Shown: piece after piece, positions 1 to 64,000 of the stretch
How positions within the stretch are numbered: position 1 is the first letter of the stretch
How the letters are laid out: every line of letters starts with the position of its first letter
From: Polyangium jinanense
GTDB lineage: Bacteria > Myxococcota > Polyangia > Polyangiales > Polyangiaceae
Assembly (NCBI RefSeq): GCF_028435365.1
Contig: NZ_JAGTJJ010000010.1
Span: forward strand, 124,001-188,000
Length of the DNA stretch: 64,000 nt
Direction: 5' to 3'
Made by a program: the position numbers and the translations under genes
Notes under the pieces: model-generated
Told to the model about the DNA's origin: nothing
The model's input: only the letters and a program-made list of their open reading frames with translations
Databases searched by the model: none

Positions 1-46
1 CCGACGTTTGTGCGCTGCATGGAGCAGCCCATGAGGAGGTCGGAGC

Positions 47-2095
47 ATGCGTTTCGGGATTCGGGCGATCGGCGGGGTTTTGCTCCTCGGGGCCATATCG
101 GGCGCAGCGGCGGGCTGTAGCGACGATCCCGCGACGACCGCGACGGGGGCGGGGGGCCAGGGCGGCAGCGCGGGCCAGGGCGGGGCGGGCGGTCAAGGCG
201 GCCAGGGCGGCGATGCAGGCCAGGGCGGCGACGCAGGGCAGGGCGGCCAGGGCGGACAGGGTGGGGCGGGCGGGCAAGGCGGCGCGGGCGGGCAAGGCGG
301 CGCGGGCGGGCAAGGCGGTGCGGGCGGCACGGGCGGCAGCAGCGCGGTCTGCGGCGACGGCGCGGTCGAGGGCAGCGAGGGGTGTGACGACGGCAATACG
401 GCCGATACGGACGGCTGTTCGGCGGCGTGCGCGGTCGAAGCTGGATGGAGCTGCGCCGGGGAGCCGAGCACGTGCACGACCGGTTGCGGCGACGGGGTGA
501 TCGCCGGCCTGGAGGCGTGCGACGACGGCAATACGGCCGATGCGGACGGCTGCTCGGCGGCCTGCGGGCTCGAGTCCGGCTGGAATTGCGCCGGAGAGCC
601 GACCGTGTGCACGGACCTCGACGAATGCGCGCTCGGCACGCACAACTGCGACGCGAATGCGACGTGCACGAACACGCCGGGCTCGTTCACCTGCGCCTGC
701 AACATGGGATATGCGGGCAATGGCGTCCTGTGCATGGACGTGGACGAGTGCGCGCTGAACACGGACAACTGTGACGCGAATGCGACGTGCACGAATACGC
801 CCGGCTCGTTCGCCTGCGCCTGCAACATGGGATATGCGGGCAATGGCGTCCTGTGCATGGACGTGGACGAGTGCGCGCTGAACACGGACAACTGCGACGC
901 GAACGCGACCTGCACGAACCAGCCCGGCACGTTCGCCTGCGCCTGCAACATGGGGTACACCGGCGACGGCCTCATGTGCACGGACGTGGACGAGTGCGCG
1001 TTGAATACGGACAACTGCCACGCGAATGCGACGTGCACGAATACGCCCGGCTCGTTCGCCTGCGCGTGCAACATGGGATACACCGGCAGCGGCGTCATGT
1101 GCACGGATGTGAACGAATGTTCCGCCGGCACGGACGACTGTGACGCGAACGCGACCTGCACGAACCAGCCCGGCACCTTCTCCTGCGCCTGCAATCAGGG
1201 TTTTACCGGCAATGGCAAGACGTGTTCGTCGGTCTGCGGCGACGGCCTCGTGGTCGCGGGCGAGGCGTGTGACGACGCGGGCACGATGTCGGGCGACGGG
1301 TGCTCGGCGACCTGCCAGGTGGAGACCGGCTATTCCTGCACTGGCATGCCGAGCGTGTGCGGACCGCTCTGCGGCGACGGCATTCTCTTGTCCGGCGAGA
1401 AATGCGACGATGGGGACGCCATGGGCGGCGACGGGTGCAGCGCGACATGCAAGGTCGAGCCGTACTTCCGGTGCAAGGGCACCCCGAGCACGTGCGCGCG
1501 CATCAAGATCGCGTATGCCCCGTCGAACGCCGACGCCTCCACCTATCGCTCCGCCATCGCGGCGATCACGGGCGGCACGGTCACATACGTCGATCCCCGC
1601 ACGACCACGCCCTCGCTCGCCACGCTGAACGCCTATGATTGCGTGCACACGTGGGTGAACACGGGTTATGCCAACGGGACCACGTTCGGCAACAACCTCG
1701 GCGATTTCGTGGACGCGGGCGGAAACGTCGTCCTCGGCGTGTTCTCGACCTACACGAGCAACATCTCGCTCGCCGGCAAGATCATGACCGCCGCCTATTC
1801 GCCCGTGGTCTCGCCGACCGGGGACAACCGCTACACCTCGTCGAGTTATTCGGGCAATGGCACGACGTTCCTCCACAGCGGCGTCTCGACATATGCCTCG
1901 TTCTACCGCGACATCCTCATCCTGCAGGGCGCCGGGATCGTCGACGGCACGTACGCCGACGGCGAGATCGCGCATGCGTACCGACCCGACTTCAAGGTCG
2001 TTTACTCGAACGGCACGGGGCACCCGAACATGCAAGGCACCGGCGACTGGGCGCGGCTCGTGGCGAACGGCTGCGCGGCTGGCTTCCTCCAGTAA
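47..2095 (+). CDS. Surface lipoprotein with Gly-rich spacer, DUF4215 and EGF-like repeats
   Basis: Predicted outer-surface lipoprotein of 682 aa. The start has an AGGAGG ribosome-binding site 8 bp upstream. A short hydrophobic signal ends in a lipobox (AAAGC). Then comes a low-complexity GGQGG/GGAGG spacer (about residues 30-100), built at the DNA level from a repeated 18-bp unit around positions 270-320. Next are two DUF4215-type Cys-rich repeats (CGDG...CDDGN...DGCS), five calcium-binding EGF-like modules starting with D-x-D/N-E-C (about residues 190-400), and two more DUF4215 repeats. The last ~180 residues form a Cys-poor alpha/beta domain with a YDCVHTW...GGNVVLGVF pattern, perhaps Rossmann- or ThuA-like (inference). 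Such architectures are common in myxobacteria and suggest adhesion or cell-cell contact. The function is not known. Confidence 0.85.
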   Translation: MRFGIRAIGGVLLLGAISGAAAGCSDDPATTATGAGGQGGSAGQGGAGGQGGQGGDAGQGGDAGQGGQGGQGGAGGQGGAGGQGGAGGQGGAGGTGGSSAVCGDGAVEGSEGCDDGNTADTDGCSAACAVEAGWSCAGEPSTCTTGCGDGVIAGLEACDDGNTADADGCSAACGLESGWNCAGEPTVCTDLDECALGTHNCDANATCTNTPGSFTCACNMGYAGNGVLCMDVDECALNTDNCDANATCTNTPGSFACACNMGYAGNGVLCMDVDECALNTDNCDANATCTNQPGTFACACNMGYTGDGLMCTDVDECALNTDNCHANATCTNTPGSFACACNMGYTGSGVMCTDVNECSAGTDDCDANATCTNQPGTFSCACNQGFTGNGKTCSSVCGDGLVVAGEACDDAGTMSGDGCSATCQVETGYSCTGMPSVCGPLCGDGILLSGEKCDDGDAMGGDGCSATCKVEPYFRCKGTPSTCARIKIAYAPSNADASTYRSAIAAITGGTVTYVDPRTTTPSLATLNAYDCVHTWVNTGYANGTTFGNNLGDFVDAGGNVVLGVFSTYTSNISLAGKIMTAAYSPVVSPTGDNRYTSSSYSGNGTTFLHSGVSTYASFYRDILILQGAGIVDGTYADGEIAHAYRPDFKVVYSNGTGHPNMQGTGDWARLVANGCAAGFLQ

Positions 2096-2128
2096 AATCG
2101 ATTGATTTCCGCCGGGTCCGGGGAGACG

Positions 2129-2944
2129 ATGATCGTCATGGCGACGAGCGTTCGTGGGCTCCTCCTCCTGGCCCTCCTGGCAGGCTGCGGCGCGCGCACC
2201 GAGCTGCCCGTCTGCCAGGTGGAGGGGGAAAAGCGTGAATGCGAGACCATCTGCGGCAAGGGCGTGGAGACATGCGTCTTCGGCAAATGGGAGGGCTGTA
2301 CGGCGCCCCGGCCCTCCACCACGATCCCCATCGGGGTGACGATCCGCGATTTCAGCGCTTCGCACCCCGATATGGAGGAGCTCTCGATCGGGCTCGATCT
2401 CGGGATCGTCGAGACGAACCTCGGCAGCGACGGCAAACCCGTCTACGCGGGAAACCCCACGACGCTCACGACGAGCGGCAAGGCGAGCTTCGACGAATGG
2501 TACCGCGACGTCCCCGGGATCAACGCGTCGACGTCATTCACGCTCGAGCTCGCGTCGGGCCCAGGCGCGCCGAATCTGTACCAGTTCAACGCCCCCGACT
2601 TTTTTCCGATCGACGGGCAACTCCTCGGGAACGAGGGAAACCCGCATAATTTCCACTTCACACTGGAGATGCAGATCCCGTTCCGATACGTCGGCGGCGA
2701 GTCACTCACGTTCCGCGGGGATGACGACCTCTGGGTCTTCATCAACGACAGGCTCGCCATCGACCTCGGGGGCGTGCACGCGACCGAGAGCCGGACGATT
2801 CTCCTCGACGACGAGGCCGAGACCCTCGGCATCACGAAAGGCGAGGTGTTCCCCTTCGCGCTCTTCTTCGCCGAGCGGCACACGTCGGGCTCGAATTTTT
2901 ACCTCGAGACGACGATCGCCGAGTTCGACGTCTGCCCGAAGTGA
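2129..2944 (+). CDS. Lipoprotein with fibro-slime domain
   Basis: 271-aa predicted lipoprotein (LLALLAGCG lipobox) with a short Cys-rich N-terminal stretch followed by a fibro-slime-type domain. The diagnostic core is the DDDLWVFINDRLAIDLGGVH segment, followed by the EVFPFALFFAERH strand pair. This family is known from Fibrobacter slime proteins and Dictyostelium PA14-like extracellular proteins, and is frequent in myxobacteria, where it is taken to be a surface or matrix carbohydrate-associated module. ATG at 2129 or 2138 are both possible; GGGGAG lies just upstream. It follows the preceding lipoprotein by about 30 bp and is probably co-transcribed with it. Confidence 0.8.
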   Translation: MIVMATSVRGLLLLALLAGCGARTELPVCQVEGEKRECETICGKGVETCVFGKWEGCTAPRPSTTIPIGVTIRDFSASHPDMEELSIGLDLGIVETNLGSDGKPVYAGNPTTLTTSGKASFDEWYRDVPGINASTSFTLELASGPGAPNLYQFNAPDFFPIDGQLLGNEGNPHNFHFTLEMQIPFRYVGGESLTFRGDDDLWVFINDRLAIDLGGVHATESRTILLDDEAETLGITKGEVFPFALFFAERHTSGSNFYLETTIAEFDVCPK

Positions 2945-2947
2945 CGG

Positions 2948-4558
2948 TCACGCCGTCGCCGCGTCCTCGGCCGGCTTCTTCTTGCGTTTCTTCTTTTTGG
3001 CGGGAGGCGCGGGTTCGTCCGTTCGAACCTCCGCGGGCGGGAGCTCGCCGAGCATGATTTGCCGCACGATTCGCGTCGCGTCCTCGGCGCGGGACGCGGG
3101 AACCATCACCTCGATGGGGACGAACGGGTGGGCGAAACGCGCCATCGTCCGGTAGAGGACGCCACGCAGGAGGACCGGAATTCCCTCGCTGCGAAGGGCG
3201 GCGGCGACCATGTCGGCGGCAAAGACGCGGTGCTCCGGCCAAACCGAGACGAGCTCGCCTTCGATTCGCATGCGCGCACGGACCTCGGCGACGAGATCGA
3301 GGACGAGCATGGTCAGGAGCGGCACGAGATAAAGGCTCGCCCCTGGGCCGACGTCCACGAGCAGCGGGAGGATCACGAAGACGCAGAGCGGCAGGATGCT
3401 CCGGCGCAGGGCCGCGAGGACCTCGGAGTCCCCTTCCTCGAGCGGCCGGCTGTCGGGCGAGTATTCCCGAACGCGGCGCCATAACGCCTCGCGCGCGGTC
3501 GGTGTCTGAAAGCCCCATCCGAAGACGAGGACGAGGGCGGCCGTGAGGACGAGCCTGATGACGAGGGGCGCGCCGTCTGTCTCGAAATACAACGCGCCGG
3601 CGTTGTAGGGGATGAGGCCGACGGTCGAGAGACGCCAGAGCAGCACAGCGAGGCCCGCGGGGATGAGCGCGGGCGCGATGCCGCTCGCGGGCAGCCGGAG
3701 CGGCGGCGGATTCGCGCCCCGCGGGCCCGCGCCTTGGCGATAAGGCTCCGCGCCGGACGCTCCCACAAGAACGCCTTCGTCCCGCCTCGTAGGCCAGCGC
3801 GCGCACGCGAACGTCGTGCCCGCGAGCAGCGCCGGAATGGCGAAGATGCGGGCCATTTCGGCGGAGGTGGGCGGCCCGTCCGGAAGCACCCCCGAGAGAA
3901 CCGCGTGGAGCAGCTCGCCTTGCGTGACGAGCTCAGGGACGAGGTAGAGCAACGCAAATCCATTGCCGAGGCCTCGCCTCGTCACCCACGTGGCGAGCAG
4001 CACGAGCAGGCTCGTTCCGGCGAGCAGGCTGCCGATGATGTCGAGCTGCGACGCCCCCGGATCGAGAAGCGACTGGAAACGGGCGATGGCATAGGCCTGG
4101 AAGAGCGTGAGCACCATCCCCAGGAGGATCGCAGCCCGCCCGAGTTTTTCGCGCCCTTCGGGGCCCGCGTGCCGGAGCGGGCGCAGGGAGGGGACGATCC
4201 AGGCGACGAGCTCGACGAACAACGCCGCCGTGAGGATCGGGGACAGGCCGACCGAAAACACGTTTCGCTGGTTCAGCGATATTTCTGGCAGGCGCGTCCC
4301 TGTTTCTATCTGTGGAAGGAGCAAGAGCCTCGGCCCGGCGATCGCGATGGCGAGCGCCACGACCGTCACCCCGATCCGCGACGAAAGACCCGGCGGAAAC
4401 GGGCGCGCGGCGGTATCCGACGATGGAGCGGCGTAATACGCCGGCCCGTCCATGAGCGCGGCCCCGCAATCGGCGCAGTCCGGACGCTCCACGTCGTATT
4501 CGGCCGGCGTTCCGGTGCGCTGGCGATGCGAACACGCGACGTTCGGACAAAATTTCAT
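2948..4558 (-). CDS. Divergent SecY paralogue with N-terminal zinc ribbon and C-terminal DUF2007-like domain
   Basis: 536-aa polytopic membrane protein. ATG at 4558 has a clear GAGGGGC ribosome-binding site. Residues 4-31 carry four Cys (C4, C9, C28, C31), a zinc-ribbon layout. The membrane part resembles SecY: TM1, a short plug-like loop, then a segment matching SecY TM2-TM3 (GLSPILTAALFVEL, then a GPEGREKLGRA loop, then FQAYAIARF), and a TM4-like segment with RRGLGNGFALL, the counterpart of the SecY ERGIGNG loop. The SecY cytoplasmic ribosome-binding loops are shortened or altered. The last ~100 residues (ELVSVWPEHRVFAADM...GIPVLLRG...IEVMVPASRAEDA) fit a DUF2007-type putative signal-transducing domain. 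It stands apart from ribosomal protein genes, where the housekeeping secY normally lies, so it is probably an accessory translocon-like protein. A specific substrate cannot be named. Confidence 0.7.
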   Translation of the reverse strand: MKFCPNVACSHRQRTGTPAEYDVERPDCADCGAALMDGPAYYAAPSSDTAARPFPPGLSSRIGVTVVALAIAIAGPRLLLLPQIETGTRLPEISLNQRNVFSVGLSPILTAALFVELVAWIVPSLRPLRHAGPEGREKLGRAAILLGMVLTLFQAYAIARFQSLLDPGASQLDIIGSLLAGTSLLVLLATWVTRRGLGNGFALLYLVPELVTQGELLHAVLSGVLPDGPPTSAEMARIFAIPALLAGTTFACARWPTRRDEGVLVGASGAEPYRQGAGPRGANPPPLRLPASGIAPALIPAGLAVLLWRLSTVGLIPYNAGALYFETDGAPLVIRLVLTAALVLVFGWGFQTPTAREALWRRVREYSPDSRPLEEGDSEVLAALRRSILPLCVFVILPLLVDVGPGASLYLVPLLTMLVLDLVAEVRARMRIEGELVSVWPEHRVFAADMVAAALRSEGIPVLLRGVLYRTMARFAHPFVPIEVMVPASRAEDATRIVRQIMLGELPPAEVRTDEPAPPAKKKKRKKKPAEDAATA

Positions 4559-4656
4559 GATGCCCCTCGCCCCGAGCATCCGCGCCCGCGCCCCCGGCGT
4601 CAAGCCCTTGTTCCCGGCGTCGTCTGCGCGTAGCCTGGGCCTTGCGAGGGCGAGCG

Positions 4657-5760
4657 ATGCAACGACGAACGCTTCACGGGGCGATCCTGGTTTGTCTCTT
4701 CACGGGCGTAATTTCGGGCTGCGGGGACGACGCCGCTCCGGCGCCGATCGATCCCAAGACGAACCCGGACGAGGGGCCTGTCGCGGGAAACCCGGACGGC
4801 GCCTGCACCGTGCCGGCCGAGGCTCAGGCGGTGGATACGTCGAATCCAACGCAGGTCGTCGGCAATGGCACGAAGGAGAGTTGCACCTCGGATGCATTCG
4901 TCGATGCCGTGGCGAAGGGCGGCATCATCACGTTCGATTGCGGCCCGGATCCCGTGGTCATCACGCTCGACCGCACCGCGAAGATCTTCAACGATACCGG
5001 TCCCGAGATCGTGATCGACGGCGGCGGGAAGGTCACGCTGAGCGGCGCGGGGGCGCGGCGCATTCTCTACATGAACACCTGCGACGAGGCGCAACACTGG
5101 ACCACGTCGATGTGCCAGAACCAGGACCACCCCCGGCTCACGGTGCAAAACTTGACGTTCGTCGACGGCAATGCAAAAGGCGAGGACCCGGACGGCGGCG
5201 GCGCGATCTTCGTGCGGGGAGGCCGCTTCAAGGTGGTCAACAGCCGCTTCTTCAACAACGTCTGCGACGATGTCGGCCCGGACGTCGGGGGCGGCGCGAT
5301 TCGTGTCCTCAGCCAATACGAGGGGCTGCCCGTGTACGTCGTGAACAGCACGTTCGGCGGGAGCGAAAAACTCGGGAACGTCTGCTCGAACGGCGGCGCG
5401 CTGAGCAGCATCGGTGTTTCGTACACGGTCCTGAACAGCCTGATGTCCCACCAGCGCGCGATCGGCAACGGCGCGAACCCGGCGAAAGACGGGACCCCGG
5501 GCGGCGGGAGCGGCGGCGCCATTTACAACGACGGCAATACGTTCACGTTGACGGTCTGCGGGACGAAGATCACGGAGAACCATGCGAACGAAGGGGGCGG
5601 CGCCATCTTCTTCGTCAGCAACGATCGCACGGGCACGCTCGTGATCCAGGATTCGGTGCTCTCGAAGAACCCGAGCCTCGGGTTCGAGACGCCGGGTTAT
5701 CCCGGCATCTTCGTGCTCGCGAACGGCGACCCGCAGGTCACGAACTCCACCCTGGAATGA
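4657..5760 (+). CDS. Right-handed beta-helix lipoprotein
   Basis: 367-aa predicted lipoprotein. A GAGG site precedes ATG 4657, and the signal ends at GVISGCGDD. After a short acidic and proline-rich spacer the protein has the character of a parallel beta-helix / polymorphic outer-membrane protein repeat: repeated GGGAI(F/R/Y) turns, VVNSRFFNN, VVNSTFGGS, VLNSLMSH and VTNSTLE. These are typical of pectate-lyase-like and POMP-type repeats with stacked Asn. Catalytic residues of a polysaccharide lyase were not evident, so a structural or adhesive surface role is as likely as an enzyme. The gene ends 7 bp before deoD on the same strand. Confidence 0.72.
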   Translation: MQRRTLHGAILVCLFTGVISGCGDDAAPAPIDPKTNPDEGPVAGNPDGACTVPAEAQAVDTSNPTQVVGNGTKESCTSDAFVDAVAKGGIITFDCGPDPVVITLDRTAKIFNDTGPEIVIDGGGKVTLSGAGARRILYMNTCDEAQHWTTSMCQNQDHPRLTVQNLTFVDGNAKGEDPDGGGAIFVRGGRFKVVNSRFFNNVCDDVGPDVGGGAIRVLSQYEGLPVYVVNSTFGGSEKLGNVCSNGGALSSIGVSYTVLNSLMSHQRAIGNGANPAKDGTPGGGSGGAIYNDGNTFTLTVCGTKITENHANEGGGAIFFVSNDRTGTLVIQDSVLSKNPSLGFETPGYPGIFVLANGDPQVTNSTLE

Positions 5761-5767
5761 CAGATCC

Positions 5768-6505
5768 ATGTCCACCATTCACATCTCCGCAGCGCCCGGC
5801 GACTTCGCCGACGTGGTCCTGATGCCGGGTGATCCCCTGCGCGCCCGCTACATTGCCGAGCGATTCCTGGAGCAGCCGCGCGAGGTCACGGCCGTGCGCA
5901 ACATGCTCGGGTTCACCGGCCAGTACCAGGGACAGCGCATCTCCGTTATGGGGCACGGGATGGGCATCCCCTCGCTCTCCATTTACGCGACCGAACTCAT
6001 TCGCAATTACGGCGCGCGCGTGCTCATCCGGGTCGGGAGCTGCGGCGCGCTCCGGCCGGAGGTCGACCTCAAGGAGGTAATCGTGGCCTTCGCCGCGGGC
6101 ACGGATTCCCGGGTCAATCGCCATCGCTTCCTCGAACACGATTTCCCGGCGGTCGCCGATTTCAACCTGGCGCGGCGGGCGGTGGAGATCGCGGAGCGAC
6201 GCGGCCAGCCCGTCCGCGCGGGCTCCGTGTTCAGCGCGGACCTGTTTTACATGCCGGAGGTCGCGCGGCTGCACGAGACGCTCGTGCGCATGGGGATGCT
6301 CGCGATCGAAATGGAGGTGGCGGGCCTGTACGGCGTCGCCGCGGAGCAGGGCGCGCGGGCGCTCGCGCTCCTCTCGGTCGCGGACAACCTGCCGAAGGGC
6401 ACCGGGCTCTCCTCGGCGGAGCGCGAGACGAGCTTCAACGCGATGATCGGTCTCGCGCTGGAGCTCGCGGCCGAGGAGGCCGCGGCCGTCGCGCCTGCGC
6501 CATAG
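5768..6505 (+). CDS. deoD: Purine nucleoside phosphorylase, DeoD type
   Basis: 245 aa, the normal length for hexameric DeoD. It catalyses reversible phosphorolysis of purine (deoxy)nucleosides to base plus (deoxy)ribose-1-phosphate in cytosolic purine salvage. Visible family motifs are MPGDPLRARYIAE near the N-terminus (phosphate-binding loop with G and R), GHGMGIPSLSIYATELI, RVGSCGA, and AIEMEVAGLYGVAA, whose Glu contacts the ribose hydroxyls. An acidic Asp in the SVADNL segment near residue 205 occupies the place of the catalytic Asp. The gene sits between a surface lipoprotein and a convergent T6SS-linked operon, so no pathway partner adjoins it. Confidence 0.95.
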   Translation: MSTIHISAAPGDFADVVLMPGDPLRARYIAERFLEQPREVTAVRNMLGFTGQYQGQRISVMGHGMGIPSLSIYATELIRNYGARVLIRVGSCGALRPEVDLKEVIVAFAAGTDSRVNRHRFLEHDFPAVADFNLARRAVEIAERRGQPVRAGSVFSADLFYMPEVARLHETLVRMGMLAIEMEVAGLYGVAAEQGARALALLSVADNLPKGTGLSSAERETSFNAMIGLALELAAEEAAAVAPAP

Positions 6506-6514
6506 CGCGTTTCC

Positions 6515-7309
6515 TCAGCGTCCGGGCCGACCTGGCCCTTTGGGGAGATCGTCGGGACCAATGATCACGGATTGGGCCAGCTTGTCGCCATCGGGCGGCG
6601 TCCCCTGGAACGGCAAGGGTTTGCGCGGGACGAACGAGCTGATATCGGCCGTATCGCCGAACCCGGGCGCGCGTGCCGGGGGGGGCGGCGCGGGCGATGC
6701 GGGAGGCATTTCGGGGGCCGACACGCCCGGCGGCATCTGGAAGGGCATCGTCGGCAGCTTGGTTTGAGGTCGAAATGCCGGGCGTGTCGCGCCGAGGTCT
6801 TCGTGAGAAGGTGCGGGGACACGCGCGGGAACGGGGGGCGGTGCGGGCGCAGGTGCGGGCGTGGGCGCGGGGGGCTTCACGTATTGCTTCCACACGGAGC
6901 CGGCGCTCTGGGGCGCGCGCGAGGGCGGCTCGTCGAGCATGAAGGAAGGCCGTTCGGGGCCTCGCTCTTCGGGATCGGGCGCGTCCGGATCGATGGGCTC
7001 GCCGAGCGACTCCAGGCGCGGAGGCCATTCGCGGAGCTTGCGCGACGTGCCGCCGAACGCGCGGGCGAAGCGGAGCACGATGTCGGGTTTTTCTTCGGCC
7101 GCGGCCTCGGCGAGCGCCTCCCCCCACGCTGCCGCGACCCGCGCCCAGCGCGCGGGACGAATGCCGCAGCGGAGGAGGACCTCCTCGGCGAAGTGCGGCG
7201 GGAAAAACTTTCGGTAGGCCATCACCTCGGCGAACCGTTCGAGGGTGAGGCCCTCGCGGCGTTCCTCGGTCGGGGCTTGGGGGGATGCAAAACCGGGCTT
7301 CGTGGTCAT
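6515..7309 (-). CDS. Pro-rich protein of unknown function at the end of the VgrG operon
   Basis: 264-aa protein with no signal peptide. The N-terminal ~110 residues (LTLERFAEVMAYRKFFPPHFAEEVLLRCGI...WGEALAEAAAEEKP) form a helical, compact-looking domain. The rest is a low-complexity Pro/Ala linker (PAPTPAPAPAPPPVP) and a Pro-rich tail. I do not recognise the family. It starts 12 bp downstream of the Sel1 lipoprotein stop and is the last gene of a minus-strand set led by vgrG, so an accessory role in T6SS effector handling is possible, but this rests only on position. Confidence 0.7.
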   Translation of the reverse strand: MTTKPGFASPQAPTEERREGLTLERFAEVMAYRKFFPPHFAEEVLLRCGIRPARWARVAAAWGEALAEAAAEEKPDIVLRFARAFGGTSRKLREWPPRLESLGEPIDPDAPDPEERGPERPSFMLDEPPSRAPQSAGSVWKQYVKPPAPTPAPAPAPPPVPARVPAPSHEDLGATRPAFRPQTKLPTMPFQMPPGVSAPEMPPASPAPPPPARAPGFGDTADISSFVPRKPLPFQGTPPDGDKLAQSVIIGPDDLPKGPGRPGR

Positions 7310-7321
7310 GAACCGCTCCCC

Positions 7322-8863
7322 TCACTTTTTGGTTGGCTTCACGAAATCAATCCATTCGGGGCGCCATGCGCGGTCGGGGGCCTTGAGCCATACACAAGCC
7401 GGGCCGCTGCCCAGTGCGCACGCCGTCTTGGCGAAATCCTCGGCCTTTCCGTGATTCTTCGGGACGCCCACACCGAGATCGTGGACCCAGGCTGCGTAGA
7501 AGCAGGCGAAGTGATCTCCCTCGTCGCATGAAAAAACGAGCAGGCGCAGGGCCTCCGCATGAGCCTCTTTCGAGGGGATCCCGTGCGTGTCCGTGCCGAG
7601 CAGAGCTTCGCCGACGTCTCGGCAGCCCATCGGGTTGCCGAGACCACAAGCCCTCCGGTAAAGCGCCATGGCCTTCGCGGGGTCCTTCGTCGTGCCCATG
7701 CCGTCCGCGAACCTCGTGCCGAGCCACGAGCAGCTCTGCGCATGTCCCAGATCGCATGCCCGATGGAGCAGCTCGTCGTACCGTTTGTCGTCCCTGGGCA
7801 CGCCAAGGCCCCTGTAATGCATGTTCCCGAGCTTGCCGCAGCCGCTGCCATAACCGTCGTCGCATGCGCGGCGATACAGAGCGACGGCTCCGTCGATGTC
7901 CTTGCGTTTGTCTTGCTCCAGCAGCGCCCCCAGCTCCACGCAGGACGCCGAGTCACCTCGATCGCAAGCGTCCCGCAAGACCGACCGCTGTTTTTCCGGG
8001 TCGACCGCCGTCCCAAAGCCCTTCGCGTGCCACGCGGCGAGGGTGGAGCAGGAATCGAGCTCCTCGGCGCAGTCTTTCTGAAGGAGCTCGAAAGCCTTCC
8101 TGCTCAGCGTCGCCGCTCGCTCCTTGTCGGGTTGCTCCCCGTCCCAGCCGTTCTCGTAAAGGATCGATGCAATCGCGCATCCGCGCCGGTCTCCGCCGTC
8201 GCACCCGCGCTCGAGCATCTGCTTTGCGAGTGCGTGATTCCTCGGGAGCACCTTTCCCTTCCGATGGACGTTGCCGAGGACGGTGCACGCGCGTGCATAT
8301 CCCCCCTCGCACGCCTTCTGGGCGAGGGAAACCGCAGCTCGCACGTCGGCCTCCTTTTCGACGCGGATGCGCATCGCGCCGTCCGTCAGGAAAAGGGCCG
8401 CGAGATGGCCGCAGGCTGGCAGGTACCCCGCGTCACACGCTTTTCTCTGGAGGGCCACGGAGGCGTCGTCGTCCCGAGGCAGCCCTTCGAGGAAAAGTGC
8501 TCCGAGCTCGTGGCATGCGGCTAGATCATTTCCGTCGCATGCCTTGCGGAAGACGGCCTCGGCGCGGCGCACGTCGCGCCGTCCAGCTTTCCCACGCATG
8601 ACGAGCACGCCGAGGTTCCTGCAGCTCGCGAAGTCGCCAGCGTCACACGCTGCCTTGCATGCTTCAGCGCTGCTTTCGAGCGTGCATGGCTCGGGCCGGG
8701 ATGCCATAGACGAAGGCGCGTCCTTGGCCGAGGCCTTCGTAGGAGGCAGAGCCGGTCGACCCTCCAGGTCATGGGGCGCCGGCGCGGAAGATCCACACGC
8801 GACGACCAGGCCCGACGCAACGACGAGCCCCGCAAGAATGGTTTGGCGCGCAGCAACGATCAT
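7322..8863 (-). CDS. Cys-rich Sel1-repeat (HcpA-like) lipoprotein, candidate immunity protein
   Basis: 513-aa exported lipoprotein (lipobox GLVVACGSS). After a Pro/Ala/Ser spacer there are about eleven Sel1-type helical repeats of ~36 residues. Most contain a Cys pair within a repeat (for example ACDAGYLPACGHLAALF and ACDDGYGSGCGKLG), the pattern of the disulfide-stapled Helicobacter Hcp proteins. This implies folding in an oxidising compartment such as the periplasm. Its ATG overlaps the stop of the large gene upstream (8860-11007) by 4 bp, indicating translational coupling. Sel1 proteins are known as immunity partners in several T6SS effector pairs, so an immunity role is a reasonable inference, but scaffolding is equally possible. 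Confidence 0.85.
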   Translation of the reverse strand: MIVAARQTILAGLVVASGLVVACGSSAPAPHDLEGRPALPPTKASAKDAPSSMASRPEPCTLESSAEACKAACDAGDFASCRNLGVLVMRGKAGRRDVRRAEAVFRKACDGNDLAACHELGALFLEGLPRDDDASVALQRKACDAGYLPACGHLAALFLTDGAMRIRVEKEADVRAAVSLAQKACEGGYARACTVLGNVHRKGKVLPRNHALAKQMLERGCDGGDRRGCAIASILYENGWDGEQPDKERAATLSRKAFELLQKDCAEELDSCSTLAAWHAKGFGTAVDPEKQRSVLRDACDRGDSASCVELGALLEQDKRKDIDGAVALYRRACDDGYGSGCGKLGNMHYRGLGVPRDDKRYDELLHRACDLGHAQSCSWLGTRFADGMGTTKDPAKAMALYRRACGLGNPMGCRDVGEALLGTDTHGIPSKEAHAEALRLLVFSCDEGDHFACFYAAWVHDLGVGVPKNHGKAEDFAKTACALGSGPACVWLKAPDRAWRPEWIDFVKPTKK

Positions 8864-11007
8864 GCGAAAGCGACCTCCGGCGCGGATTGGTCCTCGTCGT
8901 GCACGATGGCGGAGTCCGCGAGAGCCTCGGGGGCGGGCAGCGGCGCCGTCGCGGGCTTGCCGTCGCGAAAGAGATCGGGGATCTCGATGGTGTGGTCTTC
9001 GGTATCGGGATCGCAGAACCGATCGTGCACGTGCTCGCCATCGTAGGACATGCGCTTGCCGGCGTCTTGCTTGGGCTTCGGCGCGACGCGGGCGCGGATG
9101 GCGTCCGGGATGGCGTTGCCCTCGAAGCTCTCGGTCGTCGACCCGAAATTGAGATCCGAGCGCTTGCGGTGCCAGTAGAGGCAGGTCCCGTTCGCCGCGT
9201 TCGTCAAGACGATCGTGTCACGGTAGTCGTGTATGTACGAGAGCCCGGGCGTCGGCTCGACGAGCGGGTCTTTTTTCTTGTCTCGGTTCGGGTTTGCCTT
9301 TTTGATCTCGTACTTCTTCTTCTTCGCTGCGTAAACGACGGGCTCCATCTCCGCGAGCTTTCGCTTGCGGGCGCCGTGCTCCCACATCATCCGCGCGAGC
9401 TCGCCCTGGGGCGTGTAGATGATGAACCAGCCCTGGAGCTTCGTGAACCCCGGCATGTTCCGCAGCGCCCACACGCAGCGCGAGATGTGGAAGTTTTCCT
9501 CGTCGTTATCCCCGTACATCCGAAACATCTTGCTCACGTACAAGATATGGTCGTCCGTCATCTTGGCGGGCGGCACGCGCTCGGTGATGACGAGGCGCAA
9601 GAGGCCGATCGGGCGCGCACTGCGGATGAACTCCGCCATGTCGAGTAGATCTTCCGGCGGTTCGGGCGGCACGCCGAGGCCGCAGAACGTATTGCCCTGG
9701 TAGACCTGTGAGATGAAGTTCCCGTCGTAAATCCCTGCCTTGCTCACCGGATCCATGAGCGTGTGGGCCATGTGCTCGTCGAGCGGATGCCCGTTCGTCG
9801 TGTCGAGGAGCTGGACCTTCTTCTTGTCCTTGCTGATCCGCAGCACGAGATGGATGTGTGATCCTTTCCGTTGCCCCGAGACCGGCACGTCGACTTGCAC
9901 GGAAAAGTTCTCTGCAGGTATGTTGGCGAGGCTGGGGTCACTCGAGAGAACAGTCTTCTGAACCGAGACGTTGCTCTCTGTGTCCTCGTGCAAGTACTGC
10001 TGGTCCTTGAGCTGGCTCGTTTTCTCCGGCAGGTCGTTGAGGGCCTGCTCGCGATGTTCCTTCTTGAGCTGCGGGACGCCCTTTTCGTCGACGGTCACCC
10101 AATGGGGGGGGACCCATGCCGTCGTGTACTTCGCGTCGCCGAATGGGTTGTAACAATAGGCCGAGCCCGGGCGGAGAGGCACGGGGATCACCTGCGTGCT
10201 GTCGGCCGGCGCCCCTTTGGCCTTTGGCATCGGCTCGATCCCCGTCGCGACGGGAACGCGCAGGTGCGCGAGGTTCGTCGGGTACCACCTCCCGCCATTC
10301 TTCTCGTCGAAGAGGGGTTTGCCCTTGTTCTGGCTCGCAGCCAGGTTCGCCCCGTCGAGGTGCTGCTCCAGCGTGAAGCCGCGGGTCAGGACGCCGTACG
10401 TCGTGAGGTGCTGGCAGGCGCAGGCGATGGACACGGCGGGGTCTGTGTTTTCGACCATCACCTCCTCGAGCTTCCGGTTGTTCTTGGCGAGCTTGACCTT
10501 GTACGCCTGGATCTCGAGGTGCGTCGCCGGGAACGTCGCGTCCTTGCGGGCCTTGCACGCCTCCTCGAAATCGACGCTGCGCCGCTGGATCCGCGAAAAA
10601 ATGTACGAATCCCATTTCGAGTTCTGGAAATACGCCTGCCCCGGGCCCCCGTACCGCATGCCGAAGACGATCTCCGAGAGCGCGCGAGCCCACGCCTCCT
10701 CGCCCTCACTCGCGTCCCAGTCCTCGTTTTTCCCGGCCGGACCCGCCCACGCCTCGTCGAGGCTCCGGTGCAGCCGTTCCTCGATCCAGGCAAGAATCGC
10801 CCCGAGCGTCTCGGGTTTTTCCTTGTCGAGCTCGCTCTCCAGGTACGGACCCGCGCCGATCGCGCCTTCCGGGATGTCCGTCTCCGTGTGATTCAGGCAC
10901 ACGACGAGGCGCGGCGGAGCGCCCGGGTGCGCCGCTGGGTTCGATACCTTGCCGATGGCCTCGGCAACCGCCTGGATGAATTGCTTGTCCGCCTCGGGGA
11001 TCGCCAT
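8860..11007 (-). CDS. Candidate T6SS effector, unknown family with possible Cys-His-Asp site
   Basis: 715-aa soluble protein with no signal peptide or TM segment. It begins 7 bp after the vgrG stop, the usual place for a VgrG-delivered cargo effector. I do not recognise the family. The central part has conserved-looking small motifs: IACACQHLTTYGVL (C196 and C198 entering a helix), then GSHIHLVLRI (H384/H386), then VQLLDTTNGH (D402). This order of Cys, His on a strand, and Asp/Asn on the next strand is that of papain-like/NlpC-type cysteine peptidases and amidases. Later segments include FIIYTPQGELARMMWEHG and a Lys-rich stretch near residues 570-600 (YAAKKKKYEIKK). A peptidase or amidase effector is an inference from motif order and context only. 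Confidence 0.7.
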   Translation of the reverse strand: MAIPEADKQFIQAVAEAIGKVSNPAAHPGAPPRLVVCLNHTETDIPEGAIGAGPYLESELDKEKPETLGAILAWIEERLHRSLDEAWAGPAGKNEDWDASEGEEAWARALSEIVFGMRYGGPGQAYFQNSKWDSYIFSRIQRRSVDFEEACKARKDATFPATHLEIQAYKVKLAKNNRKLEEVMVENTDPAVSIACACQHLTTYGVLTRGFTLEQHLDGANLAASQNKGKPLFDEKNGGRWYPTNLAHLRVPVATGIEPMPKAKGAPADSTQVIPVPLRPGSAYCYNPFGDAKYTTAWVPPHWVTVDEKGVPQLKKEHREQALNDLPEKTSQLKDQQYLHEDTESNVSVQKTVLSSDPSLANIPAENFSVQVDVPVSGQRKGSHIHLVLRISKDKKKVQLLDTTNGHPLDEHMAHTLMDPVSKAGIYDGNFISQVYQGNTFCGLGVPPEPPEDLLDMAEFIRSARPIGLLRLVITERVPPAKMTDDHILYVSKMFRMYGDNDEENFHISRCVWALRNMPGFTKLQGWFIIYTPQGELARMMWEHGARKRKLAEMEPVVYAAKKKKYEIKKANPNRDKKKDPLVEPTPGLSYIHDYRDTIVLTNAANGTCLYWHRKRSDLNFGSTTESFEGNAIPDAIRARVAPKPKQDAGKRMSYDGEHVHDRFCDPDTEDHTIEIPDLFRDGKPATAPLPAPEALADSAIVHDEDQSAPEVAFA

Positions 11008-11014
11008 GACTCCC

Positions 11015-13672
11015 TCAATTCCCGTGCACGTCGAGCAGCGTTCGTTGGGTCGCCTCGTCGAGCGCCCCCGTCTCTTCGAGCTTGTGATCCTTCTGGAACC
11101 AGGCGAGCGCCGCCCGCGTCTCGTCGTCGATCCCGCCCCGGATCGCGCCCACGTAATAGCCGAGGTTCTTCAGCCGCACCTGCGCGCCGGCAATCGAAGC
11201 GATGTCGGGCAAGGCGCCGATCTTCACCGAATACTCCCGCTTCGGCCCCGTGCGATCCTCACCGAGCCACAACGTGATCCGTGCCGTCTGCGCGTCCTTC
11301 GGGACGTCCCGCTCCACGAGACCATCGGGCCCCGTAATTCCGTCGCATTTAAAACCCTCGCAGACGAGGTCGTAGAGCTTGCCCGCGTAGGGCTCGAAGT
11401 TCTCGTCCGTGAGCTTGATGCGTAGCTTCACGGTCTCCGGCTCGGGCTCGTCGCGCGTCGGGTCCTTCGGGCGGCTGTCCTTGCAGTTCAAAAGGACCCG
11501 CGTCCCCTTCACGCTGGCGTCCCGATCGAGCTCGATCGACGATTTCTCGCCGTAGAGCTTCAGCACCTTCGAGACGATCTCCGCCTCCTCGCCGAGGCGC
11601 ACGGCGGGCCCCTTGCCCGTCATGGCCGCGCTCTCCTGCCCCTCGATCTCCACACGGCGCGCGCGCAGGACGATCCGATCCGAGAGGATCTCCACCACGC
11701 TGTCCCCCACCACCAATGAAATGCCCTGATCTGCCTGGATTCGCGCGGTTTTTCCGGCCGATACGATCCACTTTCCGGAGACGTTCGTCTCGACGATCCC
11801 GTCGTCGCGCCCCTCGCCCACAACGACCGCGTGCTCCGCCTCCACGCGGAGCACGCTCTGGCCCATCACCACCGTCAGGTGATCGCCGTGCACCGTGTGC
11901 CGGTCCGATCCGTGCACGACCTCTGCGCGGCTGCCCCGGACCTCGCTCGCCACGTCGCCGCCCGTCGATTGCGCCATGCCGCCCGAGACGCTCACGGTCG
12001 CGCCGCCGTCGATCGTCTGTACGAGCGCGCCGGCCACGTGATCGTCGCGGTCGCCCTGCACGCGCAGGACGTGCTTGCCGCCGATCGTCACGGTCTTGTC
12101 GTGGGTGACCGTCTCGTCGTGGTCGTTTTCGATCGTCTCGCGCAGATCCTTCTGCGCGTGGATCGAGATCTCCTCGGCGCCCGCGCGATCCTCGAAGGAG
12201 ATTTCATTGTAGCCGCCGCCGCCGGGCGTGGTCTGCGTGCGAATGCCGCTCCGGGTCTTCGCGTCGGGCAGCTTGAACGTGGGCGGGTGTGTCGCGTCGT
12301 TCAGGCAGCCCATCACGACGGGCCTGTCGAGGTCGCCGCCGAGGAAGCCGACGAGCACCTCCATCCCGACGCGTGGGATGAATTGAAAACCCCAGCCGGT
12401 GCCCGCCCACGCCTGCGCGATGCGGATCCAAGAGGATGAATGCTCGTCGTGTTTTCCTTCCAGATCCCAGTGGAATTGCACCTTGATACGGCCGTACGGA
12501 TCCGTATGAATTTCCTGCCCCGAGGGCCCCACGACCGTCGCCGTCTCCATCACCTGGCGCATCGTGCGGCGCGGTTTCTTCGGGCGGATGGCGACGGTTG
12601 CAGGCGCCGCGCGGAACGTCGTGGTGAAGACCGGATCGTTCGTCCCGGCGTGTTGCGGATCGTGGCCCTCGTGGACGGCGCGGACGACGACGTAAGGGCC
12701 GTTCAGCGCGGGGACGTCATGATCTTCGAGCGTGAAGCGATGGCCCGGCGAGAGCCTGCGGCAATACGTCGTCCCCTCGGCGAGCGCGGCGCGCGCCCTT
12801 CGTTGTTCGAGCATGGTGATCGCCCGCGCCGGATCGATCTCGGGCTCCTCGTCCTCGCCGTGGTGCTCGTACACGACGAGCCCCTCGGCCTTGCCCGCGC
12901 TCGCCCGCAGCTCGGCCGTGGGCTTGCGGAAATCGTGATCCCGGACGAGCGTGCCTTCCGTCGCCGCGCTCGTTTGTCGGATGAAACGCGTGACCTGATC
13001 CTCGCGGACCGTGAGCGCGGTCGCGCCGTCGGCCCGGCGGAACACGAGGACGTCGGCGCCGGGGATGCGCGGATAAAGCGTGGGGGCGTCGCCGAAGACC
13101 ACGACCTCCCGGGCGTCGTCGGTCCCGTCGCCGGGAAACTCGAAATGGTAGAAGACGCCGGCCTCCGCGGCGAGGCGCTGTACGAAGGCGAGGTCGCTCT
13201 CGCGGTGCTGTACGCAATACGCGCGGCGCGGGTGCGGGCCGAGGAGGTCGAAGCGGCAAGGAATGCCGTGCCCCGCGAGCACGGTGGCGACGATTTCGGG
13301 GAACGTACGGTCTTGAAAGATGCGGCTGCGCTGGTTGCGTCGGCAGAGCGCGAGGCGCGGCACGAGGCGGAGGCGGAAGGCGATCCGGCCTTGTTCGACC
13401 GCGCCCTCGGCCCGCACGCGCGAGACCACGCCGCGCACGATCCGCGGCGCGTGATCGGGGACCGCGATGCAGAGGACGGCGTCCTTGCCGATCATGTCCC
13501 GCTCGAAGCTCGCTTCGTCGAGCCCCTGGGCCTCGGCAAACGCGACCACGTCGAAGGCAAAGGGCCGCGAGATGCGCTCCTCGCCAGCGATTTTCACGAC
13601 CGTGAGGCGGCCTTTGCCGAACTCGGAAGCGCGGAACTCGAAGTGGGTCCTGGGCTCGGAAGAATGGGCCAT
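11015..13672 (-). CDS. vgrG: Type VI secretion spike protein VgrG (TssI) with C-terminal peptidoglycan-binding domain
   Basis: 885 aa. The N-terminal ~330 residues match the gp27-like base (FDVVAFAE..., IAFRLRLVPRLALCRRNQRSRIFQ). The gp5-like OB fold follows (DPYGRIKVQFHWD, SSWIRIAQAWAG, GMEVLVGFLGGDLDRP), and then a beta-helical needle region with EISIHAQKDLRETI and repeating V-x-G strands. The last ~70 residues (VRLKNLGYYVGAIRGGIDDETRAALAWFQKDH) form a PG_binding_1-type domain not present in minimal VgrGs. It forms the trimeric tip of the T6SS puncturing device; the added domain may hold it at target cell wall or dock the cargo encoded next. No tss structural genes lie in the window, so this is an orphan vgrG island. 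Confidence 0.93.
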   Translation of the reverse strand: MAHSSEPRTHFEFRASEFGKGRLTVVKIAGEERISRPFAFDVVAFAEAQGLDEASFERDMIGKDAVLCIAVPDHAPRIVRGVVSRVRAEGAVEQGRIAFRLRLVPRLALCRRNQRSRIFQDRTFPEIVATVLAGHGIPCRFDLLGPHPRRAYCVQHRESDLAFVQRLAAEAGVFYHFEFPGDGTDDAREVVVFGDAPTLYPRIPGADVLVFRRADGATALTVREDQVTRFIRQTSAATEGTLVRDHDFRKPTAELRASAGKAEGLVVYEHHGEDEEPEIDPARAITMLEQRRARAALAEGTTYCRRLSPGHRFTLEDHDVPALNGPYVVVRAVHEGHDPQHAGTNDPVFTTTFRAAPATVAIRPKKPRRTMRQVMETATVVGPSGQEIHTDPYGRIKVQFHWDLEGKHDEHSSSWIRIAQAWAGTGWGFQFIPRVGMEVLVGFLGGDLDRPVVMGCLNDATHPPTFKLPDAKTRSGIRTQTTPGGGGYNEISFEDRAGAEEISIHAQKDLRETIENDHDETVTHDKTVTIGGKHVLRVQGDRDDHVAGALVQTIDGGATVSVSGGMAQSTGGDVASEVRGSRAEVVHGSDRHTVHGDHLTVVMGQSVLRVEAEHAVVVGEGRDDGIVETNVSGKWIVSAGKTARIQADQGISLVVGDSVVEILSDRIVLRARRVEIEGQESAAMTGKGPAVRLGEEAEIVSKVLKLYGEKSSIELDRDASVKGTRVLLNCKDSRPKDPTRDEPEPETVKLRIKLTDENFEPYAGKLYDLVCEGFKCDGITGPDGLVERDVPKDAQTARITLWLGEDRTGPKREYSVKIGALPDIASIAGAQVRLKNLGYYVGAIRGGIDDETRAALAWFQKDHKLEETGALDEATQRTLLDVHGN

Positions 13673-13696
13673 GGGCGAGGTTCTCGCCCAACGATA

Positions 13697-14767
13697 TCAC
13701 CCGGGCGGCCGCACCGCGAGCGTGTAGAGCACGGATAAGTCGTTCTGGAGATCCATCGCGTCCTCGCCCTGATCCCAGCCGAGGACGTGCCCGATCGTCC
13801 GGATGGCCTCGGCGTCGTCCCGATCGAAGACTTTCACCTCGAAGCCCGCCGCCGTGAAAGCCTCGCGCGGGAACGGGGAGCGGCCGTCGGACCAAGGAAC
13901 GAAGGGTTTGTCCGGGGGCGTCGGGGCCGGGCAGATGTTGTAGATGAGGAAAACCCCTCCGGGCCGCAAGCGCTCGAAGACGGCGCCGAGGAAGGCCGCG
14001 TCGTCGACGCCGAGCCGGATGAGCTTGCTCTCGTCCGCGGGTCTGTCCGGGTGGATGTATCCTTTCTTGAGGACGTTTTTCGAGACAATCACGTCGAACG
14101 GCCCTGCGGCGGCCGCGCGGATCGCGGGATCACCGGGAAAGGTCCCGTGGAGGAGGCGCAGCGAGCCTGGCGCACCGGAGAGGCTGCGGATCTCGCCTTG
14201 ATCGCCGGGCACGCCGTAGAGCGCGGCGAGCAGTGGATCGACGTCCACGCCGACCGCATGGACGCCGAGGCTCGCGAGCATCCGGAGGTGCCCCGCGGCG
14301 CCATACCCGAAATCGAAGAATCGTGATCCGGGCGGCAACGTGACCCCAGCCTCGCCGAGCACCTCGAGCGCGCGCGTATACGCGAGCGGCGAGCCATAAC
14401 GCGTGCTGTAATAAAATTCCTCGTCGACGGGCAGGGGCTTGAAGGCGTCTCGGTCCGGGATGCGCGACAAACCGTCCGCGTCGACGACGCGTTTCTTCTC
14501 GGCATCACGATACAACGTGCGCGGCGTGATGGACGGGAGCGATGGAGCGGCCGCGAGGAATCGGCGCGCGAGATCCGAGCGGACGAGGGGGCCGAGTTTT
14601 TCGGCGTCGGCGCGAATGCGCGCCACGCCTTGTAAAGCGTCCGCGGGCGCGGCGGGCGAGGGCGCAGGCGCGCGGGCCGGCTCGCGTGGCGCGGCGCCGC
14701 TGCACGCCGGAAGGACGAGGGGGATCGTGAGAATGGCGGCGAGGGGAAGCCCGAGGCGCGTCGACAT
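13697..14767 (-). CDS. Lipoprotein with SAM-methyltransferase-like fold
   Basis: 356-aa protein with a signal and lipobox (PLVLPACSG) followed by an Ala/Pro spacer. The body reads like a class I methyltransferase: FFDFGYGAAGHLRMLASLG (motif I glycines), HAVGVDVDP (acidic end of strand 2), FDVIVSKNVLKKGYI (motif IV position), and RLRPGGVFLIYNICP (post-motif strand). SAM is not expected outside the cytoplasm, so export of such a fold is odd; the domain may have lost catalysis or the lipobox may be misleading. It lies 24 bp upstream of vgrG on the same strand and could be the first gene of that operon. Confidence 0.7.
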   Translation of the reverse strand: MSTRLGLPLAAILTIPLVLPACSGAAPREPARAPAPSPAAPADALQGVARIRADAEKLGPLVRSDLARRFLAAAPSLPSITPRTLYRDAEKKRVVDADGLSRIPDRDAFKPLPVDEEFYYSTRYGSPLAYTRALEVLGEAGVTLPPGSRFFDFGYGAAGHLRMLASLGVHAVGVDVDPLLAALYGVPGDQGEIRSLSGAPGSLRLLHGTFPGDPAIRAAAAGPFDVIVSKNVLKKGYIHPDRPADESKLIRLGVDDAAFLGAVFERLRPGGVFLIYNICPAPTPPDKPFVPWSDGRSPFPREAFTAAGFEVKVFDRDDAEAIRTIGHVLGWDQGEDAMDLQNDLSVLYTLAVRPPG

Positions 14768-14926
14768 GAAACCCGCGTAGCAGGGGCGCCTGGGCGAAGC
14801 AATCTTCGTGGACCCCCGCGGACTGCCAATTTTTCCGGGCGCGCCGTCCGCGTGATGCGCTCATGGACAACGTGGCAATCGACGGAGGCGCTGGAATCTC
14901 GCTCCTGCGGGGCCGTTTCTCCCGGC

Positions 14927-15712
14927 GTGAAAAAACTCAAAGCATGGGTGGCGGAGGCCTTCGAGTTTTCGGTCTGGGTTGTCGAGAAGGTGTTCTTCTC
15001 CGTCCTCGTCTGCGTCCTCGTCCCCATCCTCCTGGCGATGCTCTTCGCTCCGTGCCTCGGCGTCGTTCTCGCATGCAAGCGGTGGGTCCTCGACGTCCCC
15101 GGAGGGATGTCGTGGTATCCGACCGCGTTCGGAGGGCTCTTCATCGGGGCGTACTTGTTCCCGATCTCCCTCGCGAAAGGCACCTTCGGTCGGCGCCTCT
15201 CCCTGCGCGTGGTGCGCGCGCGAGAGGTCCCCGTGGACGAGGCGCTGCCCCATGAATTCGTGGCGATCGATGCCTGGGTCGTGAGCGGTCGCCCGATCGA
15301 GCGCCCCGCGGCCCCCGGCGGCGACGAATGGGTCACCTATCCGCTGGTCCTCGCGGACGCGAGCGGGGGCGTGCTGCGTGTCGAGCGCGCCGACGGCGCG
15401 GATCAGCCGGCCGGCGAGGGCCTACATTATTATGGCGCGGCCCGCGTCGGGCACCGCGTCGTCGCCCTCGGCGAGGTCCGCCGCGACGAGGTGGATGGGT
15501 CGCTCTACCGCCTGCCCGCCCGCGGCGCGCGGCTCGTGCGCGGCAAGTCGCCCTACTTCCTTGTCCGTGAAGGGGATCTCGCCGCCGTGGTTGCAGAGAT
15601 CCGCCGTGAAGAGACTTCACCCGCCTGGGGTATCTTCTCGCTCGTCTTGCTGGCGGTTGGCTTCGGCTCGATGATCGGCGCCCAGTCCGCAGTGCCGTCG
15701 TGGTTTCTGTGA
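14927..15712 (+). CDS. Membrane protein of unknown function
   Basis: 261 aa if the GTG at 14927 is used; an upstream ATG at 14852 would add 25 residues without membrane character. Two or three N-terminal TM segments (VFFSVLVCVLVPILLAMLF and WYPTAFGGLFIGAYLFPISLA) are followed by a ~150-residue soluble beta-rich domain and one C-terminal TM segment (GIFSLVLLAVGFGSMIGA). The layout recalls GIDE-type or DUF3592-like membrane proteins, but I cannot assign it. Its stop overlaps the ATG of pssA in TGATG, suggesting co-expression with phospholipid synthesis. Confidence 0.65.
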   Translation: MKKLKAWVAEAFEFSVWVVEKVFFSVLVCVLVPILLAMLFAPCLGVVLACKRWVLDVPGGMSWYPTAFGGLFIGAYLFPISLAKGTFGRRLSLRVVRAREVPVDEALPHEFVAIDAWVVSGRPIERPAAPGGDEWVTYPLVLADASGGVLRVERADGADQPAGEGLHYYGAARVGHRVVALGEVRRDEVDGSLYRLPARGARLVRGKSPYFLVREGDLAAVVAEIRREETSPAWGIFSLVLLAVGFGSMIGAQSAVPSWFL

Positions 15713-16572
15713 TGGCGCTGCTGCGAAGCATTTTGCGCACCGTGCTGCCGACACGCGACCATGCAATGGCTTTTGACGCGGCGCCCCGGACGGAGGTAGC
15801 ATCCCGCGCCGTGCCGCCGCTTCGTTACTTCGTACCCAATGGGTTCACCGGGCTTTCGCTTCTCCTCGGCCTCGGCTCCGTCGTGATGAGCTCGGAGGGC
15901 AATTTCCGCCTCGCGGCGTGGATGATCCTCTGGGGCGTCTTGCTCGACAAGCTCGACGGCAGCGCCGCGCGTCTGCTCAACGCCACGAGCAAGTTCGGCG
16001 TCGAGTTCGACAGCTTCGCCGACTTCGTGGTCTTCGGCATCGCCCCGGCCGCGCTGGTCTACTACCGGCTCTTGCCGATCGGTCCGCTGCTCGGCTGGGA
16101 GAAACCCGCGCTCCTCGCGACCTCGGGCCTCTACGCGCTCGCGCTCGCCGTGCGCCTCGCGCGCTTCAACGTCACGACGGGCGGCGAGGGCATCTTCTAC
16201 GGCCTGCCCGGCACGTTGATGGGTGCAATCGTCGCCACGGCGTACCTCACCTGGGACAAGTACGGTTTGCCCGAGCGCTCGCTCATCGTGAGCCCCGCGG
16301 TGCTCGTGATCGCCGCGGGCCTCATGGTGAGCACGGTCCGCCTGCCGAAGCTGAAGCTCGGCAAGAACAAGGTCATGAAGGCGTTCACGGTGTGCAACGT
16401 CGTCGGGGCGTACCTGTGCGGGCCGCTCCGGATCTTGCCGGAGTACCTGCTCGGCATCGCCCTGATCTACACCCTGGGCGGGGTCGTGTATTGCCTGATG
16501 AACCCGAGTGCCGGCCTCGACGCCGAACCCGAGTCCGCCCCCGAGCCCGCCCAGGCCGAGCGTCTCGCCTGA
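15712..16572 (+). CDS. pssA: CDP-diacylglycerol-serine O-phosphatidyltransferase (phosphatidylserine synthase)
   Basis: 286-aa integral membrane enzyme of the CDP-alcohol phosphatidyltransferase family. The signature D-G-x2-A-R-x8-G-x3-D-x3-D is intact in DKLDGSAARLLNATSKFGVE followed by FDSFAD; its aspartates bind the two metal ions. About six to seven TM helices follow. Known role of the family: CDP-diacylglycerol plus L-serine gives phosphatidylserine, the precursor of phosphatidylethanolamine. Phosphatidylinositol or archaetidylserine synthases share the motif, but the FVPNGFTGLSLLLG start is most like PssA. The ATG overlapping the upstream stop gives a ~35-residue N-terminal extension; GTG 15811 would give the usual short N-terminus. 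Confidence 0.85.
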   Translation: MALLRSILRTVLPTRDHAMAFDAAPRTEVASRAVPPLRYFVPNGFTGLSLLLGLGSVVMSSEGNFRLAAWMILWGVLLDKLDGSAARLLNATSKFGVEFDSFADFVVFGIAPAALVYYRLLPIGPLLGWEKPALLATSGLYALALAVRLARFNVTTGGEGIFYGLPGTLMGAIVATAYLTWDKYGLPERSLIVSPAVLVIAAGLMVSTVRLPKLKLGKNKVMKAFTVCNVVGAYLCGPLRILPEYLLGIALIYTLGGVVYCLMNPSAGLDAEPESAPEPAQAERLA

Positions 16573-16917
16573 CTTTCCCGCGTTTTCCCGCATGCGTGGG
16601 TCGCGCGAGGCCTTGACGAAGGGCCGTTTTCCTGACGGCATCCCGCCCGATCGACCACGCCGTCAGCGCCCGATGCCCCGGGCGCGGCACCTCTGACAAA
16701 GCCACCATTGCCATCATCCGGGACGCGACGGCATGTCCCGACGCAATGTGCGTGTGGGATATCTCACTTTTGGGTGGTCACGCGAGTTATCCCCGCTATC
16801 CTCCCCCCTGAGCCGTGTGCGTGACACCCTGGCGTGGCGCCAGGGCGAAAAGCACCGGTCATTGCTTGGCTCGCGGGCGCAAGCGCTTCGTGAAGCGAGC
16901 CACTAGGGAGGGGCTAC
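16573..16917. other. Intergenic region with one perfect hairpin
   Basis: 345 bp between pssA and the next lipoprotein gene. No ORF with coding character is seen. It contains one perfect inverted repeat near its right end (separate entry), and a GGGAGGGG ribosome-binding site 5 bp before the ATG at 16918. A promoter for the downstream gene must lie here, but I see no convincing -35/-10 pair. Confidence 0.6.
16827..16845. other. Short perfect hairpin in the leader of the CxxCH lipoprotein gene
   Basis: CCCTGGCG (16827-16834) pairs with CGCCAGGG (16838-16845) across a TGG loop. There is no T-tract after it, so it is not a canonical terminator. It lies about 70 bp before the ATG at 16918 and could be an operator or a 5'-UTR structure; the function is unknown. 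Confidence 0.45.
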
Positions 16918-18672
16918 ATGAGGGCCATCGGTGCTCCGACGGACCGCTTACATTCATTTCGCCGTACGACCCCCGCATATCTTTCGATGCTTCTGCTGCT
17001 CGGCGTCAGCGCCTGCGACACGCCGTCAGGGGAGGAGCCCACGCAGGAGGTCGAGGAGGCACTCGGCTTCAAACCCAACAAGCCGGAGCCGGTGATCAAC
17101 ATCGACCGCTCGTTGATGGTGGTGGATCTGCCGACACTCGAGGCAAAGGACTCGAAGGGCAACTTTCTCTTTTCGCTCCAGCGGGTGCTCGGCCAGCTCG
17201 TGGCCACGAGCGGCTCGAACCCGGGCCTCGACGCGGCGAAGCTCTACCAGCGCATCTACGATACGAACAACACGAAGGCCGGGGGCCTCGTGCCCGACGG
17301 GCAGCACTGCGACGACGAGAAGGACGCAAGTGGCAATCCGGTGCTGAACGGATTCCCGCTCGAATGTCCGCGGCAGGAGGGCGCGCTCGCGGATCTCTCG
17401 AAGCACAACCCGTTCTGCAGCGGTCCGAACTGCGATCCTTACACGCCGATCGCCATCGCCAACCGGTTCGATCTGGCCCCGAGCAATGGGCAAACCTGCG
17501 GCCAGTACCGCATCATCTTCGCCAAGGGCTCCCAGCAATCGCCGCTCGAGACGGCGGGCAATCAGCTCCTGACCAATCGTAACCTCCTCATTTTCGAGGC
17601 GGTCTTGCCGAATCCGAAGCCGGCATCGGGCCTCAAGGGCTGCGCCAAGGTGGCCGAGTTCTGGGCGGGGCTCACGAAGATCCACGATCCGGCGCAGCGG
17701 GCAGCAGAGCTCGAGCGCTTCTTCTTCAAGGGCGTCCAGGGCCTGCCTGCGGCCTTGCAGTGGGACCACTTCACGGGGGAGGTGGATCCAAAGACCGGCG
17801 AGCAGCTCAGCGGCCAGATCCGCAGCAACCAGTTCTTGAACGACGCCGCCGGCGGCGGGCTCGGGCAACCCTGGCAGCTCCGCGAATACAACCTCCGTCG
17901 TACCTGCTCCGGAAAGGCCAAAAAGCAGAATTGTAAGGCCGAGGTCCGGATGGTCCCGACCGGGGTCAACCCCGAGGCCAGCCTGTTCAACGACGACAAC
18001 ACGAGCCCCCGGGCGCTCAAGTTCCGCGACCCGAGCTACGCCGGCAGCTTCATCAACCAGGTCCCGGCGCTCGCGCTGGGCGACCCGAACCTTTTCAACA
18101 TGAATCGATTGGGTCGGGAGTTCAACGGCGGGCAAAGCACGTCGCAGCCAGCGCTCGCGCCCGGAGGGCCGCCGGTGGAAAACGACTCGAACTACAACCT
18201 CGTGTTCAGTCCCACCGGGCCCTTCGCCCAGAAGATCAAGGCGAAGCTCAACGAGATCGGGAGCTCGCTCAAGCCCATGGAAATCGTGCGCCGCGCCCAA
18301 TCCCAGGCCTGCGCAGGCTGCCACGAGCTCTCCACGTCGACGGCGCCGATCTTCGGCGGAGCGATTGACGCAAACAAACTCGGCGAGAGCGTCGTCTGGC
18401 CCGACGTGGCGCAAGGGCCGGAGGTCGCGCCGGGCGTGCGTCCCCCCGCGTTCACGCAGGTCTCCGATTCGCTCCTCGTGCCGACGGCCACCGGGGTCAC
18501 GTGCAATACGGCATGCACCGCGGAGCCCTCCTCCTGCCAGTGCGCGTGGGCCGTCTCGTCGGCGCTGTCCACGATCTTCCTGCCGTTCCGGCGCGACAAC
18601 ATGGTCAATTACTTGAAGAGCCTGGGCAAAGGCAACCCGCACGCGATGGAGGACGAGGGCAGCTCCGAGTGA
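16918..18672 (+). CDS. Lipoprotein with a single cytochrome c-type CxxCH motif
   Basis: 584-aa exported lipoprotein (LLLGVSACDTP). GGGAGGGG precedes the ATG. The long middle domain has recognisable but unassigned motifs (IANRFDLAPSNGQTCGQYRIIFAKGS, LLIFEAVLPNP, NQFLNDAAGGG). Near residue 465 it carries QACAGCHELS, a CxxCH haem-attachment site, and FLPFRRDNMVNYLKSLGKG closes the protein like a cytochrome c terminal helix. Several further Cys pairs (CSGPNC, CNTAC, CQC) suggest disulfides. Related long lipoproteins with one haem motif occur in myxobacteria. A redox role is likely, but the substrate is unknown. Confidence 0.75.
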   Translation: MRAIGAPTDRLHSFRRTTPAYLSMLLLLGVSACDTPSGEEPTQEVEEALGFKPNKPEPVINIDRSLMVVDLPTLEAKDSKGNFLFSLQRVLGQLVATSGSNPGLDAAKLYQRIYDTNNTKAGGLVPDGQHCDDEKDASGNPVLNGFPLECPRQEGALADLSKHNPFCSGPNCDPYTPIAIANRFDLAPSNGQTCGQYRIIFAKGSQQSPLETAGNQLLTNRNLLIFEAVLPNPKPASGLKGCAKVAEFWAGLTKIHDPAQRAAELERFFFKGVQGLPAALQWDHFTGEVDPKTGEQLSGQIRSNQFLNDAAGGGLGQPWQLREYNLRRTCSGKAKKQNCKAEVRMVPTGVNPEASLFNDDNTSPRALKFRDPSYAGSFINQVPALALGDPNLFNMNRLGREFNGGQSTSQPALAPGGPPVENDSNYNLVFSPTGPFAQKIKAKLNEIGSSLKPMEIVRRAQSQACAGCHELSTSTAPIFGGAIDANKLGESVVWPDVAQGPEVAPGVRPPAFTQVSDSLLVPTATGVTCNTACTAEPSSCQCAWAVSSALSTIFLPFRRDNMVNYLKSLGKGNPHAMEDEGSSE

Positions 18673-18743
18673 ACACACGGCCCGTCCCGTCCGCCTGATT
18701 TTTTCGCGATTTTCCGCCCGTCTACGCTATCATGGGTTCGTCC

Positions 18744-19637
18744 ATGAAGCGCCCCGCCCCGCCCTCGATCGCGACGATCGTGTTCACGCTCGTCCTCCTC
18801 CTCGCCGCGTCCCCCGCGTGGGCCAAGGGCAAGAAGAAGCCGCCTCCGCCGCCTCCGCTCGACGGCAAGACGCTCGATTACGCGTGGGACGGCAAGGACA
18901 TCGGACATCCGGAGCGCGCCTGGCTCGGACGGGCGTTCGTGCATCGCACGGCCCTCGCCGACGCCGGCGCCAAGCGGCCGCTCTTGGTCTTCATCCACGG
19001 CCTGAACACCGAGCGCATCAAGTATCGCTGGATGGGCGGCGGAAACGAGGGCGACGTGCGGCGCATCGTGGCCGGGCTCGTCGAGACAGGGAAAATCCCG
19101 CCGGTGATCGTGGCCGCGCCGAGCTCGATCGTCCCCTCGGCCGTGACGAACGCCGTGACGAGCTGGCCCGCCTTCGATCTCGATCGGTTCATCGAGGAGA
19201 CGAACAAAGCGCTGGGCGGAACGGCCACCATCGACGCGAGCCGCATCCTCGTCGCGGCGCACTCGGGCGGCGGGTGCAACACGCGCGGCGGTATCGGAAG
19301 CGCGATCGGCGGGAAAACCAAGGTGCACGCGGCGCTCGTGATCGACACGTGCATGCTGCCCGATATGGCGAAGGTGCTCGCGAGCTGTCGATCCGACATG
19401 CACGTGATCGTCTCGTGGCAGACGCTCTCCTGGGCGAAGCGGCCGTTCGGCGAATTTCGCTCGGTGTTCACGAAGGGCGTGGCCCAGAACCCCGCTGCGG
19501 CCGGGTTTCTGCGGGAGCTCGAGCACGTGCAGCCGCGCGAGCCGATGCCACACGACGCCATGGTGGGGTTGACGCTCGGCCGGTGGCTTCCGATTTTGCT
19601 CACTGCCCCCGGTGGAGGGGCTCCGATCGGCCCCTGA
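18744..19637 (+). CDS. Secreted alpha/beta-hydrolase
   Basis: 297-aa exported enzyme; the signal peptide ends at ASPAWAKG and is followed by a Lys/Pro-rich segment. The alpha/beta-hydrolase fold is indicated by PLLVFIHGLN (oxyanion-hole HG), VIVAAPSSI, and the nucleophile elbow VAAHSGGGCN, a GxSxG variant with His-Ser-Gly-Gly. A His in PREPMPHDAM near the end is the likely catalytic His. Probably an esterase or peptidase-like hydrolase acting in the periplasm or outside; the substrate cannot be told. Imported DNA begins 22 bp after its stop. Confidence 0.78.
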   Translation: MKRPAPPSIATIVFTLVLLLAASPAWAKGKKKPPPPPPLDGKTLDYAWDGKDIGHPERAWLGRAFVHRTALADAGAKRPLLVFIHGLNTERIKYRWMGGGNEGDVRRIVAGLVETGKIPPVIVAAPSSIVPSAVTNAVTSWPAFDLDRFIEETNKALGGTATIDASRILVAAHSGGGCNTRGGIGSAIGGKTKVHAALVIDTCMLPDMAKVLASCRSDMHVIVSWQTLSWAKRPFGEFRSVFTKGVAQNPAAAGFLRELEHVQPREPMPHDAMVGLTLGRWLPILLTAPGGGAPIGP

Positions 19638-19658
19638 TGGGGCCCCCAAGGATTCCGC

Positions 19659-19722
19659 GCATGGGAAGCATGCTACGCGCCGAGGAGCAGAAATCCTGAT
19701 TTATTCGTCCTGAGCGCACGAG
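19659..19722. repeat. Direct repeat, left copy (border of imported DNA)
   Basis: About 64 bp that recur with few mismatches at 21388-21452; the shared core is CTACGCGCCGAGGAG, and AGAAATCCTG then TTCGTCCTGAGCGC also match. This copy lies between the host hydrolase gene and the first imported gene, whose ATG is 3 bp after it. It is probably the end of a mobile element or a recombination site. It lacks the paired core sites of an integron attC. Confidence 0.75.
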
Positions 19723-19724
19723 CC

Positions 19725-19904
19725 ATGAGCAGTCGTTGGCGTCACCAGATCAGCGAATTGAAGCCGTCGCTGATAGGCAACTTCAAGCCCGAAGCGATGC
19801 AGGAAGAACTCAACAGGCAGGGCAACCTGGGCTGGGAACTGGTCCAGCTCATCGTTCCCGCGCCGATAGCGCCGGCGATGCTGGTGTTCAAGATAGCGCA
19901 ATGA
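19725..19904 (+). CDS. Small DUF4177-like protein
   Basis: 59-aa protein. The body NFKPEAMQEELNRQGNLGWE followed by LVQLIVP and a terminal MLVFKIAQ strand fits the DUF4177 family of small proteins (helix with ELN..G..GWELV, then beta strand ending in a Lys). The function of the family is unknown. Its stop overlaps the ATG pair of the CPBP protease gene (ATGATGG), so the two form a translationally coupled pair. Leu is mainly CTG, unlike the CTC habit of the host genes. Confidence 0.75.
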   Translation: MSSRWRHQISELKPSLIGNFKPEAMQEELNRQGNLGWELVQLIVPAPIAPAMLVFKIAQ

Positions 19905-20707
19905 TGGCCGCCACGACCACCCTGCCCGCTTCCACCGCCCCGTGGAAGCCCGACCTGAAGATCGCCGTGCTGCTCGGCGTGGTTTCGGCGCTGGCTGTGG
20001 CCGCGCTGGTCCCGTACCTGGTGCAGCTGATGCCGGACACGTTCGCGAAGCTGCCGGTGCCGATCCCGGTGTTGGTCGTCGCACAGTCGCTGCAGGCGCT
20101 GGTCCTGATGGGCCTGATGTCGCTGGCCGGCCTGCGCATGGGCCGTCGCGTCGGCCTCGGCGCGCCGCTGCTGCAACGCTGGATCAACCGCGAGCCGCTG
20201 GTCATCGCGCCGCGGCCGCTGCAGGCGATCCTGCTCGGCGTTGCCGCCGCGCTTGCGGTCGTCGCCCTGTCCGCGGTGATCGATCCGTTCCTGCCGCCGA
20301 TGCTGCACCCGCCGGCGAAATCCGGTGCCGGAGAATCGGCGCTGAACGGTTTCCTCGCTTCGTTCTATGGCGGCATCGCCGAGGAACTGCAACTGCGCCT
20401 GTTCCTGATGACGCTGATGGTGTGGCTGGTCGCGGTGCTGCGCAAGGCCATGCCGTCGCCGCGCGTCTACTGGATTGCGATAGCCATTGCCGCGCTGCTG
20501 TTCGGCGTGGGCCACCTGGCCGCCGCGCACCACGTCTGGGGGCTCGATGCGGTTGTCGTCGTACGCACCGTGCTGCTCAACTCCATCGCCGGACTGGCGT
20601 TCGGTTGGCTGTACTGGAAGCGCGGGCTGGAGATGGCGATCCTCGCCCACTTCAGCGCCGACATCGTGTTGCACGTACTGGCTCCACTGATAGCGAAAGG
20701 AGCCTGA
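19901..20707 (+). CDS. CPBP-family intramembrane metalloprotease (CAAX protease/bacteriocin-processing type)
   Basis: 268-aa membrane protein with about seven or eight hydrophobic segments. The three CPBP motifs are present: GGIAEELQLRLFL (the EExxxR glutamates), LFGVGHLAAAHH (second motif His), and LAHFSADIVLH (HxxxD-type third motif). Family members are Rce1-like proteases or bacteriocin self-immunity proteins. Leu codons are almost all CTG and the style is like gamma-proteobacteria (Xanthomonadales-like, inference), unlike neighbouring genes. The gene is bounded by repeat copies and transposase debris, so it was very likely acquired horizontally together with the DUF4177 gene. Confidence 0.85.
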   Translation: MMAATTTLPASTAPWKPDLKIAVLLGVVSALAVAALVPYLVQLMPDTFAKLPVPIPVLVVAQSLQALVLMGLMSLAGLRMGRRVGLGAPLLQRWINREPLVIAPRPLQAILLGVAAALAVVALSAVIDPFLPPMLHPPAKSGAGESALNGFLASFYGGIAEELQLRLFLMTLMVWLVAVLRKAMPSPRVYWIAIAIAALLFGVGHLAAAHHVWGLDAVVVVRTVLLNSIAGLAFGWLYWKRGLEMAILAHFSADIVLHVLAPLIAKGA

Positions 20708-20708
20708 C

Positions 20709-20825
20709 GTGGCGAAAGAAGATTTCCGGCTCGCGCCGCTGTCCCGCTCCGCCGCGGACTGCTCCACCCATGGGCCGAGATGGGACGCCGATGGTCCGTT
20801 TGTGGCTGCATTGCGTCGCGCCTGA
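20709..20825 (+). pseudogene. Truncated 5' end of a third imported gene
   Basis: A GTG one base after the CPBP stop opens a short frame reading MAKEDFRLAPLSRSAADCST, then 18 more residues and a stop. The first ~18 codons have the style of the imported pair. The remainder reads like unrelated host DNA, so this is probably the beginning of the next gene of the donor operon, cut off at the junction. A functional peptide is unlikely. Confidence 0.4.
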
Positions 20826-20882
20826 GAGTCTTCGCCGATGGTTGGCGAGCTCGAGGGCGCGGAAGCACGAAGGAAACATTTC

Positions 20883-20930
20883 GTCGAGCGCGGTCACGGC
20901 CGCGGGACCTCGGGGAAGATTTCGGCGGGG
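20883..20930. repeat. Dispersed degenerate repeat, copy 1
   Basis: A stretch beginning GTCGAGCGCGGTCACGGCC and including a GGGGAAGATTTCGGCGGGG end. It recurs at 33019-33063 and 33906-33948. Copies 1 and 3 are also followed by a TCGATGCCCGG element. On the minus strand copies 1 and 3 can be read as RRNL(P/L)RG(P/L)AAVT, so it may be a relic of a coding sequence or a small interspersed repeat. Confidence 0.5.
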
Positions 20931-21226
20931 AATTCCGGGCTCGCCGAGCACCTCGATGCCCGGGCCGCGGCATATCGATGAAGCGTACCTCGGCTCCGAG
21001 CCCGCGCCGAGGTGACTTCGAGGATGCAGCGAGGCGCTTGCCGGGTGGGGCCCGCCATGGCGGGGGTGGCGGCCGTCATCCTTCGGTGGATGAAATGAGC
21101 GATTGGGGGCGGCCGTTTCGCATGGCACGGCGCACGCAAATGCGGTGAGCGTGGGACTCGCCAGGCATTGAACATCCATCGCTGTTCGGGCAGATGGAGG
21201 CTCAGTCGGGTTTTGACGCGGGCAAG

Positions 21227-21306
21227 ATGCGCCGCAAGCCGTAGGCGTGGCTCTTGCGGCATGTGTTTGCGATTGACGTGACGGTGTGTCCCGAATGCTC
21301 GGGCAA
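21227..21306 (+). pseudogene. Transposase 3' remnant, copy 1
   Basis: Encodes the C-terminal signature ...AWLLRHVFAIDVTVCPECSGK, the WAxLLxRVFAIDV-CPxCGG zinc-ribbon ending seen in IS91-type (Y2) transposases. It is preceded by an in-frame TAG (in the codon before AWLL) and there is no upstream transposase body, so it is a dead fragment. An ~80-bp near-identical piece recurs at 26621-26698, where 2 bp are missing. Confidence 0.65.
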
Positions 21307-21387
21307 GACGCCCAAGACGGAGAGAACGGGGAGCTCCAGGGCAGGAAGCGGGGCTCCGAATGGTGTATAAGGATATCGTTGGCCGCC

Positions 21388-21452
21388 GCATGGCAAGAAT
21401 GCTACGCGCCGAGGAGGCAGAAATCCTGGTTTGTTCGTCCTGAGCGCTCCAG
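21388..21452. repeat. Direct repeat, right copy
   Basis: Second copy of the ~65-bp repeat at 19659-19722. It lies just after the transposase remnant and 82 bp before the imported MBL-fold gene. Each copy thus sits immediately 5' of an imported gene, suggesting it is an element terminus that was involved in both insertions. Confidence 0.72.
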
Positions 21453-21534
21453 GCATCGACCGCGCAGGTACAAACCAATGGACGCATTCGCATCGTCGAG
21501 TGGATGCTTGGAGCCCATTTACTGGAGATACATC

Positions 21535-22536
21535 ATGGGTATTCACAAGACTCTCTTGACTTTGATGGCGGCCGGCGTCATTGCCACGCTCGGGCTCGTC
21601 GGATGCGGCAGCTCACATGCCGCCGAACCCAAGGGTGCAGCGCGCGGACTGCTGAAGTCGCAAGCGCCCGCTTTCTACCGCATGCAACTGGGCGACTATG
21701 AGCTCACGGCGCTGTCCGACGGCACCGTTTCACTGCCTCTGGATCAGATGATGTCCAACATCACCCCCGCCGAGGTGCGTGGCTTGCTCACGGCGGGGTT
21801 CGAAGCCTATCCGACCGAAACATCGATCAATGCGCTCCTGGTCAATACGGGCAGCAAGCTGTTGCTCATCGATGCCGGCGCGGGAACGCTCTTCGGCACC
21901 AGCGGCGGCCGGCTGGTCGACAACCTCAAAGCCGCCGGCTACGACCCGGATGAAATCGATGCGGTTCTGCTGACGCACCTGCATGGGGACCACTCCGGCG
22001 GCCTGACGGTCGATGGCAAACGCGTCTTTCCCAACGCCGTCGTCTACGTGGACAAGGCCGACCGCGACTACCGCTTCGATCCTCAGGCCGAGGCGGCCGC
22101 TCCCGCCAACCAGAAAGACATGTTCCCGCAATCGCGGGCTGCCCTGATGCCGTACGAGGCTGCGGGAAAGGTGGCCCTGTTCCAGGGGGCCGGTGAGCTG
22201 TTTCCAGGCATCAAGACCATTCCCGCGCACGGCCACACACCCGGGCATACCCTTTTTCAAGTCGAGAGCAAGGGAGAAAAGCTCGTGTTCTTTGGCGACC
22301 TGGTGCATGCGGCCGCCGTGCAGCTGCCCCAACCGCAAGCGACGATCAACTTCGACGCAAACGAAAGCGCTGCCGCTGCGGACCGATGGGAGATGCTCAA
22401 GAAATTCGCAGACGACCGCACGCTGGTGGCCGCTGCGCACATCTCGTTTCCGGGCTTGGGTTATGTCCGATCCGACAAGGCAGGAGGCTTCCAGTGGATC
22501 CCTCGCTACTACAGTCTTCAGGGCCTGACCCGCTGA
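21535..22536 (+). CDS. Exported MBL-fold metallo-hydrolase (lipoprotein), imported
   Basis: 333-aa protein. TGGAG precedes ATG 21535 by 8-9 bp. The N-terminus has a signal with lipobox-like LVGCGSS. The metallo-beta-lactamase fold is well supported: LLTHLHGDHSGGL (HxHxDH zinc ligands), AHGHTPGHTLF, LVFFGDLVHAA (Asp ligand), and AAHISFPGLGY near the end (last His). It resembles broad-family MBL hydrolases common in beta-proteobacteria (inference); lactonase or phosphodiesterase activity is possible. CTG-rich Leu usage and the flanking repeat and transposase debris point to horizontal transfer. Confidence 0.88.
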   Translation: MGIHKTLLTLMAAGVIATLGLVGCGSSHAAEPKGAARGLLKSQAPAFYRMQLGDYELTALSDGTVSLPLDQMMSNITPAEVRGLLTAGFEAYPTETSINALLVNTGSKLLLIDAGAGTLFGTSGGRLVDNLKAAGYDPDEIDAVLLTHLHGDHSGGLTVDGKRVFPNAVVYVDKADRDYRFDPQAEAAAPANQKDMFPQSRAALMPYEAAGKVALFQGAGELFPGIKTIPAHGHTPGHTLFQVESKGEKLVFFGDLVHAAAVQLPQPQATINFDANESAAAADRWEMLKKFADDRTLVAAAHISFPGLGYVRSDKAGGFQWIPRYYSLQGLTR

Positions 22537-22618
22537 TTGGCTCTTTCAGCTGCGCTCCGCAAGACACGAGGGCCGACAAGCTTGCAGCGAACGAGCTGAA
22601 GGATTAAGCGAGGCGCCG

Positions 22619-23821
22619 ATGCAGGTGCCGCTCCGCCCGTCCAGAGTCGAAGCGCGCAGGTCGATCCTCGCGGCTTGCGCATGGCTGCTCCTCGCCGGCT
22701 GCTCGCTCGCATGCAATCGAGGCGCGACGGCGCCCGCCCCACCGCGCACGCTCGACGTCGCAGCCCCTCCGCTACCTGCGCGGACGGTGACCAGACCAAC
22801 CTGGACCGGTCCGATCACCGTCCCACAAGAAGCCACCTTTCGTGATCTCGTCGCGCGAGCCCGCGACGTTGCGCCGGCCAAGCGGGCCGGCGCCTGCCTC
22901 GTACGAGAGGACGAGACCCGCGCGCTCGTGCTCGAGACGCTCGACGTCAATGAGGGCGACCTCCCCGACCCTCCCGACGATCTCGATGCATTGCTCGACC
23001 GCAACGTCTACGTCGGTGGCGACCTCGCTTGGGGCACCCGACTCGTGCGTCCTTTCGTGACAGACGGCGGGAACTACCTCGATCTCGTTGCGCTCACGCC
23101 CGTCCCACGTCTCGTCTTGCGCGCGAACACAATGGTCCTGGTCGTCACGGACCGTTCGGTCTACCTCGGCATGCACGGTACCGTGGGGTTTCGGCATCTC
23201 GAGAAGGTGCCACCCAAGCTCGTGACCGCCGCTCTCGCGCAGGCGGCCGTGTGGATCGTCGCGGCCGAAGGCGCGGCTCCGCTCACGCGCGTTCAGGAGA
23301 CGCTCGACACGCTCCGCGAGGCGACAGGCAGCGTCGTCCTCGCGACGCCGCTTCCGACGGCAGCGCCGGGCCCGACCGCGTTGACGAGGCCTCACTGGCC
23401 CGTGCCGACCGAAGCGCCCGAGCGCTGCCGACCGGGTGTGTACGAGAGCACGGCGATCCAGCCCCAAGGGGACTACAGCGACGAGAAGCACGCAGGTGTC
23501 ATGAAGGCGTTCGAGCGCGCAGCGTCCTCGTGCGGGACGAAGCTTCCCGCAGGGGTCGGCGGGACGCTCGACGTCCGTGCTCTGATTCGCCCCGACGGGA
23601 ACGTGGAGGACGCATGCATCGACAGCGACGACGCTCTCGATGGCACGCTTCGATCGTGTCTCGTCGACGCCGTGCGGCACACCCGCTTCCCCCCACCCGA
23701 CAAGAGGTCCGGATGGGTGGCCTTTGGAACACGCCCCGCCGTGGCGGGGCCCCCGATCCGCGGCACCTGCGGCCCACACTCGGTCGCCCCCGCGCAATCG
23801 ACGTCTGCTCCCGCGAAGTGA
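22619..23821 (+). CDS. Lipoprotein with TonB-C/AgmX-like C-terminal domain
   Basis: 400-aa predicted lipoprotein (WLLLAGCSLACNRG; two Cys near the cleavage site). The middle is of unknown fold. Residues ~310-370 (CGTKLPAGVGGTLDVRALIRP, then a short acidic stretch and CLVDAVRHTRFPPP) match the TonB C-terminal-like module common in myxobacterial AgmX/PglI-type proteins. A role in envelope energy transduction or gliding is possible but unproven. Codon use is host-like, so the imported region ends before it. Nothing is seen in the ~80 bp upstream apart from a weak GAGG-type site. Confidence 0.72.
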   Translation: MQVPLRPSRVEARRSILAACAWLLLAGCSLACNRGATAPAPPRTLDVAAPPLPARTVTRPTWTGPITVPQEATFRDLVARARDVAPAKRAGACLVREDETRALVLETLDVNEGDLPDPPDDLDALLDRNVYVGGDLAWGTRLVRPFVTDGGNYLDLVALTPVPRLVLRANTMVLVVTDRSVYLGMHGTVGFRHLEKVPPKLVTAALAQAAVWIVAAEGAAPLTRVQETLDTLREATGSVVLATPLPTAAPGPTALTRPHWPVPTEAPERCRPGVYESTAIQPQGDYSDEKHAGVMKAFERAASSCGTKLPAGVGGTLDVRALIRPDGNVEDACIDSDDALDGTLRSCLVDAVRHTRFPPPDKRSGWVAFGTRPAVAGPPIRGTCGPHSVAPAQSTSAPAK

Positions 23822-24426
23822 GCGGCTCACGCGAGCTACGGGGGGAGTCGCGACGCTCGCGACGCGATGATCGTTGCCATCGGCGTCCTCCTTCGTCGAT
23901 GCTTTTGCGTTCAACCGAAGGCTTGCTCGCGACGCGGGAGGCAGGCCTCGAGCAGCTTCGGCGCCTCGCGCGTCAGGGCCGAGCGCGCGAGCAGCGCGGC
24001 CGACGTCGCGGCCGAGCTGTGGATGGGCTCTGGGACGAGGGGAGTACGGTGGACGATTTCGATCCAGCGCTCGTCGCTTGTTATGGTGTGGCAGCTCGTG
24101 CGTCCGCGCTTCGGATGTGTGGAGGGCGGTCGACCGCGCGACGGTGAGCGTGTTTCCGTGGTGATGGGCTTCGACATTCACGCGGACGTGGTGATCGATG
24201 GCCGCGATCGCCACCGTGTGGAGAGGCTGTGCCGGTATCGGCTAGGAGGTGGTCTGCGACAACTGCGGTGGGATCGCCTGGCTAGAGGTCCCCATCCATA
24301 TTGCCCCAGCGCTGCTACACGACCAAAACCCGACCTACGCCGATGCGGCGCCCGCCGACGTCTCAACCGTAGGGGGGCAACGTTCGTGCGCGATGACGCG
24401 GGCCTCGGTTCGCCCGGGACGCGTGA
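23822..24426. other. Intergenic region holding a direct repeat copy
   Basis: 605 bp without a convincing gene. It contains the left copy of a ~134-bp direct repeat (24014-24147). A minus-strand frame across 23911-24177 reads ...SDERWIEIVHRTPLVPEPIHSS..., also found in the other repeat copy, and may be a decayed gene. Confidence 0.55.
24014..24147. repeat. Direct repeat flanking the lipoprotein gene, left copy
   Basis: About 134 bp, highly similar to 25864-25998; the longest shared run covers CGATTTCGATCCAGCGCTCG and continues with TCGCTTGT and ATGGTGTGGCAGCTCGTGCG. The two copies have the same orientation and enclose the lipoprotein gene 24427-25617. Minus-strand reading gives the shared peptide SDERWIEIVHR. 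Confidence 0.8.
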
Positions 24427-25617
24427 TCAGGGCACGCAGGGATCGACCGGCGGCGGGTCCGGCGGGGCCACGGCGCCGAGCTCGACCGCCTTCATCGTGA
24501 ATCCGATTCCGATCGAGATCCCGTCGCACGTCTTCGTCGGGTCCTGCGTCCCGTCCTTCAGGATATCGGACGCCTGGCGGATCTGGTTGAGGATCGATTG
24601 CATCGTCGGCGAGTTCTGATCACAGAACGACGAATCGAACTTCGCTGCCGACTTCGCGATCTCCGCCACGAACGCCTCGGTATCGATGATGCCGCCGAGC
24701 TGGCCCTCGATGGCCCCGTCGTGGCCTGGAGAGAGCTTCATTTCGAGGCGCGCGTGGCGAATGGGGATCGCCGAGATGATCGCGCCGCTTCCATCACCGA
24801 GCACCAGGTCGAAGTTAGCCTCGGGGCCGGATCGGTACACGTCCTGATCGATCACGCTCTGCAGAAACACGTTCTTCGCCGAGGCCGGATTCATCGGGTC
24901 GAGCAGGAAATCCGGGCCGAGGGGCCAGGCGTCGGTCCCGTCCCATTGCGGCAGCGTCCCCAGGTTGTCGCCGCGATAGAGCTTGCTCGTCGCCGTGCAC
25001 GACGTCGACGCGCCCAGCCCCTCGATGGCCAGCATGTAGGTGAAGTTGCCGGCCTGCACGTCCTGGTTCACGACGCTCGGGTACGCGGTGTAGAGCCCCA
25101 GGATGATGGGAAAGATGTTCTTGCCGAAGGAGTTGTCTTTGCCATCGTACCCGTCCGGGTACGCTGCGGCGGGGACGCCGCCGGCCGCCGGCTGGCACAA
25201 GCCGACGGAGTTCTTCGTCGAGGTCACGCCATCGAGGTTGAATCCATAGTGCTTCCAGGCCGTGGCGGGGTTCGGCGTGCCGTCGGGATCCGTCTCGCCC
25301 AGCAGGAACTTGTCGATGGCCAGGACCGTCGTCGTCCCGTCATTACAGGCCGGCAAGCTTCCGCCGCCGCCTCCCTGCCCGCCGCCGCCTCCCTGTCCGC
25401 CGCTGCCTCCCTGACCGCTGCTGCCTACCTGACCGCTGCTATCGCCCCCGGTGCTGCCTTCACCGAGCTCTTCTTTGCTGCCTCCCTGCCGCCCGCTGCC
25501 ATCCAGGTCGTCACCTGCGCCGGCGCTCGTCACGATGGCATTGCAGCCGGCCGCGAATGCGAAGGCCGCCGCCGCCAGAACGACTCCACCCGCTCGAAAC
25601 AACAATGAATGCCTCAT
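24427..25617 (-). CDS. Lipoprotein with Gly-rich spacer, unknown function
   Basis: 396-aa lipoprotein. ATG 25617 is chosen for its strong purine-rich site (GGAGAGGAGAG) and signal peptide ending at AFAAGCNAI; the open frame extends upstream without support. A GGQGG/GGSGG spacer (about residues 60-85) precedes a ~300-residue domain with LAIDKFLLGETDPDGTP, IFPIILGLYTAYPSV, HARLEMKLSPGHDG and CDGISIGIGFTMKAV. Two or three Cys could form disulfides. I do not recognise the family, though such proteins are typical myxobacterial surface lipoproteins. It lies between direct repeats of ~134 bp. Confidence 0.8.
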   Translation of the reverse strand: MRHSLLFRAGGVVLAAAAFAFAAGCNAIVTSAGAGDDLDGSGRQGGSKEELGEGSTGGDSSGQVGSSGQGGSGGQGGGGGQGGGGGSLPACNDGTTTVLAIDKFLLGETDPDGTPNPATAWKHYGFNLDGVTSTKNSVGLCQPAAGGVPAAAYPDGYDGKDNSFGKNIFPIILGLYTAYPSVVNQDVQAGNFTYMLAIEGLGASTSCTATSKLYRGDNLGTLPQWDGTDAWPLGPDFLLDPMNPASAKNVFLQSVIDQDVYRSGPEANFDLVLGDGSGAIISAIPIRHARLEMKLSPGHDGAIEGQLGGIIDTEAFVAEIAKSAAKFDSSFCDQNSPTMQSILNQIRQASDILKDGTQDPTKTCDGISIGIGFTMKAVELGAVAPPDPPPVDPCVP

Positions 25618-26106
25618 GCCTCTCTCCTCTCCTTGGGAATTGCCTGGAGCAATTCGACACTCCAGGCCTGGAGCATGGCAACGTGCATGCCGCGGAAATT
25701 GCGGCGCTTTTTTCGGTCTGCGCCCTCGCGCCTTGGCAACCCTGGTTGGCGCCTGCCGGTTATCCTGCCAACGCGGCAAGAATCCGACGTTGCTGCGGCA
25801 CCGGCGCCCGGAGGGGTGATTTTCTGCGCACGGTTGCCGGCGCCGCGCTGAAGAAGCGCGGACGAACTGTGGAGGGGCTCTGGGACGACGGGAATACGGT
25901 GGACGATTTCGATCCAGCGCTCGTCGCTTGTCATGGTGTGGCAGCTCGTGCGTCCGCGCTTCGGATGGTGGAGAGCGATCGAACGCGCGACGGTGATGCT
26001 GCGCCATGCGTTGAAGAAGGCGTGGCGCGATGGGATACGATTCGTCGTTTTCGAGCTGCACGAGCTTCTGGCGAGAGTATGCGCGATCCGTGAACGAGGT
26101 TCGGGA
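25618..26106. other. Intergenic region between the lipoprotein gene and the 43-bp array
   Basis: No intact gene. The first part is the promoter-proximal side of the minus-strand lipoprotein gene. The right copy of the 134-bp repeat occupies 25864-25998. Just before the tandem array there is a short inverted repeat GAGGTT/AACCTC around 26097-26112. Confidence 0.55.
25864..25998. repeat. Direct repeat flanking the lipoprotein gene, right copy
   Basis: Same orientation and near-identical to 24014-24147, differing by scattered substitutions and a small indel. Together the copies bracket a single gene, as expected after a duplication or insertion of a composite unit. Confidence 0.8.
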
Positions 26107-26611
26107 ACCTCGATCACGGGCTCGCCGGCTTCGATATCGAAGGGGGAGGACTTCGATCACGGGCTCGCCGGCTTCGATGTCGAAGGGGGAGGACTTCGAT
26201 CACGGGCTCGCCGCCTTCGATGTCGAAGGGGGAGGACTTCGATCACGGGCTCGCCGCCTTCGATGTCGAAGGGGGAGGACTTCGATCACGGGCTCGCCGC
26301 CTTCGATGTCGAAGGGGGAGGACTTCGATCACGGGCTCGCCGCCTTCGATGTCGAAGGGGGAGGACTTCGATCACGGGCTCGCCGCCTTCGATGTCGAAG
26401 GGGGAGGACTTCGATCACGGGCTCGCCGCCTTCGATGTCGAAGGGGGAGGACTTCGATCACGGGCTCGCCGCCTTCGATGTCGAAGGGGGAGGACTTCGA
26501 TCACGGGCTCGCCGCCTTCGATGTCGAAGGGGGAGGACTTCGATCACGGGCTCGCCGCCTTCGATGTCGAAGGGGGAGGACTTCGATCACGGGCTCGCCG
26601 CCTTCGATATC
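26107..26611. repeat. Tandem array of a 43-bp palindrome-containing repeat
   Basis: Eleven consecutive units of exactly 43 bp (unit starts at 26139, 26182, 26225 ... 26569), preceded by one partial unit. Middle units look identical; the first two junctions carry CGGCTTCG instead of CGCCTTCG, and the outermost ones have GATATC in place of GATGTC. Each unit contains the inverted repeat CCTTCGA-TG-TCGAAGG and a second TTCGAT. The spacing, about four DNA turns, places all palindromes on one helix face. There are no unique spacers, so it is not CRISPR. Since 43 is not a multiple of 3, all three forward frames run through it, creating false ORFs. Confidence 0.95.
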
Positions 26612-26620
26612 AAAGACGCC

Positions 26621-26842
26621 ATGCGCTGCAAGCCGTGGGCGAGGCTCCTGCGGCATGTGTTTGCGATTGACGTGACGGTGTCCCGAATGCTCGGGCAAAA
26701 TGCGCTGGCGGGTGGTGGCGCTCACGCCTCACAGAACGTCGCCGCTGACCTGAACATCCAGCTGCTCTGGCTCCCCAAGCGCTGCTCCGAGCTGCCCACG
26801 AACGAGAGCGACAAGGCTGAGGCATATCCGGGCAAGGCTTAG
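26621..26842 (+). pseudogene. Transposase 3' remnant, copy 2
   Basis: Begins right after the 43-bp array. It encodes MRCKPWARLLRHVFAIDVTV; a 2-bp deletion relative to copy 1 (21227-21306) then shifts the frame away from CPECSGK. In the restored frame the text continues KMRWRVVALTP, consistent with the C-terminal end of an IS91-type transposase. The downstream frame to 26842 is open but not recognisable. It is a dead fragment. Confidence 0.6.
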
Positions 26843-27103
26843 CACGGGAGGCTACTTCAGCGCATGAGCGCACTTGAGCGTATTGGACAAGCAAGGTGGA
26901 GCAAGGTGGAGCGCTCGGCGGGGGCTGCTCTCGGCCCCATCATCCCATTGACGCGAGCCGCGCCGCCATTACGAGCCTAGATGGACGCCAGATTGTCAGC
27001 ACGGAGAGATGGGAATGGATCCCTCCAGGCTGAGCTCGTCAGCCTCGTAAACTCCCGAAGGGGAAACCGACGAGCCTTGGCCAGAAAGAACGGGAAAATC
27101 ATC
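26843..27103. other. Leader region of the RiPP locus
   Basis: 261 bp between transposase debris and the precursor gene. No gene is seen. A TTGACG at 26948-26953 followed 16 bp later by TACGAG is a weak promoter candidate for the RiPP operon; the match is poor and it is offered only as a place to look. Confidence 0.35.
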
Positions 27104-27319
27104 ATGAGCAAGAAAGTCATCATGAGCAATGGCTATCTGGAAAGCGACGAGCCTGTGTTCGAGATCGAGGTGCTCGGCGAGCACTCTTCCGGACAACAAG
27201 GCATCTACACCGCGGCACCTCCTCTTCCTTGTTGCTCCAGCAGCAGTAACAGCGCCAGAAGCTGTAACAGCACCTCCACCCCCGGCGGGAGCAGGCCGCG
27301 CATGGGAAGCGGATCCTAG
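27104..27319 (+). CDS. Candidate LAP/TOMM precursor peptide
   Basis: 71-aa peptide with the layout of an azol(in)e RiPP precursor. The leader (residues 1 to about 40) includes YLESDEPVFEIEVLGEH, an acidic and hydrophobic segment of the kind bound by RiPP recognition elements. From residue 43 the core is CCSSSSNSARSCNSTSTPGG plus a short tail; 16 of the last 29 residues are Cys, Ser or Thr, the residues cyclised by YcaO enzymes. It lies 117 bp upstream of the modification genes on the same strand. ATG 27104 was chosen; an 18-bp in-frame duplication provides a second ATG at 27122. The ribosome-binding site is weak (GGGAAAA). Overlapping frames exist, so coding is inferred from composition and context. 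Confidence 0.75.
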   Translation: MSKKVIMSNGYLESDEPVFEIEVLGEHSSGQQGIYTAAPPLPCCSSSSNSARSCNSTSTPGGSRPRMGSGS

Positions 27320-27436
27320 CCGAGCAAGCATGTTCATGGGCATGGCCGCCGGTCACGGTGACTCGCTGCGGTCGTCCGTCCCTTCCTCCAGGCTCTCCCG
27401 GTCGCCGGTGGTTCCCCGGCTCCTCGCGGTGTGTTC

Positions 27437-28540
27437 ATGAAGCCGAAGATCAAGCAACATTTGACGGTGTTTCCGATCTCTGACGAGGAGTGGGGCATCC
27501 GAGGAGGAGCTGAAGAGCTCGTTCGTATACGAGCGAAGGGGGACGACGCCGCACGGGTGCTGAGCGCAATGCTTCCTTATCTTGATGGGACCCACGAGAC
27601 GTCCGAGATCTTCATGGAGCTCGACCGAAAAGGACTATCTGCTGCGACCGCCCGAGCCCTGCTCGAGCGGCTCGAGCGGACCGCGATCCTCGAGCATGCG
27701 CTGGACGCCCCGCTCGACGAGGACGAGCAGGACGATCCGGCCATCCGGCGTCAGCGGAGCTTCTTTTCGCGCTTCGCGGACGATGGGGGCCGCGCTTTGC
27801 AGAAAAGACTGCAGAGCTCGCGGGTTGGTCTCGTTTGCGACGCAGGGCTCGGCCCGGTCGTCCTCCGGCAGCTCACGCAATCGGGCATCGAAGATGTCCT
27901 CGTCTTTCCCGTGCGTCCCGAGCTCGCTCGATGCGAGCTCAGCGTAGCCAGCACGCGGCTATCGTCCGTCGCGCGGGTCGCGGTTCACAGTCTCGATCGT
28001 CGACGCATCTGGCCCGATGGCCTCGCGGCGCCCTTGCCGGACCTGTTCATCGTGGCCTTGGCGGCGGACGATCCGGAGCTGCTGGAATCGATGGAAGAAT
28101 TCTCCTTCGAGAGGAACGTTCCTTGGTTGCTCCTCCAGGTCGATAGCTCGCGCGAGGCGAGCATCGGGCCGTTGTTCGTCCCGCGCGAGTCGGCTTGCTA
28201 CTCCTGCATGGAAGGCCGGGTGCTCAGCAATCTACGGTTCCCCGGCGAGTACCTCGCTTTTCGCGAGCACCTCCGACGCCAGCAGCATGCGAGCGCCGAG
28301 ATCGGCGGCCTCGCCGCATTCTATGAGCTCACCGCCGGCATCGCCGTCATGGAAGTGGTAAAATTCATCACCGGGTACAGCGCCCCCCAGCTCGTCGGCA
28401 GACTATTGACCGTCGACACGACCACGTGGTCCAGCGAATTTCATGATGTGTTACGGCTACCGCAGTGCCGCTGCCGCCTCGGTCAGGAGACGTTTTTCCC
28501 CTGGAAGGAGCCGTGTTATGTCTCACGCCAAGGCAGGTAA
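27437..28540 (+). CDS. TOMM cyclodehydratase partner, E1-like leader-peptide-binding protein
   Basis: 367-aa protein of the E1/ThiF-like cyclodehydratase-partner type. Residues ~5-85 (HLTVFPISDEEWGIRGG, then a winged-helix-like stretch) are a likely RiPP recognition element that binds the leader and presents it to YcaO. The middle has a degenerate Rossmann segment (VGLVCDAGLGPVVLRQLTQSG) without an adenylation loop. Two zinc-type Cys pairs close the fold, CYSCMEGR and CRC. ATG 27437 is preferred over GTG 27431. Its end overlaps the YcaO start by 23 bp, indicating tight coupling. Confidence 0.85.
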   Translation: MKPKIKQHLTVFPISDEEWGIRGGAEELVRIRAKGDDAARVLSAMLPYLDGTHETSEIFMELDRKGLSAATARALLERLERTAILEHALDAPLDEDEQDDPAIRRQRSFFSRFADDGGRALQKRLQSSRVGLVCDAGLGPVVLRQLTQSGIEDVLVFPVRPELARCELSVASTRLSSVARVAVHSLDRRRIWPDGLAAPLPDLFIVALAADDPELLESMEEFSFERNVPWLLLQVDSSREASIGPLFVPRESACYSCMEGRVLSNLRFPGEYLAFREHLRRQQHASAEIGGLAAFYELTAGIAVMEVVKFITGYSAPQLVGRLLTVDTTTWSSEFHDVLRLPQCRCRLGQETFFPWKEPCYVSRQGR

Positions 28541-29909
28541 TCGCAATCGACTGGAGCTACGGGACGTGCCTTGGAGCTCTCCGATGGAGACGGTGCAGAA
28601 AGGTGGCCGCCTCGTGTCCCCGCGTACAGGCATCCTCCAGATGATCTGCGCCGGCGTCCATCAACCCGGTGACCCGCACTGCGAATCTTTCGCAGCCGTC
28701 GCGAGTGACGCTGCCCGGTTCTCGACGGCGACCAACGCCAGCAAGACCAGCAAGAGCGGTGGAGCGGGGCTGACGATGGACGCGGCGCTGGCGGCCACCA
28801 TCGGGGAAGCCGTCGAGCGCTACTGCATGAACTTCTACGATAAGCGGGACCTGGTCCTCGATTGCGCCCGGAACCTCAACGACCTCGCGGTGAATCCGAC
28901 CCTCGTCAGCTTGTTGTCGCGTGAACAGATCGAGAGGAACCCGACGGACTGGGCCTTCTTTGATGAGGACAGCGTCATCCGATGGGCCTGGGGTTACTCG
29001 CTCACCCAGGACCGCTGGCGCCTTGTCCCGGCCTGCCAGGTATACCTGAACTACACATTCGACGCGGACGAAGCCGCCATCATGTCCAATGCGTCGAGCG
29101 GCCTGGCGGCCGGAAACACGCTCGAGGAGGCGATACTCTCAGGGGTGTACGAGGTGATCGAGCGCGATGCCTTCACGAACGCCTGGCTGCATCGATACGT
29201 CGCCCGGCGCGTTCGCGCCAACAGCCCCAGGCTCGAGGAGTTCCTGGCCACGTGCTGCCTCGCCGAGCACCCGTCGATCAACATTTCGCTATTCGATATC
29301 ACCCTCGATATCCCGGTGTTCTGCTCCTTCGCCGTCATCCAGCGCCCCGCGGAGTTCGGCCCCGTGCTGCTGGTCGGAACAGCGGCTCGCCTGGACCCCG
29401 AACGAGCGATCGAGAAGTCGCTGCTCGAGGCCTGCCAGGAGATGGCCTACGTCCGCTATCTCCGAAACGAGATGCAAGATTGGTATCCCAGCGAGGACTT
29501 CACCAATGTCACTACATTCGACGAGCACTTTATGGTATACAACCACCGTCCCGAGCTGATCGAGGAGGCCTTCGCCTTCTGCAGGGAAGTCCCCGGGGTC
29601 GTCTGCTCTTCCGATCTGCCCAGCCGCTCCACCGGGCGTGTGCTTGGGGATGTGAACAGGGCTGTCAAATTCCTCGACGAGCGAGGGTACGAGGTCATCG
29701 TCGTGGATATCACCACGCCGGATATTCAGGACATCGGTTTGCATGTCGTGAGGGTGCTGGTCCCCGGACTCGTGCCGTTGCACGGAGATCACAATCTTCC
29801 CTTCCTGGGCGTTCCACGGCTCGACGCACTCCGAGGCTCGCTGGCCGGAGGGCAGCCTGGGCGAACCGGCAGCCATGGATACAACCCTTACCCTCACCCT
29901 TTCCCCTGA
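28518..29909 (+). CDS. YcaO-domain cyclodehydratase (azoline-forming)
   Basis: 463 aa. AAGGAG lies 7 bp before ATG 28518. YcaO ATP-binding residues are visible in TIGEAVERYCMNF, YEVIERDAF and LLEACQEMAYVR, with GLAAGNTLEEAI between them. The C-terminus ends NPYPHPFP, the proline-rich tail characteristic of azoline-forming YcaO proteins and needed for catalysis in characterised members. Known reaction: ATP-dependent cyclodehydration of Cys, Ser or Thr side chains of a precursor to thiazoline or (methyl)oxazoline. It works with the E1-like partner encoded just upstream and presumably on the 71-aa peptide. Ribosomal-protein-modifying YcaO is excluded by the neighbours. Confidence 0.93.
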   Translation: MSHAKAGNRNRLELRDVPWSSPMETVQKGGRLVSPRTGILQMICAGVHQPGDPHCESFAAVASDAARFSTATNASKTSKSGGAGLTMDAALAATIGEAVERYCMNFYDKRDLVLDCARNLNDLAVNPTLVSLLSREQIERNPTDWAFFDEDSVIRWAWGYSLTQDRWRLVPACQVYLNYTFDADEAAIMSNASSGLAAGNTLEEAILSGVYEVIERDAFTNAWLHRYVARRVRANSPRLEEFLATCCLAEHPSINISLFDITLDIPVFCSFAVIQRPAEFGPVLLVGTAARLDPERAIEKSLLEACQEMAYVRYLRNEMQDWYPSEDFTNVTTFDEHFMVYNHRPELIEEAFAFCREVPGVVCSSDLPSRSTGRVLGDVNRAVKFLDERGYEVIVVDITTPDIQDIGLHVVRVLVPGLVPLHGDHNLPFLGVPRLDALRGSLAGGQPGRTGSHGYNPYPHPFP

Positions 29910-29920
29910 GGAGTGGCGTG

Positions 29921-30733
29921 ATGAAGGATTTGAAGTTGCTCGCCAAGCTCGGCCAGAACGCGGCCTTCGGACCTCTGGCCTGCCGCACCTCCGGCTACCA
30001 GCTCTTTCATGAGAGCAGCAAGTACAACGCCGCCAGCAGCAGCAGGATGGCCATGCTCCAGATCGCCTCGATCCGTCGCGACGAGGAAGTCATGGAGATG
30101 CTCAGCAAGCCATGCAAGCTCTATAGCCTGGCCGAGGCGCGCCCGCTGCAGATCCCGGAGGCCCTCAACACGCTGGAGCAATCCATTCATGATCGCCGTT
30201 CCGTCCGCCGTTACACCGGCGGGGCGATCTCTTTGGGCGATCTGTCGCGACTGCTCTTCTTCATGTACGGACAGACGCAGAAGGACGGCTGCTTCCGGGC
30301 CGTCGCCTCGGGTGGAGCCTTGTACCCGCTGGAGGTCTACGTGTTCGCGTTCCGGGTCGAAGCGCTGGAGCCAGGGCTCTATCACTATGCGCCGCAGCGC
30401 CACGGCCTCGACTTCATCCGTCGAGGCGACTACAGAGAGCAGCTGGAGGCCTGCATAACCCTGGAGGGCGTCGAGCTGTCGTCGTCCTGCATGCTCGTCG
30501 TGATCTCTGGCGTATTCATTCGATCGACGCTCAAGTACGGTGACCGCGGCTATCGCATGGTGCTGATGGAGTGCGGCGAAGCCGGCCAGAACCTGAGCCT
30601 GATGGCGACATCCATGGGCCTAGGCTCCGTGTGGCTCGGTGGATTCATGGATGATCGTCTCAATCGGCTCCTGGAGATCGACGGCGTCGAGGAATCTGCG
30701 CTCGCCCCGATGGTCGTCGGCAGGCGCGCGTGA
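29921..30733 (+). CDS. SagB-type FMN-dependent azoline dehydrogenase
   Basis: 270 aa, nitroreductase-like fold. GAGGAG overlaps the YcaO stop, with ATG 29921 8-9 bp on. Family marks are HDRRSVRRYTGGAISLGDLS (FMN phosphate contacts), RAVASGGALYPLEVYVF, and CGEAGQNLSLMATSMGLGSVWLGGF. In LAP pathways this enzyme oxidises thiazolines and oxazolines to aromatic azoles. It is the last gene of the locus; a convergent lipoprotein gene ends 66 bp away. No transporter, leader peptidase or immunity gene follows. Confidence 0.92.
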   Translation: MKDLKLLAKLGQNAAFGPLACRTSGYQLFHESSKYNAASSSRMAMLQIASIRRDEEVMEMLSKPCKLYSLAEARPLQIPEALNTLEQSIHDRRSVRRYTGGAISLGDLSRLLFFMYGQTQKDGCFRAVASGGALYPLEVYVFAFRVEALEPGLYHYAPQRHGLDFIRRGDYREQLEACITLEGVELSSSCMLVVISGVFIRSTLKYGDRGYRMVLMECGEAGQNLSLMATSMGLGSVWLGGFMDDRLNRLLEIDGVEESALAPMVVGRRA

Positions 30734-30799
30734 CGCTGTCGTCGGAGGAGAGGACCGTGCTTGCGTCTTGGGATCTCCCATGGCTCGAGGGGATGCCCG

Positions 30800-32659
30800 C
30801 TATTTTCTCGCGCAGAGCTCGGCCCAGTTTGCCTGGTGAAGCGCGACCGGCCTCGGAACCGCTGTCCTCGTGGCGCGCGCCGGCGGAACGAGCACCTTGC
30901 CGGTCGGATCGAGGACGGCCACGTACACCTCATTCACGCAGTTGCTCGATGGAGCGCATTGGCGCTGATCGTCATCGCGGGAATCGGTCCAGGCGGCGAG
31001 GATCCGGCTCTTGTCCGCTGTCGCCCAGAGTCCGTGCGTCCCGCCGGCCGCTTGGCTCAGGAGGACCTGCGGCGCCTGCGCTCCAGGTTCCGACGCAAAG
31101 ACCAATTTTCGATCCTCGCTCCAAACACGCGTGAGCCGGCTGTTGATCCACGCCGCGGCGCCGAAGCGCGCCGTATGCTGGTCCCAAGGACTGGCCGGCG
31201 CGTCGGAGAGCACGCGGAAGTCGGCGGCCGAAAGCTCGAGCGCGTGCAGACCCATGGTATCCCGCGCGATTGCATGATTCACGCCGTTATCGCCAACCAC
31301 GATGCCCACCCGGTCGCCAAGCGTCCCGAGCGCGACGAGCGTCCCCGTGTCCGCGAGCTTGACCGTGCCGGCGCTCCCCAAAGGCGCACCATCGGCAGCA
31401 AGGCGCTGGAGCCGAAGCTCGGGACCACCTTGGTGCCAGGCCAGCAAATAATCGCCGCCGACGGGCTCGAATAACATCTCTCCGCCCGCGAGACCGGCGC
31501 TCGACGAAATCGATACCGCGCCCCCCGTGGGCTCGCCATTCAGCCCGAGCGGCCTGAACCTCAATACCTCGTCCCCGCCCACACGGCCTTGCCAAACGAT
31601 ACCCGCGCGGGCTCCGGCGCGCGCCAGCGCGAGAAAAACCGGCCGCCCGGGCTCCGTCGAGATCGTCTTGATCGACCCCGGCCTCGGCGCTCCCTGGCTC
31701 GTGTCCACGTACACCAGACGAACGTCGCGGTCCTCCTTGCCACGGGCCGTCGTGAAGGCCACGAGCAGCCCGCCCGGAACGTCCAGCGTCTCGACGAGCC
31801 CCAGCCAGTCGTTATCGCTCCGCGCGAGCTCGACGGGCGCCCCGACCGGCTCGCCCCGAGGCCCGAGCTGCTGGGCGAACACGGCCCCGATGGAGCTCGT
31901 GTCCCCAGGCCGCACGTGCGTCTCGGTCCGTCGATAGACGAGGAGGTAGCCGTTCTCGCGTGCGACGAGCCGAGAGGGCGTGTTCTCCGCATACACGTGC
32001 TGCCTGGCCCGCTCGACCTGCGCGTTGCGGCAGGCCCAGAGCGCCTCATTGCCGCCGCGAATGGTGAGCTCGACAGGGTTCGAGACGAGCGCGAGCGGCG
32101 TGGCCCCGGATAGGCCGTCCGCCCGGTAGCGCACGCGTAGCGACACCACGCCGGGCCGGGCGTGATCGAGGACGCGGAACGAAGGCGCCCAGGCGTGCGC
32201 GTCGTCGATCTCGAGCTTGCTACGCGCGCCGAGGACGCGTCGATCCTTCGGCTCGATCGGATTCGTGAGACCACACCGCGCGTTGGGCGTGAAGCCCAGC
32301 GCGTGCGGCAGCGGCTGGCCTTTGGCATCCGCGAAGACGAGCTCATAGGCGGGCTGTCGCATGCCGCCCCAGGAGCCGTCGAGGGGCGGGACGACGACAG
32401 CCGCGTCACCCGAGGCATTGCGGAACGCGAGGTGAAAGTGGAGCTCATCGCCGACGGCGAGGTCGGTGTCGTCCACCGTCAGGACGAGCGAGACGCCCCG
32501 CTGCACCTCTTGCGCGGCAACATTTGCAGGGGAAGCGGAGGTGGACTGGGCGAGCGCGTGGTCCGTGCCGCAAGAGCCGAGCGCGAGCAGGGAGAGGAGC
32601 ACGAAGCGCCGGTGAGCGACGGGGCTTTTGCGTTGCACGAGCGTATGATGCGAGACCAC
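30800..32659 (-). CDS. Large exported lipoprotein, unknown function
   Basis: 619 aa if GTG 32659 is used (AAGG a few bases upstream); GTG 32638 is an alternative, and the open frame reaches 32737. The signal is RRFVLLSLLALGSCGTD. The N-terminal ~200 residues look like an immunoglobulin-like/BsuPI-type domain (LVLTVDDTDLAVGDELHFHLAFRN...). The remainder carries repeated WD/beta-propeller-like strands (GYLLVYRR, GLLVAFTTARGKEDRDVRLVYVD, DYLLAWHQGG, RILAAWTDSRDDD), typical of secreted propellers. A binding role at the cell surface is likely; enzymatic activity is not evident. Confidence 0.72.
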   Translation of the reverse strand: MVSHHTLVQRKSPVAHRRFVLLSLLALGSCGTDHALAQSTSASPANVAAQEVQRGVSLVLTVDDTDLAVGDELHFHLAFRNASGDAAVVVPPLDGSWGGMRQPAYELVFADAKGQPLPHALGFTPNARCGLTNPIEPKDRRVLGARSKLEIDDAHAWAPSFRVLDHARPGVVSLRVRYRADGLSGATPLALVSNPVELTIRGGNEALWACRNAQVERARQHVYAENTPSRLVARENGYLLVYRRTETHVRPGDTSSIGAVFAQQLGPRGEPVGAPVELARSDNDWLGLVETLDVPGGLLVAFTTARGKEDRDVRLVYVDTSQGAPRPGSIKTISTEPGRPVFLALARAGARAGIVWQGRVGGDEVLRFRPLGLNGEPTGGAVSISSSAGLAGGEMLFEPVGGDYLLAWHQGGPELRLQRLAADGAPLGSAGTVKLADTGTLVALGTLGDRVGIVVGDNGVNHAIARDTMGLHALELSAADFRVLSDAPASPWDQHTARFGAAAWINSRLTRVWSEDRKLVFASEPGAQAPQVLLSQAAGGTHGLWATADKSRILAAWTDSRDDDQRQCAPSSNCVNEVYVAVLDPTGKVLVPPARATRTAVPRPVALHQANWAELCARK

Positions 32660-33324
32660 GTGCGCCTTGGCAACGGCCGCATGCGGTCCGGATGGCGATA
32701 TCCGCCTTCGAGGCGCTGGCCACCGCGGTCCAAGCAATCGAAAGCACGTGAAGATTTCGCCGCGAGGGGGGCGGCGGAAATGCCGCCCTTCCGCTCCCCG
32801 AGGGCGCCCCCACGTCCCACCGTCGAGCGGCGTCGAGCACGTGGTCCGGCGTGCGATTGTAGCGGAAATTTAAGGGCGCAGCGCGCCATGGCATCGAGTG
32901 ACGGCCCGGAGATCGTGGCCCCGACAGACGGCCGGCGAGAACGGCCCCTTCACGGGGAAGCGCATTTCACGGGTAAACGTGTGCCCTGCACCCGTCCGGG
33001 AGAGGCAAGCTCGCCGATGTCGAGCGCGGTCAAGGGCTCGAAATCCCTGGGAAGATTGCCGCGCCGTGAAACCAGAGGTGGACGGAATGCCACGCGTGGC
33101 GCCGGGGGAGGTAGACTTTCGTGGAGGAGCCTCAGTCCATGCGGTAGCAGCAGACGCAGGGCTTCGTTTTTCGGGTCGACGCCGTCCGCCCTCGTCACCC
33201 TCGACGCGGCCCCGGCACTTCATTGCCCTCGACCTCGCCGGGATCGCCGGCCTCGACCTCGACCCCCGCGGCAGGTTGCCCGGTCTTTCTCGTTGATCGC
33301 GAATGTCACATCGCGCGGCGTTTT
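32660..33324. other. Intergenic region with repeat relic
   Basis: 665 bp with no convincing gene. It includes copy 2 of the dispersed repeat (33019-33063). Several 80-130-codon frames are open on both strands but lack signals, ribosome-binding sites or recognisable motifs. Confidence 0.55.
33019..33063. repeat. Dispersed degenerate repeat, copy 2
   Basis: Starts with GTCGAGCGCGGTCA like copy 1, then diverges, with GGGAAGATT conserved near its end. The most decayed of the three copies; the minus strand reads RGNLPRDFEPLTALD. Confidence 0.4.
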
Positions 33325-33696
33325 CTACTCCCAAGATCCCTCTTGCGGATCGAACTTGGCGAAAGTTTCCGATCCCAACGCCGTTTCCGAGGCCCATTGC
33401 GAAATCTCGAAGATGGCATCGCTCCCTGCCGGGCACGAAAGAAAGAGAGCATAGGGTGTAAAGAGCGCCTCGGCACCGAAGTCGGGCATCGAATACCGAC
33501 GGCCTCGTTTGGTGTTCTTCTGTTCTTCCCACCCGAAGGCGAGCCGCTCGGTCAGCGCTTCAAGCTCCGCTTCCGTGAAGCGATCGAGGACGTGCTCACC
33601 GAGCGCCTCGCGTTCGAGCGCTTCAAGCAGCTGACGTGTCTTCGCTTTGAACTTCGTCTGGACCCGGCGCGGGAGGATGTAAACGGCGTAGCTCAT
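33325..33696 (-). CDS. Small hypothetical protein
   Basis: 123-aa protein beginning MSYAVYILPRRVQTKFKAKT, followed by a helical, acidic segment (LLEALEREALGEHVLDRFTEAELEALTERLAFGW) and a C-terminal FTPYALFLSCPAGSDAIFEISQWA stretch. The amphipathic, low-complexity-free composition argues that it is a real gene. There is no signal peptide or known motif. The neighbouring gene on the same strand, 34026-34643, is also uncharacterised. Confidence 0.6.
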   Translation of the reverse strand: MSYAVYILPRRVQTKFKAKTRQLLEALEREALGEHVLDRFTEAELEALTERLAFGWEEQKNTKRGRRYSMPDFGAEALFTPYALFLSCPAGSDAIFEISQWASETALGSETFAKFDPQEGSWE

Positions 33697-34025
33697 GAGG
33701 GTGCATCCTAAAGGAAAATCGTCTTTCGGTTTGACCGGTGGCGGGCCTCTGTTCTTCGGGACACGTAAGAGATGGACTACACAAAGTTCGTCGCGCGCGC
33801 AACAAAACCTAGTCTCAGGCCGATGGCGCTTGGGCGAGCTCCGCGAGCCGGACCTTCATTTTGCCGCTCCGCCCCCCGGCATCCGGGAGCGGCGGAAACT
33901 GGCTCACGAGCACGGTCACGGCGGCGAGACCTCGGAGGAGATTTCGCCGCTCACCGCGCCGCTTCGATGCCCGGATGCCCGAACCCAGCAAGCACACGAG
34001 CAGGGACCGGCGTTCTCCGGAGGTT
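33697..34025. other. Intergenic region with repeat relic
   Basis: 329 bp between two minus-strand hypothetical genes. It contains copy 3 of the dispersed repeat (33906-33948). No promoter, RNA or gene is evident otherwise. Confidence 0.55.
33906..33948. repeat. Dispersed degenerate repeat, copy 3
   Basis: Closely similar to copy 1 (20883-20930): GAGCACGGTCACGGC, then GAGACCTCGGAGGAGATTTCG. Like copy 1 it is followed within ~30 bp by TCGATGCCCGG. It is found in a host-like region away from the imported genes, so the element is likely a native interspersed repeat. Confidence 0.5.
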
Positions 34026-34643
34026 TCAATCCATCTTTCGGAGCCTTCTCGGCTCCACATTCGGAAGCACGCGAAACCGGCCATTCCCAGCAAAATCTAC
34101 CACGCGGGGCCCGCCCGAAGCCTGCTGTAGGTGCATCAAACCGCTCGGCTGCCCTTCCGTGCTGACGACAAATCCGAGCGTTGACCAACGCTTTGTCTCG
34201 TCCTCGCTGGTATACGGCATCACGACAAGCTCGCAGCCAGCGGCAAAGGTCGTGCATAGCCGGCGGATCACGGCCAGGTCCACATTCCGCTTCCGATAGG
34301 CGTCATCGATCGACATCTCTGCGATGTACAACAGATCGCTACCGCGCCCCTGCGCATATTCGTCTTTGAACCAGTCGTCGTCAAAGTAAACCGAATAAAT
34401 GGTCTCGAATTCCGCGTCCTCCGCATCGAGCGCGTCCAGGAGTGACACGTTCAGGCGCGAGGCTTCCTCAACGTGAATGAGGGCGATCAACACGCTACCA
34501 ATGTCCTCCTCGTCGTCGTCCTCGCATTCGTCCTTATTGTGGCCGCTCGATTCGTAGACGACGCAATGTAGCCACGTAATGAGGCCCCTGTCTTCGTTCG
34601 GCTCGGCGACAGGCAGATTTCCTACGAGACGTAATCCGATCAT
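34026..34643 (-). CDS. Hypothetical protein, possibly GNAT-like
   Basis: 205 aa, acidic in the first third (DECEDDDEEDIGSVLIALIHVEEASR). The second half has LLYIAEMSIDDAYRKRNVDLAVIRRL, then ELVVMPY, and ends with GPRVVDFAGNGRFRVLPNVEP. The beta-(Y/R-K-R-N-x)-helix arrangement resembles the acetyl-CoA-binding turn of GNAT acetyltransferases, but the Q/RxxGxG/A motif is missing, so the enzyme class is doubtful. No signal peptide. Confidence 0.6.
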   Translation of the reverse strand: MIGLRLVGNLPVAEPNEDRGLITWLHCVVYESSGHNKDECEDDDEEDIGSVLIALIHVEEASRLNVSLLDALDAEDAEFETIYSVYFDDDWFKDEYAQGRGSDLLYIAEMSIDDAYRKRNVDLAVIRRLCTTFAAGCELVVMPYTSEDETKRWSTLGFVVSTEGQPSGLMHLQQASGGPRVVDFAGNGRFRVLPNVEPRRLRKMD

Positions 34644-34958
34644 GGCGCGTTTCTATCCGAAAACGCGCCCTCGTCAACCCGAGAAAAACCACGACGCATC
34701 ACCCGCTCGACGCATGCACGCTCGCGTCGAGCGGCGCGTCACGTGCTCGCCCGCGTCCAGATTCGCGCCGAGCTGGCGCCCGTGTCATGATGTGACCGCC
34801 CGTACGCCGAGGAGCACCCGCCGAGGCACCTCGCGCGAGGGCGTTCCGGGGTTCGTTCATCCGTTCCGGAATCGTCCCGAACCCCCTCGGCGTCTGCATC
34901 GCCCTGATACGATGCGGAACGCTCGTCCGCGGGCCTCGTGCTTGCAAGCGCGGCTTCC
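34644..34958. other. Intergenic region
   Basis: 315 bp between the divergent hypothetical gene and the sugar dehydrogenase gene. Open frames here are composition artefacts. No clear promoter, repeat or RNA gene was seen. Confidence 0.5.
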
Positions 34959-36206
34959 ATGGCGCGCGCCTGCCCGCAAGGACCCCTCCCCAGAAGCCGG
35001 TACGGTCTTGCCGGGGTGGTGCTCGGGCTGGTCCTCGGCGCGTTCGGGGGCGCGTGCTCGACGAACGGCGCGCCGCGCCTCGACAGCCGATGCACGCTCG
35101 TTCCCGGGCCAAGCTCGGGGCCGCCCGGCGGCGCGGCCCTGAAAGCGGAGACCGTCGCGGACGGGCTCGAAGTGCCGTGGGGAATCGCCTTCCTGCCGAA
35201 CGGCGACCTGCTCGTGACCGAGCGTCCCGGCCGCGTCCGGCTGCTGCATCAAGGTGGGCTCACGCCGCCCATCCTCGTGCTTTCGGTGGTGCAGGAGGGC
35301 GAAGGCGGGCTGCTCGGCGTCGCCGTCGATCCGAAATTCACGCAAAATCGGTATTTTTACATTTACCTGACGGTGCGTGGGTCGGACGGACCCGAGAATC
35401 GGATCGAGAGATATCGACTTTCGGACGACAGCGCGAGCGCGACGCGCGACAAGGTGCTCGTCGAGGGGATCCCGGCGAATCGATTCCACAATGGCGGGCG
35501 GCTGCGTTTCGGGCCCGACGGGATGCTGTATGCGGGGACGGGGGACGCGCAGCACCCGGATCTCGCGCGGGATCCGAAGAGCCTCGCCGGCAAGCTCTTG
35601 CGAATGACGCGGGACGGGGAGGTGCCCGGGGACAATCCGTTCCGCAAGAGCCTCGTGTACCTGAGCGGCGTGCGCAACGTGCAGGCCTTCGCGCTCGCGC
35701 CGGGCGGCGAGGTGATCGTCGCGGATCACGGGCCGAGCGGAGAGATGGGCCGAGAAGGGCACGACGAGATCACGCGGGCGCGGGCGGGCGACGATCTCGG
35801 GTGGCCCACGTATTACGGTTGCGAGGTGGCGCTCGGCGTGACGGCGCCGTCGCTCGTGTTCGAGCAGGCGACGCCGCCGGGCGGGGCCTTGCTTTACCAG
35901 GGCGACGCGATTCGCGAGTGGAAAGGGAGCCTGCTCGTGGCGACGCTCGGCTCGCAGCACCTGCATCGCGTGACGTTCGACAGGGAGGACCCGAGGCGCG
36001 TGGAGCACCACGAGGTCTATTTCCAGGGCGAGGGGCCGACGGGGCTCGGGCGGCTCCGCGACATCGTGACGGGGCCCGACGGGGCGCTCTACGTGACGAC
36101 GAGCAATTGCGACGGCCGCGGCGATTGTCCTCGCGATGGGGACAAGATTTACCGGATTACCCGCTGGTCCCCGCCGCCGGCCCCGCTTCCATCGCCCGAG
36201 GGGTGA
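34959..36206 (+). CDS. PQQ-dependent sugar dehydrogenase-like lipoprotein
   Basis: 415-aa exported protein; GTG 34938 is an alternative start. The signal ends at GAFGGACSTN. The six-bladed propeller of soluble glucose dehydrogenase-like (GSDH/Asd) enzymes is indicated by VPWGIAFLPNGDLLVTERPGRV, GEGGLLGVAVDPKF, the NRFHNGGRLRFGPDGMLY segment (His next to the PQQ site in the family), GVRNVQAFALAP, GEVIVADHG, and GRLRDIVTGPDGALYVTTSN. Known role: PQQ- and Ca-dependent oxidation of aldoses in the periplasm. PQQ biosynthesis genes are not in the window. Confidence 0.85.
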   Translation: MARACPQGPLPRSRYGLAGVVLGLVLGAFGGACSTNGAPRLDSRCTLVPGPSSGPPGGAALKAETVADGLEVPWGIAFLPNGDLLVTERPGRVRLLHQGGLTPPILVLSVVQEGEGGLLGVAVDPKFTQNRYFYIYLTVRGSDGPENRIERYRLSDDSASATRDKVLVEGIPANRFHNGGRLRFGPDGMLYAGTGDAQHPDLARDPKSLAGKLLRMTRDGEVPGDNPFRKSLVYLSGVRNVQAFALAPGGEVIVADHGPSGEMGREGHDEITRARAGDDLGWPTYYGCEVALGVTAPSLVFEQATPPGGALLYQGDAIREWKGSLLVATLGSQHLHRVTFDREDPRRVEHHEVYFQGEGPTGLGRLRDIVTGPDGALYVTTSNCDGRGDCPRDGDKIYRITRWSPPPAPLPSPEG

Positions 36207-36266
36207 CGTCTTTTTCCTTCCGTGGTGGGAGCGGGCGGGCACTTTTGCTAGGGTCCCGGGGCCGCC

Positions 36267-36953
36267 GTGTGGATCGCTCGCCCGCCTTTTGCCGTGCTCC
36301 TCGCTGCTTCGCTTCTCGGCTGCGTGCAGAGCCCACCCGGCCCGCCGCTCTGCGCCGCGGACGTGCCCTGCGCCGCGGAAGGGGACGCCTGCGTGGTCGG
36401 TCGTTGCAGGCCCAAAAAAGACACGCTCGTGACCGCGATGGACGCGCGCCGGCTGTTGCTCTTCCCGGACGCCGTGGCGGTCGTGTCGTCGAAGGGGCCG
36501 AGCGGGGGCGGTGAGGCGCTGCCGGAGGCGGTTTCGCTCGGGCGAAGCGCGGCGGGGGATACGTCGCTCCTGCTCCACTTCGAGGTGCCGGTCGCCGAGG
36601 TGGGCGAGGTGTCGTCGGCGTTCCTCGTGCTCGAGACGGCGACCGCGTCCGAACCGCCGACGCAGCCGGTGTCGCTCTCGATCGCGCGGATCCTCGAGCC
36701 CTGGCGCGCGGATTTCGTCTCGTGGGGGCGGAGCCCGCGTCTCGACGTGGCCGAGAAGGCGGGCACGGTGGGCGTGACGTCGCCGAGCCCCATGCGCATC
36801 GACGTGACGCACGTGGTGCAGCGCTGGGCGAAACGGACGGGCGAGGAGCACGGTCTCGCGGTGCTCGCCGATCCGAACGATCCGCGTGGGATCACGTTCT
36901 CCCTCGGCGTGGTGGAGAAGCGGGGGCCACGCCTCGAGGTCTACGTACGGTGA
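36267..36953 (+). CDS. Lipoprotein with DNRLRE/CBM96-like domain
   Basis: 228 aa. Signal and lipobox LLAASLLGCVQSP, then a small Cys-rich knot (PLCAADVPCAAEGDACVVGRC). The remaining ~170 residues form a DNRLRE-type beta-sandwich: LLLHFEVP, VSSAFLVLETA, IDVTHVVQRWAKRTGEEHGLAVL, GITFSLGVVEKRGPRLEVYV. The family binds polysaccharide or acts as a structural surface module. Its TGA overlaps the GTG of the ABC ATPase gene (GTGA). Confidence 0.8.
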   Translation: MWIARPPFAVLLAASLLGCVQSPPGPPLCAADVPCAAEGDACVVGRCRPKKDTLVTAMDARRLLLFPDAVAVVSSKGPSGGGEALPEAVSLGRSAAGDTSLLLHFEVPVAEVGEVSSAFLVLETATASEPPTQPVSLSIARILEPWRADFVSWGRSPRLDVAEKAGTVGVTSPSPMRIDVTHVVQRWAKRTGEEHGLAVLADPNDPRGITFSLGVVEKRGPRLEVYVR

Positions 36954-37957
36954 CGGCGAAGGAGCCGCTCCTCTCGGTCCGCGACCTCGCCGTCTCGTTT
37001 GCGACCGCCGAGGGAACGAGCGTGAAGGCGCTCGACGGCGTCTCGTTCGACGTGCCGCAAGGAAAGACCGTGGGGCTCGTGGGCGAGTCGGGCTGCGGGA
37101 AGACGGCGACGGCGCTGTCGATCCTGCGGCTCTTGCCCACGCCGAGCGCGCGGATCGATCGCGGCGCGATCCTGTTTCAAGGGGAGGACCTCTTGAAGCT
37201 GCCGGAGCGCGCGATGCGGCAGGTGCGCGGCGGCAAAATCGGGATGGTGTTCCAGGAGCCGCTGACGGCGCTCACGCCGGTCTACTCGGTGGGCACGCAG
37301 ATCATGGAGGCGATCCGCCTTCACGAGCGCATGTCCCGCAAGGAGGCGCGGGCCCGCGCGAGCGCGTTGCTCCACCGTGTCGGTTTTCCCCGGCCCGACG
37401 AGCGCTTCGACAGCTACCCGCACGAGCTCAGCGGCGGCATGCGGCAGCGCGTCCTGCTCGCGATGGCGCTCGCCGCGCCGCCGCGGCTGCTCGTCGCCGA
37501 CGAACCCACGAGCGCGCTCGACATGGCGCTGCGCGCGCAGATCATGGCGCTGCTCGCGGATCAAGCGCGCGAACTCGGGATGAGCTTGCTCGTGATCACG
37601 CACGACCTGCCGTTCGTCGCGGAGATCGCGCACGAGATCGTGGTGCTCTACGCGGGGAAGGTGGTGGAGTCGGGGCCTCCTTCGCGGGTGCTCTCGTCGC
37701 CGCGGCATCCGTACACGCGAGCCCTCGTGCGCAGCGTGCCGCCAGCGGGCTCGTTCCGGACGCGCGGAGAGAAGCGGAAGGCGCTGCCGACGATCGAAGG
37801 ATCGCTGCCGGATCCGCGCGGCGTTTCGCGTGGATGTGCGTTCGCGCCGCGCTGCCCCGAGGTGATGGATCGGTGCCGCGAGGAGGCGCCGCCGCTCGTC
37901 ACGGTGGGAAGCGAGCGCGACGCGGTCCGGTGTTTCCTGCATGGAGGCGCGGCATGA
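36950..37957 (+). CDS. dppD: Oligopeptide/dipeptide ABC transporter ATP-binding protein (DppD/OppD type)
   Basis: 335 aa from GTG 36950. Walker A GESGCGKT, Q-loop VFQEP, signature LSGGMRQR, Walker [13 protein letters not shown] and switch His in ITHDL are intact. The C-terminal ~60 residues have the Opp/Dpp extension with an Fe-S-type Cys set (GCAFAPRCPEVMDRC...C). It energises uptake of peptides (or nickel or glutathione) through inner-membrane permeases. The permease and binding-protein genes are absent from the window, so this is an orphan ATPase pair with the next gene. Confidence 0.92.
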   Translation: MTAKEPLLSVRDLAVSFATAEGTSVKALDGVSFDVPQGKTVGLVGESGCGKTATALSILRLLPTPSARIDRGAILFQGEDLLKLPERAMRQVRGGKIGMVFQEPLTALTPVYSVGTQIMEAIRLHERMSRKEARARASALLHRVGFPRPDERFDSYPHELSGGMRQRVLLAMALAAPPRLLVADEPTSALDMALRAQIMALLADQARELGMSLLVITHDLPFVAEIAHEIVVLYAGKVVESGPPSRVLSSPRHPYTRALVRSVPPAGSFRTRGEKRKALPTIEGSLPDPRGVSRGCAFAPRCPEVMDRCREEAPPLVTVGSERDAVRCFLHGGAA

Positions 37958-39030
37958 GCGGAGGCGGACCGGACAAACCTCGCTCGGGCAAACCGCTGCT
38001 CCAGGTCGAGAAGCTCTCGACGTTGTTCCCCGTGCGGCAGGGGTTCTTCAAGGCGCCGAAGTTCTTGCACGCGGTCGACGGGGTGAGCTTCTACATCCGG
38101 CCGGGCGAGACGCTGGGGCTCGTCGGCGAGTCGGGCTGCGGCAAGAGCACGCTCGGACGCACGGTGCTGCGCCTCGTCGAGCCCACGCTCGGGCGCATCG
38201 TGTTCGACGGGCAAGACATCACGCGCCTCTCCGAGCGCGCGATCCGGCCGCTGCGCCGGCGCATGCAGATCGTCTTTCAGGACCCGTACTCATCGCTCAA
38301 CCCGCGCATGACGGTGCGTGAGATCGTCGGCGAAGGGATCGCGGCGCTCCGGCTCGCGAAGACGCCGCGCGAGGCCGACGAGACCGTGGAGGAGATGGTC
38401 GCGAAGGTGGGGCTCGGCCGCGAGGCGCTCGATCGCTACCCGAACGAGTTCTCGGGCGGGCAGCGGCAACGCATCGCGATCGCACGAGCGCTCGCGGTGC
38501 GTCCCGATTTCGTCGTCTGCGACGAGCCCACGAGCGCGCTCGACGTGTCGGTGCAGGCGCAGATCCTGAACCTGCTCGAACGGCTGCAGGACGAGCTCTC
38601 CGTGAGCTACCTGTTCATCTCGCACGATCTGCGCGTGGTGAGCTACATGAGCCACCGCATCGCGGTGATGTACCTCGGCCGCATCGTGGAGATGGGGCCG
38701 GCGCGCGAGGTGGCGGAGCGGCGGCTACACCCGTACACGCGCGCGCTCTTCGGGGCGCTGCCGCGCGAGGACGGCGATCCGCGGCCGCGTCGCGTGCTCT
38801 GGGGCGAACCGCCCGGCCCGCTCGAACCGCCGCGCGGGTGCGTCTTCCAATCGCGCTGCCAGAAAGCCGAGAAGGGGCGCTGCGACGTCGAGGCGCCGGA
38901 CCTCACGGAGATCGTTCCCGGGAGCCACCACCGCGTGGCCTGCTTCCATCCCGAAGCGAGCGAGATGCCGGCGCCATGGCCGAGCGCGAGGCCCTCGATC
39001 CCGGCGGGGGGCCCGCCGAGCGAAGGCTGA
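37954..39030 (+). CDS. dppF: Oligopeptide/dipeptide ABC transporter ATP-binding protein (DppF/OppF type)
   Basis: 358 aa; ATG overlaps the dppD stop (ATGA). Walker [11 protein letters not shown]-loop [15 protein letters not shown] (typical of OppF/DppF), signature FSGGQRQR, Walker [15 protein letters not shown], switch His in ISHDL. The C-terminal Cys set ([16 protein letters not shown]...C) matches the family. It forms a heterodimer with DppD. It is followed by a convergent kinase gene whose end lies 3 bp away, leaving no room for a separate terminator. Confidence 0.93.
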
Positions 39031-39032
39031 CG

Positions 39033-41351
<2,319 letters not shown>

Positions 41352-41566
41352 GCGGTCGTTTTCCCCACGGGAACCTCCGCGACCGGCATTGCCGAAAGCA
41401 CCGGAGTCGAGAGAAATCTAAGGTAGCACGGACACATGCGCCGGGCGAGACGATAGCGAGCGCAATGGTGCGTCACACCATTGACGTTGGCTCGTCAAAA
41501 GGAGGTCACGCATTGCGTCGAGGGGGAGACGACCCGGGGCGCGTGTCGTCGGACCATGGAGGACAA

Positions 41567-41598
41567 ACGCGCTCACCCCGGGAAGGAGGTGAGCGCGT
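41567..41598 (-). terminator. Hairpin terminator after the 41610-42149 gene
   Basis: A perfect 11-bp stem (ACGCGCTCACC 41567-41577 with GGTGAGCGCGT 41588-41598) and a 10-nt loop, 12 bp beyond the minus-strand stop. Only a short TTTG follows in the minus direction, so it is a weak intrinsic terminator. Confidence 0.6.
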
Positions 41599-41609
41599 GA
41601 GGGGTCCGA

Positions 41610-42149
41610 TCAGGCCTGGGCCACCGGCTCTTCTTCGTCGCTCTCGTCGGCGGCATCATCCGCGGCCGGAACGACGCCCGTCCCGAGCTGCGACAGGATC
41701 TGCGTGCGCCACGAGATCAACGTCTGCGCGCGGCGGCCCGCGGTCGAATCCGACAGCCCGCTGAGCTTCACGATGTTCTTCGTGATCGTGTCCTGCGTGG
41801 GGGGCTTGTCGGTGAGGATCCCGGGGGCGATCGCGCCGATGATTTCGCTGTCCTGGATCGACTTGCGGAACGACTCGCGCTCCTCGGCGCTCCCGGCCGG
41901 GTCATTGCGGAGTGCGTTGCCGAGCTCGGTGGTCCCGAACCCGCCGCCCTCTTCCTCCACGAGGAACCCGAGCACGCGGGCGGTGTGGAGTCCGTAGAGC
42001 ACGTGGCGGGGGTTGATCCCGGTGCGGTCGGAGACGTCAGCCTTCGATTTCGAGCCATCGGCGACCGCATCGATGATGCGGCGGACGTTTTCGAGGCTGT
42101 CTGCTTGCGGAATGTCTTTGCTTTCGAGGCGACGACGAGCGGTCGGCAT
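41610..42149 (-). CDS. Small winged-helix-like protein of unknown function
   Basis: 179 aa from ATG 42149; the open frame extends further up without support. The sequence SLENVRRIIDAVADGSKSKADVSDRTGINPRHVLYGLHTARVLGFL reads like a wHTH with a recognition helix. The tail (STAGRRAQTLISWRTQIL) resembles the end of AAA-associated/DUF7226-type domains found with restriction or defence proteins. The C-terminus is strongly acidic. No ribosome-binding site is visible before the ATG, so translation may be leaderless. A DNA-binding regulator is the best guess. Confidence 0.65.
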   Translation of the reverse strand: MPTARRRLESKDIPQADSLENVRRIIDAVADGSKSKADVSDRTGINPRHVLYGLHTARVLGFLVEEEGGGFGTTELGNALRNDPAGSAEERESFRKSIQDSEIIGAIAPGILTDKPPTQDTITKNIVKLSGLSDSTAGRRAQTLISWRTQILSQLGTGVVPAADDAADESDEEEPVAQA

Positions 42150-42526
42150 GTTGAGGGGACGGAGTCTACATGCAGACCGGCGACCTTTCCGCCAAAAATT
42201 TGCCCGAACGTGTCGAGCGCGCGCGGAAAGGCCCCCGAGCCGCTGGAACCACGTGACGAGGCTGCCTCCGCGGGGGCATGATCGAAGTTTTTTGGCGCAG
42301 TTGACGTGTTTTGGATTACCTGCCTCGCGGGGAAGCGAGGTCAGCGGAGGGCGCGCATGGCGCGGGGAGGGAGACGCGACCGTACGGACGAGCTGATGGA
42401 GGCTCGACGCGCCGCATGGTTCGTCCTGTTGCAACTACGGGCCACATGCGCCCGCGCGCGTGGCGAAGGAATTGTTTGGAGGACCAACCATTGGCGCCGG
42501 CGAGCGTGACCGCTCGTCGACGATCT
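42150..42526. other. Intergenic region
   Basis: 377 bp between two minus-strand genes. It contains a small hairpin CCTCGC (42323-42328)/GCGAGG (42335-42340). No gene of its own is seen. Confidence 0.5.
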
Positions 42527-43234
42527 TCACAACACGAGCGCAGGCCCGTTCATCCGCGTGATCGACTCGCCGCCCGAGAGGCGCAAGTCCCGCACGAACA
42601 CTGTGTCCGTATCCGCCGCGTCTTGCCCGAGCACCACCGTCGTGCCCGTCTCCGTCCGCACGACGACCTGATCGAGCGGCGCGAGGAAGCTCCGTCCCTC
42701 GCTCGCCGACACCACCCGCAGCCAGGGCGCCGTGTCGGCCCCGCGCTTCGCGATCCACGCCGCGATCGGCGTCGCAGGGATCCCCGCCGGCAGGGCCGTG
42801 TAGACCCACGGCGCATCCGCGGGCACGTGGAAGGTCGTCTCGGTGGAGCCCGACACGATCCGCACGATCCCCTCCGAGGGCACGAGATGCAGCCGCACCG
42901 GGAGCTCGTTCGCCATGCTGCTCGTCGTCGTGATCTCGGCGGACACGATGCGGCCGCTCACGTCGAGCGTCACGTCCTCGACCACCTGCCGCTCGGCCCC
43001 GCTCGCGAGCATGAGGCGCGTCTCGCCATGCAGCTTCTCGATGCCGTCCGGTCCGAGCGAACGCCAGGTTTGACCGGTCGAGCCGCGCTTGCCCGCGAAG
43101 GCGTGCGTCGACTCCGCCGTTCCCTTTGATGGTTCCTTCGAGTCCCCCGCGCCCGCGGGTGCATCGCACGCGCTCGTGAGCGAGGCGGCGGCGACGATCG
43201 ATACGGCGGCAAACAGCATCTGCGAAGTGCGCAT
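42527..43234 (-). CDS. Lipoprotein of unknown function
   Basis: 235 aa with signal and lipobox AAASLTSACDAP, a Ser/Gly/Lys spacer, and a ~180-residue beta-rich domain (IEKLHGETRLMLASGAERQVVEDVTLDVSGRIVSAEI, then WVYTALPAGIPATPIAAWIA). I do not recognise the family. Its gene is 70 bp downstream of the kinase-TPR gene on the same strand and may share its transcript. Confidence 0.75.
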   Translation of the reverse strand: MRTSQMLFAAVSIVAAASLTSACDAPAGAGDSKEPSKGTAESTHAFAGKRGSTGQTWRSLGPDGIEKLHGETRLMLASGAERQVVEDVTLDVSGRIVSAEITTTSSMANELPVRLHLVPSEGIVRIVSGSTETTFHVPADAPWVYTALPAGIPATPIAAWIAKRGADTAPWLRVVSASEGRSFLAPLDQVVVRTETGTTVVLGQDAADTDTVFVRDLRLSGGESITRMNGPALVL

Positions 43235-43303
43235 CAGGAAGGCCCTCCGTCGGTCCGTTCATGGGGATCGACGGAGCACCCCGGCGCGTGTGACGAAAAA
43301 AGT

Positions 43304-46069
43304 TCAGCGTGTACAGCCGAGCCGCGTCGACCGTTCGCGCGCCTCGTCCGCCGTCACGCTCCGCGGCCGCGCGCGCCCCCATCGATCGAGCACCGTCCGG
43401 TACGACGCACACGCGCCGCGTGTGTCCCCCGACGCTTCGAGCGCCTGTCCGAGCCACAGATGCGCGCGCGTGTGCGCGATCGGAAAACTCAGCGCCGAGC
43501 AGCTCCCGGCCGCCTGCGTGAGCCAGCGTTTCGCCTCGTCGAGCCGACCGCCGAGCATGAACGTGACGCCGGCCGACGCGCCCACCAGCGTGCCCGGTAC
43601 GTACGGCGGCAGCGGGCCGTGCTCCGCGAGCGCCGCGAGCGCGTCGCGCGCGTCCTCTCCCTGGATCGTCGTGGCCGCCCAGCCGTGCAGCCACAGATAA
43701 CTGCGCGCCGCCGGCGTCGCGCGGGACGACCACTCCGCGAGCCACGCGCGCCGCCGCGACGCGAGCCCCTCACGCGTGATCACGCCCGCCTTCCGCGCCG
43801 TCACGAGCAGCGCGGGCGTCGCGTCGTTCGAAAGGGCCGAGTCCTCCGCGCTCGGATCCGGCTCCCACGCGCCCTGACGATCCAGATAGTCGAGCGCCAC
43901 GGCCCCGGCCTCCGCGTGTTTCCCCGACTCGATCAGGAGCTCCGCGACCGCGCGCGCCGCGATCCCGTGATCGTTGCGCCGCGCGCTGCCCTCCGCTCGC
44001 TTTCCGAGCGCCCGGGCGTGTTCGAGCGCCGCCTCGAAGTCACCGTAGAGCGCGGCCTTGCGCATCGCGCCCACGACGAGCACGCGACTCTGCACGAGCT
44101 CCGCCGTTCCCTTCGGCAACTCGTTCACCTGTTTGCCCGCGTGACGCAGCGCCTCCTCCACCGTCGCGCTCGGCTCGCCGCGTGACGCGAGCGCGTCGGC
44201 GAGCAGCGGGTACGAGAGGTGCGCCTGCGCGCCGCGCGCGATCATCTGCCGCGCCGACGACTCCATCGCGGCGCAACGCCCCGCATACCCTTCGAGGCGC
44301 GCGCGGTACGACAGGCACGCCATCGCATCCGGCGCGACCTCGAGGCACCGATCGATGGCCTTCTGCGCCTCGTCGAATCGGCCGCGGTACGCCTCGAAGA
44401 CGGCGAGCGAGCTGAGCGCCCGGGCGAACTGCGGGTCGAGCTCGATCGCGCGCTTGAGGTGCTGGATCGCCGCTTGAAAGTCGTCGAAGTTGCCGCGGCC
44501 GAGCGCCAGGAAGTACCAGAGCTGCGCGTCGCCCGGGTGGTCTTTGATCATCACGCCGAGCCTGCGGCTTGCCTCGGCCCAGTCCGCGGGCTCGCGCTGC
44601 ACGACCGGCTCGATCGCGTCGAGCAGCGCGCGGTCCCGCGGCGAGAGCGCGTCACTCTTCGCCCGCGCTTGCCGGAAGCTCTCGCGGACGCCGTCGAGGT
44701 GCTGCGCCATTCCGATCGCCGCGTACTGCACGTGCGCCGAGGCGAGGGCCGGATCGAGCGTGATCGCCCGCTGGAAATCCGGCCCCCACGAGCCGCCCGC
44801 GCGGAACGATTCGAGCCCCGCGCGATAGGCTGCGCGCGCTTCCTCGCTTTGCGACGCCGAGCTCGGCAGATCCGTCGCGACCACCGGCACGAGCGCGTTC
44901 GCAGCGGCGACACGCGTGCTCGCCGAGGGCTCCTCCAGCGGCGCCGCGGCCCTCTCGCTCCGGATCTTCGACGCCCCGATCGCCGCGACGAGCATCAAGA
45001 CGAGCACCACGAGCGCGGCCGGGGCCAAAAAGCGCGTCATCCCCGGCTTTCGTGCGTCGTGATCGAGTGCGAGCTCCTTCGCGATCGCTCCGGCGTTCTC
45101 GTACCGCGCGTACGGCTCTTTTTGCAGGCACCGGAGCGCCACGCGTTCGAGGTCTGGATCCACGCCCGCGCGGATCGTCGACGGCAGCGTCGGCTCCGAT
45201 CCTTCGATCGACGCGAGCACCGTGGCCGCGTTTTTACCGACGAACGGCCGCTTCCCCGTCAGCATCTCGTAGAGCATCACGCCGAACGAGAAGACGTCGC
45301 TCCGCGCGTCGACCGGTTTTCCGCGCGCTTGCTCGGGCGACATGTAGCTCGGCGTGCCGATGATCGCGCCGTCGGCCGTCGCGACCGACACCGGATCGAT
45401 CTCCATGTGCGTCGCTTTCGCCAGCCCGAAATCGAGCAGGATCACCCGGCCGTCGGCCTCGATCATCACGTTCTCGGGCTTCATGTCCCGATGCACGAGG
45501 CCACGACCGTGCGCCTTCGCGAGCGCGCGGGCGAGGTCCCTCGCGACGCGTCGCGCCTCGTCGAGCGGCAGCGCCGGCGCGTCCTTCGGCCTCGCGTCGA
45601 GCCGCTCGCGCAGCGTCGAACCGCGCACCCGCTCCATCGCGATGAACGCCCGACCGCAATCCTCGCCGACGTCGTAGATCGCCACGACACCCGCGTGTCC
45701 GAGCGCCGCGGCTGCGCGCGCCTCGCGCAGGAGCCGACGCTTGCGCTCCTCGTCCTCCGACAGGAGCACCTTCAGCGCGACTTCGCGGCCGAGTGTCGGA
45801 TCCGTCGCGGCGAACACCACGCCCATGCCGCCGCGACCGATCTCTTCGCGCACGACGAATCGCCCCACGCGCTCGCCCGGTCGTGGCAACGTCGCCGGTG
45901 CGCCCGGCGCGCTCCGTGAAGGGATCCGTGCGATTTTCGCCAGGAAAGGATCAGGCGTGATCGCCCCGTCGCCGTCTTCGGACGAGGACGACAGGGACGT
46001 GTCGTCTTCGTCGTCGTCGACGTCCCGCCGCACGTCACTCGTGCGTCCGGACAAGGGCTCGCCTGGCAT
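43304..46069 (-). CDS. Membrane Ser/Thr kinase with extracytoplasmic TPR repeats
   Basis: 921 aa from ATG 46069. An acidic N-tail (DDDEDDTS) precedes a Hanks-type kinase: IGRGGMGVVFAATD, ALKVLL, HRDMKPENVMI, LLDFGLAK, GTPSYMSPEQARG. One TM helix (FLAPAALVVLVLMLVAAIGA) separates it from a ~500-residue C-terminal region of TPR-like helical pairs (AIQHLKRAIELDPQFARALSSLAVFEAYRG). This is the usual myxobacterial kinase-TPR layout with the TPR region outside. It is divergent from a sigma factor gene, starting ~80 bp apart, which points to joint regulation or a kinase-sigma signalling pair (known for some ECF groups; inferred here). Confidence 0.9.
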   Translation of the reverse strand: MPGEPLSGRTSDVRRDVDDDEDDTSLSSSSEDGDGAITPDPFLAKIARIPSRSAPGAPATLPRPGERVGRFVVREEIGRGGMGVVFAATDPTLGREVALKVLLSEDEERKRRLLREARAAAALGHAGVVAIYDVGEDCGRAFIAMERVRGSTLRERLDARPKDAPALPLDEARRVARDLARALAKAHGRGLVHRDMKPENVMIEADGRVILLDFGLAKATHMEIDPVSVATADGAIIGTPSYMSPEQARGKPVDARSDVFSFGVMLYEMLTGKRPFVGKNAATVLASIEGSEPTLPSTIRAGVDPDLERVALRCLQKEPYARYENAGAIAKELALDHDARKPGMTRFLAPAALVVLVLMLVAAIGASKIRSERAAAPLEEPSASTRVAAANALVPVVATDLPSSASQSEEARAAYRAGLESFRAGGSWGPDFQRAITLDPALASAHVQYAAIGMAQHLDGVRESFRQARAKSDALSPRDRALLDAIEPVVQREPADWAEASRRLGVMIKDHPGDAQLWYFLALGRGNFDDFQAAIQHLKRAIELDPQFARALSSLAVFEAYRGRFDEAQKAIDRCLEVAPDAMACLSYRARLEGYAGRCAAMESSARQMIARGAQAHLSYPLLADALASRGEPSATVEEALRHAGKQVNELPKGTAELVQSRVLVVGAMRKAALYGDFEAALEHARALGKRAEGSARRNDHGIAARAVAELLIESGKHAEAGAVALDYLDRQGAWEPDPSAEDSALSNDATPALLVTARKAGVITREGLASRRRAWLAEWSSRATPAARSYLWLHGWAATTIQGEDARDALAALAEHGPLPPYVPGTLVGASAGVTFMLGGRLDEAKRWLTQAAGSCSALSFPIAHTRAHLWLGQALEASGDTRGACASYRTVLDRWGRARPRSVTADEARERSTRLGCTR

Positions 46070-46147
46070 GGACCGCCGCGAGCATACCATCCGCGAGCGC
46101 CGTTTCGCGCGGGAGAGCACTTCCCAAGCGCCGGCGGGGCGGGCAAG

Positions 46148-46825
46148 ATGACCGTGCCCGCGCGCTGCCCCAAGGCTCGGGCCTCACGTCGCATGGACGC
46201 GGACAAAAGGCGCACAATCGATGCAGACATCCGCCGCCTCGCCGAGGGCGGGGACATCGGCGCCGCCACGTCCGTCGCCTTGCGCGCCTACGGCCCCGAG
46301 ATCTTCGAGTTCGTCGCGGCGCTCCACCGCAACGAGACCGACGCCGCGGAGGTATTCTCCCTTTTCGCCGAGAAGCTCTGGAAAAGCCTGCCGAGTTTTC
46401 GCTGGGACGCCTCCTTCCGCACCTGGGCGTATGCCGTGGCGCGCACGTCGTCCCTCGATTTTCGCCGCGCCGAGAAGCGCCGCGCCGCGCGGGTCGTGCC
46501 CTTGCCGGAGGGCTCTCAGCTTTCGGCGATCGAGGCCGAGGTCCGCACCGTCACGCGCTCGTACCTCCGCACCGAGCGACGCGATCGTTTCGCCGAGCTC
46601 CGGGCGCGCCTGCCGCCCGAGGAGCAGGAACTCCTCATGCTGCGCGTCGATCGACAGCTCTCGTGGGACGACCTCGCCGTCGTGCTCCACGGCGAGGACG
46701 CGCCGCCGCTCGGGGCGGACGAACGCAAACGTGTCGCCGCGCGCCTGCGCAAGCGCTTCCAGCACCTCAAGGAAAAGCTCTACGAGATGGGGCGGCGCGA
46801 GGGGCTCGTCGGGGATGACAGCTAG
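46148..46825 (+). CDS. ECF-type RNA polymerase sigma factor
   Basis: 225 aa (ATG 46193 would give 210). Sigma region 2 is visible as AAEVFSLFAEKLWKSLPSFRWDASFRTWAYAVARTSSLDFRRAEKRR, and region 4 as LPPEEQELLMLRVDRQLSWDDLAVVLHG followed by a basic helix (RKRVAARLRKRFQHLKEK). No anti-sigma gene adjoins it; instead a kinase-TPR gene diverges. In ECF families coupled to Ser/Thr kinases the sigma factor is activated by phosphorylation in region 2, which may be the case here (inference). Confidence 0.85.
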   Translation: MTVPARCPKARASRRMDADKRRTIDADIRRLAEGGDIGAATSVALRAYGPEIFEFVAALHRNETDAAEVFSLFAEKLWKSLPSFRWDASFRTWAYAVARTSSLDFRRAEKRRAARVVPLPEGSQLSAIEAEVRTVTRSYLRTERRDRFAELRARLPPEEQELLMLRVDRQLSWDDLAVVLHGEDAPPLGADERKRVAARLRKRFQHLKEKLYEMGRREGLVGDDS

Positions 46826-48238
<1,413 letters not shown>

Positions 48239-48295
48239 GGGGATACGGCGCCGCTTGTCGCCGCGCGGGCGTGTTGGTAGCTTCACCTGTCCTCG

Positions 48296-49663
<1,368 letters not shown>

Positions 49664-49695
49664 GCGCCGGATCCTGACGTACGCGCGTGAAGGTC

Positions 49696-50100
49696 TCACG
49701 CGGCCTTCGGGCGCATCTCGTCGAACCACGCGCGCGCTTTCGCCTGCGTCTCGAAGAAGCGGTGAGCGATCTTCGCGCCCGTGAGGGAGCTCGTCGCGCG
49801 AATGATGAGATCGAGCACCACGCGGACGGGGGCAGGTGCGCCCACGTACGCGACGAAATGCGGGGGGAGGTTCCGGGACCGATCACGCAGCTCGTGCCGC
49901 GATCCGGGGCTGAATCCGCCCGCGTCGGAAATGTCGCACAGGACGAAGAGCCGGCCCCGCGCGAGCAATCGTTCGTCCGTCAAGCGCGCGAGCGCCGCCA
50001 TCTCGCCGGGCAGGATCGGCCCGTGGAACTCCATCACGAGGAGATCGCCGGGCTCGAATCGTACATAGTGCCGGCCGACCCACGTCTCCTCGACGCTCAT
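49696..50100 (-). CDS. SpoIIAA-like/STAS-type single-domain protein
   Basis: 134 aa, no signal. VRFEPGDLLVMEFHGPILPGEMAALARL, then RGRLFVLCDISDAGGFSPGSRHELRD and VYVGAPAPVRVVLDLIIRATSSLTG have the strand-helix order of SpoIIAA-like/STAS domains, with a Ser in the SDAGGFSPGSR loop as a possible phosphosite. It resembles the C-terminal domain of the kinase encoded convergently next door and could be its substrate or a competitor. A 7-bp hairpin (49684-49702) overlaps the stop codon. Confidence 0.65.
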   Translation of the reverse strand: MSVEETWVGRHYVRFEPGDLLVMEFHGPILPGEMAALARLTDERLLARGRLFVLCDISDAGGFSPGSRHELRDRSRNLPPHFVAYVGAPAPVRVVLDLIIRATSSLTGAKIAHRFFETQAKARAWFDEMRPKAA

Positions 50101-50253
50101 CGGCCGATCGTGCCCGAACGCGCGCGTGGCGTCCAGTTTGGCTCACGTATCACGCGAAAGGGACGGGATCGGGGCGATGGACGCCGCATTGCCTCTCCCG
50201 GTGCGTGTAAAGCTGGACAGTCGGGTGCGTCACGCGGTAACATCCCTTTCGCC

Positions 50254-50715
50254 ATGAAGAACCGGAATTCCTTCGTTGGCAGGGGGCTCGAGGGTACGCG
50301 GCGGCGCTTTCGCCGGGCATTCCGCGGCGTGACGCTGGTCGAGGTGCTCATCGTCATCGCGATCATGGCGATCATCTCGTCGGGCGCGACGTACCTCGTG
50401 TTTCCCGAGTACAAGAAGGCGCGCATCCGGAGCGCGCTCATCGGCGCGTCCGTGATCAAGACGGCGGCCCAGATGTACGTCGAGCTCGATTTGCAAGGCG
50501 CCACCGAAGATTGCCCGACCATCGAGGAGCTCGTGGTCGCCGGGAAGATCGACGGAAAGAAAACGGACGATCCCTGGGGCGTCCCGTACAGAATCCTGTG
50601 CGCAGGGAAGGAGATCAACGTCATCTCCTGCGGCAACGATCGAAAGCCGGATACGGAGGACGACGTATGGGACGATTTCAAACCGGCTGAGCTGGATCGA
50701 TTGAGCGCCCTTTGA
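50254..50715 (+). CDS. GspG-like type II secretion/type IV pseudopilin
   Basis: 153 aa. The prepilin peptidase site FRG-VTLVEVLIVIAIMAI has the conserved Glu at +5 and a following hydrophobic helix. The C-terminal part (DDPWGVPYRILC..., VISCGNDRKPDTEDDVWDDF) matches the Asp-rich calcium-binding end of GspG-type major pseudopilins. It is unusual in having a 25-residue basic leader and Val in place of Phe at +1. No other gsp or pil genes are nearby, so this is an orphan. Confidence 0.85.
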   Translation: MKNRNSFVGRGLEGTRRRFRRAFRGVTLVEVLIVIAIMAIISSGATYLVFPEYKKARIRSALIGASVIKTAAQMYVELDLQGATEDCPTIEELVVAGKIDGKKTDDPWGVPYRILCAGKEINVISCGNDRKPDTEDDVWDDFKPAELDRLSAL

Positions 50716-50734
50716 TGCGCTCGCCGACGGATCG

Positions 50735-52132
50735 CTACGCGCCGACGCAGGAACGGCCCAAGGCCCCGCCTTCGAACCTCGTCCCCACCTCAGCGGCCGC
50801 CCGCTCGCCCGATTCGAGCGCCCCCTCCATGTAGCCCGTCCATTCCGTCGCCGTCTCGGTGCCGGCCCAGTGGATTCGCCCCGCCGGCTCGCGCAGCGCG
50901 CGCCCGGCGCCGGTCATCACCCCGGGCCCCATCACCCCAACGGGACAGCCGCGCGTCCATGCCTCCGTCGACCAGTCGAATTCGACGTATTCGCTCGGTC
51001 GGAGCGCCCGCTCGCCGAACATACGCCCGAGGCTCCCGAGCACCACCGCGCGCCGCTCCTCCGGAGGCCTCTCCGAAAAGACGCGCGCCTTCTGCCCCAC
51101 GACAAACCCCAGCAGCGAATGCACCGCGCCGTCGTGCGAGCCATTGTCGAACACGACCGACATCGGCCCCGTGCTCGTCACGGCCTCCCCCGAGAGCCCC
51201 GCCTCGCGCCAGAAAGGTCGATCGTAGACCGCGATGCATTTCACCGTGGAGCCCATCGGCATGCGTTGCGTGAGCTGGTCTCGCACGACGGGCAGGAGCG
51301 GCCTATATTCGATGCGGCCCGCGAGCGCCGGAGGGACCGCGACGATCACGTACTGCGCGCGCACCGCAATCTCGTCCGACGTCACGACCACGCCGCGCCC
51401 ATCCTGCTCGATGCGCCGCGCCGGCGCGGAGAGCACGACCGCGTCATCGAGCCGCGCCGCGAGCCGGATCGAGAGCTGCTGCGCGCTGCCCACGAAGCGC
51501 CGCTCCTGCGCCCCGCCCTCGATTTCGACGAGGCGCATGAGCCCGCCGCCCGCGCGCAGGTACGCGAGGAAATACAGCATCGAGATCTCGCGCGGCTCCG
51601 CGCCGAACACCACGCGCACCGCCGCGTCGAAGAGCTCGCGCACGTCGCTGCGCGTGATGAGCTGCCTGGCTGCGGTTTCGAGCGTATCTTCGTCCCACGC
51701 CGATGCCTCCGCCGCCGCGAGCGGCCTCCCCTCGGGCAGCCGCGCCGCGAGCGCGTCGAGCTTGCGCAAAGCGAAGTGCAGCGCGACGAGCCCCGGCACC
51801 GGCAGCGAGGGAATGGTCCCCGAATACGTCGAGACCCGCCCGTCCCGCAGCAAGACTTTTTGCCCGGAATGGTACGTCGGAAACGTCGCGACCCCGAGCT
51901 CGGCGGCGAGGCGCCCCAGGCGGCGTTGCCCCGCGCCGAGCCATTGCCCTCCGAGATCGAGGACACGGCCCCCGATCTCCCGGCCCAGCGTGCGCCCGCC
52001 GACGCGATCCCGCGCTTCGAGCACCACGACACGTTTTCCCATGCGGGTCAGCGCGTCCGCCGCCGAGAGGCCCGCGAGGCCGGCGCCGACGATGACGACG
52101 TCGGCCTCGTGTTCTTTCTGGAAAGGGGCCAT
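50735..52132 (-). CDS. FAD-dependent amine oxidase family protein
   Basis: 465 aa from ATG 52132 (open frame longer but unsupported). ADP-binding motif DVVIVGAGLAGLSAADALTRMG followed by VVVLEARDRVGGRT. The C-terminal FAD contact IHWAGTETATEWTGYMEGALESGERAA is typical of monoamine oxidase-like flavoproteins. It oxidises amines with FAD and O2, or could be a related desaturase-like oxidoreductase. It is 16 bp from the thiolase gene stop on the same strand. Confidence 0.88.
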   Translation of the reverse strand: MAPFQKEHEADVVIVGAGLAGLSAADALTRMGKRVVVLEARDRVGGRTLGREIGGRVLDLGGQWLGAGQRRLGRLAAELGVATFPTYHSGQKVLLRDGRVSTYSGTIPSLPVPGLVALHFALRKLDALAARLPEGRPLAAAEASAWDEDTLETAARQLITRSDVRELFDAAVRVVFGAEPREISMLYFLAYLRAGGGLMRLVEIEGGAQERRFVGSAQQLSIRLAARLDDAVVLSAPARRIEQDGRGVVVTSDEIAVRAQYVIVAVPPALAGRIEYRPLLPVVRDQLTQRMPMGSTVKCIAVYDRPFWREAGLSGEAVTSTGPMSVVFDNGSHDGAVHSLLGFVVGQKARVFSERPPEERRAVVLGSLGRMFGERALRPSEYVEFDWSTEAWTRGCPVGVMGPGVMTGAGRALREPAGRIHWAGTETATEWTGYMEGALESGERAAAEVGTRFEGGALGRSCVGA

Positions 52133-52148
52133 GGCCTCGCCGCTCCGA

Positions 52149-53348
52149 TCAGAGTCGCTCGAGGACGACCGCGATCCCCTGCCCGCCGCCGATGCAGGCG
52201 CTGCCCACCGCGATCTGCTTGCCCGTGCGGCGCAGCGTGTGGACGAGGTGCGCCGTGATGCGCGCGCCCGAGGCGCCGAGCGGGTGGCCGAGCGCAATGG
52301 CCCCGCCATTGACGTTCGCCTTCTCCAGCGGAATCCCGAGCTCCTTCTGCACCGCGAGCCATTGCGGCGCGAACGCCTCGTTCACGTCGAAGAGGTCGAC
52401 TGCGTCGAAAGAAATCCCCGCGCGCTCGAGGGCCTTCGGAATGGCGGCCGCCGGGCCGATGCCCATGATCGAGGGATCCACGCCCGCCGACGCCCATTGC
52501 AGGAGCCTCGCGAGCGGCGTCCAGCCCTTCTCGCGCGCCTTTTCCGCCGTGGTCACGACGAGCATCGCCGCGCCGTCACAGATGCCGCTCGCATTGCCGG
52601 CCGTGACCGTGCCGTCCTTCTTGAAGACGGGCGCGAGCTTCGCCAGCGCCTCCGGCGTCGATTGCGGCCTCGGGTGCTCGTCCACCGCGAACGAGACCGG
52701 CGGCGCCCCGCGCTTGCCCGGCAGCTCGATCGGCGCGATCTCGTCCTTGAACGCGCCCGCCTCGTTCGCCGCGGCCCAGAGCTTCTGGCTGCGGAGCGCA
52801 TATTCGTCACATTCGGCGCGCGAGATGTTGTATTTCGCCGCCAAATTTTCGGCCGTGATGGCCATCGGCGAATTCACGTAGCTATCGGTGAGCGCGCTCC
52901 AGAGCGAATCCTCGAGCGCCGGGGCCTTGCCGAACGCGAAGCCTTCGCGCCCGCCGCGGAGCACGTGCGGCGCCTGCGACATGTTCTCGGTGCCGCCCGC
53001 GAGCACCACGTCGGCGTCGCCGAGCAGGAGGAGCTGGGCCGCCTGCACGACCGCCTCGAACCCCGAGCCGCAAAGCCGGTTCACCGTGAGCGCCGGGACC
53101 TCGATGGGCACGCCCGCCTTGAGGCCGATGTGGCGCGCGCAGTAGATGGCGTCGGCGCTCGTCTGCATGACGTTGCCGACGACGACGTGTCCGACGTCGG
53201 TCGGCGCCGCGCCGGCCTGCGCGAGGGCAGCCTTGGCCGCGTGCGCCGCGAGATCGTTCGCCGTGACACCCTTGAGCGCGCCATTCATCGTCCCGAACGC
53301 GGTGCGCTTCGCGCCCACGATGACGATGTCCTTGCTGAGCTTGGCCAT
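52149..53348 (-). CDS. Acetyl-CoA C-acyltransferase (thiolase)
   Basis: 399 aa from ATG 53348, with GGAG upstream. The thiolase catalytic residues are all present: active-site Cys in NRLCGSGFEAVVQAAQ, GGTENMSQAPH, His in GGAIALGHPLGASGARI, and the second Cys in SACIGGGQG. It condenses two acetyl-CoA (biosynthetic) or cleaves 3-ketoacyl-CoA (beta-oxidation); the sequence does not separate AtoB/PhaA from FadA. The amine oxidase gene follows. Confidence 0.93.
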   Translation of the reverse strand: MAKLSKDIVIVGAKRTAFGTMNGALKGVTANDLAAHAAKAALAQAGAAPTDVGHVVVGNVMQTSADAIYCARHIGLKAGVPIEVPALTVNRLCGSGFEAVVQAAQLLLLGDADVVLAGGTENMSQAPHVLRGGREGFAFGKAPALEDSLWSALTDSYVNSPMAITAENLAAKYNISRAECDEYALRSQKLWAAANEAGAFKDEIAPIELPGKRGAPPVSFAVDEHPRPQSTPEALAKLAPVFKKDGTVTAGNASGICDGAAMLVVTTAEKAREKGWTPLARLLQWASAGVDPSIMGIGPAAAIPKALERAGISFDAVDLFDVNEAFAPQWLAVQKELGIPLEKANVNGGAIALGHPLGASGARITAHLVHTLRRTGKQIAVGSACIGGGQGIAVVLERL

Positions 53349-53498
53349 GTTTTCTCCGTGCATGTCCTGTGAGGGCCGGGAGCATGCGCCGGACTTTCGT
53401 GCCGGGCAAGTCCCCTAGAACATCGATCGGTTTGCAACCGCTCGCTCTCGTTCGAGCGCAAGAAATGCGCGAATCACGCGCCGCGGGAGCGTGAACCC

Positions 53499-54509
53499 TC
53501 ACCTCGAAAACCGCATGCGGTACTCCATCGGCGACACGAAAAGATGCCGCTGGAACGTCACGCGCATCCGTTCCTCATTGCCGAATCCGCACTGCCGCGC
53601 GATCTCGTCCACGTTGCGCGTTGACGTTTCGAGCAGCCGCCGCGCCGCCTCCAGCCGGAACATCTCCACCGCCTTCGCCGGCGTTCGTCCCGTCGTCTGC
53701 CGGTAGACGCGCGAAAAGTTCCGCGGGCTCATCCTTGCTTTTTTCGCGAGCAGCTCGACCGTCAGATCCTCGCGGCCGAGATTTTCCGAGATCCAGTGGT
53801 GCAGATCGTCGAAGGCTCCGCCGTCTTCGACCTGCGATTGCAACACCTCGCTGAACTGCGACTGCCCGCCCGGCCGCTTGAGGAAAACCACGAGCTCGCG
53901 CGCCACCTTCATCGCGATGTCCCGCCCGCAGTCCGCTTCTACGAGCGCCAGGGAGAGATCGATTCCCGCCGTCACGCCCGCCGACGTCCAGACCGGCCCC
54001 TCCTGCACGAAGATCGCATCCCGATCGACCTCGACCGAGGGAAAACGTTTCTTCAAGAGGTCACACATCAACCAGTGCGTCGCGGCTCGTTTTCCCGTGA
54101 GGAGCCCTGCCTGGGCCAGGAAAAACGTTCCGGTGCACACGGAGGCCGTCCGCCGCGCCCTGCGGGACATTTCGGCGAGCCAGCACGCAAGCTCCGTGGC
54201 GCCGTCGAGCGCTTGCTCGATCTCCGGGGCGCCGGGCACGACGATTGTGTCCACCTCCTGGCCCGTGAACTCCGCGACCGGCGACGTATCGAGCTCCACG
54301 CCCTCCGCCGCGCGCACGAGCCCGCCTGTCAGGCTCACGGTTCGTCGCGCGTAGCCCGGCCGTCCGACCGCCTCCATGTAGCGCGACGCGGCCCAGAACA
54401 CCGTCTGTGGCCCGGTCAGGTCAAGCAGCCCCATCCCGGGAAGCGCCACGAACAGCACGAGCCGCGGTTGGCTCACGCACGTTGGCCGAAAATCAGGGGT
54501 CAATGGCAT
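53499..54509 (-). CDS. GlxA-type transcriptional regulator (DJ-1/PfpI + AraC HTH)
   Basis: 336 aa. The N-terminal ~200 residues are a DJ-1/PfpI-like domain (LVLFVALPGMGLLDLTGPQTVFWAA, VDTIVVPGAP, ASVCTGTFFLAQAGLLTGKRAATHW, with the Cys at the nucleophile elbow). The C-terminal ~100 residues are an AraC double HTH (LTVELLAKKARMSPRNFSRVY...GRTPAKAVEMFRLEAARRLL, NVDEIARQCGFGNEERMRVTFQRHLFVSPMEYR). It is divergent from the NDH-2-like gene with only 35 bp between starts and probably controls it. Confidence 0.92.
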   Translation of the reverse strand: MPLTPDFRPTCVSQPRLVLFVALPGMGLLDLTGPQTVFWAASRYMEAVGRPGYARRTVSLTGGLVRAAEGVELDTSPVAEFTGQEVDTIVVPGAPEIEQALDGATELACWLAEMSRRARRTASVCTGTFFLAQAGLLTGKRAATHWLMCDLLKKRFPSVEVDRDAIFVQEGPVWTSAGVTAGIDLSLALVEADCGRDIAMKVARELVVFLKRPGGQSQFSEVLQSQVEDGGAFDDLHHWISENLGREDLTVELLAKKARMSPRNFSRVYRQTTGRTPAKAVEMFRLEAARRLLETSTRNVDEIARQCGFGNEERMRVTFQRHLFVSPMEYRMRFSR

Positions 54510-54544
54510 TGGCGGCAGGCCCTCCTCGCCATACCAGAGGTAGC

Positions 54545-55753
54545 ATGTCGAAGAAAGTATTGATCGTCGGAGGAGGCTTCGCCGGAGTCTGGGGCGCTCT
54601 GGCGGCCGCGCGGCTGCTCGACCAGCAAGGAAAAACCAGCGCGGACGTCGAGGTCACGCTCGTCTCTCCGCAGCCCGCCCTCCACATTCGCCCGCGGCTC
54701 TACGAGCCCTCTCCGGAGGACATGAGCGCGCCCCTTTTGCCACTCCTCGATGCGATCGGCGTCCGTTTCGTCGAGGGGTCCGTCGCGGAAATCCGGACCC
54801 GCGACACGCAGGTCGACGTGATTGCGACAAACGGCGCGAGGCGCAGCTTGCCTTATGATCGGCTGCTGCTCACCAGCGGCAGCAAGCTCTTCCGACCGCC
54901 CGTTCCCGGCCTCTCGGAGCATGCCTTCTCCGTCGATCAGCTGGGCGATGCCGTCGCGCTCGACAAGCACCTCGCGGCTCTCGCCGCCCTGCCCGAGACG
55001 CCCGCGCGAAATACGGTCGTCGTCGCAGGAGGCGGATTCACGGGGCTCGAGCTCGCCACGGAGCTGCCCCTGCGCTTGCGACAGGTGTTCGGCGCGAATG
55101 CGAAGATCTCGGTGATCATCGTCGAAAGGGGAGGGGAGGTCGGCGGCGGCCTCGGTGAGAACCCGCGTCCCGTCATCGTGGAGGCGCTCCAATCCCTCGG
55201 CGTGGAATATCGGAGCGGCATCGCCGTCGCGTCCATCGATGCCGGCGGCGTGGTGACCAATTCCGGCGAGCGCATCGAGGCCCACACCGTCGTCTGGACC
55301 GCCGGCATGCGCGCGAGCAGCCTCACGGCCCAGGTCTCTTCCTCGCTCGATCCCCTCGGCCGCGTCGAAGTCACCCCGGACCTGCGTGTCGTCGGCACAC
55401 CGCACGTTTTCGCGGCGGGTGACGTCGCCCGCGCGCTCACCGACGAGCAGGGCCATTACGCCCTCATGTCGTGCCAGCACGCCATTGCGATGGGCCGTTT
55501 CGGGGGGCACAATGTCGTGGCCGACCTCCTCGGCGTTCCCACGCTCGAATACCGGCAGCGGTTTTACGCCACCTGCCTCGACCTCGGGGAATGGGGAGCT
55601 CTCTACGCGGAAGGCTGGGATCGCCAGATCAAGCTCACGGCCGCCGCGGGCAAGGAGCGCAAGCGCGCGATCAATACCATGTGGATTTATCCCCCCGCTC
55701 CGAACCGCGCTACAGCGCTCGCCGCGGGCGACCCCCTGATCACCTTCGGCTGA
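54545..55753 (+). CDS. NADH dehydrogenase-2-like FAD oxidoreductase
   Basis: 402 aa. FAD motif KVLIVGGGFAGVWGALAAARLL and NAD motif TVVVAGGGFTGLELATELP are both intact, followed by VFAAGDVA in the usual FAD-contact place. It resembles type II NADH dehydrogenases and related NAD(P)H-quinone reductases, but is somewhat short and its C-terminus lacks a clear membrane anchor, so a soluble relative is possible. The GlxA-type regulator gene diverges from it; a strong hairpin follows its stop. Confidence 0.88.
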   Translation: MSKKVLIVGGGFAGVWGALAAARLLDQQGKTSADVEVTLVSPQPALHIRPRLYEPSPEDMSAPLLPLLDAIGVRFVEGSVAEIRTRDTQVDVIATNGARRSLPYDRLLLTSGSKLFRPPVPGLSEHAFSVDQLGDAVALDKHLAALAALPETPARNTVVVAGGGFTGLELATELPLRLRQVFGANAKISVIIVERGGEVGGGLGENPRPVIVEALQSLGVEYRSGIAVASIDAGGVVTNSGERIEAHTVVWTAGMRASSLTAQVSSSLDPLGRVEVTPDLRVVGTPHVFAAGDVARALTDEQGHYALMSCQHAIAMGRFGGHNVVADLLGVPTLEYRQRFYATCLDLGEWGALYAEGWDRQIKLTAAAGKERKRAINTMWIYPPAPNRATALAAGDPLITFG

Positions 55754-55756
55754 ATT

Positions 55757-55809
55757 CAGCGCGGGGGGCGATCGGCTTTCCGGGCCGATCGGAGCCCCCC
55801 CCCGCGCTG
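55757..55809. terminator. Strong bidirectional hairpin between convergent genes
   Basis: CGATCGGC (55769-55776) pairs with GCCGATCG (55784-55791) across a 7-nt loop. An outer arm CAGCGCGGGGGG (55757-55768) pairs with the C-run and GCGCTG at 55795-55809, leaving a small bulge. It lies exactly between the stops of the oxidoreductase and subtilase genes and so can serve both. Confidence 0.75.
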
Positions 55810-55815
55810 CGAACG

Positions 55816-58449
55816 TCAGGGCCGCTCGACCTTGAACGACGGCGACGTCCAGGTCTCCCAGTGCGCCGGGTTGTTCGCGTCGCCGAGCGCCTTCAGCACG
55901 CTCATCTTCATCACGTAATTGCCGTTCGGCACGGTGACCACGTTCTTGCCGATCGTCGTGGTCCCATTCCAGGCGAACGAATACGTGCCCGTCGGATCCG
56001 CGTTCCGCCCGACGTACGTATACGTGTAGGCGGTGCCCCACGGCTTCTGAAGGCCCGCAGCCTCGACGATGTCGACCTTGATCGTCGTCACCTGGTGCTC
56101 GACGTGCAGGGTGACGTTCGGCACGTTGGTCGTCCCCGACATCGTGAAGACAGCGCCCGCGTTTTGCTTGTTGTAGGTCGGCGGATTGGTCGAATTGTTC
56201 TGTCGCGACAGCCAGGGGAAGCCCTGCGCCGTCGGGACGAGCGCCACGATCGATTGATAATCACCCTTGAAGCCGATGTACGGCACGCGCAGCGTCGTCG
56301 TGCCGCCCGTCTGCGCGAACTTGATGAAGCCGCCGTACACGCCTTGATCGGCGAGGTTCGGGTTCGGCGTGATCGTGACCTCCACCGTCGCCGTGCCGTT
56401 CGCCGGGACCGTCACGCTCTGCGCGCTGAAGTCCGCGGTCGGCGGCACGTCCGTCTTCGAGAGCGCCGCCGGCGTGCCGTACGTGCCCACCGACGAGGCG
56501 CCCGGCTGGTGCGAGACGTCGTACGTGATGGGCTCATTGCCGTCGTTCTTCAGGGTGATCGTCTGCGTCGTGGGGCCCGTCGTCTCGCCGAGGGCGATTC
56601 GGCTCGGCCACACGCTGGCCGTCGTGACCGCGGCCTTGTCGACGCGAATGAGGCCCGCGCCCTGCCGATGCGCGCTGTCGAGGATGCCCGTCGACGGATC
56701 GATGCCCCAGAGGAGCGGTTCCGCCGTGTTCTGGAGCCGCGCGCGAATCGCGTCGAAATCGGTCTCGCCCGTCGCCTGGATGAGCAACGCGATCGAGCCC
56801 GCCGTGTGCGGCGAGGCCATCGACGTGCCGCTCTGCGAGGTGTACCCGCCGATCTCCAGCGGGTACGTCGAATAGATCGACCCACCCGGCGACGTGAGGT
56901 CCGGCTTGAACGAGAGATCCGGCCCCGCGCCCCACGAGCTGAACGTCGAAATGCGCCCGGCGACGCTGTTCGGCGAGGTGACCGTGTCGTCCGTCCATGT
57001 CAGGGACACCGCCCCCGCGCCCAGGCGCTGGACGATGAGATCACCTTCCGCCATCGTAATGCCGACAACCGGGATCCCCACGGGCGTCGTGCCCGCGGGC
57101 GAACCCGTGGGAATCGTGACGCCGGGGACCAGCGCGCCGGCCGCGTTGTTGTACACGACGACGGCCGAGGCGCCCGCGGCCTGCGCATTCTTCGATTTCT
57201 CGAAGAACGTGCAGCCGCCGCGCTTGATGAGCGCCACCTTGCCCGTGAGGCTCCCCGCCGCCGGCGGATTCACGTTGCACGCGTCCGTGGTAATCGTGTT
57301 CGCCGTCGCCGTGGCCACGATCTCCAGCGTGCCCGTGAGCGGCGCGGGAGGCACGCCCGTGCCCACGTTGTACCCGAAGGACTTGGCGTCCGGCGTGATC
57401 GAAAACGAGAGCTGCGCGACGTGCGTGTTCTCGGCGGAGGCCGAGGCAAAAACGTTTGTCCCGACGCCCGGCGCGCCCGTGGCCCAGACGCCGCGGTCGC
57501 CGTTGTTGCCGCCCGAGCAGGAGACGATCGTACCGTTCTTCGAGAGGTTCGACGCCGCCACGGCCGTCGGATACTGCGGCCATTGATACCCGGAGCCGAT
57601 GCTCATGTTGACGACACGCATGCCGTCCTGCTGCGCCCGCTCCATGGCCTGGATCATGATGTCCGTGCTCGTCGACCCGGCGCAGCCGAACACGCGATAC
57701 GCGCCGAGCGTGACCTCGGGGGCGACGCCGACGACCGCGCCATTCGCGCCGACGATGCCGGCGACGTGCGTGCCGTGACCGCCGCAATCGTCCGGATCCG
57801 CGTCGGGAATGGCATACGCCCCCGCGACGCCCGACTGGAACCCGTCACCGACGAAATCGTAGCCGTACTGGACCCGGCACCCCGGACCAAAGCAGCCGCC
57901 GCCGAGATCGGGGTGATCATAATCGACGCCGCTGTCGATGATGCCGACGCGGACATTCGTGCCCGTGAGCCCGAGCTGGCTCCGCGCGATGTCGACGCCC
58001 GTCATCGCGATCGCCGTCGCCATGTCCATCTGCGGGCCGCCGTCCTCCGGCGTGTCCTCCTGCTGGATCGGGACCACCGGCCAGACCGACTTCACGCCGG
58101 GAATCCGTGCGAGCTCCGCGACGTGCTCGGGCGCGACCCGGATCGAAAGGCCGTTCCACAGCCGGTGGAACGAGAGCCGCTCGGTGTACGAGATGCCCCG
58201 CTTCTCGGCCTCGGCTTTGAACACGACCTTTTGCTGGAGGAGCAACGACTCCGACCCGCCGCGCAGGAGCGGCTTCTCTTCGAGCTCCACGAACCAGAAC
58301 TCGGGGGTCTCGTTCTGCTCGCGCGTCACGACCGACGAGGGATCGTACACGTCCCCGTTCCCATCCGCCTGTTCCCCGTCGGGCTCTCCGCCGCAAGCCG
58401 CGAGCAAGGAGGGCAATGCAAGTAGGTGAATCCAGCGAAAGCGCCTCAT
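55816..58449 (-). CDS. Secreted subtilisin-family (S8) protease with PA insert
   Basis: 877-aa exported lipoprotein (SLLAACGGEP), ATG 58449 with GAGG upstream. A propeptide inhibitor-I9-like segment follows to ~residue 190. The S8 triad is intact: Asp in VGIIDSGVDYDHPD, His in CGGHGTHVAGI, Ser in SQSGTSMASPHTAG. A PA-type insert (GKVALIKRGGCTFFEKSKNAQAAGASAVVVYNN) sits between His and Ser as in Vpr-like and lactocepin-like proteases. C-terminal Fn3-like beta domains follow. Extracellular or surface proteolysis fits predatory myxobacterial feeding (inference). Confidence 0.93.
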   Translation of the reverse strand: MRRFRWIHLLALPSLLAACGGEPDGEQADGNGDVYDPSSVVTREQNETPEFWFVELEEKPLLRGGSESLLLQQKVVFKAEAEKRGISYTERLSFHRLWNGLSIRVAPEHVAELARIPGVKSVWPVVPIQQEDTPEDGGPQMDMATAIAMTGVDIARSQLGLTGTNVRVGIIDSGVDYDHPDLGGGCFGPGCRVQYGYDFVGDGFQSGVAGAYAIPDADPDDCGGHGTHVAGIVGANGAVVGVAPEVTLGAYRVFGCAGSTSTDIMIQAMERAQQDGMRVVNMSIGSGYQWPQYPTAVAASNLSKNGTIVSCSGGNNGDRGVWATGAPGVGTNVFASASAENTHVAQLSFSITPDAKSFGYNVGTGVPPAPLTGTLEIVATATANTITTDACNVNPPAAGSLTGKVALIKRGGCTFFEKSKNAQAAGASAVVVYNNAAGALVPGVTIPTGSPAGTTPVGIPVVGITMAEGDLIVQRLGAGAVSLTWTDDTVTSPNSVAGRISTFSSWGAGPDLSFKPDLTSPGGSIYSTYPLEIGGYTSQSGTSMASPHTAGSIALLIQATGETDFDAIRARLQNTAEPLLWGIDPSTGILDSAHRQGAGLIRVDKAAVTTASVWPSRIALGETTGPTTQTITLKNDGNEPITYDVSHQPGASSVGTYGTPAALSKTDVPPTADFSAQSVTVPANGTATVEVTITPNPNLADQGVYGGFIKFAQTGGTTTLRVPYIGFKGDYQSIVALVPTAQGFPWLSRQNNSTNPPTYNKQNAGAVFTMSGTTNVPNVTLHVEHQVTTIKVDIVEAAGLQKPWGTAYTYTYVGRNADPTGTYSFAWNGTTTIGKNVVTVPNGNYVMKMSVLKALGDANNPAHWETWTSPSFKVERP

Positions 58450-58601
58450 GTGTACCTCTTCGGCCGCCGCGTTTGGGGCCCTTTCCAGACCAGTGCCCCC
58501 GCCGCAACCGGGCGTCAAGAGGGTGGGAGGACTTGCCGTCGGGGAGGCGTGCCCCATTGCCTTCGAACATGCCCCCGAAAGGGCGGCCGGGGAGGGTGAA
58601 A

Positions 58602-60293
58602 ATGCGAATTTCATCGCGGAAGACGCTCTTCGTTGTTTTCGGTTTGCTCGCCGCATCGTCCTTCCTCGCCCCGCGCGCCGCGGTGAGCGACGTTGCCGGC
58701 GAGATCACGAACCCATCCGCGGCGGCGCCGGTGCTCGAAGGGATGGGATCGCTCCACTTCCCCATCACCACCAGCGTCCCCTCCGCCCAGCGTTATTTCA
58801 ACCAGGGCATGACGCTGGCTTATGCCTTCAACCACGCCGAGGCGGAGCGCTCGTTCCTCGAAGCCGCGCGCCTCGATCCCGGCTGCGCGATGTGTTTCTG
58901 GGGGGCCGCGCTCGTGCTCGGCCCGAACATCAACGCTCCCATGAGCGACGACGCCGTCCCGCGCGCGTATGCGCACATCCAGCGCGCCCGCGCGCTCGCG
59001 ACCGCGAACAGCGTCACGCGCCGCGAGTGCGAGCTCATCGAGGCCCTCGCGATGCGATACGCGCCCGCCCCCGTGGCCGATCGCGCCCCGCTCGATGTCG
59101 CCTATGCCGGGGCCATGAAGAAGGTCGCCAAGCGCATCCCGGACGACGTGGACATTCTCGCGCTGTACGCCGAGGCGCTCATGGACCTGAGCCCCTGGAA
59201 TTACTGGGAGCGCGGGAAGCCGCGGGCGAATACCGAGGAGGTGATGTCCGCGCTGGAGCGGGCGATGAAGCTCGATCCGAACCATCCCGGGGCAAACCAT
59301 TACTACATTCATGTCGTCGAGTCCTCGTCGCACCCCGCGCGTGCGCTCGACGCGGCCGAGCGGCTCGCGGACCTCGTGCCTGGCGCCGGGCACCTCGTGC
59401 ACATGCCGTCGCACATCTACCTTCGCCTGGGCCGCTATGATGACGCCGCGATCGCCAACAAGCGCGCCATCGTCGCCGACGACAGGTACGCGCCCCTCGC
59501 CGATCCCTCGAACATGTACCTCGTCATGTACCGGACGCACAACGTACACTTCCTGTGGGCCGTGTTGGCGCTCCAAGGGAAGTCCGAGGAGGCGCTTCGG
59601 GTTGCGCGCTCGATCCCGCGGCGTCTCGGACACGCCGCGCACGGCCACGGCGAACCCATGGCCACGATGGTCGAGCATTTCCTGGCCGCACCCCTCTATG
59701 CCCTGGTTCGTTTCGGCCGGTGGCAAGAGATCCTGCATGCGGAAGCGCCGCCCGAGGATCGCGCCTACTCGCGCGGCGTGTACCATTACGCCCGGGCCAT
59801 TGCGTTCTCCCGGCTCGGCGACGTGAAAGCCGCGGATCGCGAGCTCGCCGCGCTGGAAAAGATTGCGGCGGAGCCCTCGCTCCTCAGGACCACGGTGTCC
59901 GGCGTGAACTCGCCGAGCGCCGTCCTGGGCGTCGCCCTCGCGGTCACGCGTGGCGAGCTCGCGGCGGATCGGGGCGATCTCGACACGGCCATCCGCGAGC
60001 TCCAATTCGCGGTCGTCCTCGAAGACGAGCTCCGTTACATGGAACCGCCGGACTGGCACCACCCGACGCGGCAGATCCTCGGCGCCGTCCTGCTCCGCGC
60101 GCGGAGGGCCACGGAGGCCGAGCGTGTCTATCGAGAGGACCTCGAAAACCTGCCGGAGAACGGGTTTTCGCTCTTCGGCCTCGCCCATGCGCTCGAGCTC
60201 CAGGGCAAGGCGTCCGAGGCGGCGAAGGTCCTTCGCCGATTCGAGGTCGCCTTCGCGCGCGCCGACATCCGGCTCGAAGCCTCCCGGTTCTGA
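58602..60293 (+). CDS. Exported TPR protein
   Basis: 563 aa, ATG 58602 with GGGGAGGG upstream. A signal-like N-terminus (LFVVFGLLAASSFLAPRAAVSDV) leads into TPR-type helical repeats: FNQGMTLAYAFNHAEAERSFLEAARLDPGCAMCFWGAAL, TEEVMSALERAMKLDPNHPGANHYYIHVVE, and further pairs to the end. HPARALDAAERLADLVPGAGHLVHMPSHIYLRLG is a motif common to a conserved bacterial TPR family of unknown function. No catalytic site seen. Divergent from the subtilase gene. Confidence 0.8.
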   Translation: MRISSRKTLFVVFGLLAASSFLAPRAAVSDVAGEITNPSAAAPVLEGMGSLHFPITTSVPSAQRYFNQGMTLAYAFNHAEAERSFLEAARLDPGCAMCFWGAALVLGPNINAPMSDDAVPRAYAHIQRARALATANSVTRRECELIEALAMRYAPAPVADRAPLDVAYAGAMKKVAKRIPDDVDILALYAEALMDLSPWNYWERGKPRANTEEVMSALERAMKLDPNHPGANHYYIHVVESSSHPARALDAAERLADLVPGAGHLVHMPSHIYLRLGRYDDAAIANKRAIVADDRYAPLADPSNMYLVMYRTHNVHFLWAVLALQGKSEEALRVARSIPRRLGHAAHGHGEPMATMVEHFLAAPLYALVRFGRWQEILHAEAPPEDRAYSRGVYHYARAIAFSRLGDVKAADRELAALEKIAAEPSLLRTTVSGVNSPSAVLGVALAVTRGELAADRGDLDTAIRELQFAVVLEDELRYMEPPDWHHPTRQILGAVLLRARRATEAERVYREDLENLPENGFSLFGLAHALELQGKASEAAKVLRRFEVAFARADIRLEASRF

Positions 60294-60384
60294 AACCTCC
60301 TCGCCCCGAGGGGGACGCCTCGCGTCACGAACTTTTCGATGCTCCAAGCCGGTTCGGCTATCCTCGCCCGCGAGGAGGCCTTCG

Positions 60385-62994
60385 GTGACGAAAACACGCA
60401 AGAAGACGCTTGGATGGATCGCCCTCGGGTTGCTCGGGGCGACCTTTGCTGCCTGCGGGGGCGATGACAAACCGATAACGGAAAACCCCCCGACCGCGGT
60501 TGATCCGCTGGCCCATTGCCAGTTCGAAACCCCACCGGAGCGCCCGTCCAAACCGGCAAATGCTCCGACGGACGTCAAGGCCGGCTACGGCGCCGCCGTC
60601 CTGCCCATGCCCATCGGCACGCCCGTGGGCGGCTACGCCTCGCGCACCGTCGGCCTCGGCGGTGCCAAGCCCGTCGACGACCGCCCCCGGCGCTTCGGCA
60701 AGAGCCTCGTGCCCACCGTGGGCATCCACGACGCGCCACGCGCCGAGGCCCTCGCCCTCGAAGCCGGCGGCGAGCGCGTGGTCATCGTCCGCGTCGACGC
60801 GCCGCTCCTCAACGAGAACACACTCTTCGAGCTCGAATCAAAGGTCGCCCCCGACGGCTCCATGCGCGGCCGCATCATCATGACCGCCTCGCATAGCCAC
60901 GCCGCCTGGGCCGGCTACCAGCCGAGCTTCATCCTCATGCCCGGCGTCGATCGCCCGAAATCCGCGCTCGCCGAGCGCGCCATCGCCGCCATGGCCGACG
61001 CCATCGAGCAGGCGCTCGGCGGGCTCGCCCCCGCGAAGATCGGCGTCACGGTCGAGAAGGACTTCGACCCGAACGACGAGGTCAACCGCGACCGGCGCGG
61101 CGAAAACAACATGCTCCCCGGGCCCGACGGCAACGACGCGGGCAAGCGAAAGGACCCGACGCTCTGGGTCCTGCGTGTCGACAAGGCCGACGGCACGCCC
61201 CTCGCGGCCCTCGTCGATTTCCCCATTCACGGCACGATCGGCGGCGGCGACAACCCGCTCGTCTCGACCGACGCCCCCGGCGCCATCGCGCGCGCGCTGA
61301 GCGCCGAGCTCGGATATCCCGTCATGCACGTGCAGGGCGCGGCCGGCGACGTCTCGCCCGCGGGCCACGACGGCCGCACCTCCTGTCCGGACTCGCTCCG
61401 GTGCCTCGACATTCCGCGCCTGGAGACGCTCGGCGCCCGCGCGACCGAGCTCATCGCGCCCATCATCGGCAGCGTTCAGACCGGCGACAAGGCTGCGTTC
61501 GAGATCGTCACGCGGAGCTACTACATCGGCCGCGACGGCGTCGTGAAGCGCCCCGACGGCACCGAGCTCCGCTACGCGCCGTACGATCCGAACGTCGAGG
61601 AGTACGTGCCCGACGGCGTCTTCCTCGACGAGAATGGCAAGGTCAAGAGCCCCATCGACGAGTTCAACACCTACGCCGGCGCGGGCCTGTGCGGCGAGCA
61701 GAGCGGCACGGGCGCGATCGCCGGTTTGCCCGGGGCGCTCAGCATGCCGGTCTACGGCTCGTGCCTCGAAATCGCCAAGGGCGGCGGCATCATCTTCGGC
61801 CTCTTCGACGTCGGCTCCGACATGCCCCTGCCGCTCTGCGACTCTGTCCGCACGACGGCCGCGGCGTTGCGTATTTCGGGCACGCCGACCGGCGATTACC
61901 TCGTCGTCACGGCGCCCGGCGAACCGGTCGCGCCCTGGGCAGCTTATCTTCGTGGCCTTTCGCCCGCGGGCCCCGATCGGACGCTGCTCATCGGGTATGC
62001 CGACGATCACGTCGGATACATTCTCACGGGCGAGGATTGGCTCGCGGGCGGCTACGAGCCGAGCATCAACGTCTGGGGCCCGCTCGAAGGCGAGCTGATC
62101 CTCGCCGGCGTGCTCGAAGCGGCGAAGCTCGCGTGGACGCCCGAAATCGAGGATCCCGAAGTCGGCAGCTCGCGCTTCACCGCCTGGAAATACCCCGACG
62201 AGGCGCCGATCACGAAGCTCGAGACCACCGATCATGGCACGGCGGCGTCCGTGTCCCCCGTGCTTTTCTGGCCGGACACGGTGGCCGCGGAGGTCTCCGT
62301 GCCGCAGGTTTCGCGGGCGGTCGGCGCCGCGCGGTTTGCCTGGTATGGCGGCGATCCGGCCATCGACATGCCCGAGGTATTCATCGAGCGGGAAGCGGCG
62401 CTCGGCATGTACCAGCCGCTCGCCGACGCGAAGGGCCGCCCGGCCACCTCGTACGAGGGTACGATTGTCACGACGTACTCGCCCGACCCGGTGCATGCGG
62501 AGGTGCCCGAGCACCACGTCTACACGGCGACGTGGCAGCCCGTCCCGTCGGACCTCTTCTCCGCGCAGAAACCGATGCTGCCATTCTCGCTCCCGCTCGG
62601 GAAATACCGCTTCCGCGTGAAGGGCAAAGCGCTCGCGGCATCCGGCGAGACGACCTACGAGATCACGAGCCCGTCGTTCGAGGTCGTCGCCGCGCCGCTT
62701 TCGTCTGCGTCGACCGCGACGCGTGGCGCCTCGTCGATCGACCTCGTGGCAAACCTCGGGACGGCGCCGGGGCTTCGTGCTTTGCGGGTGGGGCCGAGCG
62801 ATTCGGGCGTGCCGCTGCTCGGCCCGTGGACGGTGACGGTGACGTTCGCGAACAACCAGACGAAGACGGTCGAGGTCAATCCCGACGCCGAGGGCAAGGC
62901 CAGCCTGCCGCTCACGATGCAGGAGGCGCTGGATGCGCAATCGGTCGAGATTCGCGACGTGGCGGGCAATGGCGGGACGCTGACCGTTCCTTGA
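60385..62994 (+). CDS. Neutral/alkaline ceramidase-like lipoprotein
   Basis: 869 aa from GTG 60385 with GAGGAGG 8 bp upstream and lipobox TFAACGGD. The N-terminal catalytic domain is of the neutral ceramidase type: GYGAAVLPMPIGTPVGGYASR, MTASHSHAAWAGY (zinc-binding His pair), FPIHGTIGGGDNPLVSTDAPGA, and GAAGDVSPAGHDGRTSC, matching the family GDVSP motif whose Ser is the nucleophile. The C-terminal ~250 residues add beta-sandwich domains absent from minimal ceramidases. It would hydrolyse the N-acyl bond of ceramide; myxobacteria make sphingolipids, so the substrate could be self or prey (inference). Confidence 0.82.
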   Translation: MTKTRKKTLGWIALGLLGATFAACGGDDKPITENPPTAVDPLAHCQFETPPERPSKPANAPTDVKAGYGAAVLPMPIGTPVGGYASRTVGLGGAKPVDDRPRRFGKSLVPTVGIHDAPRAEALALEAGGERVVIVRVDAPLLNENTLFELESKVAPDGSMRGRIIMTASHSHAAWAGYQPSFILMPGVDRPKSALAERAIAAMADAIEQALGGLAPAKIGVTVEKDFDPNDEVNRDRRGENNMLPGPDGNDAGKRKDPTLWVLRVDKADGTPLAALVDFPIHGTIGGGDNPLVSTDAPGAIARALSAELGYPVMHVQGAAGDVSPAGHDGRTSCPDSLRCLDIPRLETLGARATELIAPIIGSVQTGDKAAFEIVTRSYYIGRDGVVKRPDGTELRYAPYDPNVEEYVPDGVFLDENGKVKSPIDEFNTYAGAGLCGEQSGTGAIAGLPGALSMPVYGSCLEIAKGGGIIFGLFDVGSDMPLPLCDSVRTTAAALRISGTPTGDYLVVTAPGEPVAPWAAYLRGLSPAGPDRTLLIGYADDHVGYILTGEDWLAGGYEPSINVWGPLEGELILAGVLEAAKLAWTPEIEDPEVGSSRFTAWKYPDEAPITKLETTDHGTAASVSPVLFWPDTVAAEVSVPQVSRAVGAARFAWYGGDPAIDMPEVFIEREAALGMYQPLADAKGRPATSYEGTIVTTYSPDPVHAEVPEHHVYTATWQPVPSDLFSAQKPMLPFSLPLGKYRFRVKGKALAASGETTYEITSPSFEVVAAPLSSASTATRGASSIDLVANLGTAPGLRALRVGPSDSGVPLLGPWTVTVTFANNQTKTVEVNPDAEGKASLPLTMQEALDAQSVEIRDVAGNGGTLTVP

Positions 62995-63004
62995 TTGTCC
63001 CGAG

Positions 63005-63048
63005 GGGGACGCCTCGCGTCCCCTTCTCGTCCGGGCAAAGCCCGGACG
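63005..63048. terminator. Two adjacent hairpins between convergent genes
   Basis: GGGGACGC/GCGTCCCC (63005-63012 with 63016-63023) and CGTCCGGGC/GCCCGGACG (63028-63036 with 63040-63048), each with a 3-nt loop. They lie between the ceramidase-like gene and the convergent small gene, so a bidirectional terminator is likely. The sequence around the first one, CGAGGGGGACGCCTCGCGTC, also occurs at 60307-60326 after the TPR gene. Confidence 0.6.
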
Positions 63049-63106
63049 ATTCACCCCGAGGCGAGTTCGCTTTGCGATCTCGCAGAGCGCCGAACAGTTC
63101 GGCGCT

Positions 63107-63574
63107 CTAACTCGCGCGCTTCTCGCGCCTCTCGCGCTTCTTCCCGTCGCGCCGCGCCTCCTTGCCGAACTTCTCGCGCGCGTTTTCCTTCAGCTCCTTC
63201 GCGAGCTTCTTCACGTCCTTCGCCTCGTCGCGCGTCACCTTGCCGTCTTTGCCGGCCTCCTTCGCGGCGGCGCGGATCGCGGCGGCGCCCGCCTCGAAAT
63301 CCTTGCGGATCTGCGCCTTCATCGACTCCGGCAGCGGATGCGCGGCGAGGAGCGACTCCATTTGCTCGCGCGCGTGCTTGATCTTTTCCTCGACCTTCTC
63401 GTCGAAGCGGGCCGACTCCATGGGGAATTCGCCCTTGCCGTGCTTCTTCTTGTCGACCTTCTCGACCCTCGGCGCCTTGCCCTTCTCCTCGGCGGAGGCG
63501 GCGAGCGGGGCGGTCGCGAACACGAAGGCGAGGGCAAACGCGAGGGGGCGAACGAAAGTACGAAGGCTCGACAT
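63107..63574 (-). CDS. Small exported basic helical protein
   Basis: 155 aa, AAAGGAG before the ATG. The signal peptide is FALAFVFATAPLAASA. The mature part is rich in Lys, Glu and Arg with predicted helices (SARFDEKVEEKIKHAREQMESLL, then MKAQIRKDFEAGAAAIRAAAKEA) and a very basic tail (KKRERREKRAS). Such Lys/Glu-rich periplasmic proteins are common in myxobacteria; the function is unknown. Confidence 0.75.
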   Translation of the reverse strand: MSSLRTFVRPLAFALAFVFATAPLAASAEEKGKAPRVEKVDKKKHGKGEFPMESARFDEKVEEKIKHAREQMESLLAAHPLPESMKAQIRKDFEAGAAAIRAAAKEAGKDGKVTRDEAKDVKKLAKELKENAREKFGKEARRDGKKRERREKRAS

Positions 63575-63793
63575 GGCGGGGCTCCTTTACGGGCGATGCC
63601 GTGGTTCGAGCGGAGGAAGAGCACGCGGCATGCCAGGCGTCCGGGCCTTGTGATCCGCGGATTTTGCGAGATCTCGGCCTGCGGAGCAAGCGCCGCACCT
63701 GCGGAATTCCGCGCCCGCTGCGGCGCATCGCGCGCACCGGGGCGGCTCGGGTACCGGCGCGACGGGCGCCGAGGGAGGCTGGTACGAGATCGA

Positions 63794-64000
63794 TTACTGC
63801 TGTTCGAGTTGCTCGTAAGGCCAACCGGGCGGCGGCGGGGCCGTCGTCCAGCGGAAGTTTTCGGGCTCGAGGATCGATTCGAGATACTCTCGCCATAGCT
63901 CGAGGATCAATCGATATGTCGACGCCGTCACGAGGACCTGCATGGCCAGGCGACCCGTCCTCGTGGCCTGGTTCGGCCATTCGCTCGAAATTCGCGCCAT
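63794..64000 (-). CDS. Hypothetical protein, cut by the window edge
   Basis: At least 68 aa, running off the right edge; the visible ATG at 64000 may not be the true start. It ends STYRLILELWREYLESILEP and a Pro-rich NFRWTTAPPPPGWPYEQLEQ segment. No family recognised. Confidence 0.5.
   Translation of the reverse strand: MARISSEWPNQATRTGRLAMQVLVTASTYRLILELWREYLESILEPENFRWTTAPPPPGWPYEQLEQQ

Follow-up and report, generated by a model that had tools for sequence, protein, structure and literature searches.

In the window, which is the 64,000-nucleotide stretch of Polyangium jinanense DNA analysed here, four adjacent genes occupy 27104-30733, all on the plus strand, and they comprise a short candidate precursor ORF, a C protein gene, a YcaO gene and a SagB-type dehydrogenase gene (Table 1). 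A preliminary description had placed four genes here with the enzyme genes overlapping or 11 bp apart, and the ORF coordinates confirmed the place and the strand. The spacing was measured as a 117-nt gap between the precursor and C genes, a 23-nt overlap of the C and YcaO genes and an 11-nt gap between the YcaO and SagB genes. No transporter, protease or immunity gene is present in the cassette, no sigma-70 promoter-like site was found in 26600-31000 (0.8 expected by chance), and scanning the window for Rfam families and tRNA genes gave no matches.

Table 1. Positions in the window of the cassette genes and of the variable region around them.
Feature	Position	Strand	Basis
Candidate LAP precursor, 71 aa	27104..27319	+	Open frame, core composition, position upstream of the enzymes
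C protein, 367 aa	27437..28540	+	TIGR03882, PF00899, profile and structure matches
D protein, SagD-type YcaO cyclodehydratase, 463 aa	28518..29909	+	TIGR03604, PF02624, LynD match
B protein, SagB-type FMN-dependent azoline dehydrogenase, 270 aa	29921..30733	+	TIGR03605, McbC match
Stretch absent from the nearest genome examined (G001), whole cassette inside	23832..30766		blastn of the window against L035
Variable accessory block	19645..34889		Flank distances in relatives

All three enzymes exceed the curated NCBIfam cut-offs, and their family matches are far beyond chance (E 1.6e-14, 1.6e-81 and 9.2e-40). The C protein scored 54.4 bits with TIGR03882 (cut-off 36.9), also matched PF00899, and found TruD, PaaA, MccB and LynD in the profile search. 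An RRE-like N-terminal domain (about residues 1-87) is followed by an E1-like domain with two Cys pairs, ACYSC and PQCRC, which align with CWHC and CPTC of TruD. In the AlphaFold model (mean pLDDT 74.5) the N-terminus is predicted to form strands at 9-15, 18-23 and 26-32 and helices at 36-48, 55-64 and 69-81, and this bbb-aaa fold fits the arrangement given for the leader-binding RRE in PMC12710340. Foldseek matched the model to MccB (1.2e-17), LynD (2.9e-16), TruD (6.8e-16) and PaaA (1.9e-13); a family missing from the structural match list was not counted as evidence. The start at ATG 27437 is supported by the 65% identical protein P0006, which starts with the same residues.

The D protein reached 274.2 bits with TIGR03604 (cut-off 219.25) and 3e-74 with PF02624, and it matched LynD at 1.8e-29 with EAVERY and AAGNTLEEAI...ERD conserved. 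The existing gene call begins later (441 aa); the start at ATG 28518 is supported by strong Shine-Dalgarno pairing (-10.1 kcal/mol) and by the equally long N-termini of P0013-P0015 in the alignment. The B protein scored 136 bits with TIGR03605 (cut-off 78.4) and matched McbC at 7.5e-13, with both SGGALYP and the Lys-Tyr step conserved in the alignment of the two proteins; the Shine-Dalgarno pairing at ATG 29921 is -9.2. The family cut-offs, the homology to LynD, TruD and McbC and the predicted C-protein fold thus bear out the preliminary description, which had named the three enzyme types of an azole-forming LAP/TOMM locus, with an RRE-like N-terminus and two Cys pairs in the C protein, a PHPFP C-terminus in the YcaO protein and an FMN dehydrogenase of the SagB type. 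On the basis of its sequence, the cassette is best read as a putative LAP/TOMM locus, which would encode the C, D and B proteins for making a linear azol(in)e peptide.

The candidate precursor has a presumed leader at about residues 1-40, with FEIEV at 19-23, and a Cys/Ser/Thr-rich region at 41-71, the limits being set by eye. In its last 31 residues, 16 are Cys, Ser or Thr and 20 (65%) are Gly, Cys, Ser or Thr. The pattern of the core is CCSSSS-N-S-A-R-SC-N-STST, in which CCSSSS, preceded by Pro, is the longest candidate ring-forming run with six residues. The criterion of Cox et al., as given in section 5 of PMC4603692, is a precursor under 150 aa with a core of 45-65% Gly, Cys, Ser and Thr; at 71 aa the candidate falls within it, and its core, as delimited by eye, lies at the upper edge of this range. 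The ORF, which immediately precedes the enzyme genes, is the best candidate seen and the likely, although unproven, substrate.

The cassette was not seen in the 6 genomes of the genus examined. In the nearest one, G001, 1.4 kb of other sequence takes the place of the absent stretch, and the blastn matches to L035 stop at 23831 (L035 5207) and restart at 30767 (L035 6619). In G005 the flanks of the larger variable block are separated by 810 bp. In G003, G004 and G006 the separation is 36 bp, with 19595 and 34899 as the points of reference. The nearest relatives have large genomes of 10.8-13.4 Mb, which agrees with the myxobacterium of the preliminary description. Same-genus genomes carry C-D proteins with E1-like and YcaO parts as in the cassette, but these are fused, encoded at other places in open frames of 751-874 aa and only 26-33% identical. 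A CAAX-protease-like gene lies at 19736-20707. As a possible streptolysin-type partner it was rejected, since the cassette is 6.4 kb away and G006, in which no cassette was seen, has a 94% identical stretch at another site.

The choice of the substrate is the point at which other explanations have to be weighed. It is unlikely, on our estimate, that working LAP enzymes act on a true precursor encoded elsewhere in the genome and that the 71-aa frame is open only by chance. This explanation draws on section 5 of PMC4603692, which reports that only 46% of TOMM clusters had precursors identified within 10 kb, and on several properties of the frame itself. Of the 491 mechanical ORFs of at least 40 aa in the window, 10, the precursor frame included, contain 31 consecutive residues of which 16 or more are Cys/Ser/Thr and 3 or more are Cys, and for such a peptide taken alone chance is not negligible. 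The protein search for homologs returned only the precursor itself, one candidate in all. The synonymous-codon score is -0.094 per codon with the window's gene model, which is below background and is still the best among the overlapping frames tested; with the LAP-enzyme model it is only 0.053, and the full codon score with that model is 0.085 for a 115-codon minus-strand frame, 0.032 for the frame shifted by two and 0.018 for the precursor. The Shine-Dalgarno pairing is also weak (-4.3). Against a distant precursor stand the position of the ORF, immediately before the enzyme genes, and the agreement of its core composition with the published range. Further, in a single-chain model of the precursor and the C protein, run with no control peptide, FEIEV is the only ordered part outside the C protein. 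It is predicted, with a low pLDDT of about 58 over residues 11-30, as a strand whose partner the model output does not show. Moreover, the reading frame is preserved in the 18-nt repeats (27094-27129 and 27237-27271), as is expected of coding DNA, although two instances prove little. A longer precursor of 112 aa is slightly less probable again: the frame is open upstream to ATG 26981, but the extension has a score of -0.317 per codon, whereas the 71-aa portion has -0.094, and pairing is -2.2 at the upstream start against -4.3.

The activity of the enzymes may be questioned as well. YcaO proteins are also known for thioamide, macroamidine and protein-modifying reactions, and the D protein additionally matches TIGR03266, so that a set making thioamides or macroamidines, or modifying a protein instead of a peptide, may be imagined. 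We consider this very improbable, as TIGR03266, with a cut-off of 365, gives only 103.3 bits whereas the SagD score is above its own cut-off, a protein of the azoline-dehydrogenase type is present and a TfuA-like gene is absent among the four cassette genes. The YcaO-TfuA type is reportedly the subject of PMC8120280. A decaying, non-expressed cassette, in line with the lack of a promoter-like match, is likewise improbable, if less remote than the non-azole chemistry, since none of the three enzymes is truncated and their motifs are conserved. Taken as a whole, the evidence is best explained, at a probability of about 0.85, by a four-gene LAP/TOMM operon making a thiazole/oxazole peptide and acquired in the variable block.

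In such an operon, a leader strand around FEIEV would bind the N-terminal RRE of the C protein, and this protein would present the Cys/Ser/Thr-rich C-terminal part of the precursor to the D protein, the YcaO. The D protein, with ATP, may cyclodehydrate some of the residues Cys43, Cys44, Ser45-48, Ser50, Ser53, Cys54 and Ser56-Thr59 to azolines, and the FMN-dependent B protein would oxidise these to thiazoles and oxazoles. Proteins encoded elsewhere would remove the leader and carry out the export, and the strain probably acquired the cassette within the variable chromosomal block. The product is most likely a narrow-spectrum antibacterial or a signalling peptide.

Among known systems, the microcin B17 type, whose loci encode a B protein and unfused C and D proteins according to PMC4603692, shares with the cassette the same three enzyme types, the split cyclodehydratase halves and a short precursor. 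Unlike in that type, the cassette precursor has no detectable relative, and the C protein is distant from TruD and LynD and the B protein from McbC. Mobilisin loci, described in section 21 of PMC4603692 as having only B, C and D proteins, are equally compact, whereas they have a fused cyclodehydratase and a core with few Cys, Ser and Thr residues where the cassette has separate C and D proteins and a core with many. The plantazolicin type is reported for the genus Sorangium in section 13 of PMC4603692, with a precursor of about 45 aa, mostly a methyltransferase and a mostly Arg-first core. It is likewise a LAP type with a possibly related host; in contrast, the cassette precursor has 71 aa and no Arg before the presumed ring-forming run. 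No methyltransferase was found among the three enzymes or the ten flanking ORFs scanned, and the same ORFs gave no Pfam match to a lanthipeptide-like dehydratase, which marks thiopeptides and goadsporin. Unlike the streptolysin-like cytolysins, the cassette has a C protein that scores below the SagC family cut-off (TIGR03603, 49.3 against 187.65).

The D protein belongs with the YcaO family P0013-P0131, to which it is 45-61% identical; its PHPFP ending is shared by 117 of the 120 members compared. The family has at least 395 proteins, and seven of its nine named entries are from Acidobacteriota, the others being Spartinivicinus poritis and an Acidimicrobiaceae MAG. To our knowledge, no member of P0013-P0131 has a known product. 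In the tree the D protein falls in a four-member clade, and 16 same-order YcaO parts are split from the 120 with support 1.0 when the tree is unrooted; the suggestion that these 16 are not one group was therefore rejected as a rooting artefact. The C protein has six relatives, two of which lie on contigs equal in size to those of D relatives (P0007/P0015, 32039; P0008/P0042, 4235), in keeping with a joint C and D locus; the first pair presumably shares a single contig.

No YcaO protein above 36% identity was found in the wider searches at phylum and order level. The 377 same-phylum genomes gave no match with A1 (E <= 1e-15) or P0003 (E <= 1e-30) in a search that had no known positive and scored, among the 20 entries listed for each query, at most 5 (A1) and 4 (P0003) candidates per genome; at the order level 12 of 183 genomes had a match to P0013, with an identity of 36% at best. 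The only match in the YcaO scan of genome contigs, L017, was put down to chance after inspection of its ORF list. Scanning the viral contigs with A2 yielded four YcaO matches, all of them distant (25-28% identity), and one of the viral YcaO genes, on L042, was rejected as the same system because an adjoining TfuA-like gene assigns it to a different one. The plasmid searches gave distant matches only, with 26-31% identity among the matches listed and 24-34% for the C protein.

No description of this locus was found in literature titles and abstracts among the matches listed. The locus is an as yet uncharacterised member of a familiar class, that of antibiotic-like peptides, whose chemistry is also well known, and compact three-enzyme loci are already described in PMC4603692. 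Few or no sequenced relatives exist for the precursor, the C protein and the D subclade, and hence the product would probably be new. We tentatively suggest, as a proposal still short of even odds, that an undescribed LAP group exists around the YcaO family of Acidobacteriota, a marine gammaproteobacterium and the present bacterium, which would be reduced to precursor, C, D and B, horizontally spread, unlike the cytolysins and plantazolicins compared in its core and hence possibly directed at a new target. The cassette is small and self-contained and should therefore be easy to co-express, and its characterisation would give a characterised member to this YcaO family.

The four features of the preliminary description were found at their positions in the sequence, and its identification of the locus as LAP/TOMM proved right on family cut-offs and structure matches (table). 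The cassette is a genuine LAP/TOMM cassette, probably functional, and its mechanism is the already established C-D-B one. Pfam agreed for the three enzymes (ThiF, YcaO and Nitroreductase), and the 71-aa peptide matched no NCBIfam model. In sequence comparisons with solved structures, the matches included LynD, TruD and MusD for the YcaO protein, and McbC, ranked after a putative nitroreductase, for the dehydrogenase; the C-protein profile matched TruD, PaaA, MccB and LynD among others.

Features of the cassette and its surroundings, with family scores
Position	Feature	Model	Score	Cut-off
19645-34889	Accessory block
19736-20707	Rce1-like CAAX protease family gene	PF02517
21286-22536	Metallo-beta-lactamase fold	AidB-type quorum-quenching lactonase (best model)	177.7 bits	360
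24413-25827	Accessory gene
26110-26615	Tandem array, 43-bp unit, 11.8 copies, 99% matches
27104-27319 (+)	Candidate precursor, 71 aa
27437-28540 (+)	C protein	TIGR03882	54.4 bits	36.9
28518-29909 (+)	YcaO D protein	TIGR03604	274.2	219.25
29921-30733 (+)	SagB-type dehydrogenase (B)	TIGR03605	136	78.4
30767-32776	Accessory gene
39033-41351	Ser/Thr kinase, 772 aa	TIGR03903 (TOMM kinase/cyclase), partial	117.8	705.75

The precursor of the cassette is likely to be encoded locally. The C-terminal 31 residues of the candidate contain 3 Cys, 11 Ser, 2 Thr and 4 Gly, and section 5 of the survey by Cox et al. (PMC4603692) accepts short ORFs having a core of 45-65% G/C/S/T. Tested for synonymous codon use against the window's gene model, the precursor frame scored -0.094 per codon, above eight other frames or segments (-0.104 to -0.484) and below the C gene (0.016). 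Under a model built from the three LAP enzymes, the precursor frame reached 0.053, the other eight frames -0.114 to 0.027 and the C gene, itself in that training set, 0.059. The full codon score under the LAP-enzyme model placed the precursor (0.018) below two overlapping readings (0.085 and 0.032) and a short non-overlapping upstream reading (0.024). Its Shine-Dalgarno pairing is weak (-4.3). One 18-nt duplication lies at the start codon and another in the core, and both preserve the frame.

Precursor, linker and C protein were also modelled as a single chain, in which FEIEV (residues 19-23) is predicted as a strand and the rest of the precursor and the linker as disordered. The model is of low confidence: over the first 110 residues pLDDT was 25-32, except at residues 11-30, where it rose to about 58. 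LynD reportedly binds its leader as a strand added to the sheet of the RRE, the leader-binding N-terminal domain.

For the D protein, 395 relatives were obtained from 7,995 scored candidates. Among the best 120 of these, headed by the window's own protein (P0003), nine rows carry an organism name and seven are Acidobacteriota: three so named and, by lineage, one Vicinamibacterales, two Thermoanaerobaculia and one Holophagales. The other two are Spartinivicinus poritis (Gammaproteobacteria) and an Acidimicrobiaceae MAG. In a FastTree phylogeny, these 120 proteins (P0003, P0013-P0131) were split at support 1.0 from 16 YcaO parts of same-order genomes. P0003 clustered with P0013, P0014 and P0015 (0.985), joined next by P0017 of S. 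poritis (0.869). Judged from sequence, the cassette belongs to a rare clade. Three listed pairs (P0095/P0100, P0099/P0119 and P0076/P0094) have equal-sized longest contigs, so the D gene may be present twice at one site in some relatives. Separately, on a contig of the viral collection (L042:7452-10008) a YcaO gene precedes one for a TfuA-like protein (NF033432, 171.9 bits, under the cut-off of 235.2); the two may form a thioamidation pair, here on phage-like DNA.

The cassette was probably acquired horizontally. Window DNA up to ~19.6 kb and from ~34.89 kb is conserved in six genomes of the genus, where these flanks lie 36 bp (G003, G004, G006), 810 bp (G005) or ~19 kb (G002) apart. The nearest genome, G001 (20% of sampled 31-letter words common to the window), has 21250-23831 and 30767-32776 between the flanks, and 23832-30766, with the cassette, is replaced by 1.4 kb of other sequence that contains a tandem array and, on the minus strand, an ORF of 291 aa. 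The cassette's own DNA was absent from the matches listed in the six genomes, and protein searches of them gave distant relatives only. In genomes of surrounding ranks (overlapping sets of 59, 377, 6 and 183), nothing above 36% identity was listed for the C or D queries P0002, A1, P0003 and, in the set of 183, P0013.

Further genes lie around the cassette. The CAAX protease family also occurs in cytolysin LAP loci, according to section 8 of the survey (PMC4603692); the gene here showed no linkage to the cassette in relatives. The kinase, far short of the TOMM kinase/cyclase cut-off, is probably an ordinary PknB-type kinase.

Neighbours within the block are found singly at other sites in related genomes, and short, widely occurring repeats separate adjacent genes. 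The gene at 24413 lies elsewhere in G005, G006 and G002, and that at 30767 in G005, G006 and, by coordinates, G003 and G004. DNA like the 43-bp array is listed at other sites in five of the six genomes, and the matching site in G001 holds a tandem array of a different kind. The shuffling of accessory genes may be marked or driven by such arrays between them. From the scattered neighbour genes and the conserved flanks, the variable block holds several accessory modules, and the cassette is one of these.
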